This document shows positions 1-35,302 of a DNA stretch of 35,302 nt, in pieces. The notes beneath the pieces were generated by a model. It saw nothing but the letters and a program-made list of their open reading frames with translations, was not told the DNA's origin and did no database searches. The translations under genes and the position numbers were made by a program. This DNA comes from Kiritimatiellia bacterium (GTDB lineage: Bacteria > Verrucomicrobiota > Kiritimatiellia > CAIQIC01 > Lenti-01): contig JAFXQI010000020.1 of the NCBI GenBank assembly GCA_017527155.1, forward strand, positions 1-35,302, given 5' to 3'. Within the stretch, counting starts at the first letter, position 1; each line of letters starts with the position of its first letter.

Positions 1-91
1 CCGCCCGCTCCCCATTTTCACCCATTCTCACATTCCCCCCTCCCGGAAAAGACAAGCGGAGAAAAGCGGCCCGGAAGCCCGAAGGGCCTCC

Positions 92-153
92 TTTGTCCCG
101 GCCCCTTTGTCCATCCGTTTTTGTCATTTTTGTTTCCAAATCCCGTTGGGACA
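92..153. repeat. TTTGTCC-type direct repeats with hairpin, copy 1
   Basis: TTTGTC or TTTGTT words begin at 92, 106, 120 and 129. They are followed by a hairpin in which TTTGTTTC pairs with GGGACAAA, using G-T pairs. The stretch 106-153 aligns, with small gaps, with 33930-33974 upstream of hypD. It lies just downstream of the minus-strand nth gene, so it could also help end that transcript. Function unknown. Confidence 0.45.
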
Positions 154-155
154 AA

Positions 156-809
156 TCATCCGATTTTTGCCGGGCACAGCTCCGCCACCGGGCACCTGCC
201 GCACTCCGGCGCCCGCGCGTTGCAGCAGCGCCGGCCGTGGAACACCATCGCGTGCGACCACGCCGTCCAGTCCTCGCGCGGCACGATGTCCCCGAGGACC
301 CGCTCGATCTTCACCGCGTCGTCCTCGTCCTGCACGAACCCGAGGCGGTTGCTGAGCCGTATGAAATGCGTGTCCACGACGAGCCCCGGCTGGCCGAACA
401 CCGTCGCCACCAGCAGGTTCGCCGTCTTGCGCCCGATGCCCGGCAGCTTCGTCAGCACGTCGAAGTCGCCCGGCAGCTCCCCATGAAAATCCGCCACCAG
501 CCGCGCCGCCAGCGCCCGTATGTTCTTCGCCTTGTTCCGGAAGAACCCCGTGCTGCGGATTTCCTCCTCCAGCACCTCCTGCGGCGTATCCGCCCAGTCC
601 TGCGCCGACCGGTACTTCGCGAAGAGCGCCGGCGTCACCATGTTCACCCGCTTGTCCGTGCACTGCGCCGACAAAATCGTCGCCACCGCCAGCTCCAGCG
701 GCGTCTTCCAGTTCTCCAGCTCGCAGCGCGCGTCCGGGTACTCGACCTTCAGCCGCCGCAAAATCTCCCCCGCCCGCCGCCGCTTCGATGCCAGGCTCTC
801 CTTCCTCAT
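156..809 (-). CDS. nth: Endonuclease III, DNA glycosylase/AP lyase
   Basis: A 217-residue protein of the usual Nth length. Nth removes oxidised pyrimidines from DNA and nicks the abasic site in base excision repair. The helix-hairpin-helix LPGIGRKTAN contains the catalytic lysine, and VVDTHFIRL contains the catalytic aspartate. The C-terminus has the [4Fe-4S] cysteine pattern C-x6-C-x2-C-x5-C. The start is ATG at 809, which overlaps the stop of the upstream CpXC gene (ATGA), so the two genes are probably translationally coupled and co-transcribed. Family assignment is secure. Confidence 0.96.
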   Translation of the reverse strand: MRKESLASKRRRAGEILRRLKVEYPDARCELENWKTPLELAVATILSAQCTDKRVNMVTPALFAKYRSAQDWADTPQEVLEEEIRSTGFFRNKAKNIRALAARLVADFHGELPGDFDVLTKLPGIGRKTANLLVATVFGQPGLVVDTHFIRLSNRLGFVQDEDDAVKIERVLGDIVPREDWTAWSHAMVFHGRRCCNARAPECGRCPVAELCPAKIG

Positions 810-1540
810 GCCTTCGCCTCCTCCCTGCCCCCCTCCGGTTCCTCCGCCTTCTCCATCAGGCGGTCCTGCAAGAACTTCAGCCGCCCGTTCACCACGGGCC
901 CCGGGAACTGGTCCATCAGCAGCTTCAGCCCCTGCCCCTCCCCGAACACGTTCAGCAGCGCCTCGTAGTCCTTGCGGGCGAAATGCAGCATCGCCTCCAG
1001 CTTCCGCGACGCCCGGTCCTGGACCACGAAGCACAGCATCTCGTCCGTCGAGTCCTGCGCGTCGAACAAAAGCCCCTTCGACGACGCATCCAGCTTCTCC
1101 GGATTCTGCTGGAACATCATGTACTTGATGTGCTCCACCACCCGCGGCTCCAGCCCCTCCTCCAGCACGAAAATCCGTTCCGCCAGCTCGCTCCATTCCA
1201 GCACCAGGTGGGTTTCCGGCAGGCGCATCCCCGCCGGGACGAGCCGACGCAGCTCGGCCATCGCCCGGTTGAACGCGGCGACCGCCGACTCCATCGTCAC
1301 GCCGCCGACGAGCGGATGGTAATGGATGAAAATCTCCTGCTCCCGGTCGTGGTAGACGAGCGGCTGGTCCACGCGGAAGGCCTTTCCGCACTTGTCGCAG
1401 ACGACGCGGTTGAGCTTGCCGGTGAGCAAGTCGGTCCGCAACCCCGGCTCCTCGTCGACGAGCACCGAATCGTACAACTCCACGCACAGTTCCGCCCCGC
1501 ACCCGGGGCACGCGATGTCATGATGGCTTTTCTGGGACAT
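806..1540 (-). CDS. CpXC zinc-ribbon domain protein
   Basis: A 244-residue protein. The N-terminus has two CxxC knuckles, CPGC near residue 11 and CDKC near residue 48, separated by a segment typical of CpXC-domain proteins. The remainder is mostly helical and unrecognised. The cellular role of the family is not established. The ATG at 1540 lies 10 nt after a good minus-strand -10 box, so the mRNA probably has almost no leader. The stop overlaps the nth start, so the pair forms a two-gene operon. The link to nth may hint at a DNA-related role, but nothing in the sequence shows this. Confidence 0.8.
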   Translation of the reverse strand: MSQKSHHDIACPGCGAELCVELYDSVLVDEEPGLRTDLLTGKLNRVVCDKCGKAFRVDQPLVYHDREQEIFIHYHPLVGGVTMESAVAAFNRAMAELRRLVPAGMRLPETHLVLEWSELAERIFVLEEGLEPRVVEHIKYMMFQQNPEKLDASSKGLLFDAQDSTDEMLCFVVQDRASRKLEAMLHFARKDYEALLNVFGEGQGLKLLMDQFPGPVVNGRLKFLQDRLMEKAEEPEGGREEAKA

Positions 1541-1550
1541 AACGCCCCGC

Positions 1551-1579
1551 ACCATACCCTCCCTCCCCCTCCCGCGCAA
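1551..1579 (-). promoter_or_regulatory. Promoter for CpXC-nth operon
   Basis: On the minus strand TTGCGC (1579-1574), a 17-nt spacer and TATGGT (1556-1551) precede the ATG at 1540 by 10 nt. The arrangement matches several plus-strand promoters in this window. Confidence 0.6.
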
Positions 1580-1670
1580 TCCCCAACCACCGGAACGGAC
1601 CCCACCGGGCGCTTTCCGCCCCGGCCCCGGCACGCCCGCTCCCGCACCGGAGACCTCCTCTCCAACCTGT

Positions 1671-1730
1671 TTTGAGATTATGGAAAACCATGCGGTTTCC
1701 GCCCGTTTTACACCCATATCCCCCACCATG
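1671..1730 (+). repeat. GATATC/ATG dispersed element, degenerate copy
   Basis: The GATATCAAGG head is degenerate here (7 of 10 positions), but GGAAAAC at 1682 and the downstream GTTTT block align with the other copies. An ATG lies at 1728, 54 nt after the aligned core, and is in frame with the SDR gene. The inner bases can form GCGG-TTT-CCGC. Confidence 0.45.
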
Positions 1731-1775
1731 GACATTTCCCCTTCCCCCCGCTCATCCCCCACCCCGCCGTCGCCC

Positions 1776-1804
1776 TTGCGCGCCCCCCTTTCCCGGGGTA
1801 GGAT
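1776..1804 (+). promoter_or_regulatory. Promoter of SDR gene, leaderless type
   Basis: TTGCGC (1776-1781), a 17-nt spacer and TAGGAT (1799-1804), then 7 nt to the ATG at 1812. No ribosome-binding site is visible, which fits a leaderless transcript. Confidence 0.65.
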
Positions 1805-1811
1805 GCGTCGC

Positions 1812-2540
1812 ATGGAAACGTCCGTCCCCCTCCCCCTCGAAGGCCGCCGGGCCCTCGTCACCGGCGGCGCCCGCCGCATCGGGGCCGCCATCGTGCGCGC
1901 CCTGGCGGCCGCCGGCGCCACCGTATGGGTCCACTGCAACCGGTCCCGCGCCGAAGCCGAAGCCCTGCTCGCCACCCTCGGCCCGCGCGCCGGCGGCCTC
2001 CTCCGCGCCGACCTCGCGTCCCGGTCCGCCTGCGAACGGCTCTACCGCGAGGCCATGGACCGCTCCGGCGGCATCGACATCTGGGTGGACAACGCCGCCC
2101 TCTTCGTCCCCGATTCCGCCCCGGACGCCGACCTCGACCGTCAGCACGAGGTCAATCTCGGCGCGCCCATGCGCTTTCTCTTCCAGATGGCCGCGGACAA
2201 CGTACCGGCCTGCGTCGTCTTCCTTCTCGACGCCCGCATCGCCCGACCGGAATCCGCCGACGCCCCGTTCGCCGGGTACACCCTCGGCAAACGCAAGCTG
2301 GCGTCGGTCATCGGCAAATCCGCCGCCGACCTGGCGGAAATCCGCCTCCGCCTCAACGGCATCGCCCCCGGCGACGTCCTGCCGCCGGAAGGCTGCCGCG
2401 AGCGCGCCCGTTCCGTCCCCCTCGGCATCCGCCCGACCCCGGACGACATCGCCCGCGCGGCCGTCTTCCTCGCCGCCACCCCTTCCATCACCGGCCAGAT
2501 CCTCTTCCTCGACTCCGGCCTCCACCTGTCCCCCGCCTGA
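1812..2540 (+). CDS. SDR oxidoreductase, pteridine reductase/FolM-like
   Basis: A 242-residue short-chain dehydrogenase/reductase. The NADP-binding glycine motif is TGGARRIG, a form common in pteridine reductase and FolM-type enzymes. DNAALF stands in for the usual NNAG element, and YTLGK supplies the YxxxK catalytic pair. The end resembles the SDR pattern TGQILFLDSG. The expected reaction is NAD(P)H-dependent reduction of a carbonyl or pterin, but the substrate cannot be read from sequence. The start at 1812 is preferred because a -10 box ends 7 nt upstream; in-frame ATGs at 1728 and 1803 are less likely. The gene appears monocistronic. Confidence 0.85.
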   Translation: METSVPLPLEGRRALVTGGARRIGAAIVRALAAAGATVWVHCNRSRAEAEALLATLGPRAGGLLRADLASRSACERLYREAMDRSGGIDIWVDNAALFVPDSAPDADLDRQHEVNLGAPMRFLFQMAADNVPACVVFLLDARIARPESADAPFAGYTLGKRKLASVIGKSAADLAEIRLRLNGIAPGDVLPPEGCRERARSVPLGIRPTPDDIARAAVFLAATPSITGQILFLDSGLHLSPA

Positions 2541-2636
2541 CCGCGCGGCCCCGCGCCGGTTCCGGCCCGCGCATTCCCCACGCCTGCCCTTCGGTTTTCC
2601 CCTCGCCCATCCCTACCCCCTCTCTCTCCGAGCCAC

Positions 2637-2696
2637 ATGCGATATCAAGGAAAACTCCCGGTTTCATGCCGGTTTCCACCCTTTCTCCTCCTCATG
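2637..2696 (+). repeat. GATATC/ATG dispersed element, copy 1
   Basis: GATATCAAGGAAAAC starts at 2641 and an ATG follows at 2694, exactly 53 nt later. GGAAA and TTTCC can pair across the middle. The ATG opens a 24-codon frame ending at 2768, where its TGA overlaps an ATG just before the surA-like start. The frame is probably incidental. Confidence 0.65.
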
Positions 2697-2740
2697 ACAA
2701 TCTCCCGCCGCGCCCCCCTTTTCCCGCTCCGGCCCGGGAC

Positions 2741-2769
2741 TTGCGCCCCTGCCCGCGTTCTTCTATGAT
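2741..2769 (+). promoter_or_regulatory. Promoter of surA-like/pdxA operon
   Basis: TTGCGC (2741-2746), a 17-nt spacer and TATGAT (2764-2769), then 7 nt to the ATG at 2777. This fits a strong, leaderless sigma-70-type promoter. Confidence 0.72.
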
Positions 2770-2776
2770 GCCCCTC

Positions 2777-3739
2777 ATGAAACGCACGTCCCTCCCCATC
2801 CTCGCGGCCCTGGCCCTCCAGGCCGCCTGCGCCGCCGCGGCCCCCGTCCCCTCCCGCGGCATCCTGCTCGACAGCTATTCCGCCATCGTCAACGGCCACG
2901 TCATCACGGTCGGCGAAGTCCTCGACGCGATCCGCCCCGAACAGGCCCGCCTGATGCGCCAGCATGACGGCGAAGACCTCGAGCGCGCCATGATGGACGC
3001 CTTCCGGGCCGGCCGCGACCGCCTGATCGCCGACGAACTGATCCTGGCCGACTTCGCCGCGCAGGGCGCGACCCTCCCCGAACGCGCCATCGAAGACCAC
3101 ATCAACGGCATCATCCACGACCGCTTCGACAACGACCGCACCGCCTTCCTGCAAGCCCTCGCCGAAGAGCGCACCACCTACGACGAATGGCGCAAGCGCA
3201 TGCAGGACCAGCTGATCATCCAGGTCATGCGCCAGCGCGAGGTCACCTCGAAGATCCTCGTCACCCCCTACGACATCCAGGTCGAATACGACGCCCATCC
3301 CGAGAACCACACCGTACCCGAGCGCGTGCGCCTCAAGCTCTTCGTCCTCCCCGACGGCGCGGAAATCCGCCTCGCGGAGCTGGCCGACCGCATCCGCGGC
3401 GGGGCCCTCACCCTCGACGACGCCGTCGCCCACTTCCACATGACCGTCCAGGACGCCGGCGAAGCCCTCGACAGCGCGAGCCTCCAGCCCGCCCTCCGCG
3501 ACGCCCTCGCCGGCGCGCGCGACGGCGCCCTCGTGGGCCCGGTCTCCCTCGACGGCACCGACTACCTCGTCCAGCTCGTCGAGCGGGATCCCGAGCACGT
3601 CACGCCGATCGAAGACGTCGCCGACACCATCGCCGCCGGCCTCCGCCGCCGCGAATACGACCGCCTCGAAAAGATCTGGCTCAACACCCTCCGCGGCAAA
3701 TACTACGTCCAGGTCTTCGCCAACGACCTGTTCCGGTGA
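2777..3739 (+). CDS. SurA-like periplasmic chaperone/PPIase
   Basis: A 320-residue secreted protein. The N-terminus (MKRTSLPILAALALQAACAA) is a signal peptide. A SurA N-terminal helical domain follows (residues about 35-170, starting at AIVNGHVITVGEVLDAI), and then one parvulin-like region (about 185-280). SurA proteins guide outer-membrane beta-barrel proteins through the periplasm. The parvulin part is short and weakly conserved, so isomerase activity is uncertain. The ATG at 2777 is chosen because it starts the signal peptide and sits 7 nt after TATGAT; ATGs at 2765 and 2768 overlap the -10 box. pdxA follows 8 nt later, the order found at the surA-pdxA locus of many Gram-negative bacteria. 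Confidence 0.82.
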   Translation: MKRTSLPILAALALQAACAAAAPVPSRGILLDSYSAIVNGHVITVGEVLDAIRPEQARLMRQHDGEDLERAMMDAFRAGRDRLIADELILADFAAQGATLPERAIEDHINGIIHDRFDNDRTAFLQALAEERTTYDEWRKRMQDQLIIQVMRQREVTSKILVTPYDIQVEYDAHPENHTVPERVRLKLFVLPDGAEIRLAELADRIRGGALTLDDAVAHFHMTVQDAGEALDSASLQPALRDALAGARDGALVGPVSLDGTDYLVQLVERDPEHVTPIEDVADTIAAGLRRREYDRLEKIWLNTLRGKYYVQVFANDLFR

Positions 3740-3747
3740 GGTTCCCC

Positions 3748-4755
3748 ATGCCCCGCGCCAAGACCATCGCGATCACTTCCGGCGACGCCAACGGCATCGG
3801 TCCCGAAACCGCCCTCGCCGCCGCCCTTTCCCAGAAGGCGCCCGCCGGACGCTTCGTCCTCGTCGGCCACCGCTCCGTGTGGGAGCGCGCCGCGAAGGTC
3901 CTCGGCGTGCCCCTCCCGCCCGAAACCGCCGCCCTCGACGCCGCGCCCCTCCCCCGCCTCAGCACCTGGGACCCCGGCATGGCGCCCGCCCCGCGCCCCG
4001 CCCCCGGCAAACTCCGCGCCGACGCCGCCCGCGCCGCCTACTCCTGCATCCTGGCCGCCGTCGCCGCCGCGCAGAACCGCTACGTCGACGCCATCGTCAC
4101 CGCCCCCATCAACAAGGAAGGCTTCCAGCTGGCGGGCATCCCCGAACCCGGCCACACCGAACTCATCGCCCGCCTCACCGGCGCCCGCCGCTACGCCATG
4201 ATGCTCTTCGGCGACAAGATCCGCGTCGTCCTCGCCACCCGCCATCTCCCCCTCCGCAAGGTCGCCGACGCCCTGACGCCGGCCGCCGTCGAAGAAGCCG
4301 TCGGGATGCTGGCACGCGCCCTTCCCTGGATGGGATTCCAGGGCGCCCGCATCGGTGTCTGCGGACTCAACCCCCACGCCGGGGACGGCGGTGCCCTCGG
4401 CTCCGAAGAAAAGACCGTCATCGCGCCCGCCCTCGTCCGTTGCCGCCGCCGCGGCTGGAACGTCACCGGCCCGATTCCCGCCGACGCCATCTTCCACCGG
4501 CACCTCGCGGGCGAATTCGACGCCGTGGTCGCCATGTACCACGACCAGGGCCTCGGCCCCATGAAGATGCTCTCCTTCGACAGCGGCGTGAACCTCACCC
4601 TCGGCCTCCCGATCATCCGCACCTCCCCCGACCACGGCACCGCCTACGACCTCGCCGGCACCGGCCGCGCCTCCCCCTCCAGCACCCTCAGCGCCCTCCG
4701 CTGGGCCGCCCGCCTCGCCTCCCGTCCCAACCCCTGGCGCGCCAAGTCCTCCTGA
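3748..4755 (+). CDS. pdxA: 4-hydroxythreonine-4-phosphate dehydrogenase
   Basis: A 335-residue PdxA. It oxidises 4-phosphohydroxy-threonine, giving after decarboxylation the amino-ketone precursor of pyridoxal 5'-phosphate (vitamin B6, DXP-dependent route). Family hallmarks are ITSGDANGIGPE at the N-terminus, the metal-ligand histidine in GHTELIA, HDQGLGPMK, and TSPDHGTAYDLAGTG near the end. A GTGAGG ribosome-binding site overlaps the end of the upstream surA-like gene. The two genes are 8 nt apart and probably share the promoter at 2741. Confidence 0.95.
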   Translation: MPRAKTIAITSGDANGIGPETALAAALSQKAPAGRFVLVGHRSVWERAAKVLGVPLPPETAALDAAPLPRLSTWDPGMAPAPRPAPGKLRADAARAAYSCILAAVAAAQNRYVDAIVTAPINKEGFQLAGIPEPGHTELIARLTGARRYAMMLFGDKIRVVLATRHLPLRKVADALTPAAVEEAVGMLARALPWMGFQGARIGVCGLNPHAGDGGALGSEEKTVIAPALVRCRRRGWNVTGPIPADAIFHRHLAGEFDAVVAMYHDQGLGPMKMLSFDSGVNLTLGLPIIRTSPDHGTAYDLAGTGRASPSSTLSALRWAARLASRPNPWRAKSS

Positions 4756-4772
4756 CCGCCGCCATCGCCGCC

Positions 4773-4801
4773 TTGACACGGACCGGGGCTTGGCGCACAG
4801 T
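4773..4801 (+). promoter_or_regulatory. Candidate promoter of DUF2780-like gene
   Basis: TTGACA (4773-4778), a 17-nt spacer and CACAGT (4796-4801). Unlike its neighbours this gene would have a short leader, with the ribosome-binding site AAAGGAA near 4820. Confidence 0.45.
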
Positions 4802-4831
4802 CGGCGGCAGCATGAACGGAAAGGAACAACC

Positions 4832-5236
4832 ATGAACGAATTGGTGAAGGCATTGGTCGCGCAGCTGGGCGTCACGGACGACCAGGCCACGAAAGGCTCG
4901 GGACTGCTCTTCAAGGCCGCGAAGGAACGCCTCGGCGGGGATTTCTCGAAAATCGAACAGGCCTTGCCCGGCATTTCCCGCCTCATCCAGGCCGCGCCTT
5001 CCGCATCGGCGTCCGCCTCCGGCGGCGGCCTCGGCGCCATGCTCGGCGGACTCGCCTCCGCGCTGGGCGGCGGCAGCGCGTCCAAACTCGGCTCGGTTGC
5101 CGCGCTGGCGGGCGGCTTCTCCTCGCTCAAGCTCTCCCCCGACATGATCGGACGCTTCATCCCCGTCATCCTCGACACCCTCAAATCCAAGGCGGGTCCC
5201 GACATCCTCAAGCTCCTCGCCGGCGCCCTGAAGTAG
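4832..5236 (+). CDS. DUF2780-like small protein
   Basis: A 134-residue protein. The helical N-terminus (LGVTDDQATKGSGLLFKAAK) and the C-terminal helix pair resemble DUF2780 proteins, whose function is unknown. The centre (residues about 55-95) is a low-complexity Gly/Ala/Ser segment. There is no clear signal peptide or membrane segment. AAAGGAA about 6 nt before the ATG gives a conventional ribosome-binding site. The SGNH hydrolase gene follows after 29 nt and may share the transcript. Confidence 0.6.
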   Translation: MNELVKALVAQLGVTDDQATKGSGLLFKAAKERLGGDFSKIEQALPGISRLIQAAPSASASASGGGLGAMLGGLASALGGGSASKLGSVAALAGGFSSLKLSPDMIGRFIPVILDTLKSKAGPDILKLLAGALK

Positions 5237-5265
5237 CGCCCCGCTTCCCGTCCCGAGAGGTCCCC

Positions 5266-6564
5266 ATGAACGACACCCCCGCCCCGCGCAGCCTCCTGCT
5301 GGTCCTGTTCGACATCGCGATCGCCATCGCCCTCCTCGTCCTGGTCTTGGCCTGGTTCTACGATCCCCTGGCCTTCGCCCTGCCCGGCGGCGGCCGCTTC
5401 TCCGCCCACTGGGGACGCTCCCTCGCGGCGGTGCTCGTCCTGTGGGCGGTCCGCGCCGCCCTCGCCCGCGTGCTGCACCGCCGCGGCATCGCCGGGACCG
5501 CCGCATACCGCAACGCCTGCCTGGCCATCCTGCCGACGTTCGTGCTGTTCGTGGCCATCGAAGGCGCGCTCGCCCTCTGCCGGGTGCATCCGGCATCGGA
5601 CGCCGCGCCCATCATCGTGACCGGCAAGGACGCCAACCAGGCCATCCCCGAGAGCGGCGGCGTGCTGCGCGACCCGGAGTTGCTGTTCGCCTTCAAGCCC
5701 GGCGTCATGTGGGACCGCTTCCCGATCAACAGCCACGGCTTCCGCACGCACGAGTTCGCGGTCCCCAAGCCCGGCGGGCTGGTCCGCGTCGTCTGCCTCG
5801 GCGACTCCTGCACCGCGCAGGGGCATCCCCCCTACAGCGAGCGCCTCGACGAATGCCTCAAGGCCGATCCGCCCGGCGGCCGCGACTGGGAAGCCGTCAA
5901 CCTCGGCGTCTTCGGCTACTCCTCCGCACAGGGCTCCGCCGTCTACCGCCGCTGGGCGGAACGCCTCGGCGCCAACGTCGTCACCCTCTACTTCGGCTGG
6001 AACGACCACTGGACCGAGCACAGCGTCACCGACCGCCAGCGCATGGCCTCCCGCATGGGTCCTCTCGCCGCCCGGACCCTCGAAGCCTTCCGCCGCAAGC
6101 GCCTCTACGCCGCCCTCTCCGGCAGCGTCTCCCGCATGCGCGAAGGCTCCGAAGGCCGCTCCGGCGACGATGCCCGCGTCCCCCGCGTGCCGCCCGTCGA
6201 ATACACCGGCACCCTCAAGCGCCTCATCGCGGACATCCGCGCCAACGGAGCCGTTCCCCTCGTGCTGACCGCGCCCCGCCGCGCCCTCACCGAGACCCTC
6301 GTCAAGAGCGGCCACGCCCGCTCCCCCGCCGAAGCCGAATCCCTCCACGACCACTACGTCGAACTCACCCGCCAGGTCGCCGCCGAAGAGAACGCCGAGC
6401 TCCTCGACCTCGCCGCCATCATCGCCGACCCCGCCTACGACGAAGGCTACTTCATGGAAGACGGCATCCACTGGACCGACGACAAGGGCATCCCCCTCCT
6501 CGCCTCCCTCATCTGCGGAAAGCTCCGCGACATGGCCGCCGCAGGCAGGATTCCCGGCCTCTGA
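5266..6564 (+). CDS. Membrane-anchored SGNH/GDSL hydrolase
   Basis: A 432-residue protein. Hydrophobic segments near residues 10-35, 45-65 and 80-105 anchor it in the membrane. The rest is an SGNH hydrolase fold: the block I serine is in CLGDSCTAQ (near 182), the block III asparagine in YFGWNDHW, and block V is DGIHWTDDKG near the C-terminus. Such enzymes remove or transfer acyl groups on surface glycans. The substrate is unknown, but the following glycosyltransferase gene makes surface-polysaccharide modification plausible. GAGAGG precedes the ATG. Confidence 0.83.
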   Translation: MNDTPAPRSLLLVLFDIAIAIALLVLVLAWFYDPLAFALPGGGRFSAHWGRSLAAVLVLWAVRAALARVLHRRGIAGTAAYRNACLAILPTFVLFVAIEGALALCRVHPASDAAPIIVTGKDANQAIPESGGVLRDPELLFAFKPGVMWDRFPINSHGFRTHEFAVPKPGGLVRVVCLGDSCTAQGHPPYSERLDECLKADPPGGRDWEAVNLGVFGYSSAQGSAVYRRWAERLGANVVTLYFGWNDHWTEHSVTDRQRMASRMGPLAARTLEAFRRKRLYAALSGSVSRMREGSEGRSGDDARVPRVPPVEYTGTLKRLIADIRANGAVPLVLTAPRRALTETLVKSGHARSPAEAESLHDHYVELTRQVAAEENAELLDLAAIIADPAYDEGYFMEDGIHWTDDKGIPLLASLICGKLRDMAAAGRIPGL

Positions 6565-6589
6565 TTCCCTCCCTCCCCCGTCCCCGGAC

Positions 6590-6618
6590 TTGCCCCCGCC
6601 GCCCCGCCCGTGCATACT
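6590..6618 (+). promoter_or_regulatory. Promoter of glycosyltransferase gene, leaderless type
   Basis: TTGCCC (6590-6595), a 17-nt spacer and CATACT (6613-6618), then 8 nt to the ATG at 6627. No Shine-Dalgarno sequence is present. Confidence 0.6.
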
Positions 6619-6626
6619 CTCCCCCC

Positions 6627-7700
6627 ATGAAGGCCATCCACCAGCTCGTCGCCGGCTACGCGCAGGGCGACGCCATCAGCAACGAAGTCCGCATGCTCCG
6701 GGGCATCTTCCGCTCGTGGGGATACGAGTCCGACGTCTTCTGCGAACTCCGCCGCATCCTCCCCGAACTGCGCGGCGACGCCCGCGACCTCTCCACCGCC
6801 CGCGACGCCATCGGCCCCGACGACGTGGTCCTGCTGCACCTCTCCATCGGCTCCGATGCCAACGACGTCTTCCCGACCCTCCCCGGACGCAAGGCCATCC
6901 TCTACCACAACATCACCCCGCCCGAGTTCTTCCGCGGCGTCCAGGAATCCGTCTCCGCCCTCCTCGCCCGCGGCCTGCGCCAGGCCAAGGCCCTCGCCGG
7001 CAGCGCCTCCGTCGTGATGGCCGACAGCGCCTTCAACGCGCGCGAAATCGAAGCGATGGGCCATCCCCGCGCCGGCGTCCTCCCGCTGGTGCTCGACTTC
7101 AAGGCCCTCCGCTCCGCCCCCGACCGGCGCGTCCTCCGCCAGTACCGCGACGGCCTGGTCAACGTCCTCTTCGTCGGCCGCTGCGCCCCCAACAAGAAGA
7201 TCGAGGACCTTCTCAACGCCTTCTACTACTTCCAGCGCTACGTCCAGCCCGCCTCCCGCTTCATCCACGTCGGCTCCTTCGCCGGCCTCGAACAGTACCA
7301 CGCCCTCCTCCTCGCCCGCGCCCGCGAACTCCAGCTCCAGCACGTCGACCTCGTCGGCACCGTCAGCCAGGCCGAACTCAACGCCTTCTACGACGTCTCC
7401 CGCCTCTTCCTCTGCCTGAGCGACCACGAAGGCTTCTGCATCCCGCTGATCGAGGCCATGACGCACCGCCTCCCGGTCCTCGCCTACGCCGCCGGCGCCG
7501 TCCCCGAGACCCTCGACGGCGCGGGCGTCCTCTTCCGCGAGAAGCGCTTCGACCTCATCGCCGAGACCATGGGCCGCGTCGCCGAAGACGCCACCCTCCG
7601 CGATGCCATCCTCCGCGGACAGGACGCCCGCCTCGCCCGCTACGAAGCCCAGGACCTCCCCGCCGCCCTCCGCCAGCAGCTCGCGCCCCTCCTCTCCTGA
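6627..7700 (+). CDS. Family 4-like glycosyltransferase
   Basis: A 357-residue GT-B glycosyltransferase. The donor-binding half contains LVNVLFVGRCAPNKKIEDLL (about 179-198), and the acidic motif E-x7-E is in DHEGFCIPLIEAM, both typical of the glycosyltransferase group 1 domain. It is expected to transfer a sugar from a nucleotide-sugar during surface glycan or glycolipid synthesis. Acceptor and sugar are unknown. The stop codon lies inside the first unit of a tandem repeat array, so the array probably arose partly from the 3' end of this gene. Confidence 0.86.
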   Translation: MKAIHQLVAGYAQGDAISNEVRMLRGIFRSWGYESDVFCELRRILPELRGDARDLSTARDAIGPDDVVLLHLSIGSDANDVFPTLPGRKAILYHNITPPEFFRGVQESVSALLARGLRQAKALAGSASVVMADSAFNAREIEAMGHPRAGVLPLVLDFKALRSAPDRRVLRQYRDGLVNVLFVGRCAPNKKIEDLLNAFYYFQRYVQPASRFIHVGSFAGLEQYHALLLARARELQLQHVDLVGTVSQAELNAFYDVSRLFLCLSDHEGFCIPLIEAMTHRLPVLAYAAGAVPETLDGAGVLFREKRFDLIAETMGRVAEDATLRDAILRGQDARLARYEAQDLPAALRQQLAPLLS

Positions 7701-7950
7701 CTCGCTTCCATCCGCCGTTCTGCTCCCCCGACAGGTGGTGGGGCGAGCTCTCCGAGCGAGCCGCCCCAACCTCCCCGCCCCCCTCTCGCCTGACACGGTT
7801 CCAGCCGCCATTATGCTCCCCCGAACAGGTGGTGGGGCGAGCTCTCCGAGCGAGCCGCCCCAACCTCCCCGCCTCCCTCTCGCCTGACTCGCTTCCAGCC
7901 GCCATTATGCTCCCCCGACAGGTGGTGGGGCGAGCTCTCCGAGCGAGCCG
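7690..7950 (+). repeat. Three tandem ~93-bp units
   Basis: Left arms of the GTGGGGCGAGCTC palindrome family occur at 7734, 7828 and 7921, a period of 94 and 93 bp. The surrounding units are near-identical. Each unit repeats the stop-codon context of the glycosyltransferase gene (CTGA followed by a GCTTCCA-like sequence). No gene is supported in 7701-8176. Confidence 0.8.
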
Positions 7951-7997
7951 CCCCCGCCCGCCCTTCCATGCGCCTCGCACGGAGTGCTCGCCCCACC
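7924..7997. repeat. Long palindrome, intergenic full copy
   Basis: Arm 7924-7950 pairs with 7971-7997 at 24 of 27 positions, with a 20-nt C-rich loop. This is the intergenic form of the element found inside murE at 16278-16348. The first two tandem units and 35240-35268 carry only the left arm. Confidence 0.82.
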
Positions 7998-8067
7998 GAT
8001 CGCTCATGACGGTCCATGAACGTCCCCGCCCCTCCCCCCCCTCCCACCCCGCCCCCTGCCCGAACCC

Positions 8068-8129
8068 ACTCGCGATATCAAGGAAAACCAATCGAAATCA
8101 CCCGGTTTCCATCCATCTCCCCCTCCATG
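8068..8129 (+). repeat. GATATC/ATG dispersed element, copy 2
   Basis: The core GATATC starts at 8074 and an ATG at 8127, 53 nt later. GGAAA can pair with TTTCC. The ATG opens a 17-codon frame whose TGA overlaps the helicase start codon as ATGA. Confidence 0.7.
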
Positions 8130-8140
8130 AAAAACACCCG

Positions 8141-8169
8141 TTCCCCCCGGCCCTCCCATCTGCTACAAT
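8141..8169 (+). promoter_or_regulatory. Promoter of helicase gene, leaderless type
   Basis: A weak -35 (TTCCCC, 8141-8146), a 17-nt spacer and TACAAT (8164-8169), then 7 nt to the ATG at 8177. Confidence 0.55.
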
Positions 8170-8176
8170 CGCCCCC

Positions 8177-10180
8177 ATGACCACCGACCTCCTCGCCGAA
8201 CTCAACGACCAGCAGCGCGCCGCCGTAACCGCCCCCGACGGCCCGGCCCTCGTCATCGCCGCCGCCGGCACCGGCAAGACCCGCACCCTGACCCACCGCG
8301 TCGCCTGGCTCGTCCAGGAACACGACGTCCGCCCCTGGCAGATCCTCCTGCTGACCTTCACCAACCGCGCCGCCCGCGAGATGCTCGAACGCGCCGGCCA
8401 GCTCCTCCGCGGCGGCATTGAATCCATCTGGGGCGGCACCTTCCACTCCGTCGCCAACCGCATGCTCCGCCACCACGCCGAACGCCTCGGCTACGACCGC
8501 TCCTTCGCGATCCTCGACGAAGACGATTCCGCCCGCCTCCTCAAGCAGTGCATCGCCGAACTCGGCCTCTCGGGCAAGGACCGCAAATTCCCGAAACCCG
8601 ACGTCCTGCACGGCCTCTTCGGCCTCGCCGCGAGCCGCGAAGCCGACCTCCGCGAGACCCTCGAAAACCGCTTCACGTCCCCCGACGCCGACATCGACGG
8701 CATGCTCAAGGTCCACGACCTCTACGAGCGCCGCAAGCGCGACATCCAGGGCATGGACTTCGACGACCTGCTCGTCAACGGCCTGCGCCTCCTCCGCGAG
8801 TGCCCGGACGTCGCCGAACAGTACGGCCGCACCTTCCGCCACGTCCTCGTCGACGAATACCAGGACACCTCGCGCATCCAGTCCGACTTCGTGGACCTCC
8901 TCGCCTCCGCGCACGACAACCTGATGGCGGTCGGCGACGACTTCCAGAGCATCTACTCCTGGCGCGGCGCCGACATCGACAACTTCCTCGACTTCTCCTC
9001 CCGCCATCCCGCCGCGCGCGTCTACAAGCTCGAGCAGAACTACCGCAGCGTCCCCGGCGTCCTCGACGTCGCCAACGACGTCATCGCCGGCAACAAGGAC
9101 CAGTACCAGAAGACCCTCGTCCCCCACCGCACCGGCGACGCCAAGCCCGTCCTCGTGCAGCTCTCCGACGGCCGCCACCAGGCCCGCTACGTCGTCGAAC
9201 AGGCCATGCGCCTGATTGAATCCGGCACCGCCCGCCCCGGCGAAATCGCCGTCCTCTACCGCTCCCACTTCCACGCCATGGAGCTCCAGCTCGAACTCGC
9301 GCGCGCCCAGATGCCCTACACCGTCGTCTCCGGCGTCCGCTTCTTCGAGCAGGCCCACATCAAGGACGTCGTCGCGCCCCTCCGCCTCGCCTCCAACCCC
9401 GCCGACGGCCTCGCCTTCGCCCGCTGGATGGAACTCCTCCCCAAGGTCGGCCCCAAGCGCGCCCAATCCATGTGGGCCAAGCTCGGCGGCCGCCTCGACC
9501 TGCGCGACTTCGAATCCCGCGCCTCCCTCTCCGACCTCCTGCCCGCCGACGCCCGCGGCGCCTGGTGCGCCCTCGAATCGGCCCTCTTCCCGGCGGGCGA
9601 CACGGCCCTGCTCGACCGCCCCGACAAACTCGTCGAAACCTTCGTCAAGAACTTCTACGCCGACATCATCGACGCCACCTTCGACAACCCCCGCTCCCGC
9701 CAGGACGACATCCTGGAACTGTGCACCTTCGCGGCCAAATACCCCACCACCGCGGGATTTCTGGAAGAGATGGCCCTTCTGACCAACGTCGACGCCACCG
9801 GCCAGCAGGTCCCCGACACCCGCGACGCCGAACCCGCCGACACCCTCCGCCTGACAACCGTCCACCAGGCCAAGGGGCTCGAATGGAAGGCGGTGTTCGT
9901 CCTCTGGATGGTGCACGGCATGTTCCCGTCCGCGCGGGCCCTCGACGAACCCGGCACGATGGCCGAAGAGCGCCGCCTCTTCTACGTCGCCGTGACCCGC
10001 GCGAAAGACCGCCTCTGGCTGTGCTCCCCGAAGATGCGCCGCACGGGCGGCCCCGGCGGCGGCGACCTCCAGTACTGCGCCCCCTCCGCCTTCATCGAAG
10101 AAATCGACCCGCGCAAACTCGCCATCGACCGCCCCGTCACCCCCGCCCCCGCCTGGCACGGTTCGGACAAATGGTGGTAG
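8177..10180 (+). CDS. UvrD/PcrA/Rep-family SF1A DNA helicase
   Basis: A 667-residue 3'-5' superfamily 1A helicase. The motifs appear in order: Q motif LNDQQRAAV; Walker A AAAGTGKTRTLTHR (about 33-46); motif Ia LTFTNRAAREM; Walker B VDEYQDTS (about 233-240); motif III VGDDFQSIYSWRGA; motif IV NYRS; motif V TVHQAKGLEW (about 558-567); motif VI FYVAVTRAKDRL. Such helicases act in excision repair, replication restart or recombination. At 667 residues and without an obvious C-terminal tudor-like domain it is shorter than PcrA, so assignment to uvrD, pcrA or rep is not justified. Apparently monocistronic. Confidence 0.93.
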   Translation: MTTDLLAELNDQQRAAVTAPDGPALVIAAAGTGKTRTLTHRVAWLVQEHDVRPWQILLLTFTNRAAREMLERAGQLLRGGIESIWGGTFHSVANRMLRHHAERLGYDRSFAILDEDDSARLLKQCIAELGLSGKDRKFPKPDVLHGLFGLAASREADLRETLENRFTSPDADIDGMLKVHDLYERRKRDIQGMDFDDLLVNGLRLLRECPDVAEQYGRTFRHVLVDEYQDTSRIQSDFVDLLASAHDNLMAVGDDFQSIYSWRGADIDNFLDFSSRHPAARVYKLEQNYRSVPGVLDVANDVIAGNKDQYQKTLVPHRTGDAKPVLVQLSDGRHQARYVVEQAMRLIESGTARPGEIAVLYRSHFHAMELQLELARAQMPYTVVSGVRFFEQAHIKDVVAPLRLASNPADGLAFARWMELLPKVGPKRAQSMWAKLGGRLDLRDFESRASLSDLLPADARGAWCALESALFPAGDTALLDRPDKLVETFVKNFYADIIDATFDNPRSRQDDILELCTFAAKYPTTAGFLEEMALLTNVDATGQQVPDTRDAEPADTLRLTTVHQAKGLEWKAVFVLWMVHGMFPSARALDEPGTMAEERRLFYVAVTRAKDRLWLCSPKMRRTGGPGGGDLQYCAPSAFIEEIDPRKLAIDRPVTPAPAWHGSDKWW

Positions 10181-10218
10181 CGCCAGCGCCCTCCCGCCGC
10201 CCGCTCGCCGTTTTCCTC

Positions 10219-10275
10219 ACGACGGCGGGGGCGCCGTCGTCCGCGAAAGGTCCCACCACGGGAGCGGAGGGCCAG
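10219..10275. repeat. CGACGGCG hairpin repeat, copy 1
   Basis: ACGACGGCG (10219-10227), loop GGGG, and CGCCGTCGT (10232-10240) form a 9-bp hairpin. It is followed by a CCGCGAAA...CCACCACGGGAGCGGAG block. The same two parts recur at 10450-10552, and a degenerate form lies near 35165-35203. Confidence 0.6.
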
Positions 10276-10322
10276 CCCCAAATCGGCCCCCCACCCACCC
10301 TCCTCCCCTTCCCGCCCCGTCC

Positions 10323-10384
10323 ACTCGCGATATCAAGGAAAACTCCCGCATTTCGCCCTGTTTTCACCCATCTTCTCCTCCATG
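10323..10384 (+). repeat. GATATC/ATG dispersed element, copy 3
   Basis: GATATC starts at 10329 and an ATG at 10382, 53 nt later. GAAAAC pairs with GTTTTC across the middle. No recognisable gene follows within 700 nt, so this copy is not simply part of a gene's promoter. Confidence 0.7.
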
Positions 10385-10449
10385 AACATCTCGATCGGTT
10401 GGCCCCTGCCGGAGGGCCTGCACCCGACTGCATCGTCCCAGACGCCTGC

Positions 10450-10552
10450 CGACGGCGAGGGCGCCGTCGCTACGCACGGACGCGCTCGGAGGCGCTGCGA
10501 CGCCTCCCTCGCCGTCCTCCGCGAAAAAACCACCACGGGAGCGGAGGGTGGA
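10450..10552. repeat. CGACGGCG hairpin repeat, copy 2
   Basis: CGACGGCG (10450-10457), loop AGGG, and CGCCGTCG (10462-10469) form an 8-bp hairpin. A CCGCGAAA...CCACCACGGGAGCGGAG block follows at about 10518-10548, as in copy 1 but with a longer spacer. Confidence 0.55.
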
Positions 10553-11104
10553 GAGCCAATGGATGGACATGCCCATTGGAGTTGTCAGGCGAAAACCTTG
10601 CGATTCCCCTTGCGCCGGGATGGGTAGGGCGGGCAGTCCCTGCCCGCCGGAACCCGTCATGCCGAAGGACGGCGCCAGAGATGCGCGGAGGTCGGTTTTC
10701 CCTGGGTTCCGACCGGATTGCATCCGCACATCCAACGACATCCAATGGCACGTTCCGGCTTCCGGCGGCGAGGGGACTCGCCGCCCTCCGGCTTCGCACG
10801 GACGAAATCACAAGTTTTTGCCTAACAACTCCCATGCATTCCAGCGGCAAGTGGACGGGCGGGGGTCCCGTATCCCCGGTGTCTGGCCCCACGACTGGAA
10901 AAACCGGTTCGGATTCGCATTCGCCCCGCCCCAACGCGAACGCCTTCCTCCGGTTCGCGCACCGGAAAATGAACAGCCAAGGGCCGGGGCTGTGCATAAC
11001 TTGTGGGTTTTTCGGCCCCCATTGGCGGGTCGCTCTTCTGTAATTCATTGCAAAGCCGGAGGTTACAAGGAAAAAACAAATCCGCCTCTTGCCTATTGAC
11101 AAGT

Positions 11105-11150
11105 GTGGGGGAAAGTGGGAGAAAGTGGGGCGTCAGGAAAGCCAAGTGGG
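11105..11150 (+). promoter_or_regulatory. MraZ operator (mraZ box)
   Basis: GTGGG occurs at 11105, 11115 and 11125 with an exact 10-bp period, preceded by AAA in the second and third copies. A fourth GTGGG at 11146 forms the start codon of mraZ itself. MraZ is known to bind short direct repeats of this kind upstream of dcw clusters, so this is a probable autoregulatory site. Confidence 0.75.
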
Positions 11151-11625
11151 AACCAACGACACATTCGATCTGGACGAGCTGTTGAACGCGGGAGCGTTCG
11201 TCGGCAGCCATACCCACTCGCTGGATGGCAAGAAGCGGCTGACCATCCCTTCGGAGTGGCGCGAGGCGACGGGCGGAATGCCCGTGTTCGTGCTCAAGGG
11301 CGTGGATCAGCCGTGCCTGTATGTTTTCACCGCGCGCGACATGAAGGCCCGGCTGGACAAGATCCGGTCGATCTCCGTCGCCAACGCGAAAGCCCAGCAG
11401 TTCATCCGCAGCATCTTCTCCTGCGCGGACCGGCTGGAAATCGATGCCGCCGGGCGCATCCGCGTGAGCGACCGGTTGCTGGAATGGGCGGGCATCACGG
11501 GGCAGGTGGAGCTGGTCGGCGTGGGCGGCCGTTTCGAATTATGGAGTCCGGAGCAATGGAACAAGCAGAACTCGCAACTCGATCCTCAATCCTTCGCGGA
11601 AGCGGCAGCCTCCATCGGATTCTAG
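11146..11625 (+). CDS. mraZ: Transcriptional regulator MraZ
   Basis: A 159-residue MraZ with two AbrB-like half-domains. The first contains HSLDGKKRLTIPSEWR (about 24-39) and the second CADRLEIDAAGRIRVS (about 94-109). MraZ forms a ring that binds repeated GTGGG sites upstream of the division and cell-wall cluster and usually represses it. The start is taken as GTG at 11146 because AGGAAAG lies 6 nt upstream and the protein then begins just before the domain. A TTG at 11089 would add a tail encoded by the operator. The gene overlaps the next one by 70 nt. Confidence 0.9.
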   Translation: MGTNDTFDLDELLNAGAFVGSHTHSLDGKKRLTIPSEWREATGGMPVFVLKGVDQPCLYVFTARDMKARLDKIRSISVANAKAQQFIRSIFSCADRLEIDAAGRIRVSDRLLEWAGITGQVELVGVGGRFELWSPEQWNKQNSQLDPQSFAEAAASIGF

Positions 11626-12236
11626 ACAGCCTGGGCCGTTTCTTCCTCGGCATCGGCGGCGACTCGCCGTCCGCGGTGCGCCGCCGTCCGGCTTCGGACC
11701 GCTGGTGGGACCGCGAAGAGGATGACGTGCCGCCGTCGGCCGGCTCCCGGGCGGATGCCATCCCGATGGTCCTGGGGGAGCAGGCGCGCCTGTTCGACGA
11801 CGAAGGCCAGGTGGCGGTGTCGCTGCCGGAGGCGCGTCCGGCGGAAGCGGCGCGCCCGGCGCCGCGCCGCGCGGCCCCGCGGGTCGTGCCGAACACGGTG
11901 GTGTCGGCGCAGACGCGCGTGAACGGCAAGATCATGGGCATCACGGTGACGCGCGCGGCGACGTTGGACGCGCCGGTCGCCCGCACGGCGGCGGTGGCGA
12001 AGGCCCCCGCGGCGGCGGTGGCGCAAAGCCGGGCGATCGCACGGCACCTGGTGATGAGCCGATCCCTTTACAGCGGTCCGGAGGAGACGCGGCGGTTTTC
12101 CGTTCCCCGCCGCGCTCTCCGGCCGCATTTCCAGTTGTTCGAAGGCGCCGAGGCGATCGTGGAAGACGACCGCGGCGTCATCCGCCTGAACCAGCGCGAA
12201 CTGCGCACGCAGCGCGGCCAGGTCTGGTTCGTCTGA
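11556..12236 (+). CDS. Unknown protein between mraZ and rsmH
   Basis: A 226-residue protein that I do not recognise. The N-terminus (residues about 20-35, RILDSLGRFFLGIGG) could form an amphipathic or short hydrophobic helix. The middle is rich in Ala, Pro and Arg. The end (FQLFEGAEAIVEDDRGVIRLNQRELRTQRGQVWFV, written here as landmarks FQLFEG and GQVWFV) looks like a small folded beta segment. It overlaps the end of mraZ and stops 20 nt before rsmH, so it is part of the operon and perhaps acts in cell division. The start could also be ATG at 11541. Confidence 0.6.
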   Translation: MEQAELATRSSILRGSGSLHRILDSLGRFFLGIGGDSPSAVRRRPASDRWWDREEDDVPPSAGSRADAIPMVLGEQARLFDDEGQVAVSLPEARPAEAARPAPRRAAPRVVPNTVVSAQTRVNGKIMGITVTRAATLDAPVARTAAVAKAPAAAVAQSRAIARHLVMSRSLYSGPEETRRFSVPRRALRPHFQLFEGAEAIVEDDRGVIRLNQRELRTQRGQVWFV

Positions 12237-12256
12237 GGGGGCGGGGGGAGGCCATC

Positions 12257-13210
12257 GTGGAGTCGCCGGCGCCGCACATCCCGGTATTGCTGCGCGAGAC
12301 GGTGGAGCGCCTGGTGCCCGCGGGGGGCGCGGCCTCCGGCGCGTGGTACATCGACGGCACCGCCGGCGCGGGCGGGCATTCGGTGGCGATTCTCGACGCG
12401 GCGGGCCCCGGCGCCCGCCTGCTGGCGCTCGACCGGGACGCGGACGCGCTGGCGCTGGCCTCGGCCCGCCTGGCCCCCTACGGGGAGCGCGCGGTCGTGG
12501 TGCGGTCGGAGTTTTCGGAGATGGCGGACGTGGCGCGCCGGATGGGAATCGGTCCGGTGGTCGGCGTTTTGCTGGATTTGGGCGTCTCGAGCATGCAGCT
12601 GGACCGGCCGGAGCGCGGGTTCGGGTTCATGCACGACGGCCCGCTCGACATGCGCATGGACGACCGTCAGGCGGAGACGGCGGAGACGCTCCTCGCGCGC
12701 CTGGACGAGGCGGAACTGGCGCGGATTTTGCGCGAGTACGGCGAGGAGCCGGCGGCACGGCGCATCGCGCGCGCGGTCGTCGAAGCCCGCGAAGCGGGGC
12801 GCCTCCCAGCGACGACGGCGGAGCTGGCGGACCTCGTGTCGCGCGCCAAGGGCGGGCGCCGCGGGCGCATCCACCCGGCGACGCAGACCTTCCAGGCGCT
12901 GCGCATCGCGGTCAACGGCGAACTCGGCGCGCTGGACCGCGCGCTCCCGGCGGCGCTGGACCTGCTGGCACCCGGCGGGCGCCTGGCGGTCATCAGCTTC
13001 CACAGCCTGGAAGACCGCCGCGTGAAACATTTCATGGCGGCCCACGAGGGCCGCATGGAGTCGCTGCCGATGGGCGGCGAACGCTGGTGCGGGCAGCGGC
13101 CCCGCGGCCGGCGGCTGGACCGCCGCGCCGTCACGGCCGGCGAAGGGGAATCCGCGTGCAACCCGCGCGCGCGGTCGGCGAAACTGCGGGTGATCGAAAG
13201 GATGGACTGA
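12257..13210 (+). CDS. rsmH: 16S rRNA (cytosine-1402-N4)-methyltransferase
   Basis: A 317-residue RsmH (MraW). It methylates N4 of C1402 in the 16S rRNA P site, using S-adenosylmethionine. Visible family blocks are HIPVLLRETVERL, the SAM-binding DGTAGAGGHS (about 34-43) and LALDRDADAL, then LLDLGVSSMQLDRPERGFGF, and near the end ISFHSLEDRRVKHF. The start is GTG at 12257 with a GGGGAGG ribosome-binding site. The position between mraZ and ftsL is the classic dcw order. Confidence 0.96.
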   Translation: MESPAPHIPVLLRETVERLVPAGGAASGAWYIDGTAGAGGHSVAILDAAGPGARLLALDRDADALALASARLAPYGERAVVVRSEFSEMADVARRMGIGPVVGVLLDLGVSSMQLDRPERGFGFMHDGPLDMRMDDRQAETAETLLARLDEAELARILREYGEEPAARRIARAVVEAREAGRLPATTAELADLVSRAKGGRRGRIHPATQTFQALRIAVNGELGALDRALPAALDLLAPGGRLAVISFHSLEDRRVKHFMAAHEGRMESLPMGGERWCGQRPRGRRLDRRAVTAGEGESACNPRARSAKLRVIERMD

Positions 13211-13211
13211 C

Positions 13212-13556
13212 ATGGCGAACAAGAACAGGCGCAACCACTCCAAGGGCGGTTCGACGGCGATGGTGCGGGGCGTGGCGCTCGGCGTGGTCTCGCTGCTGCT
13301 CGTGCTGCTCTACCTCGGCATTTCCAACAACTGCGAGGCGCTCGGACGCCAGATCAAGCTCGCGGAGCAGGAGAAGGCGGAGCTGCTCAAGCAGGTCGCC
13401 ACCGAGGAGCAGAACTGGGCCCAGGCGCGCTCGATCCGCAACATGGAAGCGCTGATGGCGCAGTACCGCATCGAGATGGACTGGCCCGCGGAAAAGGACA
13501 TCATCCGCCTCCACGCCGCCCGACCCGACCGGGCCGTGGAGTACGCGCGCCGCTGA
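13212..13556 (+). CDS. FtsL-like cell-division protein
   Basis: A 114-residue bitopic protein. A basic cytoplasmic N-terminus is followed by one membrane segment (about 20-38, ALGVVSLLLVLLYLGIS) and a predicted coiled coil (about 42-85, rich in Glu, Lys and Leu). This layout fits FtsL/FtsB-type divisome proteins, which link FtsQ to FtsW/FtsI, and so does the gene position between rsmH and ftsI. FtsL sequences diverge strongly, so the call rests on topology and context. It begins one base after the rsmH stop. Confidence 0.72.
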   Translation: MANKNRRNHSKGGSTAMVRGVALGVVSLLLVLLYLGISNNCEALGRQIKLAEQEKAELLKQVATEEQNWAQARSIRNMEALMAQYRIEMDWPAEKDIIRLHAARPDRAVEYARR

Positions 13557-13565
13557 CGGCCGGCA

Positions 13566-13750
13566 TTCTCGCGCGGAGTCGCGGAGACGCGGAGCACCCA
13601 CGAAGGAAAGAGGCCTCCCTTGCACCGTGTTCCCCTTTTTGACCGGGGCCTCCCTTCCCCTCTCCCCGCTCCCCCTCTCCGCGCCTCCGCGTCTCCGCGC
13701 GAGGTTTCCTTTCTTCTCCGCGCCTCTGCCTCTCTGCGCCTCTGCGTGAG
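13566..13750. repeat. Palindromic GCGGAGACGCGGAG-type repeat
   Basis: The left arm (about 13568-13593) pairs imperfectly with 13675-13703. A second right-hand arm (about 13716-13747) has the CTCTGCG...TCTGCGTGAG form seen again at 21337-21553. The element fills most of the gap between ftsL and ftsI inside the dcw operon and could form a long hairpin in the mRNA. Confidence 0.7.
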
Positions 13751-13759
13751 TGTTTCCCC

Positions 13760-15535
13760 ATGACCGACAGCGGCTACAGGTGGAAGAGCATCCTCGTCTC
13801 GCTCGGCGTGATGGCGATCTGGCTGGGGCTCTTCGTGCGTCTCGGGTGGCTGCACCTCGGGCCGAACACCTCCCTCAAGGCCAAGGTCGAACGACTCCAC
13901 CATCTCGACATGGAGCTGACCAGCCGCCGCGGGCGCATCTTCGACCGCCGCGGCAACCTCCTCGCGCAGGACCTGCCGACCAAGGACATCCACATCGACC
14001 CCAAGGTGCTGCAGAGCAACCGCACCACGCGCATCGTGTCGGTCCATCTCGAGCGCCTCCTCGGCGTCCCGCGCGCCGAAACCCTCGCCCGCGCCAACAA
14101 GCCCAACCGCCGCGACGAAACCATCGCCCGGAACCTCACCGACGCCGAAGCCGGCAAGGTGCTGCGCCTGCGGATGCCCGGCGTCTTCGCGCGCTCGTCC
14201 GAAAAGCGCCACTACCCGCTGGAAAACGAAGCCTGCCACGTCATCGGCTTCTCCAACGCCGAAGGCGTCGGCAGCGCCGGCATCGAGCAGCGCTACGACG
14301 ACATGCTCCAGGGCCGCAGCGGCCTGCGCAAGAGCCAGCGCGACGGCCGCCACCGCGAACTCTACACCCGCCGCACCCTCGAAATCCTCCCCGAGGCCGG
14401 AGCCGACGTCCACCTCACGCTCGACCAGACCATCCAGCACTACGCCGAACGCGGCATGGACCACGCCATCGCCGAGTACCACTGCGACGCCGCCTGGACC
14501 ATCGTAGAAGACGTCCGCACCGGCCAGATCCTCGCGATGGCCTGCCGCCCCGCCTACGACCTCAACGCCTACCCGGCCAGCACCGCCGAACAGCGCCGCA
14601 ACCGCGCCGTCTCCGTCAACTACGAGCCCGGGTCCGTCTTCAAGACCCTCACCGTCGCCGCCGGCATCAACGAAGGCCTCATCGCCACCAACGACGTCTT
14701 CGACTGCGAGATGGGCCGCTGGACCTACCTCGGCCGTCCCCTCAAGGACTTCCATCCCTACGGCGAACTCGACGTCACCGGCATCCTCCGCAAATCCTCC
14801 AACGTCGGCGCCGCCAAGATCGCCGTCATGGTCGGCGAGAAGAAGCTCGACACCTACCTGCGTGCCTTCGGCATCGGCCGCCGCACCGGCATCGAACTGC
14901 CCGGCGAGGAAGCCGGCCTGCTCGCCCCCGTCAACCGCTGGAGCAAGCTCGACATCACCCGCATCGCCATGGGCCACACCGTCGCCGTCACCGCGCTGCA
15001 GATCCTCAACGCCCTCTGCTGCATCGGCAACGACGGCATCCTCATGCAGCCCTACATCGTCTCCAAGGTCGTCGACGCCAACGGCACCGTCCTCGCCGAG
15101 CACCGCCCGCGAGCCGTCGGCCGCCCCATCACCGAACGCACGGCGCGGCTGATGCGCGAGATGCTCGTCTCCGTCACCCAGCCCGGCGGCACCGGCACGC
15201 GCGCCGCCATCGAAGGCTACGCCATCGCCGGCAAGACAGGCAGCGCCGAAAAACTCGAGAACGGCCACTACAGCAAGACCAAGAACATGGCCTCCTTCAT
15301 GGGCCTGATTCCCGCCGACAAGCCGCAGATCGGCATCGTCGTCGTCCTCGACAACCCCCATCCGCTCCGTACCGGCGGCGTCAGCGCCGCCCCCGTCTTC
15401 CGCTGCATCGCCGAACCCGTCGTCCACTACCTCGACATCCGCCCCGCCGACGCCTCCGACACCCTCCATTACGTTCCCGCCCCCGACGGCGAAGGCTGGG
15501 AACCCGCCCCCGAAGGCGCCGTCGACGTCCCGTGA
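13760..15535 (+). CDS. ftsI: Division transpeptidase, penicillin-binding protein 3
   Basis: A 591-residue class B penicillin-binding protein, about the length of FtsI. A single N-terminal membrane segment (about 10-30) is followed by the dimerisation region with RGRIFDRRGNLLA (about 55-67) and the transpeptidase domain. Active-site motifs are SxxK in PGSVFKT (serine about 294), SxN in KSSNVG (about 346), and KTG in AGKTGSAEK (about 493). It crosslinks septal peptidoglycan. The position after ftsL and before murE supports FtsI over the elongation enzyme. No clear ribosome-binding site precedes the ATG. Confidence 0.93.
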   Translation: MTDSGYRWKSILVSLGVMAIWLGLFVRLGWLHLGPNTSLKAKVERLHHLDMELTSRRGRIFDRRGNLLAQDLPTKDIHIDPKVLQSNRTTRIVSVHLERLLGVPRAETLARANKPNRRDETIARNLTDAEAGKVLRLRMPGVFARSSEKRHYPLENEACHVIGFSNAEGVGSAGIEQRYDDMLQGRSGLRKSQRDGRHRELYTRRTLEILPEAGADVHLTLDQTIQHYAERGMDHAIAEYHCDAAWTIVEDVRTGQILAMACRPAYDLNAYPASTAEQRRNRAVSVNYEPGSVFKTLTVAAGINEGLIATNDVFDCEMGRWTYLGRPLKDFHPYGELDVTGILRKSSNVGAAKIAVMVGEKKLDTYLRAFGIGRRTGIELPGEEAGLLAPVNRWSKLDITRIAMGHTVAVTALQILNALCCIGNDGILMQPYIVSKVVDANGTVLAEHRPRAVGRPITERTARLMREMLVSVTQPGGTGTRAAIEGYAIAGKTGSAEKLENGHYSKTKNMASFMGLIPADKPQIGIVVVLDNPHPLRTGGVSAAPVFRCIAEPVVHYLDIRPADASDTLHYVPAPDGEGWEPAPEGAVDVP

Positions 15536-15546
15536 ATTCCGTTCCC

Positions 15547-17172
15547 ATGACCTCCTGGCCCCCATTCATCTCCGCCCTCTCCGCCCGCGTCCCCGGCCTC
15601 TCCGCCCCCGCCGACGGGCCCGACATCTCCGGCCTCGCCTACGACTCCCGCAAGGTCCGCCCCGGCGACCTCTTCATCGCCCTCCCCGGCGCCCGCGACG
15701 ACGGCGCCCGCTTCGTCCCAGACGCCATCCAGCGCGGTGCCGTCGCCGTCCTGCACCAAGGCGCCCCTTTGCCACACGGCATCCCTGAAATCCACGTCCT
15801 CGACGCCCGCGCCGCCATGGCCGCCGCCGCCGCCGTCTTTTACGGCGACCCCACGCGCGACCTCGACGTCGTCGGCGTCACCGGAACCAACGGCAAGACC
15901 ACCGTCGCCTTCATGGTCCGCCACCTGCTGGAAGCCGCCGGTACCCCCTGCGCCCTCGTCGGCACCGTCCGCTACGAATGGGCCGGCCGCTCCGTCGCCG
16001 CCGACCGCACCACCCCCGAAGCCCCCGACCTCCAGCGCATCTTCGCCGAAGCCCGCGCCGCCGGGCAGCGCGCCGCCGTCATGGAAGTCTCCTCCCAGGG
16101 CCTCTGCGCGCGCCGCCTCGACGGCGTCCGCTTCTCCGCCGCCGTCTTCACCAACCTCACGCCCGAACACCTCGACTACCACCGCGACATGGAACACTAC
16201 TATGCCGCCAAGCGTCTCCTCTTCGAGTCCTTGGAGCAGTTGCAAGATGGAGGTAGCCGTTGTCTGGTTTCCCGGCCTGGTGGGGCGAGCTCTCCGAGCG
16301 AGCCGTTCCCGCCTTCCATGCGGCTCGCACGGAGTGCTCGCCACACCATGTCGGGCCACAATGCTCCAGCCGCCGGCAACCGCCTTGCCGCCCCCGCCAT
16401 CGTCAACGCCGACGACCCCTACGGCCGCCGCCTCGCCGCCGAGCCCTGCCTCGCCGGGCGCCCCGTCCTCCGCTTCTCCATCGACGCTTCCTCCCCCGCC
16501 GAAGTCCGCGCCGGATCCGTCACCTGCGCTCCCGACGCCACCACCTTCCGCCTCCTCTCCCCGTGGGGCGATGCCGATGTCCGCCTTCCCCTCATCGGCC
16601 GCCACAACATCGCCAACGCCCTTGCCGCCGCCGCCGTCGCCGGAGCCCGCGGCATCCCCGTGGAAACCATCGCCGCCGCCCTGGCAACCATGCCGGGCGT
16701 CCCCGGACGCCTCGAACGCGTCGACGACCCCGTCGGCGGCCGCCACCTCTTCGTCGATTACGCCCACACCCCCGACGCCCTCGAAAACATCCTCCGCACC
16801 CTCCGCGAACTCGTCCGCCCGCCCGCCCGCCTCTGGTGCGTATTCGGCTGCGGCGGCGACCGCGACCCCACCAAGCGCCCCGTCATGGGCCGTATCGCCG
16901 CGGAGCTCGCCGACGCCACCGTCCTGACCAGCGACAACCCCCGCAACGAATCCCCCGACGCCATCCTCCGCGAAATCCGTTCCGGCATGGACACCCGTCC
17001 CCCGGTCGCCGTCATCCCCGACCGCCCCGCCGCCATCCGCGAAACCCTCCGCCTGGCCCGCCCCGGCGACCTCGTCGTCGTCGCCGGCAAAGGCCACGAA
17101 ACCTACCAGGAAGGCCCCCACGGCCACCGCATCCCCCTCGACGACCGCGCCCTCCTCCGCGCCGCCCTCTGA
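15547..17172 (+). CDS. murE: UDP-MurNAc-tripeptide synthetase with internal repeat insertion
   Basis: A 541-residue MurE, about 45 residues longer than usual. It adds the third amino acid to UDP-MurNAc-L-Ala-D-Glu. Motifs are GVTGTNGKTTVAF (ATP loop), TTPEAPDL, NLTPEHLDYH with the modified-lysine region YYAAKRLLFESL, VNADDPYGRR, DYAHTPDAL, and TSDNPRNESP. The DNPR form is associated with meso-diaminopimelate. Between FESL (about residue 228) and AIVNADD (about 284) lie some 55 residues, where relatives have roughly 5-10. This block is encoded by a palindromic repeat and its flanks, and the frame is preserved. GTG at 15532, overlapping the ftsI stop, is an alternative start. Confidence 0.94.
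   Translation: MTSWPPFISALSARVPGLSAPADGPDISGLAYDSRKVRPGDLFIALPGARDDGARFVPDAIQRGAVAVLHQGAPLPHGIPEIHVLDARAAMAAAAAVFYGDPTRDLDVVGVTGTNGKTTVAFMVRHLLEAAGTPCALVGTVRYEWAGRSVAADRTTPEAPDLQRIFAEARAAGQRAAVMEVSSQGLCARRLDGVRFSAAVFTNLTPEHLDYHRDMEHYYAAKRLLFESLEQLQDGGSRCLVSRPGGASSPSEPFPPSMRLARSARHTMSGHNAPAAGNRLAAPAIVNADDPYGRRLAAEPCLAGRPVLRFSIDASSPAEVRAGSVTCAPDATTFRLLSPWGDADVRLPLIGRHNIANALAAAAVAGARGIPVETIAAALATMPGVPGRLERVDDPVGGRHLFVDYAHTPDALENILRTLRELVRPPARLWCVFGCGGDRDPTKRPVMGRIAAELADATVLTSDNPRNESPDAILREIRSGMDTRPPVAVIPDRPAAIRETLRLARPGDLVVVAGKGHETYQEGPHGHRIPLDDRALLRAAL
16278..16348. repeat. Palindromic element inserted in murE
   Basis: Arm 16278-16305 pairs with 16321-16348 at 25 of 28 positions, leaving a 15-nt loop. 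The arms match the intergenic palindrome at 7924-7997. The element and its flanks are translated in frame as part of MurE. Confidence 0.88.
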
Positions 17173-17327
17173 CCCCGCCCCCCTGCCCTCCCCCCCCCCG
17201 CACCTTTTCCTGCTTCTTCCGCCCCACAGCCCCCCTCTCTTCCCCCTCCTCGCCTTCCCCCTCCCTCCCTCCCCAACCGCCCCCGTCACTCCCCCATTCT
17301 CCTCCCTCCGCCGCCCCGTCGAAACAA

Positions 17328-17388
17328 CTCGCGATATCAAGGAATTCTCTTGCCTTTCCTTCCGCTTTCCTCCATCATCCCCACCATG
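17328..17388 (+). repeat. GATATC/ATG dispersed element, copy 4
   Basis: The core GATATC starts at 17333 and the ATG at 17386, 53 nt later, is the start codon of the downstream gene. The first 19 bp (17328-17346) recur exactly in inverted orientation at 18166-18184. Confidence 0.75.
17350..17378 (+). promoter_or_regulatory. Promoter within GATATC element
   Basis: TTGCCT (17350-17355), a 17-nt spacer and CATCAT (17373-17378), then 7 nt to the ATG at 17386. Leaderless arrangement. Confidence 0.5.
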
Positions 17389-18360
17389 AAAGACGAACCC
17401 ATCTTCCCCCGCGGCTACCTCAAGGCCCTCGCCTCCGACTGCTTCGGCCCCTCCTGCAGCCATGCCCCCACCGCCATGCTCCTGCAGACCGTCGGTTCCC
17501 TGGCCCTCTTCACCGGCGCCCTCGCCGCCCACCTCGCCTGGTACGGCGGCAAGCGAATCCTCTCCCGACTCCGCCGCCGCGTCTCCCCGCCCGAACCCTT
17601 GCCGCCTCCCGCCCCCCAAGCCCCCCTTTCCCTCCGCGGCATCCCCTCCCCCGGCGACATCGAAGACGTCTGGGACCTCGACCCGCGCACCCTCTGCGGC
17701 CGCCTTCGCATCGGCTCCCGCCTGGCCGACCTCGAACCCACCCTAGACTCCCGGTTCCTCTTCAAGAAGTCCCGCAACGGCTCCCGCCGCATCGTCGCCC
17801 GCCAACCCGGCCTCAAGGGCTGGATGAAAAAGTACGTCCCGTCCATCAAGTATTCCACCGCCATGCACTACAAGAAGCTGGCCACCCGCCTCCGCCAGCT
17901 CATCGGCCTCGACCCTCGCATCTCCCTCGAATGGCTCCTCCCCGACAACGAAGAAGCCCTTCCGGTCCTCTCCCCCTCCGACCACCAGACCGTCACCCAG
18001 GCCAAGACCCGGCTTGCCCGTCTCCTCGCCGAGAATCCCAAGGTCACCCACCTGATCCGGGCGGTCGAATCCAAGCTCGGGATCATGCGGATGGTCACGA
18101 TCCGCCACATCCAGCCCCCTGGACCGGGACGCGGGAGACGGCGGAAACCGAAAGAAAACCACGATAATTCCTTGATATCGCGAGTCTCCCGTGGTGGATG
18201 GGCCGTGACGGCGGACTCGGTACGCACGCAGGCCTTCTGGGATGCGATACGGAGGGTACTGGGCGATCCAGCCCCGGATGCCGGGACCCGCCGCCTGCAA
18301 TCGGACATCCGCGAATGGCTGAACGCCCCCCTGGAGGCGCGCCGGAACCGACGCCGTTGA
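17386..18360 (+). CDS. Unknown membrane-anchored protein
   Basis: A 324-residue protein of no family that I can name. One hydrophobic segment (about 28-50) is followed by a proline-rich linker (about 60-80). A conserved-looking helical, basic domain follows (about 90-200; landmarks LADLEPTLDSRF, GLKGWMKKY, TAMHYKKLATRLRQL and LEWLLP). Residues about 245-270 (KPKENHDNSLISRVSRGG) are encoded by an inverted copy of the GATATC element, so that stretch is probably acquired. The start is supported by the promoter spacing. A DNA-related role for the basic domain is possible but not shown. Confidence 0.65.
   Translation: MKDEPIFPRGYLKALASDCFGPSCSHAPTAMLLQTVGSLALFTGALAAHLAWYGGKRILSRLRRRVSPPEPLPPPAPQAPLSLRGIPSPGDIEDVWDLDPRTLCGRLRIGSRLADLEPTLDSRFLFKKSRNGSRRIVARQPGLKGWMKKYVPSIKYSTAMHYKKLATRLRQLIGLDPRISLEWLLPDNEEALPVLSPSDHQTVTQAKTRLARLLAENPKVTHLIRAVESKLGIMRMVTIRHIQPPGPGRGRRRKPKENHDNSLISRVSRGGWAVTADSVRTQAFWDAIRRVLGDPAPDAGTRRLQSDIREWLNAPLEARRNRRR
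18120..18184 (-). repeat. GATATC dispersed element inside a coding sequence, inverted
   Basis: Read on the minus strand, this copy carries CTCGCGATATCAAGGAATT (18184-18166), identical to 17328-17346. It keeps the ungapped GGTTTCC block 22 nt after GGAATT. The 3' ATG is absent. On the plus strand it is translated within the unknown gene. Confidence 0.75.
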
Positions 18361-18420
18361 AACACCCCGGGGTGGGTTCCCGTCGCGGGCCGCGGAGGAT
18401 GCCACCTCCGCCCTTTTGCG

Positions 18421-18448
18421 TTGCCACGGGCGGAAGCGCCGCTATGAT
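18421..18448 (+). promoter_or_regulatory. Promoter of secreted-protein/murU-amgK operon
   Basis: TTGCCA (18421-18426), a 16-nt spacer and TATGAT (18443-18448), then 6 nt to the ATG at 18455. Leaderless type. Confidence 0.65.
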
Positions 18449-18454
18449 GCACGC

Positions 18455-19654
18455 ATGATTCCGGTCCGCCTGTCCATCCGCATCCCCTCCGGCCGCCTTG
18501 CTGCGTTGGCCGTGTGCCTCTTCCTCGTCCCCTACCAGCCGGCGCAAGCCGCGGAGGACGAGGCGTTGCCGCCGGCCGGGATGCTGGCCGAGTCGTACGA
18601 ACCGGCGCCTGACGAGACCCGTCCGGGCTTTTTCGAGGAAGAAGGCGCCGCGCGCAGCCGGGCCGTCGCGGAAGAGAAGGGCATCGAGCTGGACACCGAC
18701 CGCATCCACGCCGAGCAATCCCGCGTCCTGCGCAACCAGGCCGCCGACCCGCAGGAAGCCCTCTACGCCTCGACGAACGCCTTCACCGAAGGGATGGACC
18801 TCTGGCACGAACGGGCCTTCCGCTGGCTGGACAACTCCGTGCGCACGCTCGACCTGTGGGGTTCCCGGGAAGACGACGGCTACTCGCCCGAAATCTCCAC
18901 CTTCGCGCTGGCCCTGCTGGGGCGCGTCGGCGGGCGCGGCGACGACGGGAATTTCGAGGCCAAGGCGCGTTTCGGCGCCGACCTGGCGCTGCCGGGCTTG
19001 CAGCACCGACTGCACATCTTCGTGGACAACCTGGGCCGCGACGAACTGCCCGGCGCCGACCTGATGAAGCGGGACGACAACGTGCGCGTCGGCGTGCACG
19101 CCATCCACGACTCGATCTGGGCCGACCACGTGGACGTCGGCGGCGGCATGCGCCTGCGCCACGGCAAGCCGGTCGGCTACGTGGACATCGACTGGGACTG
19201 GTCGACGCCGCTGGCCGGCGGCACCCTGACGTTCGTGCCGCGCGGCGTGTGGTACACGGACGACGGATTCGGCGAGGATGCCGCGTTCGGCTGGGTCCGC
19301 CGCAGCGCCGACGGCAAGACGGCCTGGCGGCTGGTATCGGCCGAAACCGCCAAGGAGACCGCCTCCGGCCTGCAGCTGGAAGAGACGGTGCAGATGGCGC
19401 TCTTCGGTTCGCGCAAGGGGCGCGGCTGGGTCTTCCGGGCGAGCCTCTTCCCGCACGTGCAGGATGGGGGGCACACCTTCATCGACGACGTCGTCCTCTC
19501 CGCCACCTGGCGCGCCGCCCTCTACCGCCGCTGGATCTTCTACACCGTCACCCCCCAGTTCGACTTCGCCGAAGAGGACCGCCACCGCCTGCATCCCTCG
19601 CTGACGATCGGCATCGAAATCCTCTTCGGAGGCGAAACCAAGGACATCATGTGA
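18455..19654 (+). CDS. Secreted, probably outer-membrane barrel-like protein
   Basis: A 399-residue protein with a signal peptide ending near AQA-AED (about residue 35). An acidic helical segment follows (about 40-110). The remainder (about 120-395) alternates short beta strands with charged turns (for example VGYVDIDWDWSTPLAGGTLT) and ends in LHPSLTIGIEILFGG, as outer-membrane barrels do. I do not recognise a named family. Its GTGA overlap with the MurU-AmgK gene implies one operon, so a role at the cell envelope is likely. Confidence 0.7.
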   Translation: MIPVRLSIRIPSGRLAALAVCLFLVPYQPAQAAEDEALPPAGMLAESYEPAPDETRPGFFEEEGAARSRAVAEEKGIELDTDRIHAEQSRVLRNQAADPQEALYASTNAFTEGMDLWHERAFRWLDNSVRTLDLWGSREDDGYSPEISTFALALLGRVGGRGDDGNFEAKARFGADLALPGLQHRLHIFVDNLGRDELPGADLMKRDDNVRVGVHAIHDSIWADHVDVGGGMRLRHGKPVGYVDIDWDWSTPLAGGTLTFVPRGVWYTDDGFGEDAAFGWVRRSADGKTAWRLVSAETAKETASGLQLEETVQMALFGSRKGRGWVFRASLFPHVQDGGHTFIDDVVLSATWRAALYRRWIFYTVTPQFDFAEEDRHRLHPSLTIGIEILFGGETKDIM

Positions 19655-21327
19655 CAACCCCGTCCGTCCCCCGCAAAGCCTTCGTCCTCGCCGCCGGACT
19701 CGGCACCCGCCTGCGCCCGCTGACCGCGGACCTGCCCAAGCCGATGCTCCCCCTGTGGGGCGTCCCGATGATCCGCCGCACGCTGGAGATGCTGCGCGAC
19801 TGGGGCGTGCGCGACGCCGTCCTGAACCTCCACCACGCGCCCGCGCCGATGATCGGATACCTGGCGGCGAATCCCGTCGACGGCCTCCGCGTCTCCTGCC
19901 TGTGGGAGCCCGAACTCCTCGGCACCGGCGGCGCCCTGCGCCAGGCGGCGGGATTCATCGGCGACGGCCCGTGCTGGCTGGTGAACGCCGACGTCTACGC
20001 GCGGCCCGACCCCGTCCCGCTCTGCCGCGAATGGGCGCGCAACCGCGCCCTCGCCGTATGCTGGCTCACCGAGGACGCCGGTCCCCGCACCGTCCGGTGC
20101 GAGCGCGGGACGATCCGCGACTTCCACGATCCGGCGCGCGGCCATGCCACCTTCTGCGGCGTGCAGATTCTCGACGCCCGCATCCTCCGCTACCTCCTCC
20201 CCGCCGGTCCCGACAGCATCATCGACGCCTACCGCCGCGCACAGGCCGACGGCCACCGCATCGCCGGCGTCCTCGAACCCGGCGCCTACTGGGCCGACAT
20301 GGGCACGCCCGCCCTTTACGTCCGGACCCACCGCGAAACCGCGGCCCTCCTCGGCCACCGCGGCGAGACCTTCACGCTGCCCGCCGCCGCCGTCTTCACC
20401 CCCGACGAACGCGCCGCCCTGCGCCGCCTGCGCACCACCGACGCCACCCCCGCCGACGTCCTGCCCCCCCGCGGCTCCTCGCGCGAATTCTTCCGCCTCC
20501 ACCCCGGCGGCGCGCCCCTCATGGCAATCCGCTGGTCCCCCGACCGCGAAGACAACCGCCTCTACGCGCCGCAGACCCGCTTCCTCGCCCGCCTCGGCGT
20601 CCCCGTTCCCCGGCTCCATCTCGACGACCCGCGCCTGCATCTCCTCGTCATGGAAGACCTCGGCACCGGCACCCTCGAAACCCTCCTCCCGGGCCTCTCT
20701 CCCTCCCGCCGCCTTGCCGTCTACCGCCGCATCCTCGCCGACGCCGTCCTCCCGCTCCACCTCCGCGGCCTGCCCGCCCTCCGCCGCTCCCGCGTGCCTG
20801 CCATGCCGCCCTTCGGCCCCGAAACCTACGCCTGGGAACACGACTACTTCCTCACCGCCTACGCCACCGGCCACGCCCGCTGGCCCGCCCGCCGCATCGC
20901 CGCCGCCCGCGACGCCCTCGCCCGCGCCGCCGCCGTCCTCCGGGACTCCCCGCACGGCCTCATCCACCGCGACCTCCAATCCAGCAACATCCTTTTCCGC
21001 GGCAAGACCGCCCCCGTCCTGATCGACTACCAAGGCATGCGCGCCGGCCCCGTCGCCTACGACCTCGCCAGCCTCCTCTGCGACCCCTACGCCGCGCTCC
21101 CCGCCGACGCCCAAGCCGCCCTCCTCCGCTACTATGCCCGCCGCCATCCCGACGGCCGCGCCATCGCCGCCGCCTTCCCCGCGGCCGCACTCCAGCGCCT
21201 CTGCCAGGCCCTCGGCGCCTACGCCACCCTTTCCCGCCGTCCCGGCATGGCCCGCTTCGCCGACTACATCCCCGCCGCCCTCGCCCAGCTCGCCCCCCAC
21301 GCCGCCGCCTTCGGGCTCCCTCTGTGA
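19651..21327 (+). CDS. MurU-AmgK fusion: muramate kinase and uridylyltransferase
   Basis: A 558-residue fusion of two cell-wall recycling activities. Residues about 8-235 form a sugar-1-phosphate nucleotidyltransferase with the signature LAAGLGTRLRPLTADLPKP, like MurU. Residues about 255-555 form an aminoglycoside-phosphotransferase-type kinase with HRDLQSSNIL (about 440) and LIDYQGMRAGPVAYDLASLL, like AmgK. In Pseudomonas these are separate adjacent genes that convert N-acetylmuramate to UDP-MurNAc, bypassing de novo synthesis and fosfomycin. The start is GTG at 19651, overlapping the upstream stop. A different hexose as substrate cannot be excluded. Confidence 0.85.
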   Translation: MTTPSVPRKAFVLAAGLGTRLRPLTADLPKPMLPLWGVPMIRRTLEMLRDWGVRDAVLNLHHAPAPMIGYLAANPVDGLRVSCLWEPELLGTGGALRQAAGFIGDGPCWLVNADVYARPDPVPLCREWARNRALAVCWLTEDAGPRTVRCERGTIRDFHDPARGHATFCGVQILDARILRYLLPAGPDSIIDAYRRAQADGHRIAGVLEPGAYWADMGTPALYVRTHRETAALLGHRGETFTLPAAAVFTPDERAALRRLRTTDATPADVLPPRGSSREFFRLHPGGAPLMAIRWSPDREDNRLYAPQTRFLARLGVPVPRLHLDDPRLHLLVMEDLGTGTLETLLPGLSPSRRLAVYRRILADAVLPLHLRGLPALRRSRVPAMPPFGPETYAWEHDYFLTAYATGHARWPARRIAAARDALARAAAVLRDSPHGLIHRDLQSSNILFRGKTAPVLIDYQGMRAGPVAYDLASLLCDPYAALPADAQAALLRYYARRHPDGRAIAAAFPAAALQRLCQALGAYATLSRRPGMARFADYIPAALAQLAPHAAAFGLPL

Positions 21328-21336
21328 AAACCTGTC

Positions 21337-21553
21337 ACGCAGAGGCGCAGAGAGGAAGAGGCGCAGAGAGAAAACGCTTCTCACGCGGAGCTGCGGAGCC
21401 GCAGAGATCCCATGTCCTGTTCAACTTGCCTGTCCTCTTCGTCCTATCCCCCTTCTTCTCTTCCCTCTCCGCGCCTCCGCGCCTCCGCGTGAGACATTTC
21501 TTCTGCCCCTCCGGGACCTCTGCCCCTCTGCTTCGCCGCGCCTCTGCGTGAGA
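21337..21553. repeat. Palindromic CACGCAGAGGCGCAGAG-type repeat
   Basis: Two left arms (about 21337-21370 and 21383-21405) pair imperfectly with two right arms (about 21465-21493 and 21519-21552), giving nested inverted repeats. The element lies between convergent genes and may act as a two-way terminator. It is related to 13566-13750. The gap of 21328-21560 holds no gene. Confidence 0.75.
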
Positions 21554-21560
21554 TTCCCCC

Positions 21561-24500
21561 CTACTCCTTTGCCCGGAAACTGAAGCGGAACACCCGCACT
21601 CCCTTCGTCTCGCCCAGCCACTCCACGGCACCCGTCTCCGCGTCGAAGCGGTAGCTCCCCGCCTCCGCCTTCTCCCAGGCCCACGCCTTGCCGTCCAGCT
21701 TCGTCGCCGTCCAGAGGTCGAACGGCGTCGTCCGGTACGCCGGATTCAGACCCACGCGCCACCCCGTCTCCGTCACCGACACCTCCTCCACCGCCGGCGC
21801 CTCGAAGTGCGCGCTTCCCGGATCCGTGAACACGGCCGCCACCGACGCCCCGGCCACGTGCGCCCCGTAGTCCTCCCCGTCCGCCTCGAACTCGTACGTC
21901 CCGTCCGGCAGCCAGAACCACAGCGACGAATCGCCCTGGTGCCCCATCCCCTCGTACCGGTACGTCCGCCCCCCGCCCAGATTCACGGCCACCACCACCG
22001 GCAGTTCCCCCGCATCCGTCGCCCACGGCACCTCCACCTCGTGCACCTCCGCCCCCGCCGCATCCACCGGCACTCCCGTCCCCTCCCGGCCGAATCCGCC
22101 GCCGATGTCCTCCCCGCCGTCGCTCCCCCGCGCCTTGACCGACCCGCCCGTGATGACCACCTCCCCCGCCGCCGGAGCCACCAGCCCGCCGCCGATGCCC
22201 GCCCCGTACTCGCCGCCGACCGCCTCCACCGTCCCCGCACGGACCTCCACCCGCCCGCTCTCCTGCAGCTTCCCGCCGCCGATGCCCGCCCCGCACTTGC
22301 CGCCGTATGCTTCCAACCGCCCCAGCCCCTGCAGTGACAGCACCGAATTCGTATCCACCCGAATCCCCGCACAGTCCTCGCCGCTCGCGATGAAGTTGTC
22401 ACCTTCCAACGTCACCTCCACCGACGCCCCTTCCAGCGCCACCGCGACCGCGTCCTTCGCATCCAGATCGACGACCAGGTTCGTCCACGTGTTCGTGAAG
22501 CTCCCGCCCGCGAACCGCACCGAATGCACCGAACTCGTCCCCGTCAGCACGTACCGTTCCGCCAGCCCCTCCACCGCGCTCCCGTCCGGCGCATACCCCG
22601 CCGTCACCCCGTTCGTCCCCACGACCACGCTCCCGTGCGTCACGTCCAGCCACAGCTCGCCGAACACCGCCCGAACCCACTTCGCGAACAGTTCCAGCGT
22701 GTCGGCGCTTGCAATCGTCTCCGCCGTCACCTCCGTCCCCGTCCCGTCCGGCCCGGTGAACCACCCGGCGAACGTCCACCCCAGCCGCTCCGGCACCGGC
22801 AGCGCATCGCCGTAGGGCTGGCCGATGACGACATCCATCCAGTCGTCCTCGCCCAGCGCGACCTGGATGGTCTCCGGCGGCACGCCGACCTTGTTCCACC
22901 AGGCCGGATCGGTCGCGATGGGCGCGTTGTAGTCGAAGACGATGGTCGCCGCCGCATCGATCCTCGCCCCGTCCGCCGCGTCATCGCGCACTTTTGCCCG
23001 GTAGGTCAGATACCCTTCCCCGCAGTGCGTCGCCGGGTCGTTCGGCGGCAGGAACCCGCTCCCGTCCTCCGGCCAGCCGAAGGTTCCCTTGGGATCGACG
23101 ATGCGCAGGTACCACTTGGCCTTCCCGGTCTCTTCGTCGTACTCCAGCACCGTCTTGACGCTCCGCCCCGTCCCGTTGGTCAGCGCGACGGCCGACCGCC
23201 CCCGCGCCAGCCCTTCCAGCCCGAGGTCCGTGTAGTCCCCGAAGGCGACCTCGCCCGCCTCGAACGTGCTCCAGTCCAGCGCCGGGTCCAGCGCCAGCTC
23301 GACCGTCACCTCCTGCGCGTCCGCCACGTCATCCCCGGCGTGGTTCTCGAAGAACACCGTGTAGTCCATCCACTGCCCGCGTTCCACCACGCGGTCCGCG
23401 CCCGTGCCCGCCGGCCCCCGCATCTCGTTCGGGTCCCACGACTGCTGGCTCTTGCCGTTTTCGCTGTCGTCGGACTGGTAGTCCGGCTTGTCGTCCTCGG
23501 GAATATCCTTCGGCTTGCCCACGTGGAGCGTCGCCTTCTTGCGGTAGGGGCCGGTGATGAAGTTCCCGTACGCTTTCAGCGAAACCGTGTAGGCTCCCTC
23601 CTTCAGGTACGTGTTGTGGGGATTGACCGCCGTGGAACCGGAGCCGTCCCCGAAGTCCCAGTCATAGCGCCGCGGTGCCTCGGAGAAGTCGAAGCCGGGG
23701 CCCTGGAAGTGCGCTCCCTTGGAGTTGTTGCTGAAGTCGAACCGCCCCGGTGCCATCGGGCACGAGAGCGGGCTGTAGGTGAAGTCGGGGGTGGGTCCGG
23801 TCAGCTTGATCAGGCTGGCCGAAATGTCGCCCACGTCGCCCTCGACGCCAAGCTTGAACTGGAACCAGGAAGGCAACCACTTTACATCCTCCCAATCGAT
23901 GAGATTGGCCTCCGCGTGGACTTTCGCGCCGACACTGATTCCGAGCGTGACGGGAGCGGCGGTCGAAGCGCGGATGGTGAGGTTGGCATATGGACCGAAA
24001 TCGGCACCGAAAGAAACCGTTTCGAACCATTTTAATTTGGCGCCCAGCGTGTATCCGATTTCGAGGCTCAACGCTCCCTCCACCTCCCCTTGCGGCGCGG
24101 AATAGATGGGCTGGATGCTACCAGGCGGCAGCCAATGGCTCTTTTCGCCCTCGTACCCTTCACGGCCGATGCAAATGGAAACCGTGCCGCCAAACGAGGC
24201 ATTCATTGAGCCGCGCAACGAAGCGGAGCCCTTGGCATAGACACCGGCGGTACCGTGCAAGGTCCACCCGGCAGGAAGGGGGATTCCTCCGGGAAATTCG
24301 ACACCTTCCCTGAAATTGCGGCTGTAGGAAGCGGAGCCTTCGAGTGAACACCACGCCTCCAGCGTCAAGGAACCTTTCAAGGCCCAATATCCGTAATTGC
24401 GGCCGTTTCGCATTTCCTGCACGAACTCGAAGCCCAGCCCCGGCGAAACATTCACTCCGCCGCGGAATCCGCCTTCGACAATCAGATTGTGGGGCTCCCG

Positions 24501-27500
24501 TGCGGAACGAGCGGCGGGATTGGCCTCTTCCCCCCCAAAATCAATCGGCACGTACACGCTCATCCCCACCTGCTGGTAGATGTCGCTCCAATCCGCATAT
24601 TCCGTCTCCAGAACCCACTTCCCGCCCTCCTTCGCGGCGGAGAGCACGCGGCGGCAGAACCACTCCTCGTTGCACTGGCCCATCAACACCATCCCGGCGG
24701 CGAGCGTCCCCGTCTCCGGTTCCCCTGCCAGCACGAGCCGCCCGTCGCTCTTTTCGAGGGCTTCCAGCGTTCCCGAGTTCGTCCCGAAGAGGATGGCTCC
24801 GTCCTGGAGGATGGTTTCGATTGCCTCTTCGACTCGCACGCAGTTTTCGTAGACGCTGGTGGTGCGCGTGCCGTCCGCCTCGGTCATGACGAGGGTGACG
24901 GTGTTCGTGCCCACGGAAGAGTAGGTCCAGGTCGGCTGCGCCTCCGTGCTGTCCACCACGCCGTCGGAGTCGAAGTCCCACTCCCAGGCGGTCGCGGAGG
25001 CGGCGCGCTCGGGATCGAGGTAGAGGAACGAGGTTTCGAGGCTCCCGAACCCGACCGACCGCGTGGGGAAGAAGAGCGGCCGCGCCGTGGAGACGAGCGC
25101 CACCACCACGTCGTCGCCCACCGCGAGAGTGACGGTGTGGTCGGGCGAGAAGGCCTCGAGCGAGTAATGCCGCACGTCGTAGGTGCCGGCGGGCAACCCG
25201 TCCAGGCTCCACGTCCCGTCCGTCTCCACGCCCACCTCGTAGGACACGCCTTCCTCCGTAATGGCCTGCACCGTCCCGTTCGTCGCGGGCGAGCCGCCGA
25301 ACGCGACCGTCCCGGAGACCCGCGCGCCCGCTTCCAGCACGAAGTCGGCCTCCAGTTCCCTCACCGTCCCGCCCAGCACGAGGTTCGAGGCGACGGCGCT
25401 GCACCACAGCCCCTGCGACTGGGCGCGGACCGTCCACGAGCCGTCGGCCAGCCCCGTGAACTCGTAGAACCCGAACCCGTCCGCCGGCACGGCGGCGGCG
25501 ACGGCGGTCTCTTCGCCATCGTACAGCGCCACCGTTCCGCCCGCCACGGCATTCCCCTCCCCGTCCAGAACGTGGCCCGAAATCCGCCCGCCCGGCACCG
25601 CGTGCAGTTCCAGCCCGTTCACGTCCGCCTGCGCGGCGACATCAACCTCGTTCGTGCTGTCCGCCGCCAGCACCGTCCCCGCATCCGGCAGGAACCGGTA
25701 CGCCCCGTCCGCCAGCCCCGCCAGCGAGAACCACCCATCCGAATCCGTCACCGCCGTCGCCGCCGCCCCGCCGTCCTCCGCCGCGATGGCCGAGATTCCC
25801 ACGCCCGCCAGCGGCGTCCGCGCCGCCGCGTCGACCAGCCGCCCGCTGATGGCGGCGCAGGGCTGCCCGTTGCGCTCCAGCAGCGACTGGGCCACGAGCG
25901 CGTGCAGGTCGGCCACCGCCGCGCCCCGCAGCGCCAGCCGCGTCGCCGCCGCGGCCACCGCCTCCCGGTAGCCCGCCACCCCGCCGAACGCCGGGAACGC
26001 CCCCGCCGCTTCCGCCTCCTCCATGTGCGCAAGACCCAGCCGGTAGCTCCCGAACGGCTGGAAGAAGAACGCCACCCGCCCCTCCTCGCCCGGCTTGAGC
26101 ACGCCCGCCGGGGCCGACGGCGCCACGCCGCCGATGTACAGCGCCGTCTCCACCGGCATCTCCCCCGCCGCCAACCCCAGCTTCGTCGTCGAATCCAGCC
26201 GCGACACCTTGAACAGCGGCATCGGCATCGCCGCATCCCCCGCATTCCGGTAGCACACGTGCGCCGTGAACACCCGCCCGTCGCGGATGCTTCCCGGCGT
26301 CTCCAGCCACGCCTCCAGCTTCGCCCCCTCCTTCACCGCGTAAATCTCCACCGCCCCCGCCAGCGCCGCCCCCGCCGCCGACACCTCCGCCGCGCCCGCC
26401 GCCGCCCCGTCCACGTCGAACGTCGCCAGCACGCGCGCGGCATCGATGCGTTCAACCGCCAACGCCTTGCGACCGCCGAGCGCCGCCGCCCCCGCGTCCA
26501 GCCCGCACCCGTAGAGCGTCAGCGCCGCCTCCCCCGCGTTCGGCACCCGCGAAGGCGAAACCGCCAGCAGCGCCGGCGACTCCGCCGATACCGTGACCTC
26601 CGCCTCCGCCGGCGCGCCGCTCCCGTTCGCGAGCGAAAGATACGCGCTCTCCCCGGCCTCCCGCGCCGGAAGCACGACCAGCCAGTTCCCGTCCGGCAGC
26701 GCCACCGCCGCCGTACCGCCGCCGTCCGCCGTCGGCATCGCCCCGTTCCCGGCCAGCACCGCGAGACTCCCCGCGCCCGCGCCGGAAACCCGCACCCAGC
26801 CGCCCGCCTCCGGCAGCCCCTCCAGCTCGTACCCCGCCGTCGCCCCTGCCCCCACCGCCACCGTGCGCGTCCCCGCCGACAGCGCGTCCAGCTTCACCTC
26901 CACCGTCCCCGCCGACCACGCCCGGTTGTTGCCGAGGTTCGCCTCGAAGAAATCCCTCGCCGGGTTCGCCTCCACCCCCACCTGCCACGCCCCCGCCGCC
27001 ACCGCCGGAATCCGCACCTTCGCCGTCATCCGCGCGCTCGCCCCCGGTTCCAGCCCGTACCCCTGCACCGCTTCCACCGCCTCCACCGACATCCCCGCCG
27101 TCCCCTCGTCCGCCCCGCGCAGGCGGATTGCGTCCCGCACCGTCCCCGACGCCACCGCCGTCCCCCGGTTCGTCACCACGTACGCCACCGTCACCTCCTC
27201 CCCCACCCGCGCGCTCGCCGGAACCGACACCGACAGCACCGCCACGTCCGCCATCGGCCCCGTCACCGTCCCCGGCACCTCGTAGATCCCGATGTCCGCG
27301 CACGCCCCCTCCGCGTTCGGCACCCCCGTGTTTTCCGCCGCCTTCACGTCCATCCGCGGCTGACCCCACGCATCCCGCTCCGGCGCGACCGAACTGTCCC
27401 CCGCGTCCACGCACGGCGAAGCCGCCGCAATGCGGAAATCCCCGCCATCCGCATCCACGAACTGCGGATCGCCCCACTTGTTCCCGTTGCTCCCCGCCTT

Positions 27501-28862
27501 CGAATACGACTGCGCCCCGTACCCCGCCGGATTCCAGAACACGCAATGCCGGAACGTCGAACCGTCCCCGCCCTGGTCCGTGAACGACTGGCATTCGCTG
27601 AACACGCAGTTCACCAATTCCTTGCCGCTCTGGCGCACCGCCGTCGTCAGCCCGTGGAACACGCAGTTGAACGCCTTGACCCGCCCGCTCCCGTAGTAGC
27701 CCAGTCCCAGCGATCCCTCCCGGATCACGCTGTTGCGCGCCGTGAACGTCCCGCTCGAATGCGCGTTCACGCTGTCGTACTTCATGAACGCGATCTCCCC
27801 GTTGTCGAACTCCACCGTCCCCCCGTACGCCTCCACCCCCCCGTAGTTCTCCGTCGAACTCGCGTACAGCACCGAGCAGTGGTCCATGATTGCCGTCCCC
27901 TGCACCCGGATCTGGTACCAGTCGCCGGGCTGCGGGCGGGTCGCGTCTCCGTCTCCATTGGTGTCGCCGCCGTGCTCGTCGTCCTTCACGGAGGTACACA
28001 CGATCGGCTCCGCGCGCGTCCCCTGGGCCACGAGCGTGGCCCCGGAGGCGACAGTGACGGAAAGGCCGCTACCCATCTTGATGATGGCACCGGGCGCGAT
28101 GGTCACGGTGACGCCCGACGCAATGGTGATGTTGCCGACGGCCGTGTAGACCCTGTGCCCCTGGAGCCGCGTGTCATACGAAAGCGTGCCGCCCAGGACC
28201 ACCGGCGCCGTGTACCGTTCCTCCGTCGCGTCGTCCTCCGTGATGCTCCCCGAGAGCGTGTACGCCCCCGTCGCGGGCACCGTCCCGTTCCCGTCCATCA
28301 TCGTGTCCCCGCCCACCGTGTCGTCCGCCACGTGCGTGAAAATAACCCCGTTCGCCGTGCAGCTCCCCCCGCTCGCCACACTCAATCCCGTCCCGTCCAT
28401 GAACTTCACCACCGCCCCGCTCTCGATTGTCAGCGCCGCCCCGCTCCCCACCGTCACCGCCGCCGTCACCAAATGAACCTTCCCCGCCGCCCACGTCTCG
28501 CTTCCCGAGATGGCCCCCGCGTGCAACACCACGTCATCCCCCAGCACCGTGAACGCCGCCTCCAGCGCCACGCCCCCCGACTCGTGCGTCAGCACGTGCA
28601 GCCCCGTCCCCTCCGGCACCCACTCCGCGACCTTCTCCTCCCCCGCCGCCGCCGTGGCGAGAACCGCCCCGTCCGCCGTGACCCTCGCCGCGGCTCCGTA
28701 CCACCGCCCCGAAAGCGCGATGCGTTCGGCGACCCCTTCGCTTGCAATCCGCGTCCCGTCCCGCGTATCCAGCACCATCGGCGCGGAATCCCCCGCCCAG
28801 ACGCCCGCCGCGCCCAGCACCGCCGCCGTCCAGACCAAAACCCTGCGCATTGCCTTGCTCAT
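21561..28862 (-). CDS. Giant secreted multidomain adhesin-like protein
   Basis: A 2,433-residue exported protein. Approximate order: signal peptide 1-23; right-handed beta-helix/repeat region 70-500; CARDB-like domain 535-655; carboxypeptidase-regulatory-like domains near 1005, 1095 and 1185; PKD domain near 1295 (WEWDFDSDG); a beta-rich region; second PKD near 1737 (YDWDFGDGSG); a DUF11-like segment 1820-1980; an InlB B-type repeat near 2027 (GWTFAGWFTG); and a Gly-rich region 2120-2225 with repeated GAGIGGG, like carbohydrate-binding Cthe_2159-type proteins. No sorting tail is visible. The start at 28862 follows GAGGAG by 6 nt. It probably binds glycans or surfaces; the actual ligand is unknown. 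Confidence 0.88.
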   Translation of the reverse strand: MSKAMRRVLVWTAAVLGAAGVWAGDSAPMVLDTRDGTRIASEGVAERIALSGRWYGAAARVTADGAVLATAAAGEEKVAEWVPEGTGLHVLTHESGGVALEAAFTVLGDDVVLHAGAISGSETWAAGKVHLVTAAVTVGSGAALTIESGAVVKFMDGTGLSVASGGSCTANGVIFTHVADDTVGGDTMMDGNGTVPATGAYTLSGSITEDDATEERYTAPVVLGGTLSYDTRLQGHRVYTAVGNITIASGVTVTIAPGAIIKMGSGLSVTVASGATLVAQGTRAEPIVCTSVKDDEHGGDTNGDGDATRPQPGDWYQIRVQGTAIMDHCSVLYASSTENYGGVEAYGGTVEFDNGEIAFMKYDSVNAHSSGTFTARNSVIREGSLGLGYYGSGRVKAFNCVFHGLTTAVRQSGKELVNCVFSECQSFTDQGGDGSTFRHCVFWNPAGYGAQSYSKAGSNGNKWGDPQFVDADGGDFRIAAASPCVDAGDSSVAPERDAWGQPRMDVKAAENTGVPNAEGACADIGIYEVPGTVTGPMADVAVLSVSVPASARVGEEVTVAYVVTNRGTAVASGTVRDAIRLRGADEGTAGMSVEAVEAVQGYGLEPGASARMTAKVRIPAVAAGAWQVGVEANPARDFFEANLGNNRAWSAGTVEVKLDALSAGTRTVAVGAGATAGYELEGLPEAGGWVRVSGAGAGSLAVLAGNGAMPTADGGGTAAVALPDGNWLVVLPAREAGESAYLSLANGSGAPAEAEVTVSAESPALLAVSPSRVPNAGEAALTLYGCGLDAGAAALGGRKALAVERIDAARVLATFDVDGAAAGAAEVSAAGAALAGAVEIYAVKEGAKLEAWLETPGSIRDGRVFTAHVCYRNAGDAAMPMPLFKVSRLDSTTKLGLAAGEMPVETALYIGGVAPSAPAGVLKPGEEGRVAFFFQPFGSYRLGLAHMEEAEAAGAFPAFGGVAGYREAVAAAATRLALRGAAVADLHALVAQSLLERNGQPCAAISGRLVDAAARTPLAGVGISAIAAEDGGAAATAVTDSDGWFSLAGLADGAYRFLPDAGTVLAADSTNEVDVAAQADVNGLELHAVPGGRISGHVLDGEGNAVAGGTVALYDGEETAVAAAVPADGFGFYEFTGLADGSWTVRAQSQGLWCSAVASNLVLGGTVRELEADFVLEAGARVSGTVAFGGSPATNGTVQAITEEGVSYEVGVETDGTWSLDGLPAGTYDVRHYSLEAFSPDHTVTLAVGDDVVVALVSTARPLFFPTRSVGFGSLETSFLYLDPERAASATAWEWDFDSDGVVDSTEAQPTWTYSSVGTNTVTLVMTEADGTRTTSVYENCVRVEEAIETILQDGAILFGTNSGTLEALEKSDGRLVLAGEPETGTLAAGMVLMGQCNEEWFCRRVLSAAKEGGKWVLETEYADWSDIYQQVGMSVYVPIDFGGEEANPAARSAREPHNLIVEGGFRGGVNVSPGLGFEFVQEMRNGRNYGYWALKGSLTLEAWCSLEGSASYSRNFREGVEFPGGIPLPAGWTLHGTAGVYAKGSASLRGSMNASFGGTVSICIGREGYEGEKSHWLPPGSIQPIYSAPQGEVEGALSLEIGYTLGAKLKWFETVSFGADFGPYANLTIRASTAAPVTLGISVGAKVHAEANLIDWEDVKWLPSWFQFKLGVEGDVGDISASLIKLTGPTPDFTYSPLSCPMAPGRFDFSNNSKGAHFQGPGFDFSEAPRRYDWDFGDGSGSTAVNPHNTYLKEGAYTVSLKAYGNFITGPYRKKATLHVGKPKDIPEDDKPDYQSDDSENGKSQQSWDPNEMRGPAGTGADRVVERGQWMDYTVFFENHAGDDVADAQEVTVELALDPALDWSTFEAGEVAFGDYTDLGLEGLARGRSAVALTNGTGRSVKTVLEYDEETGKAKWYLRIVDPKGTFGWPEDGSGFLPPNDPATHCGEGYLTYRAKVRDDAADGARIDAAATIVFDYNAPIATDPAWWNKVGVPPETIQVALGEDDWMDVVIGQPYGDALPVPERLGWTFAGWFTGPDGTGTEVTAETIASADTLELFAKWVRAVFGELWLDVTHGSVVVGTNGVTAGYAPDGSAVEGLAERYVLTGTSSVHSVRFAGGSFTNTWTNLVVDLDAKDAVAVALEGASVEVTLEGDNFIASGEDCAGIRVDTNSVLSLQGLGRLEAYGGKCGAGIGGGKLQESGRVEVRAGTVEAVGGEYGAGIGGGLVAPAAGEVVITGGSVKARGSDGGEDIGGGFGREGTGVPVDAAGAEVHEVEVPWATDAGELPVVVAVNLGGGRTYRYEGMGHQGDSSLWFWLPDGTYEFEADGEDYGAHVAGASVAAVFTDPGSAHFEAPAVEEVSVTETGWRVGLNPAYRTTPFDLWTATKLDGKAWAWEKAEAGSYRFDAETGAVEWLGETKGVRVFRFSFRAKE

Positions 28863-28863
28863 T

Positions 28864-31161
28864 TCATGCTCCTCTCGTCGTTTGAACAACCGTTTTCCGT
28901 TTGATTTGCGGACATTCCGCCCCGCTTTCCAAAAACAATTCCTTGCATTTCCCATCCCCTTCCGTACATTTGATGGCAGTTCGCGGTTGCATCTGCAATC
29001 GCCCGACGCCATCGAACAGGAGGCACCCCATGAAAACCATGACCATCCGCAACATCCCCGACGACGTGGCCACCGCCCTCGCAGAGCGCGCCCGCGAAAC
29101 CGGCCGCAGCATGAACGCCGCCGCCGTCGCCGCCCTTTCCATGGCCTTTTCCCCCGCCGTCCCCAAGCCCAAGCGCGACCTCTCCGAATTCGCCGGCATC
29201 ATGACCCCCGAAGAGGCGGCGGAATTCGAGCGGTTCATCGAAGAGGACTGCGAGCGCATCGACCCCGAAGAGTGGCCCGGCCTCCCTCCCTCCGCCTTTG
29301 CCCCCTGGCCCTCCCACCTTCCCCGGCCCGTGCCATGATCATCTGCATCGACACCAACGCCTACGCCAAATTCGTCACCGGCCATCCGGCCGTGCGCGCT
29401 CTTCTCGAAAACGCCGAAGAGGTCGTCATCCCCGCCGCCGTCGTCGCGGAATCCTATGACGGCTTCGCCAACGGGTCCAAATTCCAGCGGAACGTCGCCG
29501 CCTTCGAGGCCTTTCTGGCCCGTCCCGGCATCCGTGTCCTGCCCGCCGACAAGCGGATCGCCATCCGCTGGGGCCTCATCAGGACGGCGCTCCGCCGCAA
29601 GGGCCGCCCCATCCCCGTCAACGACATCTGGATTGCCGCCACCGCCTTCGAAACCGGTGCCGTCCTCCTTTCCTACGACCACCACTTCGACGCCATCGAA
29701 GGCCTCCCACGCCTCGCACCGTGAGATCGAGGATCCCGACAACGACCGCAACCTCTCCCGGTACGACTCCGTGGACGCCCTGTAAGCATCGTATCCCGCA
29801 CCGGTTTCCACGCCGACCTCTTCGGCCAATAGTCCCCGTCCCGCAAACAAAGGAGTACCCGCCATGCCCGCGCCCGACGCCCTTCCTCCCGGCGAAACCC
29901 GCACCGACGAAGAAGAAGCAAACGAAACCCCGAACGCCGAAACCGCCGCCACTCTCCAGCGCGTCTTGGACGGTACGGAACCGACATACGGTCCTTTCGA
30001 TTCGGTGGAAGAAATGTTCGCTTTCATCTTGAAGAACGACTGAAGGACCCCCACGCCGACCTCTTCGGCCTCTGACCGCCGCTGGGGGCGCGGGCGTCCC
30101 GCCCGCGATGGGGGGGGGCTTCCAGCCGCGTTTCCCGCCCCCTTTTGCCATCCCCTGCCCCCTGCCCCCTGTCCCCTCTCCCTCCCCCGCCGCCACCCCA
30201 GCGTCTCCCCCTGTTGCAGGAACGCCGTCAGCGCCGTCATCCGCGCCTGGTAGGTCCCCTCGTCCCAGCCCCCCTCTGCAAGCAGCCGCCCGTACAGCGC
30301 GCTCTTGCACCGAAACCGTTCCAGACTCGCCTTCGCCGCCCGCACCCGGCCCGGGAACACCCGCATTCCCAGGAAATCCATCCCGTGCCGCGTCCGGTTC
30401 AGGTACGGCTCCCCCTTGAACGCCAGTCCCAGCTCCCGGCCCAGCAGATCCCCCACCCCGTCCCGCACCGCCTTCAGCACCTCCCGGTCGTCGCTCCAGA
30501 ACACGAAATCGTCCATGTACCGCACATATCCCCCCACCCGTGTTCCGCCCCTCTCCCGCCAGCGGTCCAGCGGATCCAGAAACAAATTCGCCAGATGCTG
30601 GCTCGTCAGGTTCCCGATGGGCAGCCCCCGCCCCGGCACCGTCTCGTACGTCCCCACGATCCGCATCAGCCACTCCCGCACCGCCCGGTCCTTGATCCGC
30701 CGTTCCAGCATCGCCTCCAGCCCCTCGTGCGGGATGCTGTCGAAATACTTCCGCACGTCGCACTTCAGGAACCACCCATGCCGTCCCGCCAGCTCCCGCG
30801 CCCGCCGCACCGCCGCCAGCTGACCCTTCCCCTTGCGGCACGCGAACGAGTCCGGCACCAGCCACCGTTCCACCCACGGCTCCAGCACGTTCATCAGCCC
30901 GTGGTGCAGCACCCGTTCCCGGAACGCCGCCGCGCAGATCGTTCGTTCCTTCGGCTCGTGGATCGTGAACCGCCGGTACTCCCCCACCGGATAGCTCCCC
31001 TCCAGCAACCCCTCACGCAGCGCCGCCAGCTCCGCATCCAGGTTCGCCGCGTACGCCCGCTGGTCCGCCCGCGCCCGCTTCCCCCGGCTCGCCTTCCAGA
31101 ACGCCAGCCGCAGGTTCTCCGGCTCGCACACCGCCTCCATCAGATGCCCTGCCCGCCTCAT
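28864..31161 (-). CDS. DGR reverse transcriptase; core 30180-31161, frame open to 28864
   Basis: A reverse transcriptase of the diversity-generating retroelement class. Residues 1-325 show the whole domain: motif A FLKCDVRKYFDS (about 131-142), the DGR signature LPIGNLTSQHLANLFL (about 180-195), catalytic YMDD in GGYVRYMDDFVFW (about 210-222), and the end of the domain at LTAFLQQGETLGWRR. It copies the template RNA with errors at adenines. The ATG at 31161 overlaps the stop of the HRDC gene (ATGA). No in-frame stop occurs until 28864, so as sequenced the product would be 765 residues. The last ~430 residues are largely antisense to toxin-antitoxin genes and are not credible. A one-base loss in the 9-nt homopolymer at 30110-30118 would end the protein at 30024 (378 residues). 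Confidence 0.9.
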   Translation of the reverse strand: MRRAGHLMEAVCEPENLRLAFWKASRGKRARADQRAYAANLDAELAALREGLLEGSYPVGEYRRFTIHEPKERTICAAAFRERVLHHGLMNVLEPWVERWLVPDSFACRKGKGQLAAVRRARELAGRHGWFLKCDVRKYFDSIPHEGLEAMLERRIKDRAVREWLMRIVGTYETVPGRGLPIGNLTSQHLANLFLDPLDRWRERGGTRVGGYVRYMDDFVFWSDDREVLKAVRDGVGDLLGRELGLAFKGEPYLNRTRHGMDFLGMRVFPGRVRAAKASLERFRCKSALYGRLLAEGGWDEGTYQARMTALTAFLQQGETLGWRRGRERGQGAGGRGWQKGAGNAAGSPPPSRAGRPRPQRRSEAEEVGVGVLQSFFKMKANISSTESKGPYVGSVPSKTRWRVAAVSAFGVSFASSSSVRVSPGGRASGAGMAGTPLFAGRGLLAEEVGVETGAGYDAYRASTESYRERLRSLSGSSISRCEAWEAFDGVEVVVVGKEDGTGFEGGGGNPDVVDGDGAALAAERRPDEAPADGDPLVGGQDTDAGTGQKGLEGGDVPLEFGPVGEAVIGFRDDGGGDDDLFGVFEKSAHGRMAGDEFGVGVGVDADDHGTGRGRWEGQGAKAEGGRPGHSSGSMRSQSSSMNRSNSAASSGVMMPANSERSRLGLGTAGEKAMERAATAAAFMLRPVSRARSARAVATSSGMLRMVMVFMGCLLFDGVGRLQMQPRTAIKCTEGDGKCKELFLESGAECPQIKRKTVVQTTRGA
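28943..28970 (+). promoter_or_regulatory. Promoter of VapBC-like operon
   Basis: TTGCAT (28943-28948), a 16-nt spacer and TACATT (28965-28970). The antitoxin start is at 29030, so this transcript has a leader of about 50 nt with an AGGAGG site, unlike the leaderless genes nearby. Confidence 0.6.
29030..29338 (+). CDS. Ribbon-helix-helix antitoxin, VapB/FitA-like
   Basis: A 102-residue protein. The N-terminus (MTIRNIPDDVATALAERARETGRS) has the strand-helix-helix pattern of FitA/VapB antitoxins, which bind the operon's operator and, through an acidic C-terminal tail, block the PIN toxin. The tail here (about 60-90) is rich in Glu and Asp, as expected. AGGAGG lies 6 nt before the ATG. The stop overlaps the toxin start (ATGA). 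The gene lies antisense to the formal extension of the DGR reverse-transcriptase frame. Confidence 0.82.
   Translation: MKTMTIRNIPDDVATALAERARETGRSMNAAAVAALSMAFSPAVPKPKRDLSEFAGIMTPEEAAEFERFIEEDCERIDPEEWPGLPPSAFAPWPSHLPRPVP
29335..29724 (+). CDS. PIN-domain toxin, VapC-like
   Basis: A 129-residue PIN-domain ribonuclease, the usual VapC length. Metal-binding acidic residues are seen in IDTNAYAKF (Asp near residue 5), in the central AVVAES, and in the C-terminal VNDIWIAATAFETG and LLSYDHHFDAIEGL. VapC toxins cut tRNA or rRNA when the antitoxin is degraded. Translation is coupled to the antitoxin through the ATGA overlap. The pair is probably functional. It stands at the edge of the retroelement, next to older toxin-antitoxin debris. 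Confidence 0.87.
   Translation: MIICIDTNAYAKFVTGHPAVRALLENAEEVVIPAAVVAESYDGFANGSKFQRNVAAFEAFLARPGIRVLPADKRIAIRWGLIRTALRRKGRPIPVNDIWIAATAFETGAVLLSYDHHFDAIEGLPRLAP
29723..29785 (+). pseudogene. Relic of antitoxin C-terminus
   Basis: Frame EIEDPDNDRNLSRYDSVDAL-stop directly after vapC resembles the C-terminal end of RelB/DinJ-type antitoxins, with the SV(D/E) ending also seen in the small gene at 29864. No start or N-terminal half is present in frame. Confidence 0.4.
29797..29832 (+). pseudogene. Relic of toxin C-terminus (YafQ-like)
   Basis: The frame RTGFHADLFGQ-stop resembles the conserved end of YafQ/RelE-type toxins (Gly-x-His-x-x-Leu-Phe). It follows the antitoxin relic by 11 nt. The toxin body is missing. 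The same CACGCCGACCTCTTCGGCC string recurs at 30052. Confidence 0.4.
29864..30043 (+). CDS. Small acidic protein, orphan antitoxin-like
   Basis: A 59-residue protein with an acidic, probably disordered N-terminus and the C-terminal motif YGPFDSVEEMFAFILKND, which resembles the toxin-binding end of RelB/DinJ-type antitoxins. AAAGGAG precedes the ATG by 8 nt, so it is likely translated. A scar of a toxin C-terminus follows directly, so this appears to be an antitoxin that has lost both its DNA-binding part and its toxin. It overlaps, in antisense, the extension of the reverse-transcriptase frame. Confidence 0.55.
   Translation: MPAPDALPPGETRTDEEEANETPNAETAATLQRVLDGTEPTYGPFDSVEEMFAFILKND
30049..30075 (+). 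pseudogene. Second relic of toxin C-terminus
   Basis: The frame PHADLFGL-stop repeats the toxin-end motif of 29797-29832 and again comes directly after an antitoxin-like gene, which points to a deletion of the toxin body. Confidence 0.4.
30078..30136. repeat. GGGGGCGCGGGCGTCCCGCCCGCG-type repeat (positions as given)
   Basis: GCGGGCG and CGCCCGC pair across a short loop at about 30090-30106. The sequence that follows (GGGGCTTCCAGCCGCGTTTCCCG) is shared with 31195-31230 and 33711-33740. The 9-G tract at 30110-30118 lies inside the repeat. Confidence 0.6.
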
Positions 31162-31802
31162 GCCCCACCCTCCGCTGGGGGCGCCCCCCTGGGGGATGCG
31201 CCTTCCAGCCGCGTTCCCGATGGGACAAGGGCGTCCCCGCCCTTGCAGCTGGGGGATGCGGCTTCCTGCCGCGTCTCTTCTTCCCTTCCCACGCGGCAGG
31301 ATGCCGCATCCCCCAAGTCCTCCCTCTCCACCGCTCCACTCGTCACTCGTCTCTCGTCACTCGTCACTGCCGCCCCCAGCAGCCTCTCCCCGTACTTCGC
31401 CACCCGCGCCTCCCCGAACCCCTCGATCCGCCCCAAATCCGCCTTCGTCGGCCGTTCCGCCTTCGCCAGTTGCGCCATCTGCGCGTCCGTCATCACCACG
31501 AACGGCTTCACCCCGTCCGCCTCCGCGATCTCCATCCGCGCCTTCCGCAACCGCACGAACCGGTCGAACGCCGCCGGCTCCAGCACCTCCCGGTAATCCA
31601 CCTTCCCCCCCCGGAACCCCGCCGCCGGCACCGGCGCCGACGGCCCCGCCCCCTCCATCCACTCCACGCAGAACGCCCACCCGTTCGGGAACACCGCCCG
31701 CTCCACCGCCAGCGTCCGGTGACCCCGGATGAACGCATCCATCGCCTCCTGCGCCGCCTCCCCGCCCGTGTGCGGAACGAAAAACGTCCGGTACAGCGTC
31801 AT
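31158..31802 (-). CDS. HRDC-domain DGR accessory protein
   Basis: A 214-residue protein. Residues about 68-142 form an HRDC domain (landmarks FDRFVRLRKARMEIAEADG, VVMTDAQMAQLAKAERP and DLGRIEGFGEARVAKYGE), a helical nucleic-acid-binding module known as an accessory in some retroelements of this type, in place of Avd. It probably assists the reverse transcriptase in handling template RNA or target DNA. Residues after about 146 are encoded by intergenic repeats, including a 24-bp-arm palindrome, so the native C-terminus was shorter. The stop overlaps the RT start. A structured T6-ending segment and a 9-G tract lie just upstream of the ATG. Confidence 0.83.
   Translation of the reverse strand: MTLYRTFFVPHTGGEAAQEAMDAFIRGHRTLAVERAVFPNGWAFCVEWMEGAGPSAPVPAAGFRGGKVDYREVLEPAAFDRFVRLRKARMEIAEADGVKPFVVMTDAQMAQLAKAERPTKADLGRIEGFGEARVAKYGERLLGAAVTSDERRVTSGAVEREDLGDAASCRVGREEETRQEAASPSCKGGDALVPSGTRLEGASPRGAPPAEGGA
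31165..31250. repeat. TGGGGGATGCGCCTTCCAGCC-like repeat in HRDC tail
   Basis: Bases 31189-31242 (landmarks GGGGGATGCG, TTCCAGCCGCG and ACAAGGGCG) closely match 33709-33765 upstream of the DGR target. Here they are translated in frame as the last residues of the HRDC protein. Confidence 0.65.
31251..31314. repeat. 24-bp-arm palindrome inside the HRDC gene
   Basis: Arm 31251-31274 pairs with 31291-31314 with a single mismatch, and the loop is 16 nt. It encodes about residues 163-184 of the HRDC protein. Confidence 0.85.
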
Positions 31803-31828
31803 CTCACGCCCTCGCCCCCCCCCTGCGC

Positions 31829-31891
31829 AAAAAACGGCCCGCCCGCAGCCTTCCCGCGGACTCCGTCCGCCGTACCAACGGCGGGCGGGCC
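31829..31891 (-). terminator. Branched hairpin plus T6 downstream of the DGR template
   Basis: On the minus strand GGCCCGCCCGC (31891-31881) pairs perfectly with GCGGGCGGGCC (31846-31836). Inside are a 6-bp hairpin at 31870-31856 and a smaller one at about 31882-31869. One base later comes T6 (31834-31829). It could end the template RNA or serve as the structured spacer that primes reverse transcription. Confidence 0.65.
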
Positions 31892-31970
31892 TCGCTTTTC
31901 GCCACACCGCCTCGCGGCGGCGCGGACCGGATGGCGCCGGGGACTGCACGATTCTCCGAATCCTGCGGTG

Positions 31971-32106
31971 CTGCGGAGCAACAGAGGCGCAAGCCGATGT
32001 TGTTGTTCCTGTTCGACGGGTTGTTGTTGTTGCGGTTCGCGGAGCGGCAGTTCTGCGCGTTGTTGTTCCAGCTGCCGCCACGTTGCACGCGGTTCGAACC
32101 CGACGC
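31971..32106 (-). repeat. DGR template repeat (TR)
   Basis: A 136-bp non-coding template that matches the variable repeat at 32270-32405. It is full of AAC triplets; read in the target frame it would give runs such as GSWNNN and NNNNPSNRNNN. The last 29 bp in its own direction (31999-31971) are identical to the variable repeat, as is a 21-bp stretch at the opposite end (32106-32086). There are 33 adenines in the 107-bp mutable part, 21 of them changed in the variable repeat. It lies between target and HRDC gene. Confidence 0.96.
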
Positions 32107-32258
32107 TTCTCGCCGCCACCCAAATCCTTCCCCCCGCTCGCTCCGCTCCGCGTCCCTCATCGGGCGCCGCGCTCCGCGCTCGCGCCCTCTTCGGCACGCT
32201 CCGCTCCGCTCGCTCGCCACCATCCTCTGCCCTGCCTGCTTGCCTGTGGATTCGGAGT

Positions 32259-33551
32259 TCATCGCAGTCCTGCGGAGCAACAGAGGCGCAAGCCGATGGA
32301 GTTGTACCTGCCCGACGGGGCGTAGTCGCAGCGGTCCGCGGAGCGGCAGTCCCGCGCGTAGCCGCCCCAGCCGCCGCCACGTAGCACGCGGTTCGAACCC
32401 GACGCAGGCCCCACGGGGTCGGTGACGGCATCGGCGGTGACGGAAGCCAGCCAATCCAGGCACCACTCCCAGACGTTCCCGTGCATGTCGTACAGCCCCC
32501 ACGCATTCGGCATATAGCTCCCCACGGTCGTGTGCCCGCTGGTGTACCCGCCCTTCCCGTCGCTTTGGTTGTAATAGTACCGCCCAACCTCCGCCATGTT
32601 CGTGCAACTGCTTGTCCCCGTCAGATTCTTCCCGCTGTTGAGCGCCGTCGTCGTCCCTGCCCGGCACGCATACTCCCACTGTGCCTCCGTCGGCAAATCC
32701 CACGCGAACCCGCCCGCCCGCGCCCGGAGCTTCCCCATGAAGCTCGCCGCGTCCACCTCCGAAGACGACGGCCAGTTGTACGTCGAAGAATTTCCGCGAA
32801 TCGTGTTCCACGAAACATATTCCACCGGACGCATGTCTCCCGTGTAAGATGACGGATTGCTCCCCATCACCAGCTCCCACTGCTTCTGCGTCACCTCGAA
32901 CACCCCCATGTAGAACGGCTGCGTGATCGTCACCTCGTGCCGGATTTCGTTGTAGGAAGATGAATCCCCGGACCGCCCCAGCTCATCCGACGGACTGCCC
33001 ATCGTGTACGTCCCCGGCATGATCCGCCGGAGCACGAGCTTCGTCGTCTTGAACTCGTCCGACCACCCGCCCTGCGGCTCCGCGCCGAGGAAACTCACCG
33101 GATAGACCGCCCCGTCCCCGCTCCCCGCCGAGAGGTCGAGTACCAGATACATCCCCTCGCCCGCCAGCGCCTGCACCTCCACCGTCACCGCATCGGCGAC
33201 CGTCCCCGCCGCATCCTTCCCCGCGTCCCAGACCAGCCGCCCCTTGCCCCCCGGCAGCTCCTGCGCCTTCACGACCAGTTCCTCCCCGAACTCCCCCCCC
33301 TCCAGCTTCACCGTCCGCACCGGCAACGCCTTCCCCGTCCCCTCGTCCCGCGCGCTCGCGTACAGCGTCAGGTTCGTCCCCGGCTCGCTGCACGCCACCT
33401 CGAAGTCGATGTCCACCAGCCCGTTCCACGGATACCGCTGCCGCGCCGTCACGTTCGTCACCGTCACCTCCGCGGCGGCCGCCGCCCATGTGCACGCCCC
33501 CCACGCCGCGAGAGCCAAACCCGTCCGCCACGCCATCGTCCAACCCTTCAT
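32259..33551 (-). CDS. DGR target protein, secreted FGE-sulfatase fold
   Basis: A 430-residue exported protein. The signal peptide covers residues about 1-26 (GLALAAWGACTWAAAAAE). An Ig-like beta domain follows (about 27-130), and then a formylglycine-generating-enzyme/sulfatase-modifying domain (about 160-428) with PGTYTMGSP, FEVTQKQWE, LPTEAQWEYACRAGT and YDMHGNVWEWCLDW. This C-type-lectin-like fold is a common scaffold for retroelement-diversified binding proteins. The variable repeat covers about the last 48 codons and ends 11 bp before the stop. The ATG at 33551 is chosen for its AAAGGA site and signal peptide. It probably displays a variable ligand-binding face; enzyme activity is unlikely. 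Confidence 0.93.
   Translation of the reverse strand: MKGWTMAWRTGLALAAWGACTWAAAAAEVTVTNVTARQRYPWNGLVDIDFEVACSEPGTNLTLYASARDEGTGKALPVRTVKLEGGEFGEELVVKAQELPGGKGRLVWDAGKDAAGTVADAVTVEVQALAGEGMYLVLDLSAGSGDGAVYPVSFLGAEPQGGWSDEFKTTKLVLRRIMPGTYTMGSPSDELGRSGDSSSYNEIRHEVTITQPFYMGVFEVTQKQWELVMGSNPSSYTGDMRPVEYVSWNTIRGNSSTYNWPSSSEVDAASFMGKLRARAGGFAWDLPTEAQWEYACRAGTTTALNSGKNLTGTSSCTNMAEVGRYYYNQSDGKGGYTSGHTTVGSYMPNAWGLYDMHGNVWEWCLDWLASVTADAVTDPVGPASGSNRVLRGGGWGGYARDCRSADRCDYAPSGRYNSIGLRLCCSAGLR
32270..32405 (-). repeat. DGR variable repeat (VR)
   Basis: The copy of the template that is rewritten by the retroelement. It differs from the template at 21 of 136 positions, all of them template adenines on the coding strand. 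The invariant last 29 bp (32298-32270) are the likely initiation-of-homing site. Protein changes include asparagine to Gly, Tyr, Asp, Cys, Ala and Ser; 15 residues differ. Confidence 0.96.
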
Positions 33552-33607
33552 CGCCGTAGTCCTTTCCGCTGTTTTTCCGTGCATTTTCCCGTTCACGCCC
33601 CCGTACG

Positions 33608-33636
33608 ATATTCAAAAAAAAAAAAATACAATCCAA
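33608..33636 (-). promoter_or_regulatory. DGR target promoter with T13 spacer tract
   Basis: On the minus strand TTGGAT (33636-33631), a 17-nt spacer that contains 13 consecutive T (33626-33614), and GAATAT (33613-33608). A leader of roughly 50 nt with AAAGGA precedes the ATG at 33551. Such a tract could change spacer length by slippage. Confidence 0.6.
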
Positions 33637-33678
33637 ATCGCCGCAAACCCCGTCCCTCCCCGCCGGTGCGACCTCCAG

Positions 33679-33790
33679 CCTGGGGGCGCGGGCGTCCCGC
33701 CCGCGCTGGGGGATGCGCCTTCCAGCCGCGTTCCCGATGGGGCAAGGGCGCCCCCGCCCTTGATGCAAGGCCGGGGCGGCCTTGCCACAG
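33679..33790. repeat. Intergenic palindromic repeat cluster
   Basis: GGCGCGGGCG and CGCCCGCGC pair near 33684-33707. The rest matches the repeat at 31189-31242 (landmarks GGGGGATGCG, TTCCAGCCGCG and CAAGGGCG). It lies between the divergent target gene and hypD. Together with the promoters on either side it accounts for most of the gene-free stretch 33552-33860. Confidence 0.65.
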
Positions 33791-33825
33791 CGTTCCCGCC
33801 TCCCATTCCCCTCTCCAATGCATTC

Positions 33826-33853
33826 TTGCATTCGGCCTCCCTCCCGCTACACT
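33826..33853 (+). promoter_or_regulatory. Promoter upstream of hypD
   Basis: TTGCAT (33826-33831), a 16-nt spacer and TACACT (33848-33853). An ATG lies 7 nt later at 33861, the same spacing as at leaderless genes in this window. hypD itself starts 182 nt further on. Confidence 0.6.
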
Positions 33854-33860
33854 TCCTTGC

Positions 33861-34046
33861 ATGGCATGTTTGTACACGCAATCCTCAAGGGCCATCAAGG
33901 AATCTTCCGCTGGATGTGCCAAAAGTCGATTTGTCCCTCTTTGTCCTGTTTGTCTCCAAAACGTTTCCGGGACAGGCGGCGGAGCGTTGGCGGAGTCCTC
34001 GGACCCATCGGAGTTTGGTTTCTTCTCTGAGTGCCCTCCCCGATGA
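33861..34046 (+). CDS. Possible 61-residue leader ORF of hypD
   Basis: ATG at 33861 stands 7 nt after a good -10 box and opens a 61-codon frame whose TGA overlaps the hypD ATG (ATGA). Both points support translation and coupling. Against it, the frame runs through the TTTGTCC repeat block and resembles no protein I know. The peptide has several cysteines (for example CLYTQ, CAKSRF and CPVCLQ), which may be chance. It may instead be an untranslated leader. Confidence 0.35.
   Translation: MACLYTQSSRAIKESSAGCAKSRFVPLCPVCLQNVSGTGGGALAESSDPSEFGFFSECPPR
33930..33974 (+). repeat. TTTGTCC direct repeats, copy 2
   Basis: TTTGTC words begin at 33930, 33940 and 33949, about one helical turn apart, followed by GTCTC/GGGAC arms. 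Matches 106-153. Lies about 70-110 nt before hypD, where it could bind a regulator. Confidence 0.5.
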
Positions 34047-35125
34047 CCTCCCCCATCCCCCAGCTCCTCTCCCGCCTCCGCGACCTCCGCCCCGCGCGGC
34101 CCTTCCGCGTCATGGAAGTCTGCGGCGGGCAGACCCACTCCATCCTGCGCCACGGACTCGACCTCCTGCTCGAAGAACACGCCAACATCCAGCTTCTCCA
34201 CGGCCCCGGATGCCCCGTCTGCGTGATCCCCGCCGACTACCTCGACCGAGCCATCGCCCTCTCCCGCCAGCCCGACACCCTCGTCTGCACCTTCGGCGAC
34301 CTCATCCGCGTCCCCTCCGGCTCCTCCGGCGATCTCTACGCCGCCCGCGCCGCCGGCGCCCGCATCCGGACGTGCCTCTCGCCTCTCGACGCCCTCGACC
34401 TGGCCGAAAAGAACCCATCCCTCCGCGTCATCTGGCTGGCGATCGGATTCGAGACCACGGCCCCGGCCCACGCCCTGGCCCTCCGCCTCGCCCGCGAGCG
34501 CGGTCTGGCCAACTACTCCGTCCTGCCCTCCCTCTTCCTCCTCCCGCCGGTTCTCCGCGCCATCTGCGCCGCCCCCGACACCGCGCCGGACGCCTTCCTC
34601 GCGGCCGGGCACGTCTGCACCGTAACCGGCTCCGCCCCCTACGACGCCCTGGCGGCCGAGCTCCGCCGCCCCATCGCCATCACCGGTTTCACCCCCGAAG
34701 AAATCCTCCTCGGCGCCTACCACGCCCTCCGCCTGCACGCCGACGGAACCCCGTCCTGCTTCAACGCCTACCCCTCGGCCGTCCACCCCGACGGCAACCC
34801 CGCCGCCCGCGCCCTCATGGACGAAACCTTCGTGACCTGCGACCAGACCTGGCGCGGCCTCGGCATCCTTCCCCGGAGCGGCCTGGCCCTCGCCCCCGCC
34901 TACGCCGCCTTCGACGCCAACGCCCTCCTGCCGGACGCCTCCGTCCCGGCGCCCGCCCCCGACGCCCCCGCCTGTCCGGCCTCCCGGATCCTCCGCGGCC
35001 TGCTTTCCCCGCCCGACTGCCCCTTCTACGGCACCCGCTGCACCCCCGACACCCCTCTCGGCGCCCCCATGGTCTCCCCCGAGGGCGCCTGCTCCGCCTT
35101 CTATCTCCACCGCCCCCGCCCCTGA
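34043..35125 (+). CDS. hypD: Hydrogenase maturation factor HypD
   Basis: A 360-residue HypD. With HypC it forms the scaffold on which the Fe(CN)2CO group of [NiFe]-hydrogenase is built from carbamoyl phosphate via HypF and HypE. Conserved motifs are VCGGQTHSI (about 25-33), GPGCPVCV (about 54-61) and IGFETTAPAHA (about 138-148). The C-terminal cysteine cluster CPFYGTRCTPDTPLG...SPEGAC binds the [4Fe-4S] cluster. ATG at 34043 is preferred; GTG at 34031 is an in-frame alternative. No other hyp or hydrogenase gene lies in the window, so partners must be elsewhere or just beyond 35302. Confidence 0.95.
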   Translation: MTSPIPQLLSRLRDLRPARPFRVMEVCGGQTHSILRHGLDLLLEEHANIQLLHGPGCPVCVIPADYLDRAIALSRQPDTLVCTFGDLIRVPSGSSGDLYAARAAGARIRTCLSPLDALDLAEKNPSLRVIWLAIGFETTAPAHALALRLARERGLANYSVLPSLFLLPPVLRAICAAPDTAPDAFLAAGHVCTVTGSAPYDALAAELRRPIAITGFTPEEILLGAYHALRLHADGTPSCFNAYPSAVHPDGNPAARALMDETFVTCDQTWRGLGILPRSGLALAPAYAAFDANALLPDASVPAPAPDAPACPASRILRGLLSPPDCPFYGTRCTPDTPLGAPMVSPEGACSAFYLHRPRP

Positions 35126-35239
35126 ATCCGGCACCGTAACGGGATCGGCTTCCCGGATGCGCCCCGTTCGCGAAAACGGCGGCGGGGGTGCCGTCGCTCC
35201 GCACTCGTCCCCCCCCTTGTTCGTTCCCCCCTTGTTTGT

Positions 35240-35268
35240 TGGTGGGGCGAGCTCTCCGAGCGAGCCGC
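35240..35268. repeat. Left arm of the murE-type palindrome
   Basis: A single arm identical in its core to 7924-7950 and 16278-16305. The matching right arm is absent before the window ends. A degenerate copy of the 10219 hairpin repeat lies just upstream, at about 35165-35203. No gene is seen in 35126-35302. Confidence 0.7.
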
Positions 35269-35302
35269 CTGGAAAAAGCCAGTTTCATCCCCCCTCCCCA
35301 TC

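Follow-up and report, generated by a model that had tools for sequence, protein, structure and literature searches.

The question raised by this locus was whether one ORF in the 35,302-bp stretch of DNA from a rumen-type Kiritimatiellia bacterium analyzed here (the window) encodes two enzymes in one polypeptide, and whether these enzymes serve the recycling of N-acetylmuramate (MurNAc). The ORF (19651..21327, + strand) was a single uninterrupted frame of 558 aa, with a GTG start at 19651 and a stop codon ending at 21327. Pfam analysis of this one frame identified NTP_transferase at residues 9–229 (E 1.5e-18) and APH at residues 289–499 (E 1.1e-17). From the N-terminus, the fused gene consisted of a MurU-like nucleotidyltransferase domain (residues 9–229; 19675..20337, +), a short linker delimited by the linker alignment of relatives (residues 230–262; 20338..20436, +), and an AmgK-like anomeric sugar kinase domain (residues 263–558; 20437..21324, +). 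The first domain was assigned by Pfam, invariant columns and structure comparison, and the kinase domain by Pfam, NCBIfam, VIA-align to 3csv and motif alignment. Alignments with 14 and 27 relatives showed that G16, G18, R20, P29, K30, D114, and D216 were invariant in the nucleotidyltransferase half, as were H439, R440, D441, N446, and D459 in the kinase half; the catalytic motifs of both halves were intact. The AlphaFold2 model, built as a monomer from a 27-row alignment, had a mean pLDDT of 93 and a pTM of 0.83.

The window corresponded to contig C42 of a 3.2-Mb genome in 114 contigs. The fusion was single-copy in this genome, and the two other matches there were nucleotidyltransferases only. 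G001, another genome of the genus, carried a copy with 98% identity. The relatives' loci L001–L032 yielded 26 complete ORFs, the window counted, and all 26 had both domains; L002 and L003 were unrelated paralogues from the window's genome, and L011, L012, L013, and L024, which held only part of the protein, were dropped. Among 80 named loci, which were the best matches and not an unbiased sample, both domains lay in one ORF at 79, and the exception (L085) was cut by a contig end. One of these loci (L103, CP120722.1) was a complete chromosome carrying the fusion; therefore, neither faulty assembly nor a frameshift accounts for it. The joining of the two enzyme halves in one ORF at 19651–21327, proposed in the first-pass annotation, was thus confirmed by the ORF, its Pfam domains, the relatives and the complete chromosome. 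The search confirmed no viral relative, and no plasmid record covered 80% of the fusion protein or matched the kinase half alone.

The phylogenetic spread, a check that the same annotation had suggested, was wide. With profile A1 (E ≤ 1e-50), the fusion was found in 91 of the 116 Kiritimatiellia genomes sampled, and it was therefore no quirk of the window's genome. This cut-off sat in a gap between 2.1e-60 (G101) and 1.1e-29 (G105), and seven further class genomes with only weak matches (1e-20 to 1e-30) were counted as negative. Class was assigned by the names of the matching records, which included Kiritimatiellae, Kiritimatiellota, Lentisphaerae, Verrucomicrobia and similar, many of them from rumen or gut. 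A match was found in 50 of 56 near relatives, in some of them only to other nucleotidyltransferases, and in 154 of 288 genomes of a phylum-wide sample at 1e-40, class members counted in. Twenty loci outside the class, hand-picked from the phylum-wide match list, comprised 8 with a kinase and no nearby nucleotidyltransferase, 5 tandem pairs and 7 fusions. In the 5 tandem loci, the nucleotidyltransferase gene was followed by the kinase gene as a neighboring or overlapping gene, an order retained in the fusion. In Sphingomonas, Acinetobacter, and Halomonas the phosphotransferase gene came ahead of the nucleotidyltransferase gene, which fits the earlier statement that the genes are separate in Pseudomonas and that their order is reversed in the fusion. 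In most of the class, the linker between the two domains was about 80–100 aa long with hexapeptide-like repeats, and it was reduced in the window's family. Such linkers are typical of GMPP-type enzymes and unlike a minimal MurU, a point against the MurNAc reading.

The fusion was preceded by an ORF of 412 aa (18416..19654, +) with a signal-peptide-like N-terminus and no Pfam family. The start of the fusion overlapped the stop of this ORF by 4 nt (GTGA), and the two are likely in the same transcription unit. Further upstream, Pfam analysis identified a block of division and cell wall genes (11089..17172, +), consisting of mraZ (11089–11625), rsmH (12257–13210), an ORF at the ftsL position (13212–13556), an ftsI-type gene (13760–15535), and a murE-type Mur ligase gene (about 15619–17172), all on the + strand. 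The fusion of this genome thus sits in a dcw cluster, which also counts against the MurNAc reading. No dcw-type division or wall genes lay beside the fusion at the 20 other loci compared, and the gene of the secreted protein was present at 2 of 21 compared loci, the window and the other genome of the genus. A functional link of the fusion with the dcw cluster or the secreted neighbor found no support, since neither adjoined the fusion in the loci compared from other genera. Of the earlier proposal that the co-transcribed secreted protein is linked to envelope turnover, the 4-nt overlap was real, and the role was left unsupported by the two occurrences and the lack of a Pfam family.

In a single-sequence search of solved structures, the nucleotidyltransferase half matched P. 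putida MurU best (4y7t, 69.5 bits), followed by P. aeruginosa MurU (63.3 bits), HddC (63.2 bits), and a plant GMPP (61.7 bits). NCBIfam gave 80.6 bits for the MurU model and 80.5 bits for the mannose-1-phosphate guanylyltransferase model, both far below their cut-offs, and each of these models matched all 14 members of alignment A1. As the MurU equivalog cut-off (NF045761, 250 bits) was not reached, this half was named MurU-like, a sister clade outside the equivalog. By sequence models alone, MurU and the mannose enzymes could hardly be told apart. The whole-protein profile placed GMPP structures (139 and 137 bits) above MurU (128 bits), in part because this profile takes in the hexapeptide-like linker; the profile of the nucleotidyltransferase domain alone placed MurU 4y7t first, with 125 bits versus 117 for the mannose enzymes. 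VIA-align likewise gave P. putida MurU 4y7t as the nearest solved structure (Z 28.2, rmsd 2.0, 218 aligned), and GMPPB followed at Z 27.1, only 1.1 lower; therefore, the fold alone does not separate MurU from GMPP. The domain had the intact signature and metal-binding residues expected of MurU. In a 38-row tree of nucleotidyltransferases, whose MurU labels rest on an AmgK-like kinase beside each protein and whose reference set is small, the fusions and tandem forms joined four proteobacterial MurU-type proteins with a support of 97/91. The clade of fusions and tandem forms itself had a support of 93/95, and GMPP, HddC, RfbA and the two paralogues from the window's genome fell outside the clade shared with MurU.

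The kinase half matched 3csv best in the single-sequence structure search (76 bits), and VIA-align to this structure gave Z 27.0 and rmsd 2.8 over 291 aligned positions. The leading NCBIfam models on this side were two AmgK models (E 1.1e-10 and 2.3e-8), followed by homoserine kinase (1.6e-4). Their scores of 41.2 and 33.7 bits did not reach the AmgK equivalog cut-offs (NF045759, 550 bits; NF045698, 500 bits). An APH-fold kinase with the HRD and DxQ motifs was present, as expected of AmgK. In a 36-row kinase tree, built without another kinase family as outgroup, the fusions of the class formed one group (98/91) and four proteobacterial kinases formed another.

Conserved neighbors were sought in 20 other loci, and NamZ, confirmed by Pfam, was one recurrent neighbor of the fusion. 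NamZ_N (PF07075) was present in 91 of the 116 class genomes. The fusion and NamZ occurred together in 88 genomes and were both missing from 22, with three carrying only the fusion and three only NamZ (Fisher 1.7e-17). In the 85 better genomes (completeness ≥ 90%, contamination ≤ 5%), the corresponding numbers were 65 with both, 17 with neither, 2 with only the fusion and 1 with only NamZ. Counted by family majority, 29 of 39 families had both, 7 neither, 1 only the fusion and 2 only NamZ (p 1.8e-5); kinship entered the analysis through this count and through cases within genera. Joint loss was seen within two single genera: in genus g21, one of six genomes (G081) was without both genes, and in genus g17, three of four (G031, G048, and G115) were without both. 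As controls, the fusion was associated neither with NagZ-like hits (p 0.80) nor with MurA (p 1.0). The exceptions are points against the MurNAc reading: G039 carried NamZ and no fusion, and G028, G071, and G101 showed the reverse. The other two NamZ-only genomes, G032 and G105, were 69 and 70% complete.

Counts tallied by hand from the coordinates of both gene searches placed NamZ immediately 5′ of the fusion in 20 of the 88 genomes with both (10 families), on the same strand and no more than about 0.6 kb away; in two more (G077 and G086) it lay within 4 kb. NamZ was in the locus at 12 of the 80 named loci, a set that overlaps the 116-genome sample; of the 73 loci whose upstream sequence exceeded 1.3 kb, 11 had it. 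At 7 of 12 loci measured, a start codon was available with a 4-nt overlap of the NamZ stop. In one sediment MAG (L116), NamZ_N, NamZ_C, NTP_transferase, and APH lay in one frame of 1,052 codons, in which a three-fold repeated linker separated NamZ from the remaining domains; as only this MAG has it, the triple fusion may be a local oddity. In the window's genome, NamZ (PF07075, 201 bits) was on contig C3, separate from the contig of the fusion, and PF20732 (NamZ_C), detected in four other NamZ proteins scanned, was not reported at E 0.001; both observations speak against the MurNAc reading.

None of 21 distinct NamZ N-termini from the class had a signal-peptide-like hydrophobic stretch, and no signal peptide was apparent in NamZ of the window's genome. 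With start sites guessed and hydrophobicity as the measure, the highest 12-residue mean was 1.88, probably upstream of the start, and the value for the window's secreted protein was 2.73. The lack of such a stretch suggests that NamZ of this class is cytosolic. The linkage to NamZ comes from outside the window and provides the best evidence that MurNAc would be the substrate of the fusion, and the shared keeping and loss of the two genes points to an unusual recycling route.

Other wall-recycling genes were searched in the same genomes. AnmK (PF03702) was not found in the window's genome, and no full-length AnmK was found in the 116 class genomes; three had partial matches (66–89 of 367 positions), two of them above the Pfam cut-off. 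MurQ was not found in the window's genome and exceeded the cut-off in 3 of 116 class genomes, with weak matches in many more. NagZ was not found in the window's genome at 1e-20 and exceeded its cut-off in 0 of 116 class genomes (32 weaker matches), with a model so strict that only 3 of 14 control genomes passed it. AmpG was not found in the window's genome at 1e-20, and the one match in the 116 class genomes was below the cut-off. MurA was present in the window's genome and in 83 of the 85 better class genomes, and MurC in all 85. Joint loss of the fusion and NamZ through loss of peptidoglycan was rejected on these two counts, and so was MurNAc auxotrophy of the Tannerella kind for the window's genome, given its MurA. 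This genome had two MurC-family matches, the second of which is perhaps Mpl.

Taken together, the fusion is interpreted, with a probability of about 0.72, as a cytosolic MurNAc salvage enzyme with two activities, which would be supplied with MurNAc by NamZ and would yield UDP-MurNAc. Peptidoglycan fragments would be imported through a carrier other than AmpG, and NamZ, an exo-muramidase, would free MurNAc in the cytosol in place of the AnmK/anhydro-MurNAc step. The C-terminal kinase would phosphorylate MurNAc at C1 with ATP, and the N-terminal nucleotidyltransferase would convert MurNAc-1-phosphate and UTP to UDP-MurNAc, which would rejoin peptidoglycan synthesis past MurA and MurB and be used by MurC. 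MurU and AmgK in one chain are the best-supported identity, on the strength of the nucleotidyltransferase tree, the AmgK models and, above all, the NamZ link; the identity proposed initially is upheld to that extent, short of the NCBIfam equivalog cut-offs. Channelling of MurNAc-1-phosphate, also proposed at that stage, is only possible and is not indicated, the model being a monomer. A broader proposal is put forward tentatively, at somewhat less than even odds: the Kiritimatiellia may have a route of their own that consists of a non-AmpG importer, cytosolic NamZ and the fusion, lacks AnmK, MurQ, and typical NagZ, and is three-in-one in some members.

Other substrates would fit part of these data. 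Salvage of GlcNAc or mixed amino sugars, in which GlcNAc freed by an exo-glycosidase would be converted to UDP-GlcNAc by the fusion, is unlikely but the most plausible of these: the AmgK models carry the name N-acetylmuramate/N-acetylglucosamine kinase, and NamZ acting on MurNAc-GlcNAc would free both sugars, whereas the nucleotidyltransferase half clusters with MurU and the association is with NamZ and not with NagZ-like hits. A role in exopolysaccharide formation or glycosylation, with mannose or another hexose activated by a GMPP-like half and an anomeric hexose kinase, is quite improbable. The tied NCBIfam scores, the whole-protein profile and the hexapeptide-like linker would agree with it, but GMPP lies outside the clade of MurU and the fusions, the domain-only profile favors MurU, and such a role would leave both the co-loss with NamZ and the operon link unexplained.

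A phosphocholine-activating enzyme of the LicC-LicA type would share both folds and their order with the fusion, and a LicC-LicA fusion with this domain order occurs in Treponema. This identity is nevertheless very improbable, given that LicC (1jyk) scored far below MurU in the single-sequence structure search (33.4 versus 69.5 bits) and the Pfam choline kinase model gave 12.7 bits (E 0.077), short of its cut-off of 29 bits. Least probable of all, with a very slight chance, is the activation of heptose by an HddC-like half for envelope polysaccharide. HddC structures came near MurU in the single-sequence search, but the HddC references fall outside the clade of MurU and the fusions, and the kinase of the HddC heptose pathway is a GHMP kinase, whereas the kinase half here is AmgK-like with an APH fold. 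On models, profiles and the tree together, the LicC-LicA, GMPP, and HddC identities were considered less probable; the models by themselves were not decisive.

The reading as a MurNAc salvage fusion would give a testable muramic acid recycling route to a whole class of bacteria from gut and sediment, most of them uncultured. Since the usual markers AnmK, MurQ, AmpG, and typical NagZ were not found, annotation based on markers would score no such route. Where AnmK is absent, the NamZ link would account for the free MurNAc on which AmgK and MurU depend. The genes themselves, which occur separately, in tandem, fused and, in one case, as a triple fusion, clearly illustrate the merging of genes of one pathway. 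No published description of such an AmgK-MurU fusion was found in the open-licence literature searched; the new elements are the fusion itself, the pairing with NamZ throughout the class, a NamZ that shows no signal peptide, and the lack of AnmK, AmpG, and a typical NagZ.

Compared with known systems, the nucleotidyltransferase half resembles Pseudomonas MurU in fold, signature motif and tree clade. MurU is a separate gene product of about 230 aa in Proteobacteria, whereas in the fusion it precedes the kinase, with a hexapeptide-like segment after it in most of the class. AmgK shares with the kinase half the APH fold, the motifs HRD...N and DxQ...G..YDL..LL.D, and an adjacent MurU-type gene, and differs in being a separate gene. 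The kinases of the fusions form a subfamily of their own, in which HRDxQSxN and DxQGxR replace the HRDxxxxN and DFQD of the proteobacterial kinases. NamZ of Bacillus subtilis is secreted; NamZ of the class belongs to the same Pfam family (PF07075/PF20732), but it has no signal-peptide-like stretch, is coupled to the fusion and is fused to it once (L116).

The anabolic recycling route AnmK-MupP-AmgK-MurU is described for Pseudomonas and Caulobacter (PMC5371407, PMC13046382). Its last two steps correspond to those predicted here; it differs in its first, as all 116 class genomes are without full-length AnmK and NamZ is the likely source of MurNAc. Tannerella forsythia comes closer. It is reported to be a MurA/MurB-lacking auxotroph that uses AmgK and MurU with no AnmK predicted and also has MurK/MurQ (PMC7670621), and a title cited in PMC10465942 reports NamZ1 and NamZ2, exo-muramidases of the NamZ type, for this species. 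AmgK and MurU of Tannerella have also been used for labelling with 2-alkyne-MurNAc (PMC13041923). Both systems thus combine AmgK and MurU with NamZ-type exo-muramidases, and AnmK is predicted in neither; in T. forsythia the proteins are separate, whereas here MurA is present, MurQ was not found in the window's genome, and kinase and nucleotidyltransferase form one chain. Because T. forsythia is reported to have AmgK, MurU, NamZ1, and NamZ2, a NamZ that feeds AmgK and MurU has some precedent.

Directly 3' of the MurU-like/AmgK-like fusion (19651–21327, + strand), reading of the sequence showed many GCAGAGGCGCAGAGAGG-like repeats at 21328–21560; these repeats of 21328–21560 were not among the reports of Tandem Repeats Finder. 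An ORF at 21561–29012 (- strand) encoded 2,483 aa and looked secreted; the domains recognised in it were beta-helix, CARDB, carboxypeptidase-regulatory, PKD, and DUF7619.

A diversity-generating retroelement was located at 28864–33596 on the - strand. It consisted of a reverse transcriptase ORF (28864–31161, -; match to PDB 8ub7, E 4.6e-40), an HRDC-domain ORF (31158–32123, -), and an FGE-sulfatase-fold ORF (32259–33596, -). The template-like copy of 142 nt (31965–32106) shared 84% identity with a second copy (32264–32405), in which the FGE ORF ends at its 3' side, and 21 of the 23 differences between the two copies were at adenines of the first copy.

The UvrD-helicase ORF (6590–10180, + strand) was called as 1,196 aa. 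Since its helicase domain began only at residue 538 and 7682–7954 was occupied by a tandem repeat (94-bp unit, 2.9 copies), the called start is probably much too far upstream, and the tandem-repeat stretch is likely intergenic.

Among the sampled Kiritimatiellia genomes, NamZ (the exo-muramidase family) and the fusion were both absent from G081, while the other members of its genus, g21, had both; likewise, G031, G048, and G115 of genus g17 lacked both, and the rest of g17 had both. At L116, a relative's locus from a sediment MAG (contig PXDE01000358.1), a single 1,052-codon frame (4271–7426) comprised NamZ, MurU-like, and AmgK-like domains, with a three-fold repeated linker.

Follow-up and report, generated by a model that had tools for sequence, protein, structure and literature searches.

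An HRDC-type diversity-generating retroelement from a Kiritimatiellia bacterium and a candidate RNA guide beside its template repeat

The locus and its genes

The window, by which is meant the whole stretch of 35,302 nucleotides that was analysed, is an entire contig (C42) of the 3.23-Mb genome of a Kiritimatiellia bacterium. Between 28.8 and 33.6 kb of this contig lie, all on the minus strand, the parts of a diversity-generating retroelement (DGR), which are listed here in order along that strand:

32260..33551 (-), variable (target) protein gene, about 430 aa, Pfam PF03781 (E 1.6e-38)
32270..32405 (-), variable repeat (VR), 136 nt, with 21 differences from the template repeat, all at template A
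32248..32269 (-), target-side element directly 3' of the VR, GACTGCGATGAACTCCGAATCC, complementary to the segment 3' of the template repeat (anchored score 22)
31971..32106 (-), template repeat (TR), 136 nt, present in only one copy in the genome
31942..31963 (-), proposed guide segment of the TR RNA, 3' of the TR, GGATTCGGAGAATCGTGCAGTC, pairing with 32248-32269
31828..31930 (-), conserved 3' domain of the TR RNA, limits approximate, two helices and a GGTA(G) motif
31158..31802 (-), accessory protein, HRDC, in the place of Avd, Pfam HRDC PF00570 (E 3.8e-16)
30169..31161 (-), reverse transcriptase (RT) of DGR type, PF00078, with the motifs YMDD and LPIGNLTSQ

The variable protein is made up of an N-terminal signal-like segment and an FGE-sulfatase domain, which has a C-type-lectin-like fold, and the VR forms its C-terminus. 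The closest solved structure is TvpA, the variable protein of the Treponema denticola DGR (2y3c, E 2e-26). The target is one predicted surface-type protein gene with an apparently rewritten end, and the genome contains 15 FGE-sulfatase matches. The RT belongs to the DGR clade (RVT_1), its closest solved structure being the RT of the Bordetella phage BPP-1 DGR (8ub7, E 1e-40), and no second RT was found in the genome. Its frame (31161..28864, minus strand) has no stop at the conserved RT end and stays open to 28864 for some 435 further codons, running through a palindromic repeat; in an alignment the tail past about residue 330 is without counterpart in relatives.

The accessory gene lies beside the RT gene, with its stop overlapping the RT start (ATGA). 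An AlphaFold model of its product (pLDDT 89) has an N-terminal beta-alpha-beta-beta domain followed by a RecQ-type HRDC domain, which is matched by the RecQ HRDC structure 2rhf in Foldseek. An HMM for Avd gave no match at the locus, where the HRDC protein is found instead. Going by its genes and repeats, then, the locus is an HRDC-type DGR.

The template and variable repeats

The initial annotation had described two gapless 136-bp repeats with 21 mismatches, each on a template adenine, and an ungapped minus-strand alignment of 31971-32106 with 32270-32405 reproduces this exactly (21/21). The changes go to G, C and T as claimed, with 13 A>G, 6 A>T and 2 A>C, and they extend from repeat position 23 to position 107. 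The annotation also held that chance placement would be extremely unlikely, which is borne out by a probability of 9.5e-16 for 21 random mismatches all falling on the 35 A among 136 positions. Its statement that no other base had changed in the 107-nt mutable part stands as well (0/74), but its count of 69 non-A positions was wrong, since the first 107 nt of the TR contain 33 A and 74 non-A (36 C, 29 G and 9 T). Fifteen amino acids differ, mostly at template Asn codons as had been stated: 12 Asn (AAC), 2 Gln and 1 Ser. An alignment with substitutions at non-adenine template positions had been named as what would overturn the pattern; running 6 nt beyond the repeat end does add two non-A mismatches, and these are located outside the TR and VR, in the flanking element.

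The reading of the repeats as TR and VR is also correct in its context, given the flanking DGR-type RT, the position of the VR at the C-terminus of a TvpA-like protein and relatives with the same adenine-only pattern, which is seen in five related DGRs from the same family of bacteria. The element looks like a working device, and its repeats carry the record that RT-dependent mutagenic homing from TR to VR would leave.

HRDC-type and Avd-type loci

A first set of loci was collected by RT searches of related genomes, GTDB genomes and viral contigs, with BPP-1 as the positive control, and was scanned with a TR/VR finder that tolerates changes at template A. TR/VR pairs were found in 129 of 169 scanned sequences, BPP-1 included. 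The accessory genes divide the DGRs into two nearly exclusive groups, HRDC being found in 85 loci, Avd in 67 and both in one. An HRDC-like protein starts just after the TR in four loci (L369, L245, L368 and L056).

The groups also differ in layout. The TR comes before the RT in 44 of 46 Avd-type loci and after it in 59 of 61 HRDC-type loci, the two exceptions being the window and L078 (Lentisphaerae), where the TR precedes the HRDC gene. In the nearest relative of the window by RT (L033, 75% identity), the RT is followed directly by a homologous TR whose 3' flank closely resembles that of the window, and the gene order of the window therefore looks rearranged. The layouts suggest that the TR-HRDC neighbourhood is able to sit on either side of the RT.

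Complementarity of the repeat flanks

A repeat search returns an inverted repeat at 31941-31963 and 32248-32270, which corresponds to the 3' flanks of the TR and the VR. In the window, 22 nt found 3' of the TR are the inverted complement of sequence 3' of the VR, anchored at the repeat ends, and translation of the variable protein stops at a codon within the target-side element. The pairing in the window begins 7 nt past the TR and is broken by two gaps and a single mismatch, besides one C>T wobble; the predicted duplex has an energy of -33 kcal/mol. None of 304 cross pairs reached the score of 22, and elsewhere in the contig 16 of 10,025 places did. Six close relatives (L056, L369, L376, L377, L379 and L380) have a form like that of the window, beginning directly after the VR, and in two other loci (L034 and L037) the complementarity is of the same kind and stronger.

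Three loci gave rise to the idea of flank pairing, for which the remaining loci and two later sets served as tests, the held-out loci being drawn from Verrucomicrobiota and viral contigs only. Mismatched (cross) pairs of TR and VR flanks served as the null, with a threshold score of at least 20, and the final exact run of 10 was taken as the anchor of the flank, automatic extension of the repeat boundary into the flank having blurred the signal. In the first set 31 of 62 HRDC-type loci reached the threshold, as did only 1.1% of the cross pairs (Mann-Whitney, 5e-24), and a comparison of the flanks in the same orientation gave only 2 of 62. The first held-out set gave 10 of 18 HRDC-type loci at 20 or above, and in the second all 8 scored at least 18, five of them at least 20. 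For all non-redundant HRDC-type loci the figure is 43 of 84, where the cross pairs gave 0.62% (p 2e-36). The remaining 41 of the 84 fall below 20, some of them keeping only shortened ends of the element, for instance a VR flank GTCAGTGAGC against a TR flank CTCA...CTGAC. Anchored pairing was seen in none of the Avd-type loci, either in the first set (0/57) or in the held-out set (0/16), and the comparison shows the predicted pairing to be restricted to HRDC-type DGRs. A literature search, with a scope limited to papers outside subscription, found no description of TR/VR flank pairing, and its novelty is provisional.

The median paired span is 2-29 in the TR flank and 2-30 in the VR flank, and the pairing is therefore anchored at the repeat ends. 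Where a locus has several VRs, their flanks agree over some 32 nt and diverge beyond that (0.94 then 0.28 in L116, 0.94 then 0.34 in L088, and 0.88 then 0.16 in L114). The element is retained beside extra VRs even when these lie on the opposite strand (L093) or downstream of the TR (L088, L114).

Direction of the wobble changes

The way in which the VR flanks have changed is informative about the nature of the pairing. Among 28 discovery loci, changes that keep a wobble pair (C>T, A>G) were found at 38 of 313 positions, against 1 of 336 for wobble-breaking transitions (p 8e-12), and cross-pair controls have no such bias (52/749 against 52/945). The held-out loci have few changes in all, with 4 wobble-keeping and 3 wobble-breaking, and do not by themselves confirm the bias; the combined counts come to 42 and 4. 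Because G.U/G.T wobble pairs are kept in this way, base-pairing of the TR and VR 3' flanks itself appears to be under selection in HRDC-type DGRs. The direction of the wobble also points to the strands involved, the TR sense strand, as RNA, pairing with the VR sense strand; pairing of the cDNA with the VR antisense strand predicts the opposite direction, which is not seen. A mobile cassette with plain inverted repeats at its termini is likewise contradicted, both by the wobble-type changes and by the element beside extra VRs.

A conserved RNA domain beyond the guide

An alignment fold of 15 relatives, the window included, reveals a conserved RNA domain 3' of the guide, with two helices and a GGTAG motif, in which 19 of 21 pairs have two-sided changes. 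The guide lies between the TR and this domain and is unpaired in the consensus fold. In the window the last helix of the domain is followed by TTTTTT, an arrangement that resembles an intrinsic terminator, at which the RNA could stop. A covariance model built from these relatives places the domain directly 3' of the TR in 53 of 70 other HRDC-type loci, with E values down to 5e-19, and Rfam 15 has no match to the TR 3' flank of the window even at E<=1.

The covariance model also matches TR-RT spacers of some Avd-type loci (e.g. viral L209 and L186), more weakly and mostly in the last, GGTAG helix, and hence the domain is probably a general DGR spacer RNA. It represents a candidate RNA family common to DGRs, and the guide is probably what HRDC-type DGRs have in addition, between the TR and the general spacer domain. 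The spacer of BPP-1 is known to recruit both RT and Avd (PMC12875486).

What the pairing may do

How the cDNA of a DGR enters the VR, and how the target is found, are incompletely understood (PMC12875486). What, then, might a selected pairing of the two flanks contribute? The account that we favour, and hold to be probable, is that in this HRDC-type DGR a guide in the TR RNA, 3' of the TR, pairs beside the VR, and we infer that it thereby anchors the complex at its target and spares the TR. The TR RNA would be held by the RT and the HRDC protein, the guide of 20-30 nt would anchor this complex beside the VR, on opened DNA or on nascent mRNA, and the A-mutated cDNA of the TR would then replace the VR. 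At the TR the sense strand carries the sequence of the guide itself rather than its complement, so that the TR would not be targeted. A comparable job is done in Avd-type DGRs by a local DNA hairpin 3' of the VR, and HRDC-type DGRs would use RNA-target pairing for it. The pairing would be compatible with either DNA or mRNA as the partner, and with a role in target recognition, regulation or priming.

Several other explanations have to be set against this one. Plain divergence of a repeat or an assembly artefact, with no DGR at all, has a negligible probability and is already refuted by the adenine-only differences together with the RT, the accessory protein, the target fold and the relatives; nothing was found in its support. 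That both flanks are only protein-recognised hairpins in opposite orientation, without selected mutual pairing, we regard as highly improbable. A hairpin 3' of the VR is known in BPP-1 (PMC3240598), and agrees with the Avd-type VR flanks, 46% of which have a z below -2 within 65 nt; TR flanks also fold weakly (z about -0.8 to -1.1), and there is one compensatory pair between the TR flanks of the window and L033. Because of these weak hairpins part of the flank conservation may serve folding of the TR RNA. HRDC-type VR flanks, however, form no local hairpin beyond chance when compared with shuffled sequence (mean z -0.2 to -0.4), whereas the joint TR/VR flanks have a predicted duplex z of -7.1. 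The VR flank of the window likewise folds no better than shuffled sequence (-3.9 kcal/mol, z +0.5), and so has nothing like the hairpin or cruciform of the Avd type.

The remaining alternatives accept the pairing but give it another purpose. Both pairing strands are sense strands and so both flanks can be RNA, which would allow the TR RNA to pair with the mRNA of the variable protein at its 3' end, in a regulatory or RNA-processing role rather than in target recognition. This accords with the G.U wobble, which is classical of RNA pairing, and with the TR and variable gene usually lying in one operon-like cluster, but the element is kept beside extra VRs that lie on the opposite strand or downstream of the TR, and Avd-type DGRs with similar clusters lack it, making this reading rather unlikely. 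A special form of the guide idea is snap-back target-primed reverse transcription, in which a nicked VR sense strand would pair with the guide, its 3' end positioned at the TR boundary to prime cDNA on the TR; folding back on the VR, this cDNA would supply the new antisense strand. The VR side of most HRDC-type loci that carry the element terminates in TGAGC, and this pairs with the final TR base and the opening bases of the guide (CAG|CTCA); agreement peaks at guide positions 0-10 (0.77-0.90) and is lower beyond (0.61-0.81), and conservation of the VR flank stops at that TGAGC end. Against this, the cDNA of BPP-1 is primed from the spacer of its own TR RNA (PMC12875486), and in the window and its nearest relatives the pairing stops short of the TR boundary, and we give priming of this kind only a small chance.

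With anchoring by the guide as the favoured reading, a wider proposal is that HRDC-type DGRs as a whole are RNA-guided, with a guide beside every target providing target choice and self-avoidance of the TR, and perhaps priming of the cDNA by the sense strand of the target itself, so that HRDC and Avd would mark two ways of finding a target; this we consider evenly balanced. Selected RNA-target pairing that goes with HRDC and not with Avd would offer a concrete answer for a large and hardly studied part of the DGRs and would explain the sparing of the TR. DGR targets could also become programmable through editing of the short guide beside the TR.

Relation to known systems

The basic layout of the window is ordinary and already known from Treponema denticola (PMC4891356), whose DGR shares with it the order target-TR-HRDC-RT, the overlap of the HRDC and RT genes, a variable protein of FGE-sulfatase type and TR/VR differences at A only, and differs in host phylum. 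The HRDC accessory gene was described in that system (PMC4891356), and HRDC as a DGR accessory is also noted in PMC10053308. The text of the T. denticola paper makes no mention of a hairpin or inverted repeat (PMC4891356).

With BPP-1 (Mtd, Avd, bRT) the window shares the design of A-specific mutagenic homing, the RT family (36% identity) and a structured RNA spacer 3' of the TR (PMC12875486). In BPP-1 an element directly 3' of the VR is needed for efficient homing (PMC3240598, PMC12875486), although there it is a local hairpin/cruciform, with Avd in place of HRDC. Anchored complementarity of the TR and VR flanks is absent from BPP-1, whose best match has offsets of 37-56 and 27-43. The RT, HRDC protein, TR-RNA domain and flank pairing are shared with the HRDC-type chromosomal DGRs of Kiritimatiellae, other Verrucomicrobiota, Bacteroidota, Planctomycetota and Desulfobacterota, from which the window differs in the position of its TR. 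In group II introns an RT-bound RNA locates its DNA target through base pairing by exon-binding sites. The parallel is one of analogy, not of membership, the window having neither ribozyme nor intron.

Other sequences in the genome

A second target for the TR of the window was sought in the genome, and the candidate genes on C109 (73% over 121 nt) and C19 were rejected, as they differ at many non-A positions and lack a match to the guide. A viral origin of the element was likewise set aside, there being no DNA match among phage records and no relative of the HRDC protein in the viral contigs searched. Two FGE-sulfatase genes of the same genome, L007 (G000:C109, about 16494-16640) and L008 (G000:C45), end in AGAACCCTGTCAGAATAA-like flanks, which resemble the VR flank of another DGR (L267), AACCCTGTCAAATAATG. 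These genes may be orphan targets of a DGR that is absent from the genome.

The palindrome-rich repeat of 25 nt, TGGGGGATGCGNCTTCCNGCCGCGT, occurs in the window at 31190-31315, 33707-33731 and 30105-30131. It lies in the 3' tail of the frame for the HRDC protein and close to where the RT ends; the genome has 13 copies with at most two mismatches and a reversed control gave 0. On the plus strand, the frames at 29456-29785 and 29721-30032 resemble, on visual inspection, a PIN-toxin/antitoxin pair with the motif PVNDIWIAA, and as listed they have no match in Pfam. Finally, a minus-strand frame of 2483 aa (21561-29012) contains PKD, carboxypeptidase-regulatory-like, beta-helix and CARDB domains, and is by prediction a large surface or secreted protein adjoining the DGR.

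Follow-up and report, generated by a model that had tools for sequence, protein, structure and literature searches.

The window analysed here, a stretch of 35,302 nt, carries a run of 13 T's upstream of the target gene of a DGR. This locus raises the question of whether the tract belongs to the promoter of the target gene, where slippage could tune the expression of a hypermutating protein, or whether it has another role or none.

The DGR cassette and its T13 tract

The following features of the cassette were read from the window:
33614-33626, minus strand: T13 homopolymer, read from the sequence and unique in the genome
33558-33565, minus strand: likely ribosome-binding site (GGAAAGGA region), read from the sequence just 5′ of the ATG at 33551
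32259-33551, minus strand: DGR target gene with a signal-peptide-like N-terminus, an FGE-sulfatase (C-type-lectin-like) domain (Pfam PF03781, 1.6e-38) and a C-terminal VR, from the translation
32264-32405, minus strand: variable repeat (VR), with A-specific differences from TR
31965-32106, minus strand: template repeat (TR), from the repeat comparison with VR
31828-31910, minus strand: strong terminator-like hairpin with a T6 run after it, separating TR from the HRDC gene (-49 kcal/mol, z -3.6)
31158-31802, minus strand: HRDC-domain accessory protein (PF00570, 7.5e-16)
28864-31161, minus strand: DGR reverse transcriptase (RT) ORF, with the RT domain in the first ~340 codons (PF00078, 4.7e-14)

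Judged from its sequence, the locus is an ordinary, complete-looking chromosomal DGR. VR, which makes up about the last 48 codons of the target gene, differs from TR at 23 of 142 positions; 21 of these 23 differences fall at TR adenines and the other two at the 3′ edge. This A-specific pair is accompanied by an RT near TR, and VR lies at the 3′ end of a lectin-fold target. On the minus strand, T13 is followed by the target gene, VR, TR, the hairpin, the HRDC protein and the RT, whose gene start overlaps the end of the HRDC gene. The best NCBIfam match of the RT is a group II RT, below the cut-off. DGRs with FGE-fold targets are established, and the locus shares TR, VR, RT, the FGE-fold target and the A-specific changes with bacterial chromosomal DGRs that have C-type-lectin/FGE-fold targets and an HRDC-type accessory protein. 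It differs from them in the homopolymer at the target promoter, which is not usual among such loci (2/31 surveyed).

The first-pass annotation had placed a T13 tract upstream of a diversified DGR target gene. The assembly sequence bears this out exactly (T13 on the minus, coding strand; A13 on the plus strand), and the VR/TR pair, the RT and the FGE-sulfatase target support the DGR itself. Within the window T13 stands alone as a long A/T run, the next longest having 6 nt; C8-C10 and G9 runs are also present in this DNA of ~70% GC. Whole-genome pattern searches, with overlapping matches counted, found 27 T8, three T9 and one T13 among the A/T runs of at least 8 nt in the 3.23-Mb assembly and none of 10-12 nt; T13 is the sole A/T run of at least 10 nt in the genome. 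It lies far outside the run-length distribution: when the decay in run length is extrapolated, between 0.0003 (at a decay ratio of 0.10) and 0.04 (at 0.27) runs of at least 13 nt are expected per genome.

The candidate promoter around the tract

Two pairs of hexamers were considered around T13:
33631-33636, minus strand: candidate -35 TTGGAT of the first-pass annotation (4/6 match; 3.9 bits)
33608-33613, minus strand: candidate -10 GAATAT of the first-pass annotation (3/6 match, with A at position 2 and T at position 6; 2.8 bits)
33626-33631, minus strand: alternative -35 TTGTAT, overlapping the tract; top-scoring site, with a 15-nt spacer to TATCGT
33605-33610, minus strand: alternative -10 TATCGT, paired with TTGTAT in the top-scoring site

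T13 occupies the stretch 63-75 nt ahead of the likely ATG (33551), a suitable distance for a promoter. The proposal that it fills a 17-nt spacer was upheld in part: TTGGAT and GAATAT are found in place, 17 nt apart, with T13 between them and GAATAT abutting the tract, but they match at only 4/6 and 3/6 positions and the alternative with a 15-nt spacer scores higher. Their description as the best promoter of the target gene was not supported. Using a sigma70 matrix of E. coli frequencies, TTGTAT-15-TATCGT scored 9.0 bits and TTGGAT-17-GAATAT 7.9 bits, the leader of the target gene ranked 61st among 164 genes in a 435-kb sample of its own genome, and an equal score was reached by 14% of Markov-random 200-mers. 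A stricter scan of this leader reported no promoter. De-novo motif discovery by EM drifted towards a palindromic repeat, TTTTCC/GGAAA, that is abundant in this DNA, and was discarded as a source of a promoter motif. The T tract was also rejected as the U-tract of an intrinsic terminator; no GC stem reaches it, and the region folds no better than shuffled sequences (z -0.18).

Varying the tract in silico changed the best promoter score from 10.9 bits (T10) to 8.5 (T12), 9.0 (T13) and 11.9 bits (T15), and over T8-T15 it moved between about 8.1 and 11.9 bits. The score rises and falls with tract length because two -35-like hexamers overlap. This dependence is a prediction of the model and not evidence of promoter activity.

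Our proposal is that T13 forms part of the promoter of the DGR target gene and makes it length-sensitive. Slippage would add or remove T's and shift the distance and facing of the -35 relative to the -10 element, and this change in spacing would tune transcription of the hypervariable protein. The TR RNA, located downstream on the same strand and before the strong terminator, would probably be tuned as well. The sequence itself establishes the tract and its uniqueness in the genome, along with the DGR, its gene order and a terminator-like hairpin; what we infer is that the T13 promoter is the active one, that tract length varies and that expression responds to such variation. We rate the proposal at somewhat less than an even chance, because the hexamers are weak and the tract length is known from one genome. 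The ambiguous promoter call and the lack of enrichment of tracts at DGR targets (see below) also count against it.

The main rival is a static A/T-rich promoter element, whereby the T tract, set in intergenic DNA of very high GC content, acts as a UP-like element, as curved DNA or as a spacer that melts easily, and its length is no switch. The T13 patch is indeed the only A/T-rich stretch in the leader of the target gene, and in the same genome clear promoters of tRNA genes have T8 tracts immediately upstream (TTGACG-17-TATTGT, L140; TTGCCA-16-TATAGT, L142). However, a static element need not consist of 13 pure T's, and no other A/T run in the genome is longer than 9; furthermore, TTGAAT as a -35 has no good -10 at the right distance downstream. 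Such an element is conceivable here, but on balance we consider it unlikely.

The tract in the sister species and at other DGR loci

Comparison of the flanks with those of the sister species (G001) delimited an island:
21329-34074, no strand assigned: island without a counterpart in the sister species

The flanks 19970-21328 and 34075-35129 are about 180 nt apart in the sister species (contig C69), where hypD (protein 95% identical) closely neighbours the gene whose end is near 21328 in the window. The DGR stretch is missing at that site and therefore represents either a 12.7-kb insertion here or a loss there. Since the island is missing from the sister species, the T13 promoter has no orthologue for comparison. 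A T18 run of the sister species (L156 9603-9620, G001:C206), the only other run of at least 11 nt in the family, was rejected as an orthologous tract; it is located within a Mur-ligase-like gene, 4 nt short of the end of its contig, and is likely to be an assembly artefact. This T18 invites the suspicion that the length of T13, or the tract itself, is likewise an error of assembly. T13, however, is 1.7 kb away from the end of its contig and the genes flanking it are intact; we consider an artefact highly improbable.

The nearest named relatives found in searches with the target protein were MAGs of Kiritimatiellae, Lentisphaerae and Verrucomicrobia, many of ruminant origin. No T tract was found upstream of FGE paralogues in the same genome or in the sister species. 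Likewise, no A/T run of at least 8 nt was found near the 5′ end of other DGR targets in the DGR loci of the family and the class and in 42 viral contigs, and a search of viral contigs with a variable-gap pattern found none for a comparison of tract length. Homopolymer tracts occurred at 2/31 DGR targets vs 4/171 in the comparison set (p=0.23); a general link between DGR targets and homopolymer tracts was not supported. A G12 run at about -235 from the start of the DGR target of G164 (L289, G164:C6) was set aside, as there is no convincing promoter around it.

These comparisons bear on a further explanation, namely that the tract arose by neutral slippage in non-coding island DNA, has no regulatory role and that the true promoter is elsewhere. 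The sister species without the island, the promoter scores at background level and the lack of conservation of the tract at other DGR loci would all fit. On the other hand, the start codon 63-75 nt downstream of T13 has a ribosome-binding site, and the 200-nt leader contains no better promoter; neutral expansion seems decidedly unlikely to us.

Besides the DGR, the island carries a gene for a PKD/CARDB/beta-helix protein of 2483 aa and, at 29030-29724, some small genes. A GC-rich interspersed repeat (GGGGGATGCGnCTTCCnGCCGCG and neighbours) is present at 31184-31315, 33680-33762 and 30082-30131, and three of its five exact pattern matches in the genome are inside the island, around the DGR genes. 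A palindromic TTTTCCAAnnnTTGGAAAA element has about 50 copies in the 435-kb sample of the same genome, and some T8/T9 runs of this genome sit between TTTTCCAAnnnTTGGAAAA copies.

Putative homopolymer-spacer promoters in the class

The length-sensitive promoter proposed for T13 draws further on relatives of the bacterium, in which homopolymers appear to occupy the spacers of good sigma70 promoters upstream of secreted proteins, one DGR target included. The strict pattern TTGACN{5,10}G10TANNNT was searched in 15 genomes and then in 276, where it gave 19 matches in 15 genomes vs none for the reversed control; the genome of the window contains no match to it. These putative promoters combine TTGACA, a linker, poly-G(10-12) and TAAAAT or TATAAT with spacers of 14-19 nt, upstream of secreted or autotransporter-like proteins (L297, L329-L343). 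According to a crude hydrophobicity test, 14 of the 17 assessable downstream genes have a signal-peptide-like start vs 68/243 (28%) control genes from the genome of the window (p=1e-5), and several appeared autotransporter- or PEP-CTERM-like by eye. The pattern matches across the class together with the secreted-like genes indicate that a homopolymer in the promoter spacer is a repeated feature of surface-type genes in this lineage, and the poly-G promoters probably constitute a phase-variable surface repertoire of the class.

By sequence pattern, one of the 19 poly-G promoters is positioned to drive a DGR target gene, so at least one such target lies behind a predicted homopolymer-spacer promoter. 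The target, in a genome of the same class (G104), is a protein of 871 aa with InlB-repeat and FGE-sulfatase domains, and 19/19 VR/TR differences are at adenines. Its promoter reads TTGACA-AGACGC-GGGGGGGGGGG-TAAAAT, in which G11 closes a 17-nt spacer between an exact -35 and a 5/6 -10 (11/12 in the scan). Neither the looser nor the strict spacer pattern matches anywhere else in G104; the reversed control gave one match there with the looser pattern and none with the strict one. Both this locus (L267/L297) and the window have an FGE-sulfatase DGR target, a homopolymer abutting the candidate -10 and a 17-nt spacer, but G104 combines G11 with near-consensus hexamers, whereas T13 is flanked by weak ones.

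The order of candidate -35, a few nucleotides, homopolymer and candidate -10 is common to the T13 site and the 19 stronger poly-G promoters, and T13 is plausibly an A/T version of the contingency promoters that in this lineage usually carry poly-G in their spacers. The most economical account is that the lineage uses spacer homopolymers as contingency loci for surface proteins, although for T13 itself this falls short of an even chance. The position of T13 and the clearer G104 promoter suggest that on/off switching may combine with targeted hypermutation. More tentatively, and with greater doubt than for T13 alone, a contingency-locus promoter layered on a DGR may switch or tune a hypermutating surface protein in Kiritimatiellae, perhaps together with the template RNA, and may have arisen at least twice (T13 here and G11 in G104).

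Comparable promoters are established in other bacteria. In Neisseria, the poly-C tract of fetA and the T/G tract of porA, which includes a T8-T11 run, lie in the promoter spacer, and their length sets the spacing and hence the expression of an outer-membrane protein (PMC5320596). In the window, too, a homopolymer is placed between the candidate -35 and -10 of a surface-type gene; these loci, however, have no DGR and their tract variation is demonstrated, whereas at T13 the hexamers are weak and such variation is predicted. The poly-T tract at the sabA promoter of H. pylori, most commonly T13-T17, tunes an adhesin gene; it adjoins the -35 and acts through alignment with UP-like elements (PMC4081817). 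It resembles T13 in length, but T13 lies in the candidate spacer and not beside the -35.

No homopolymer-controlled DGR target was apparent from the titles and abstracts of the listed open-licence papers naming DGRs with phase variation or homopolymers; phase variation in PMC10053308 concerns the host of the phage. The open-licence papers searched included none naming both Kiritimatiellae and phase variation, and the putative phase-variation repertoire of this class, with its poly-G promoters and secreted or autotransporter-like proteins, is apparently unreported. If the proposal for T13 is true, on/off expression and targeted sequence diversification, two systems of hypervariability with different logic, would act on one gene, providing a test case for how bacteria avoid paying for the display of DGR variants that are mostly of no use.

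Further tracts were observed. A C9 run on the plus strand (G9 on the minus strand) at 31815-31823, ~12 nt upstream of the HRDC gene ATG, offers a further place within the DGR cassette where slippage could occur. In the genome G151 (L305, L315, L322), G14-G15 runs stand just 5′ of the start codon of each of three genes whose signal peptides (MKHIKMF...) are almost identical, apparently within a shared duplicated 5′ cassette.
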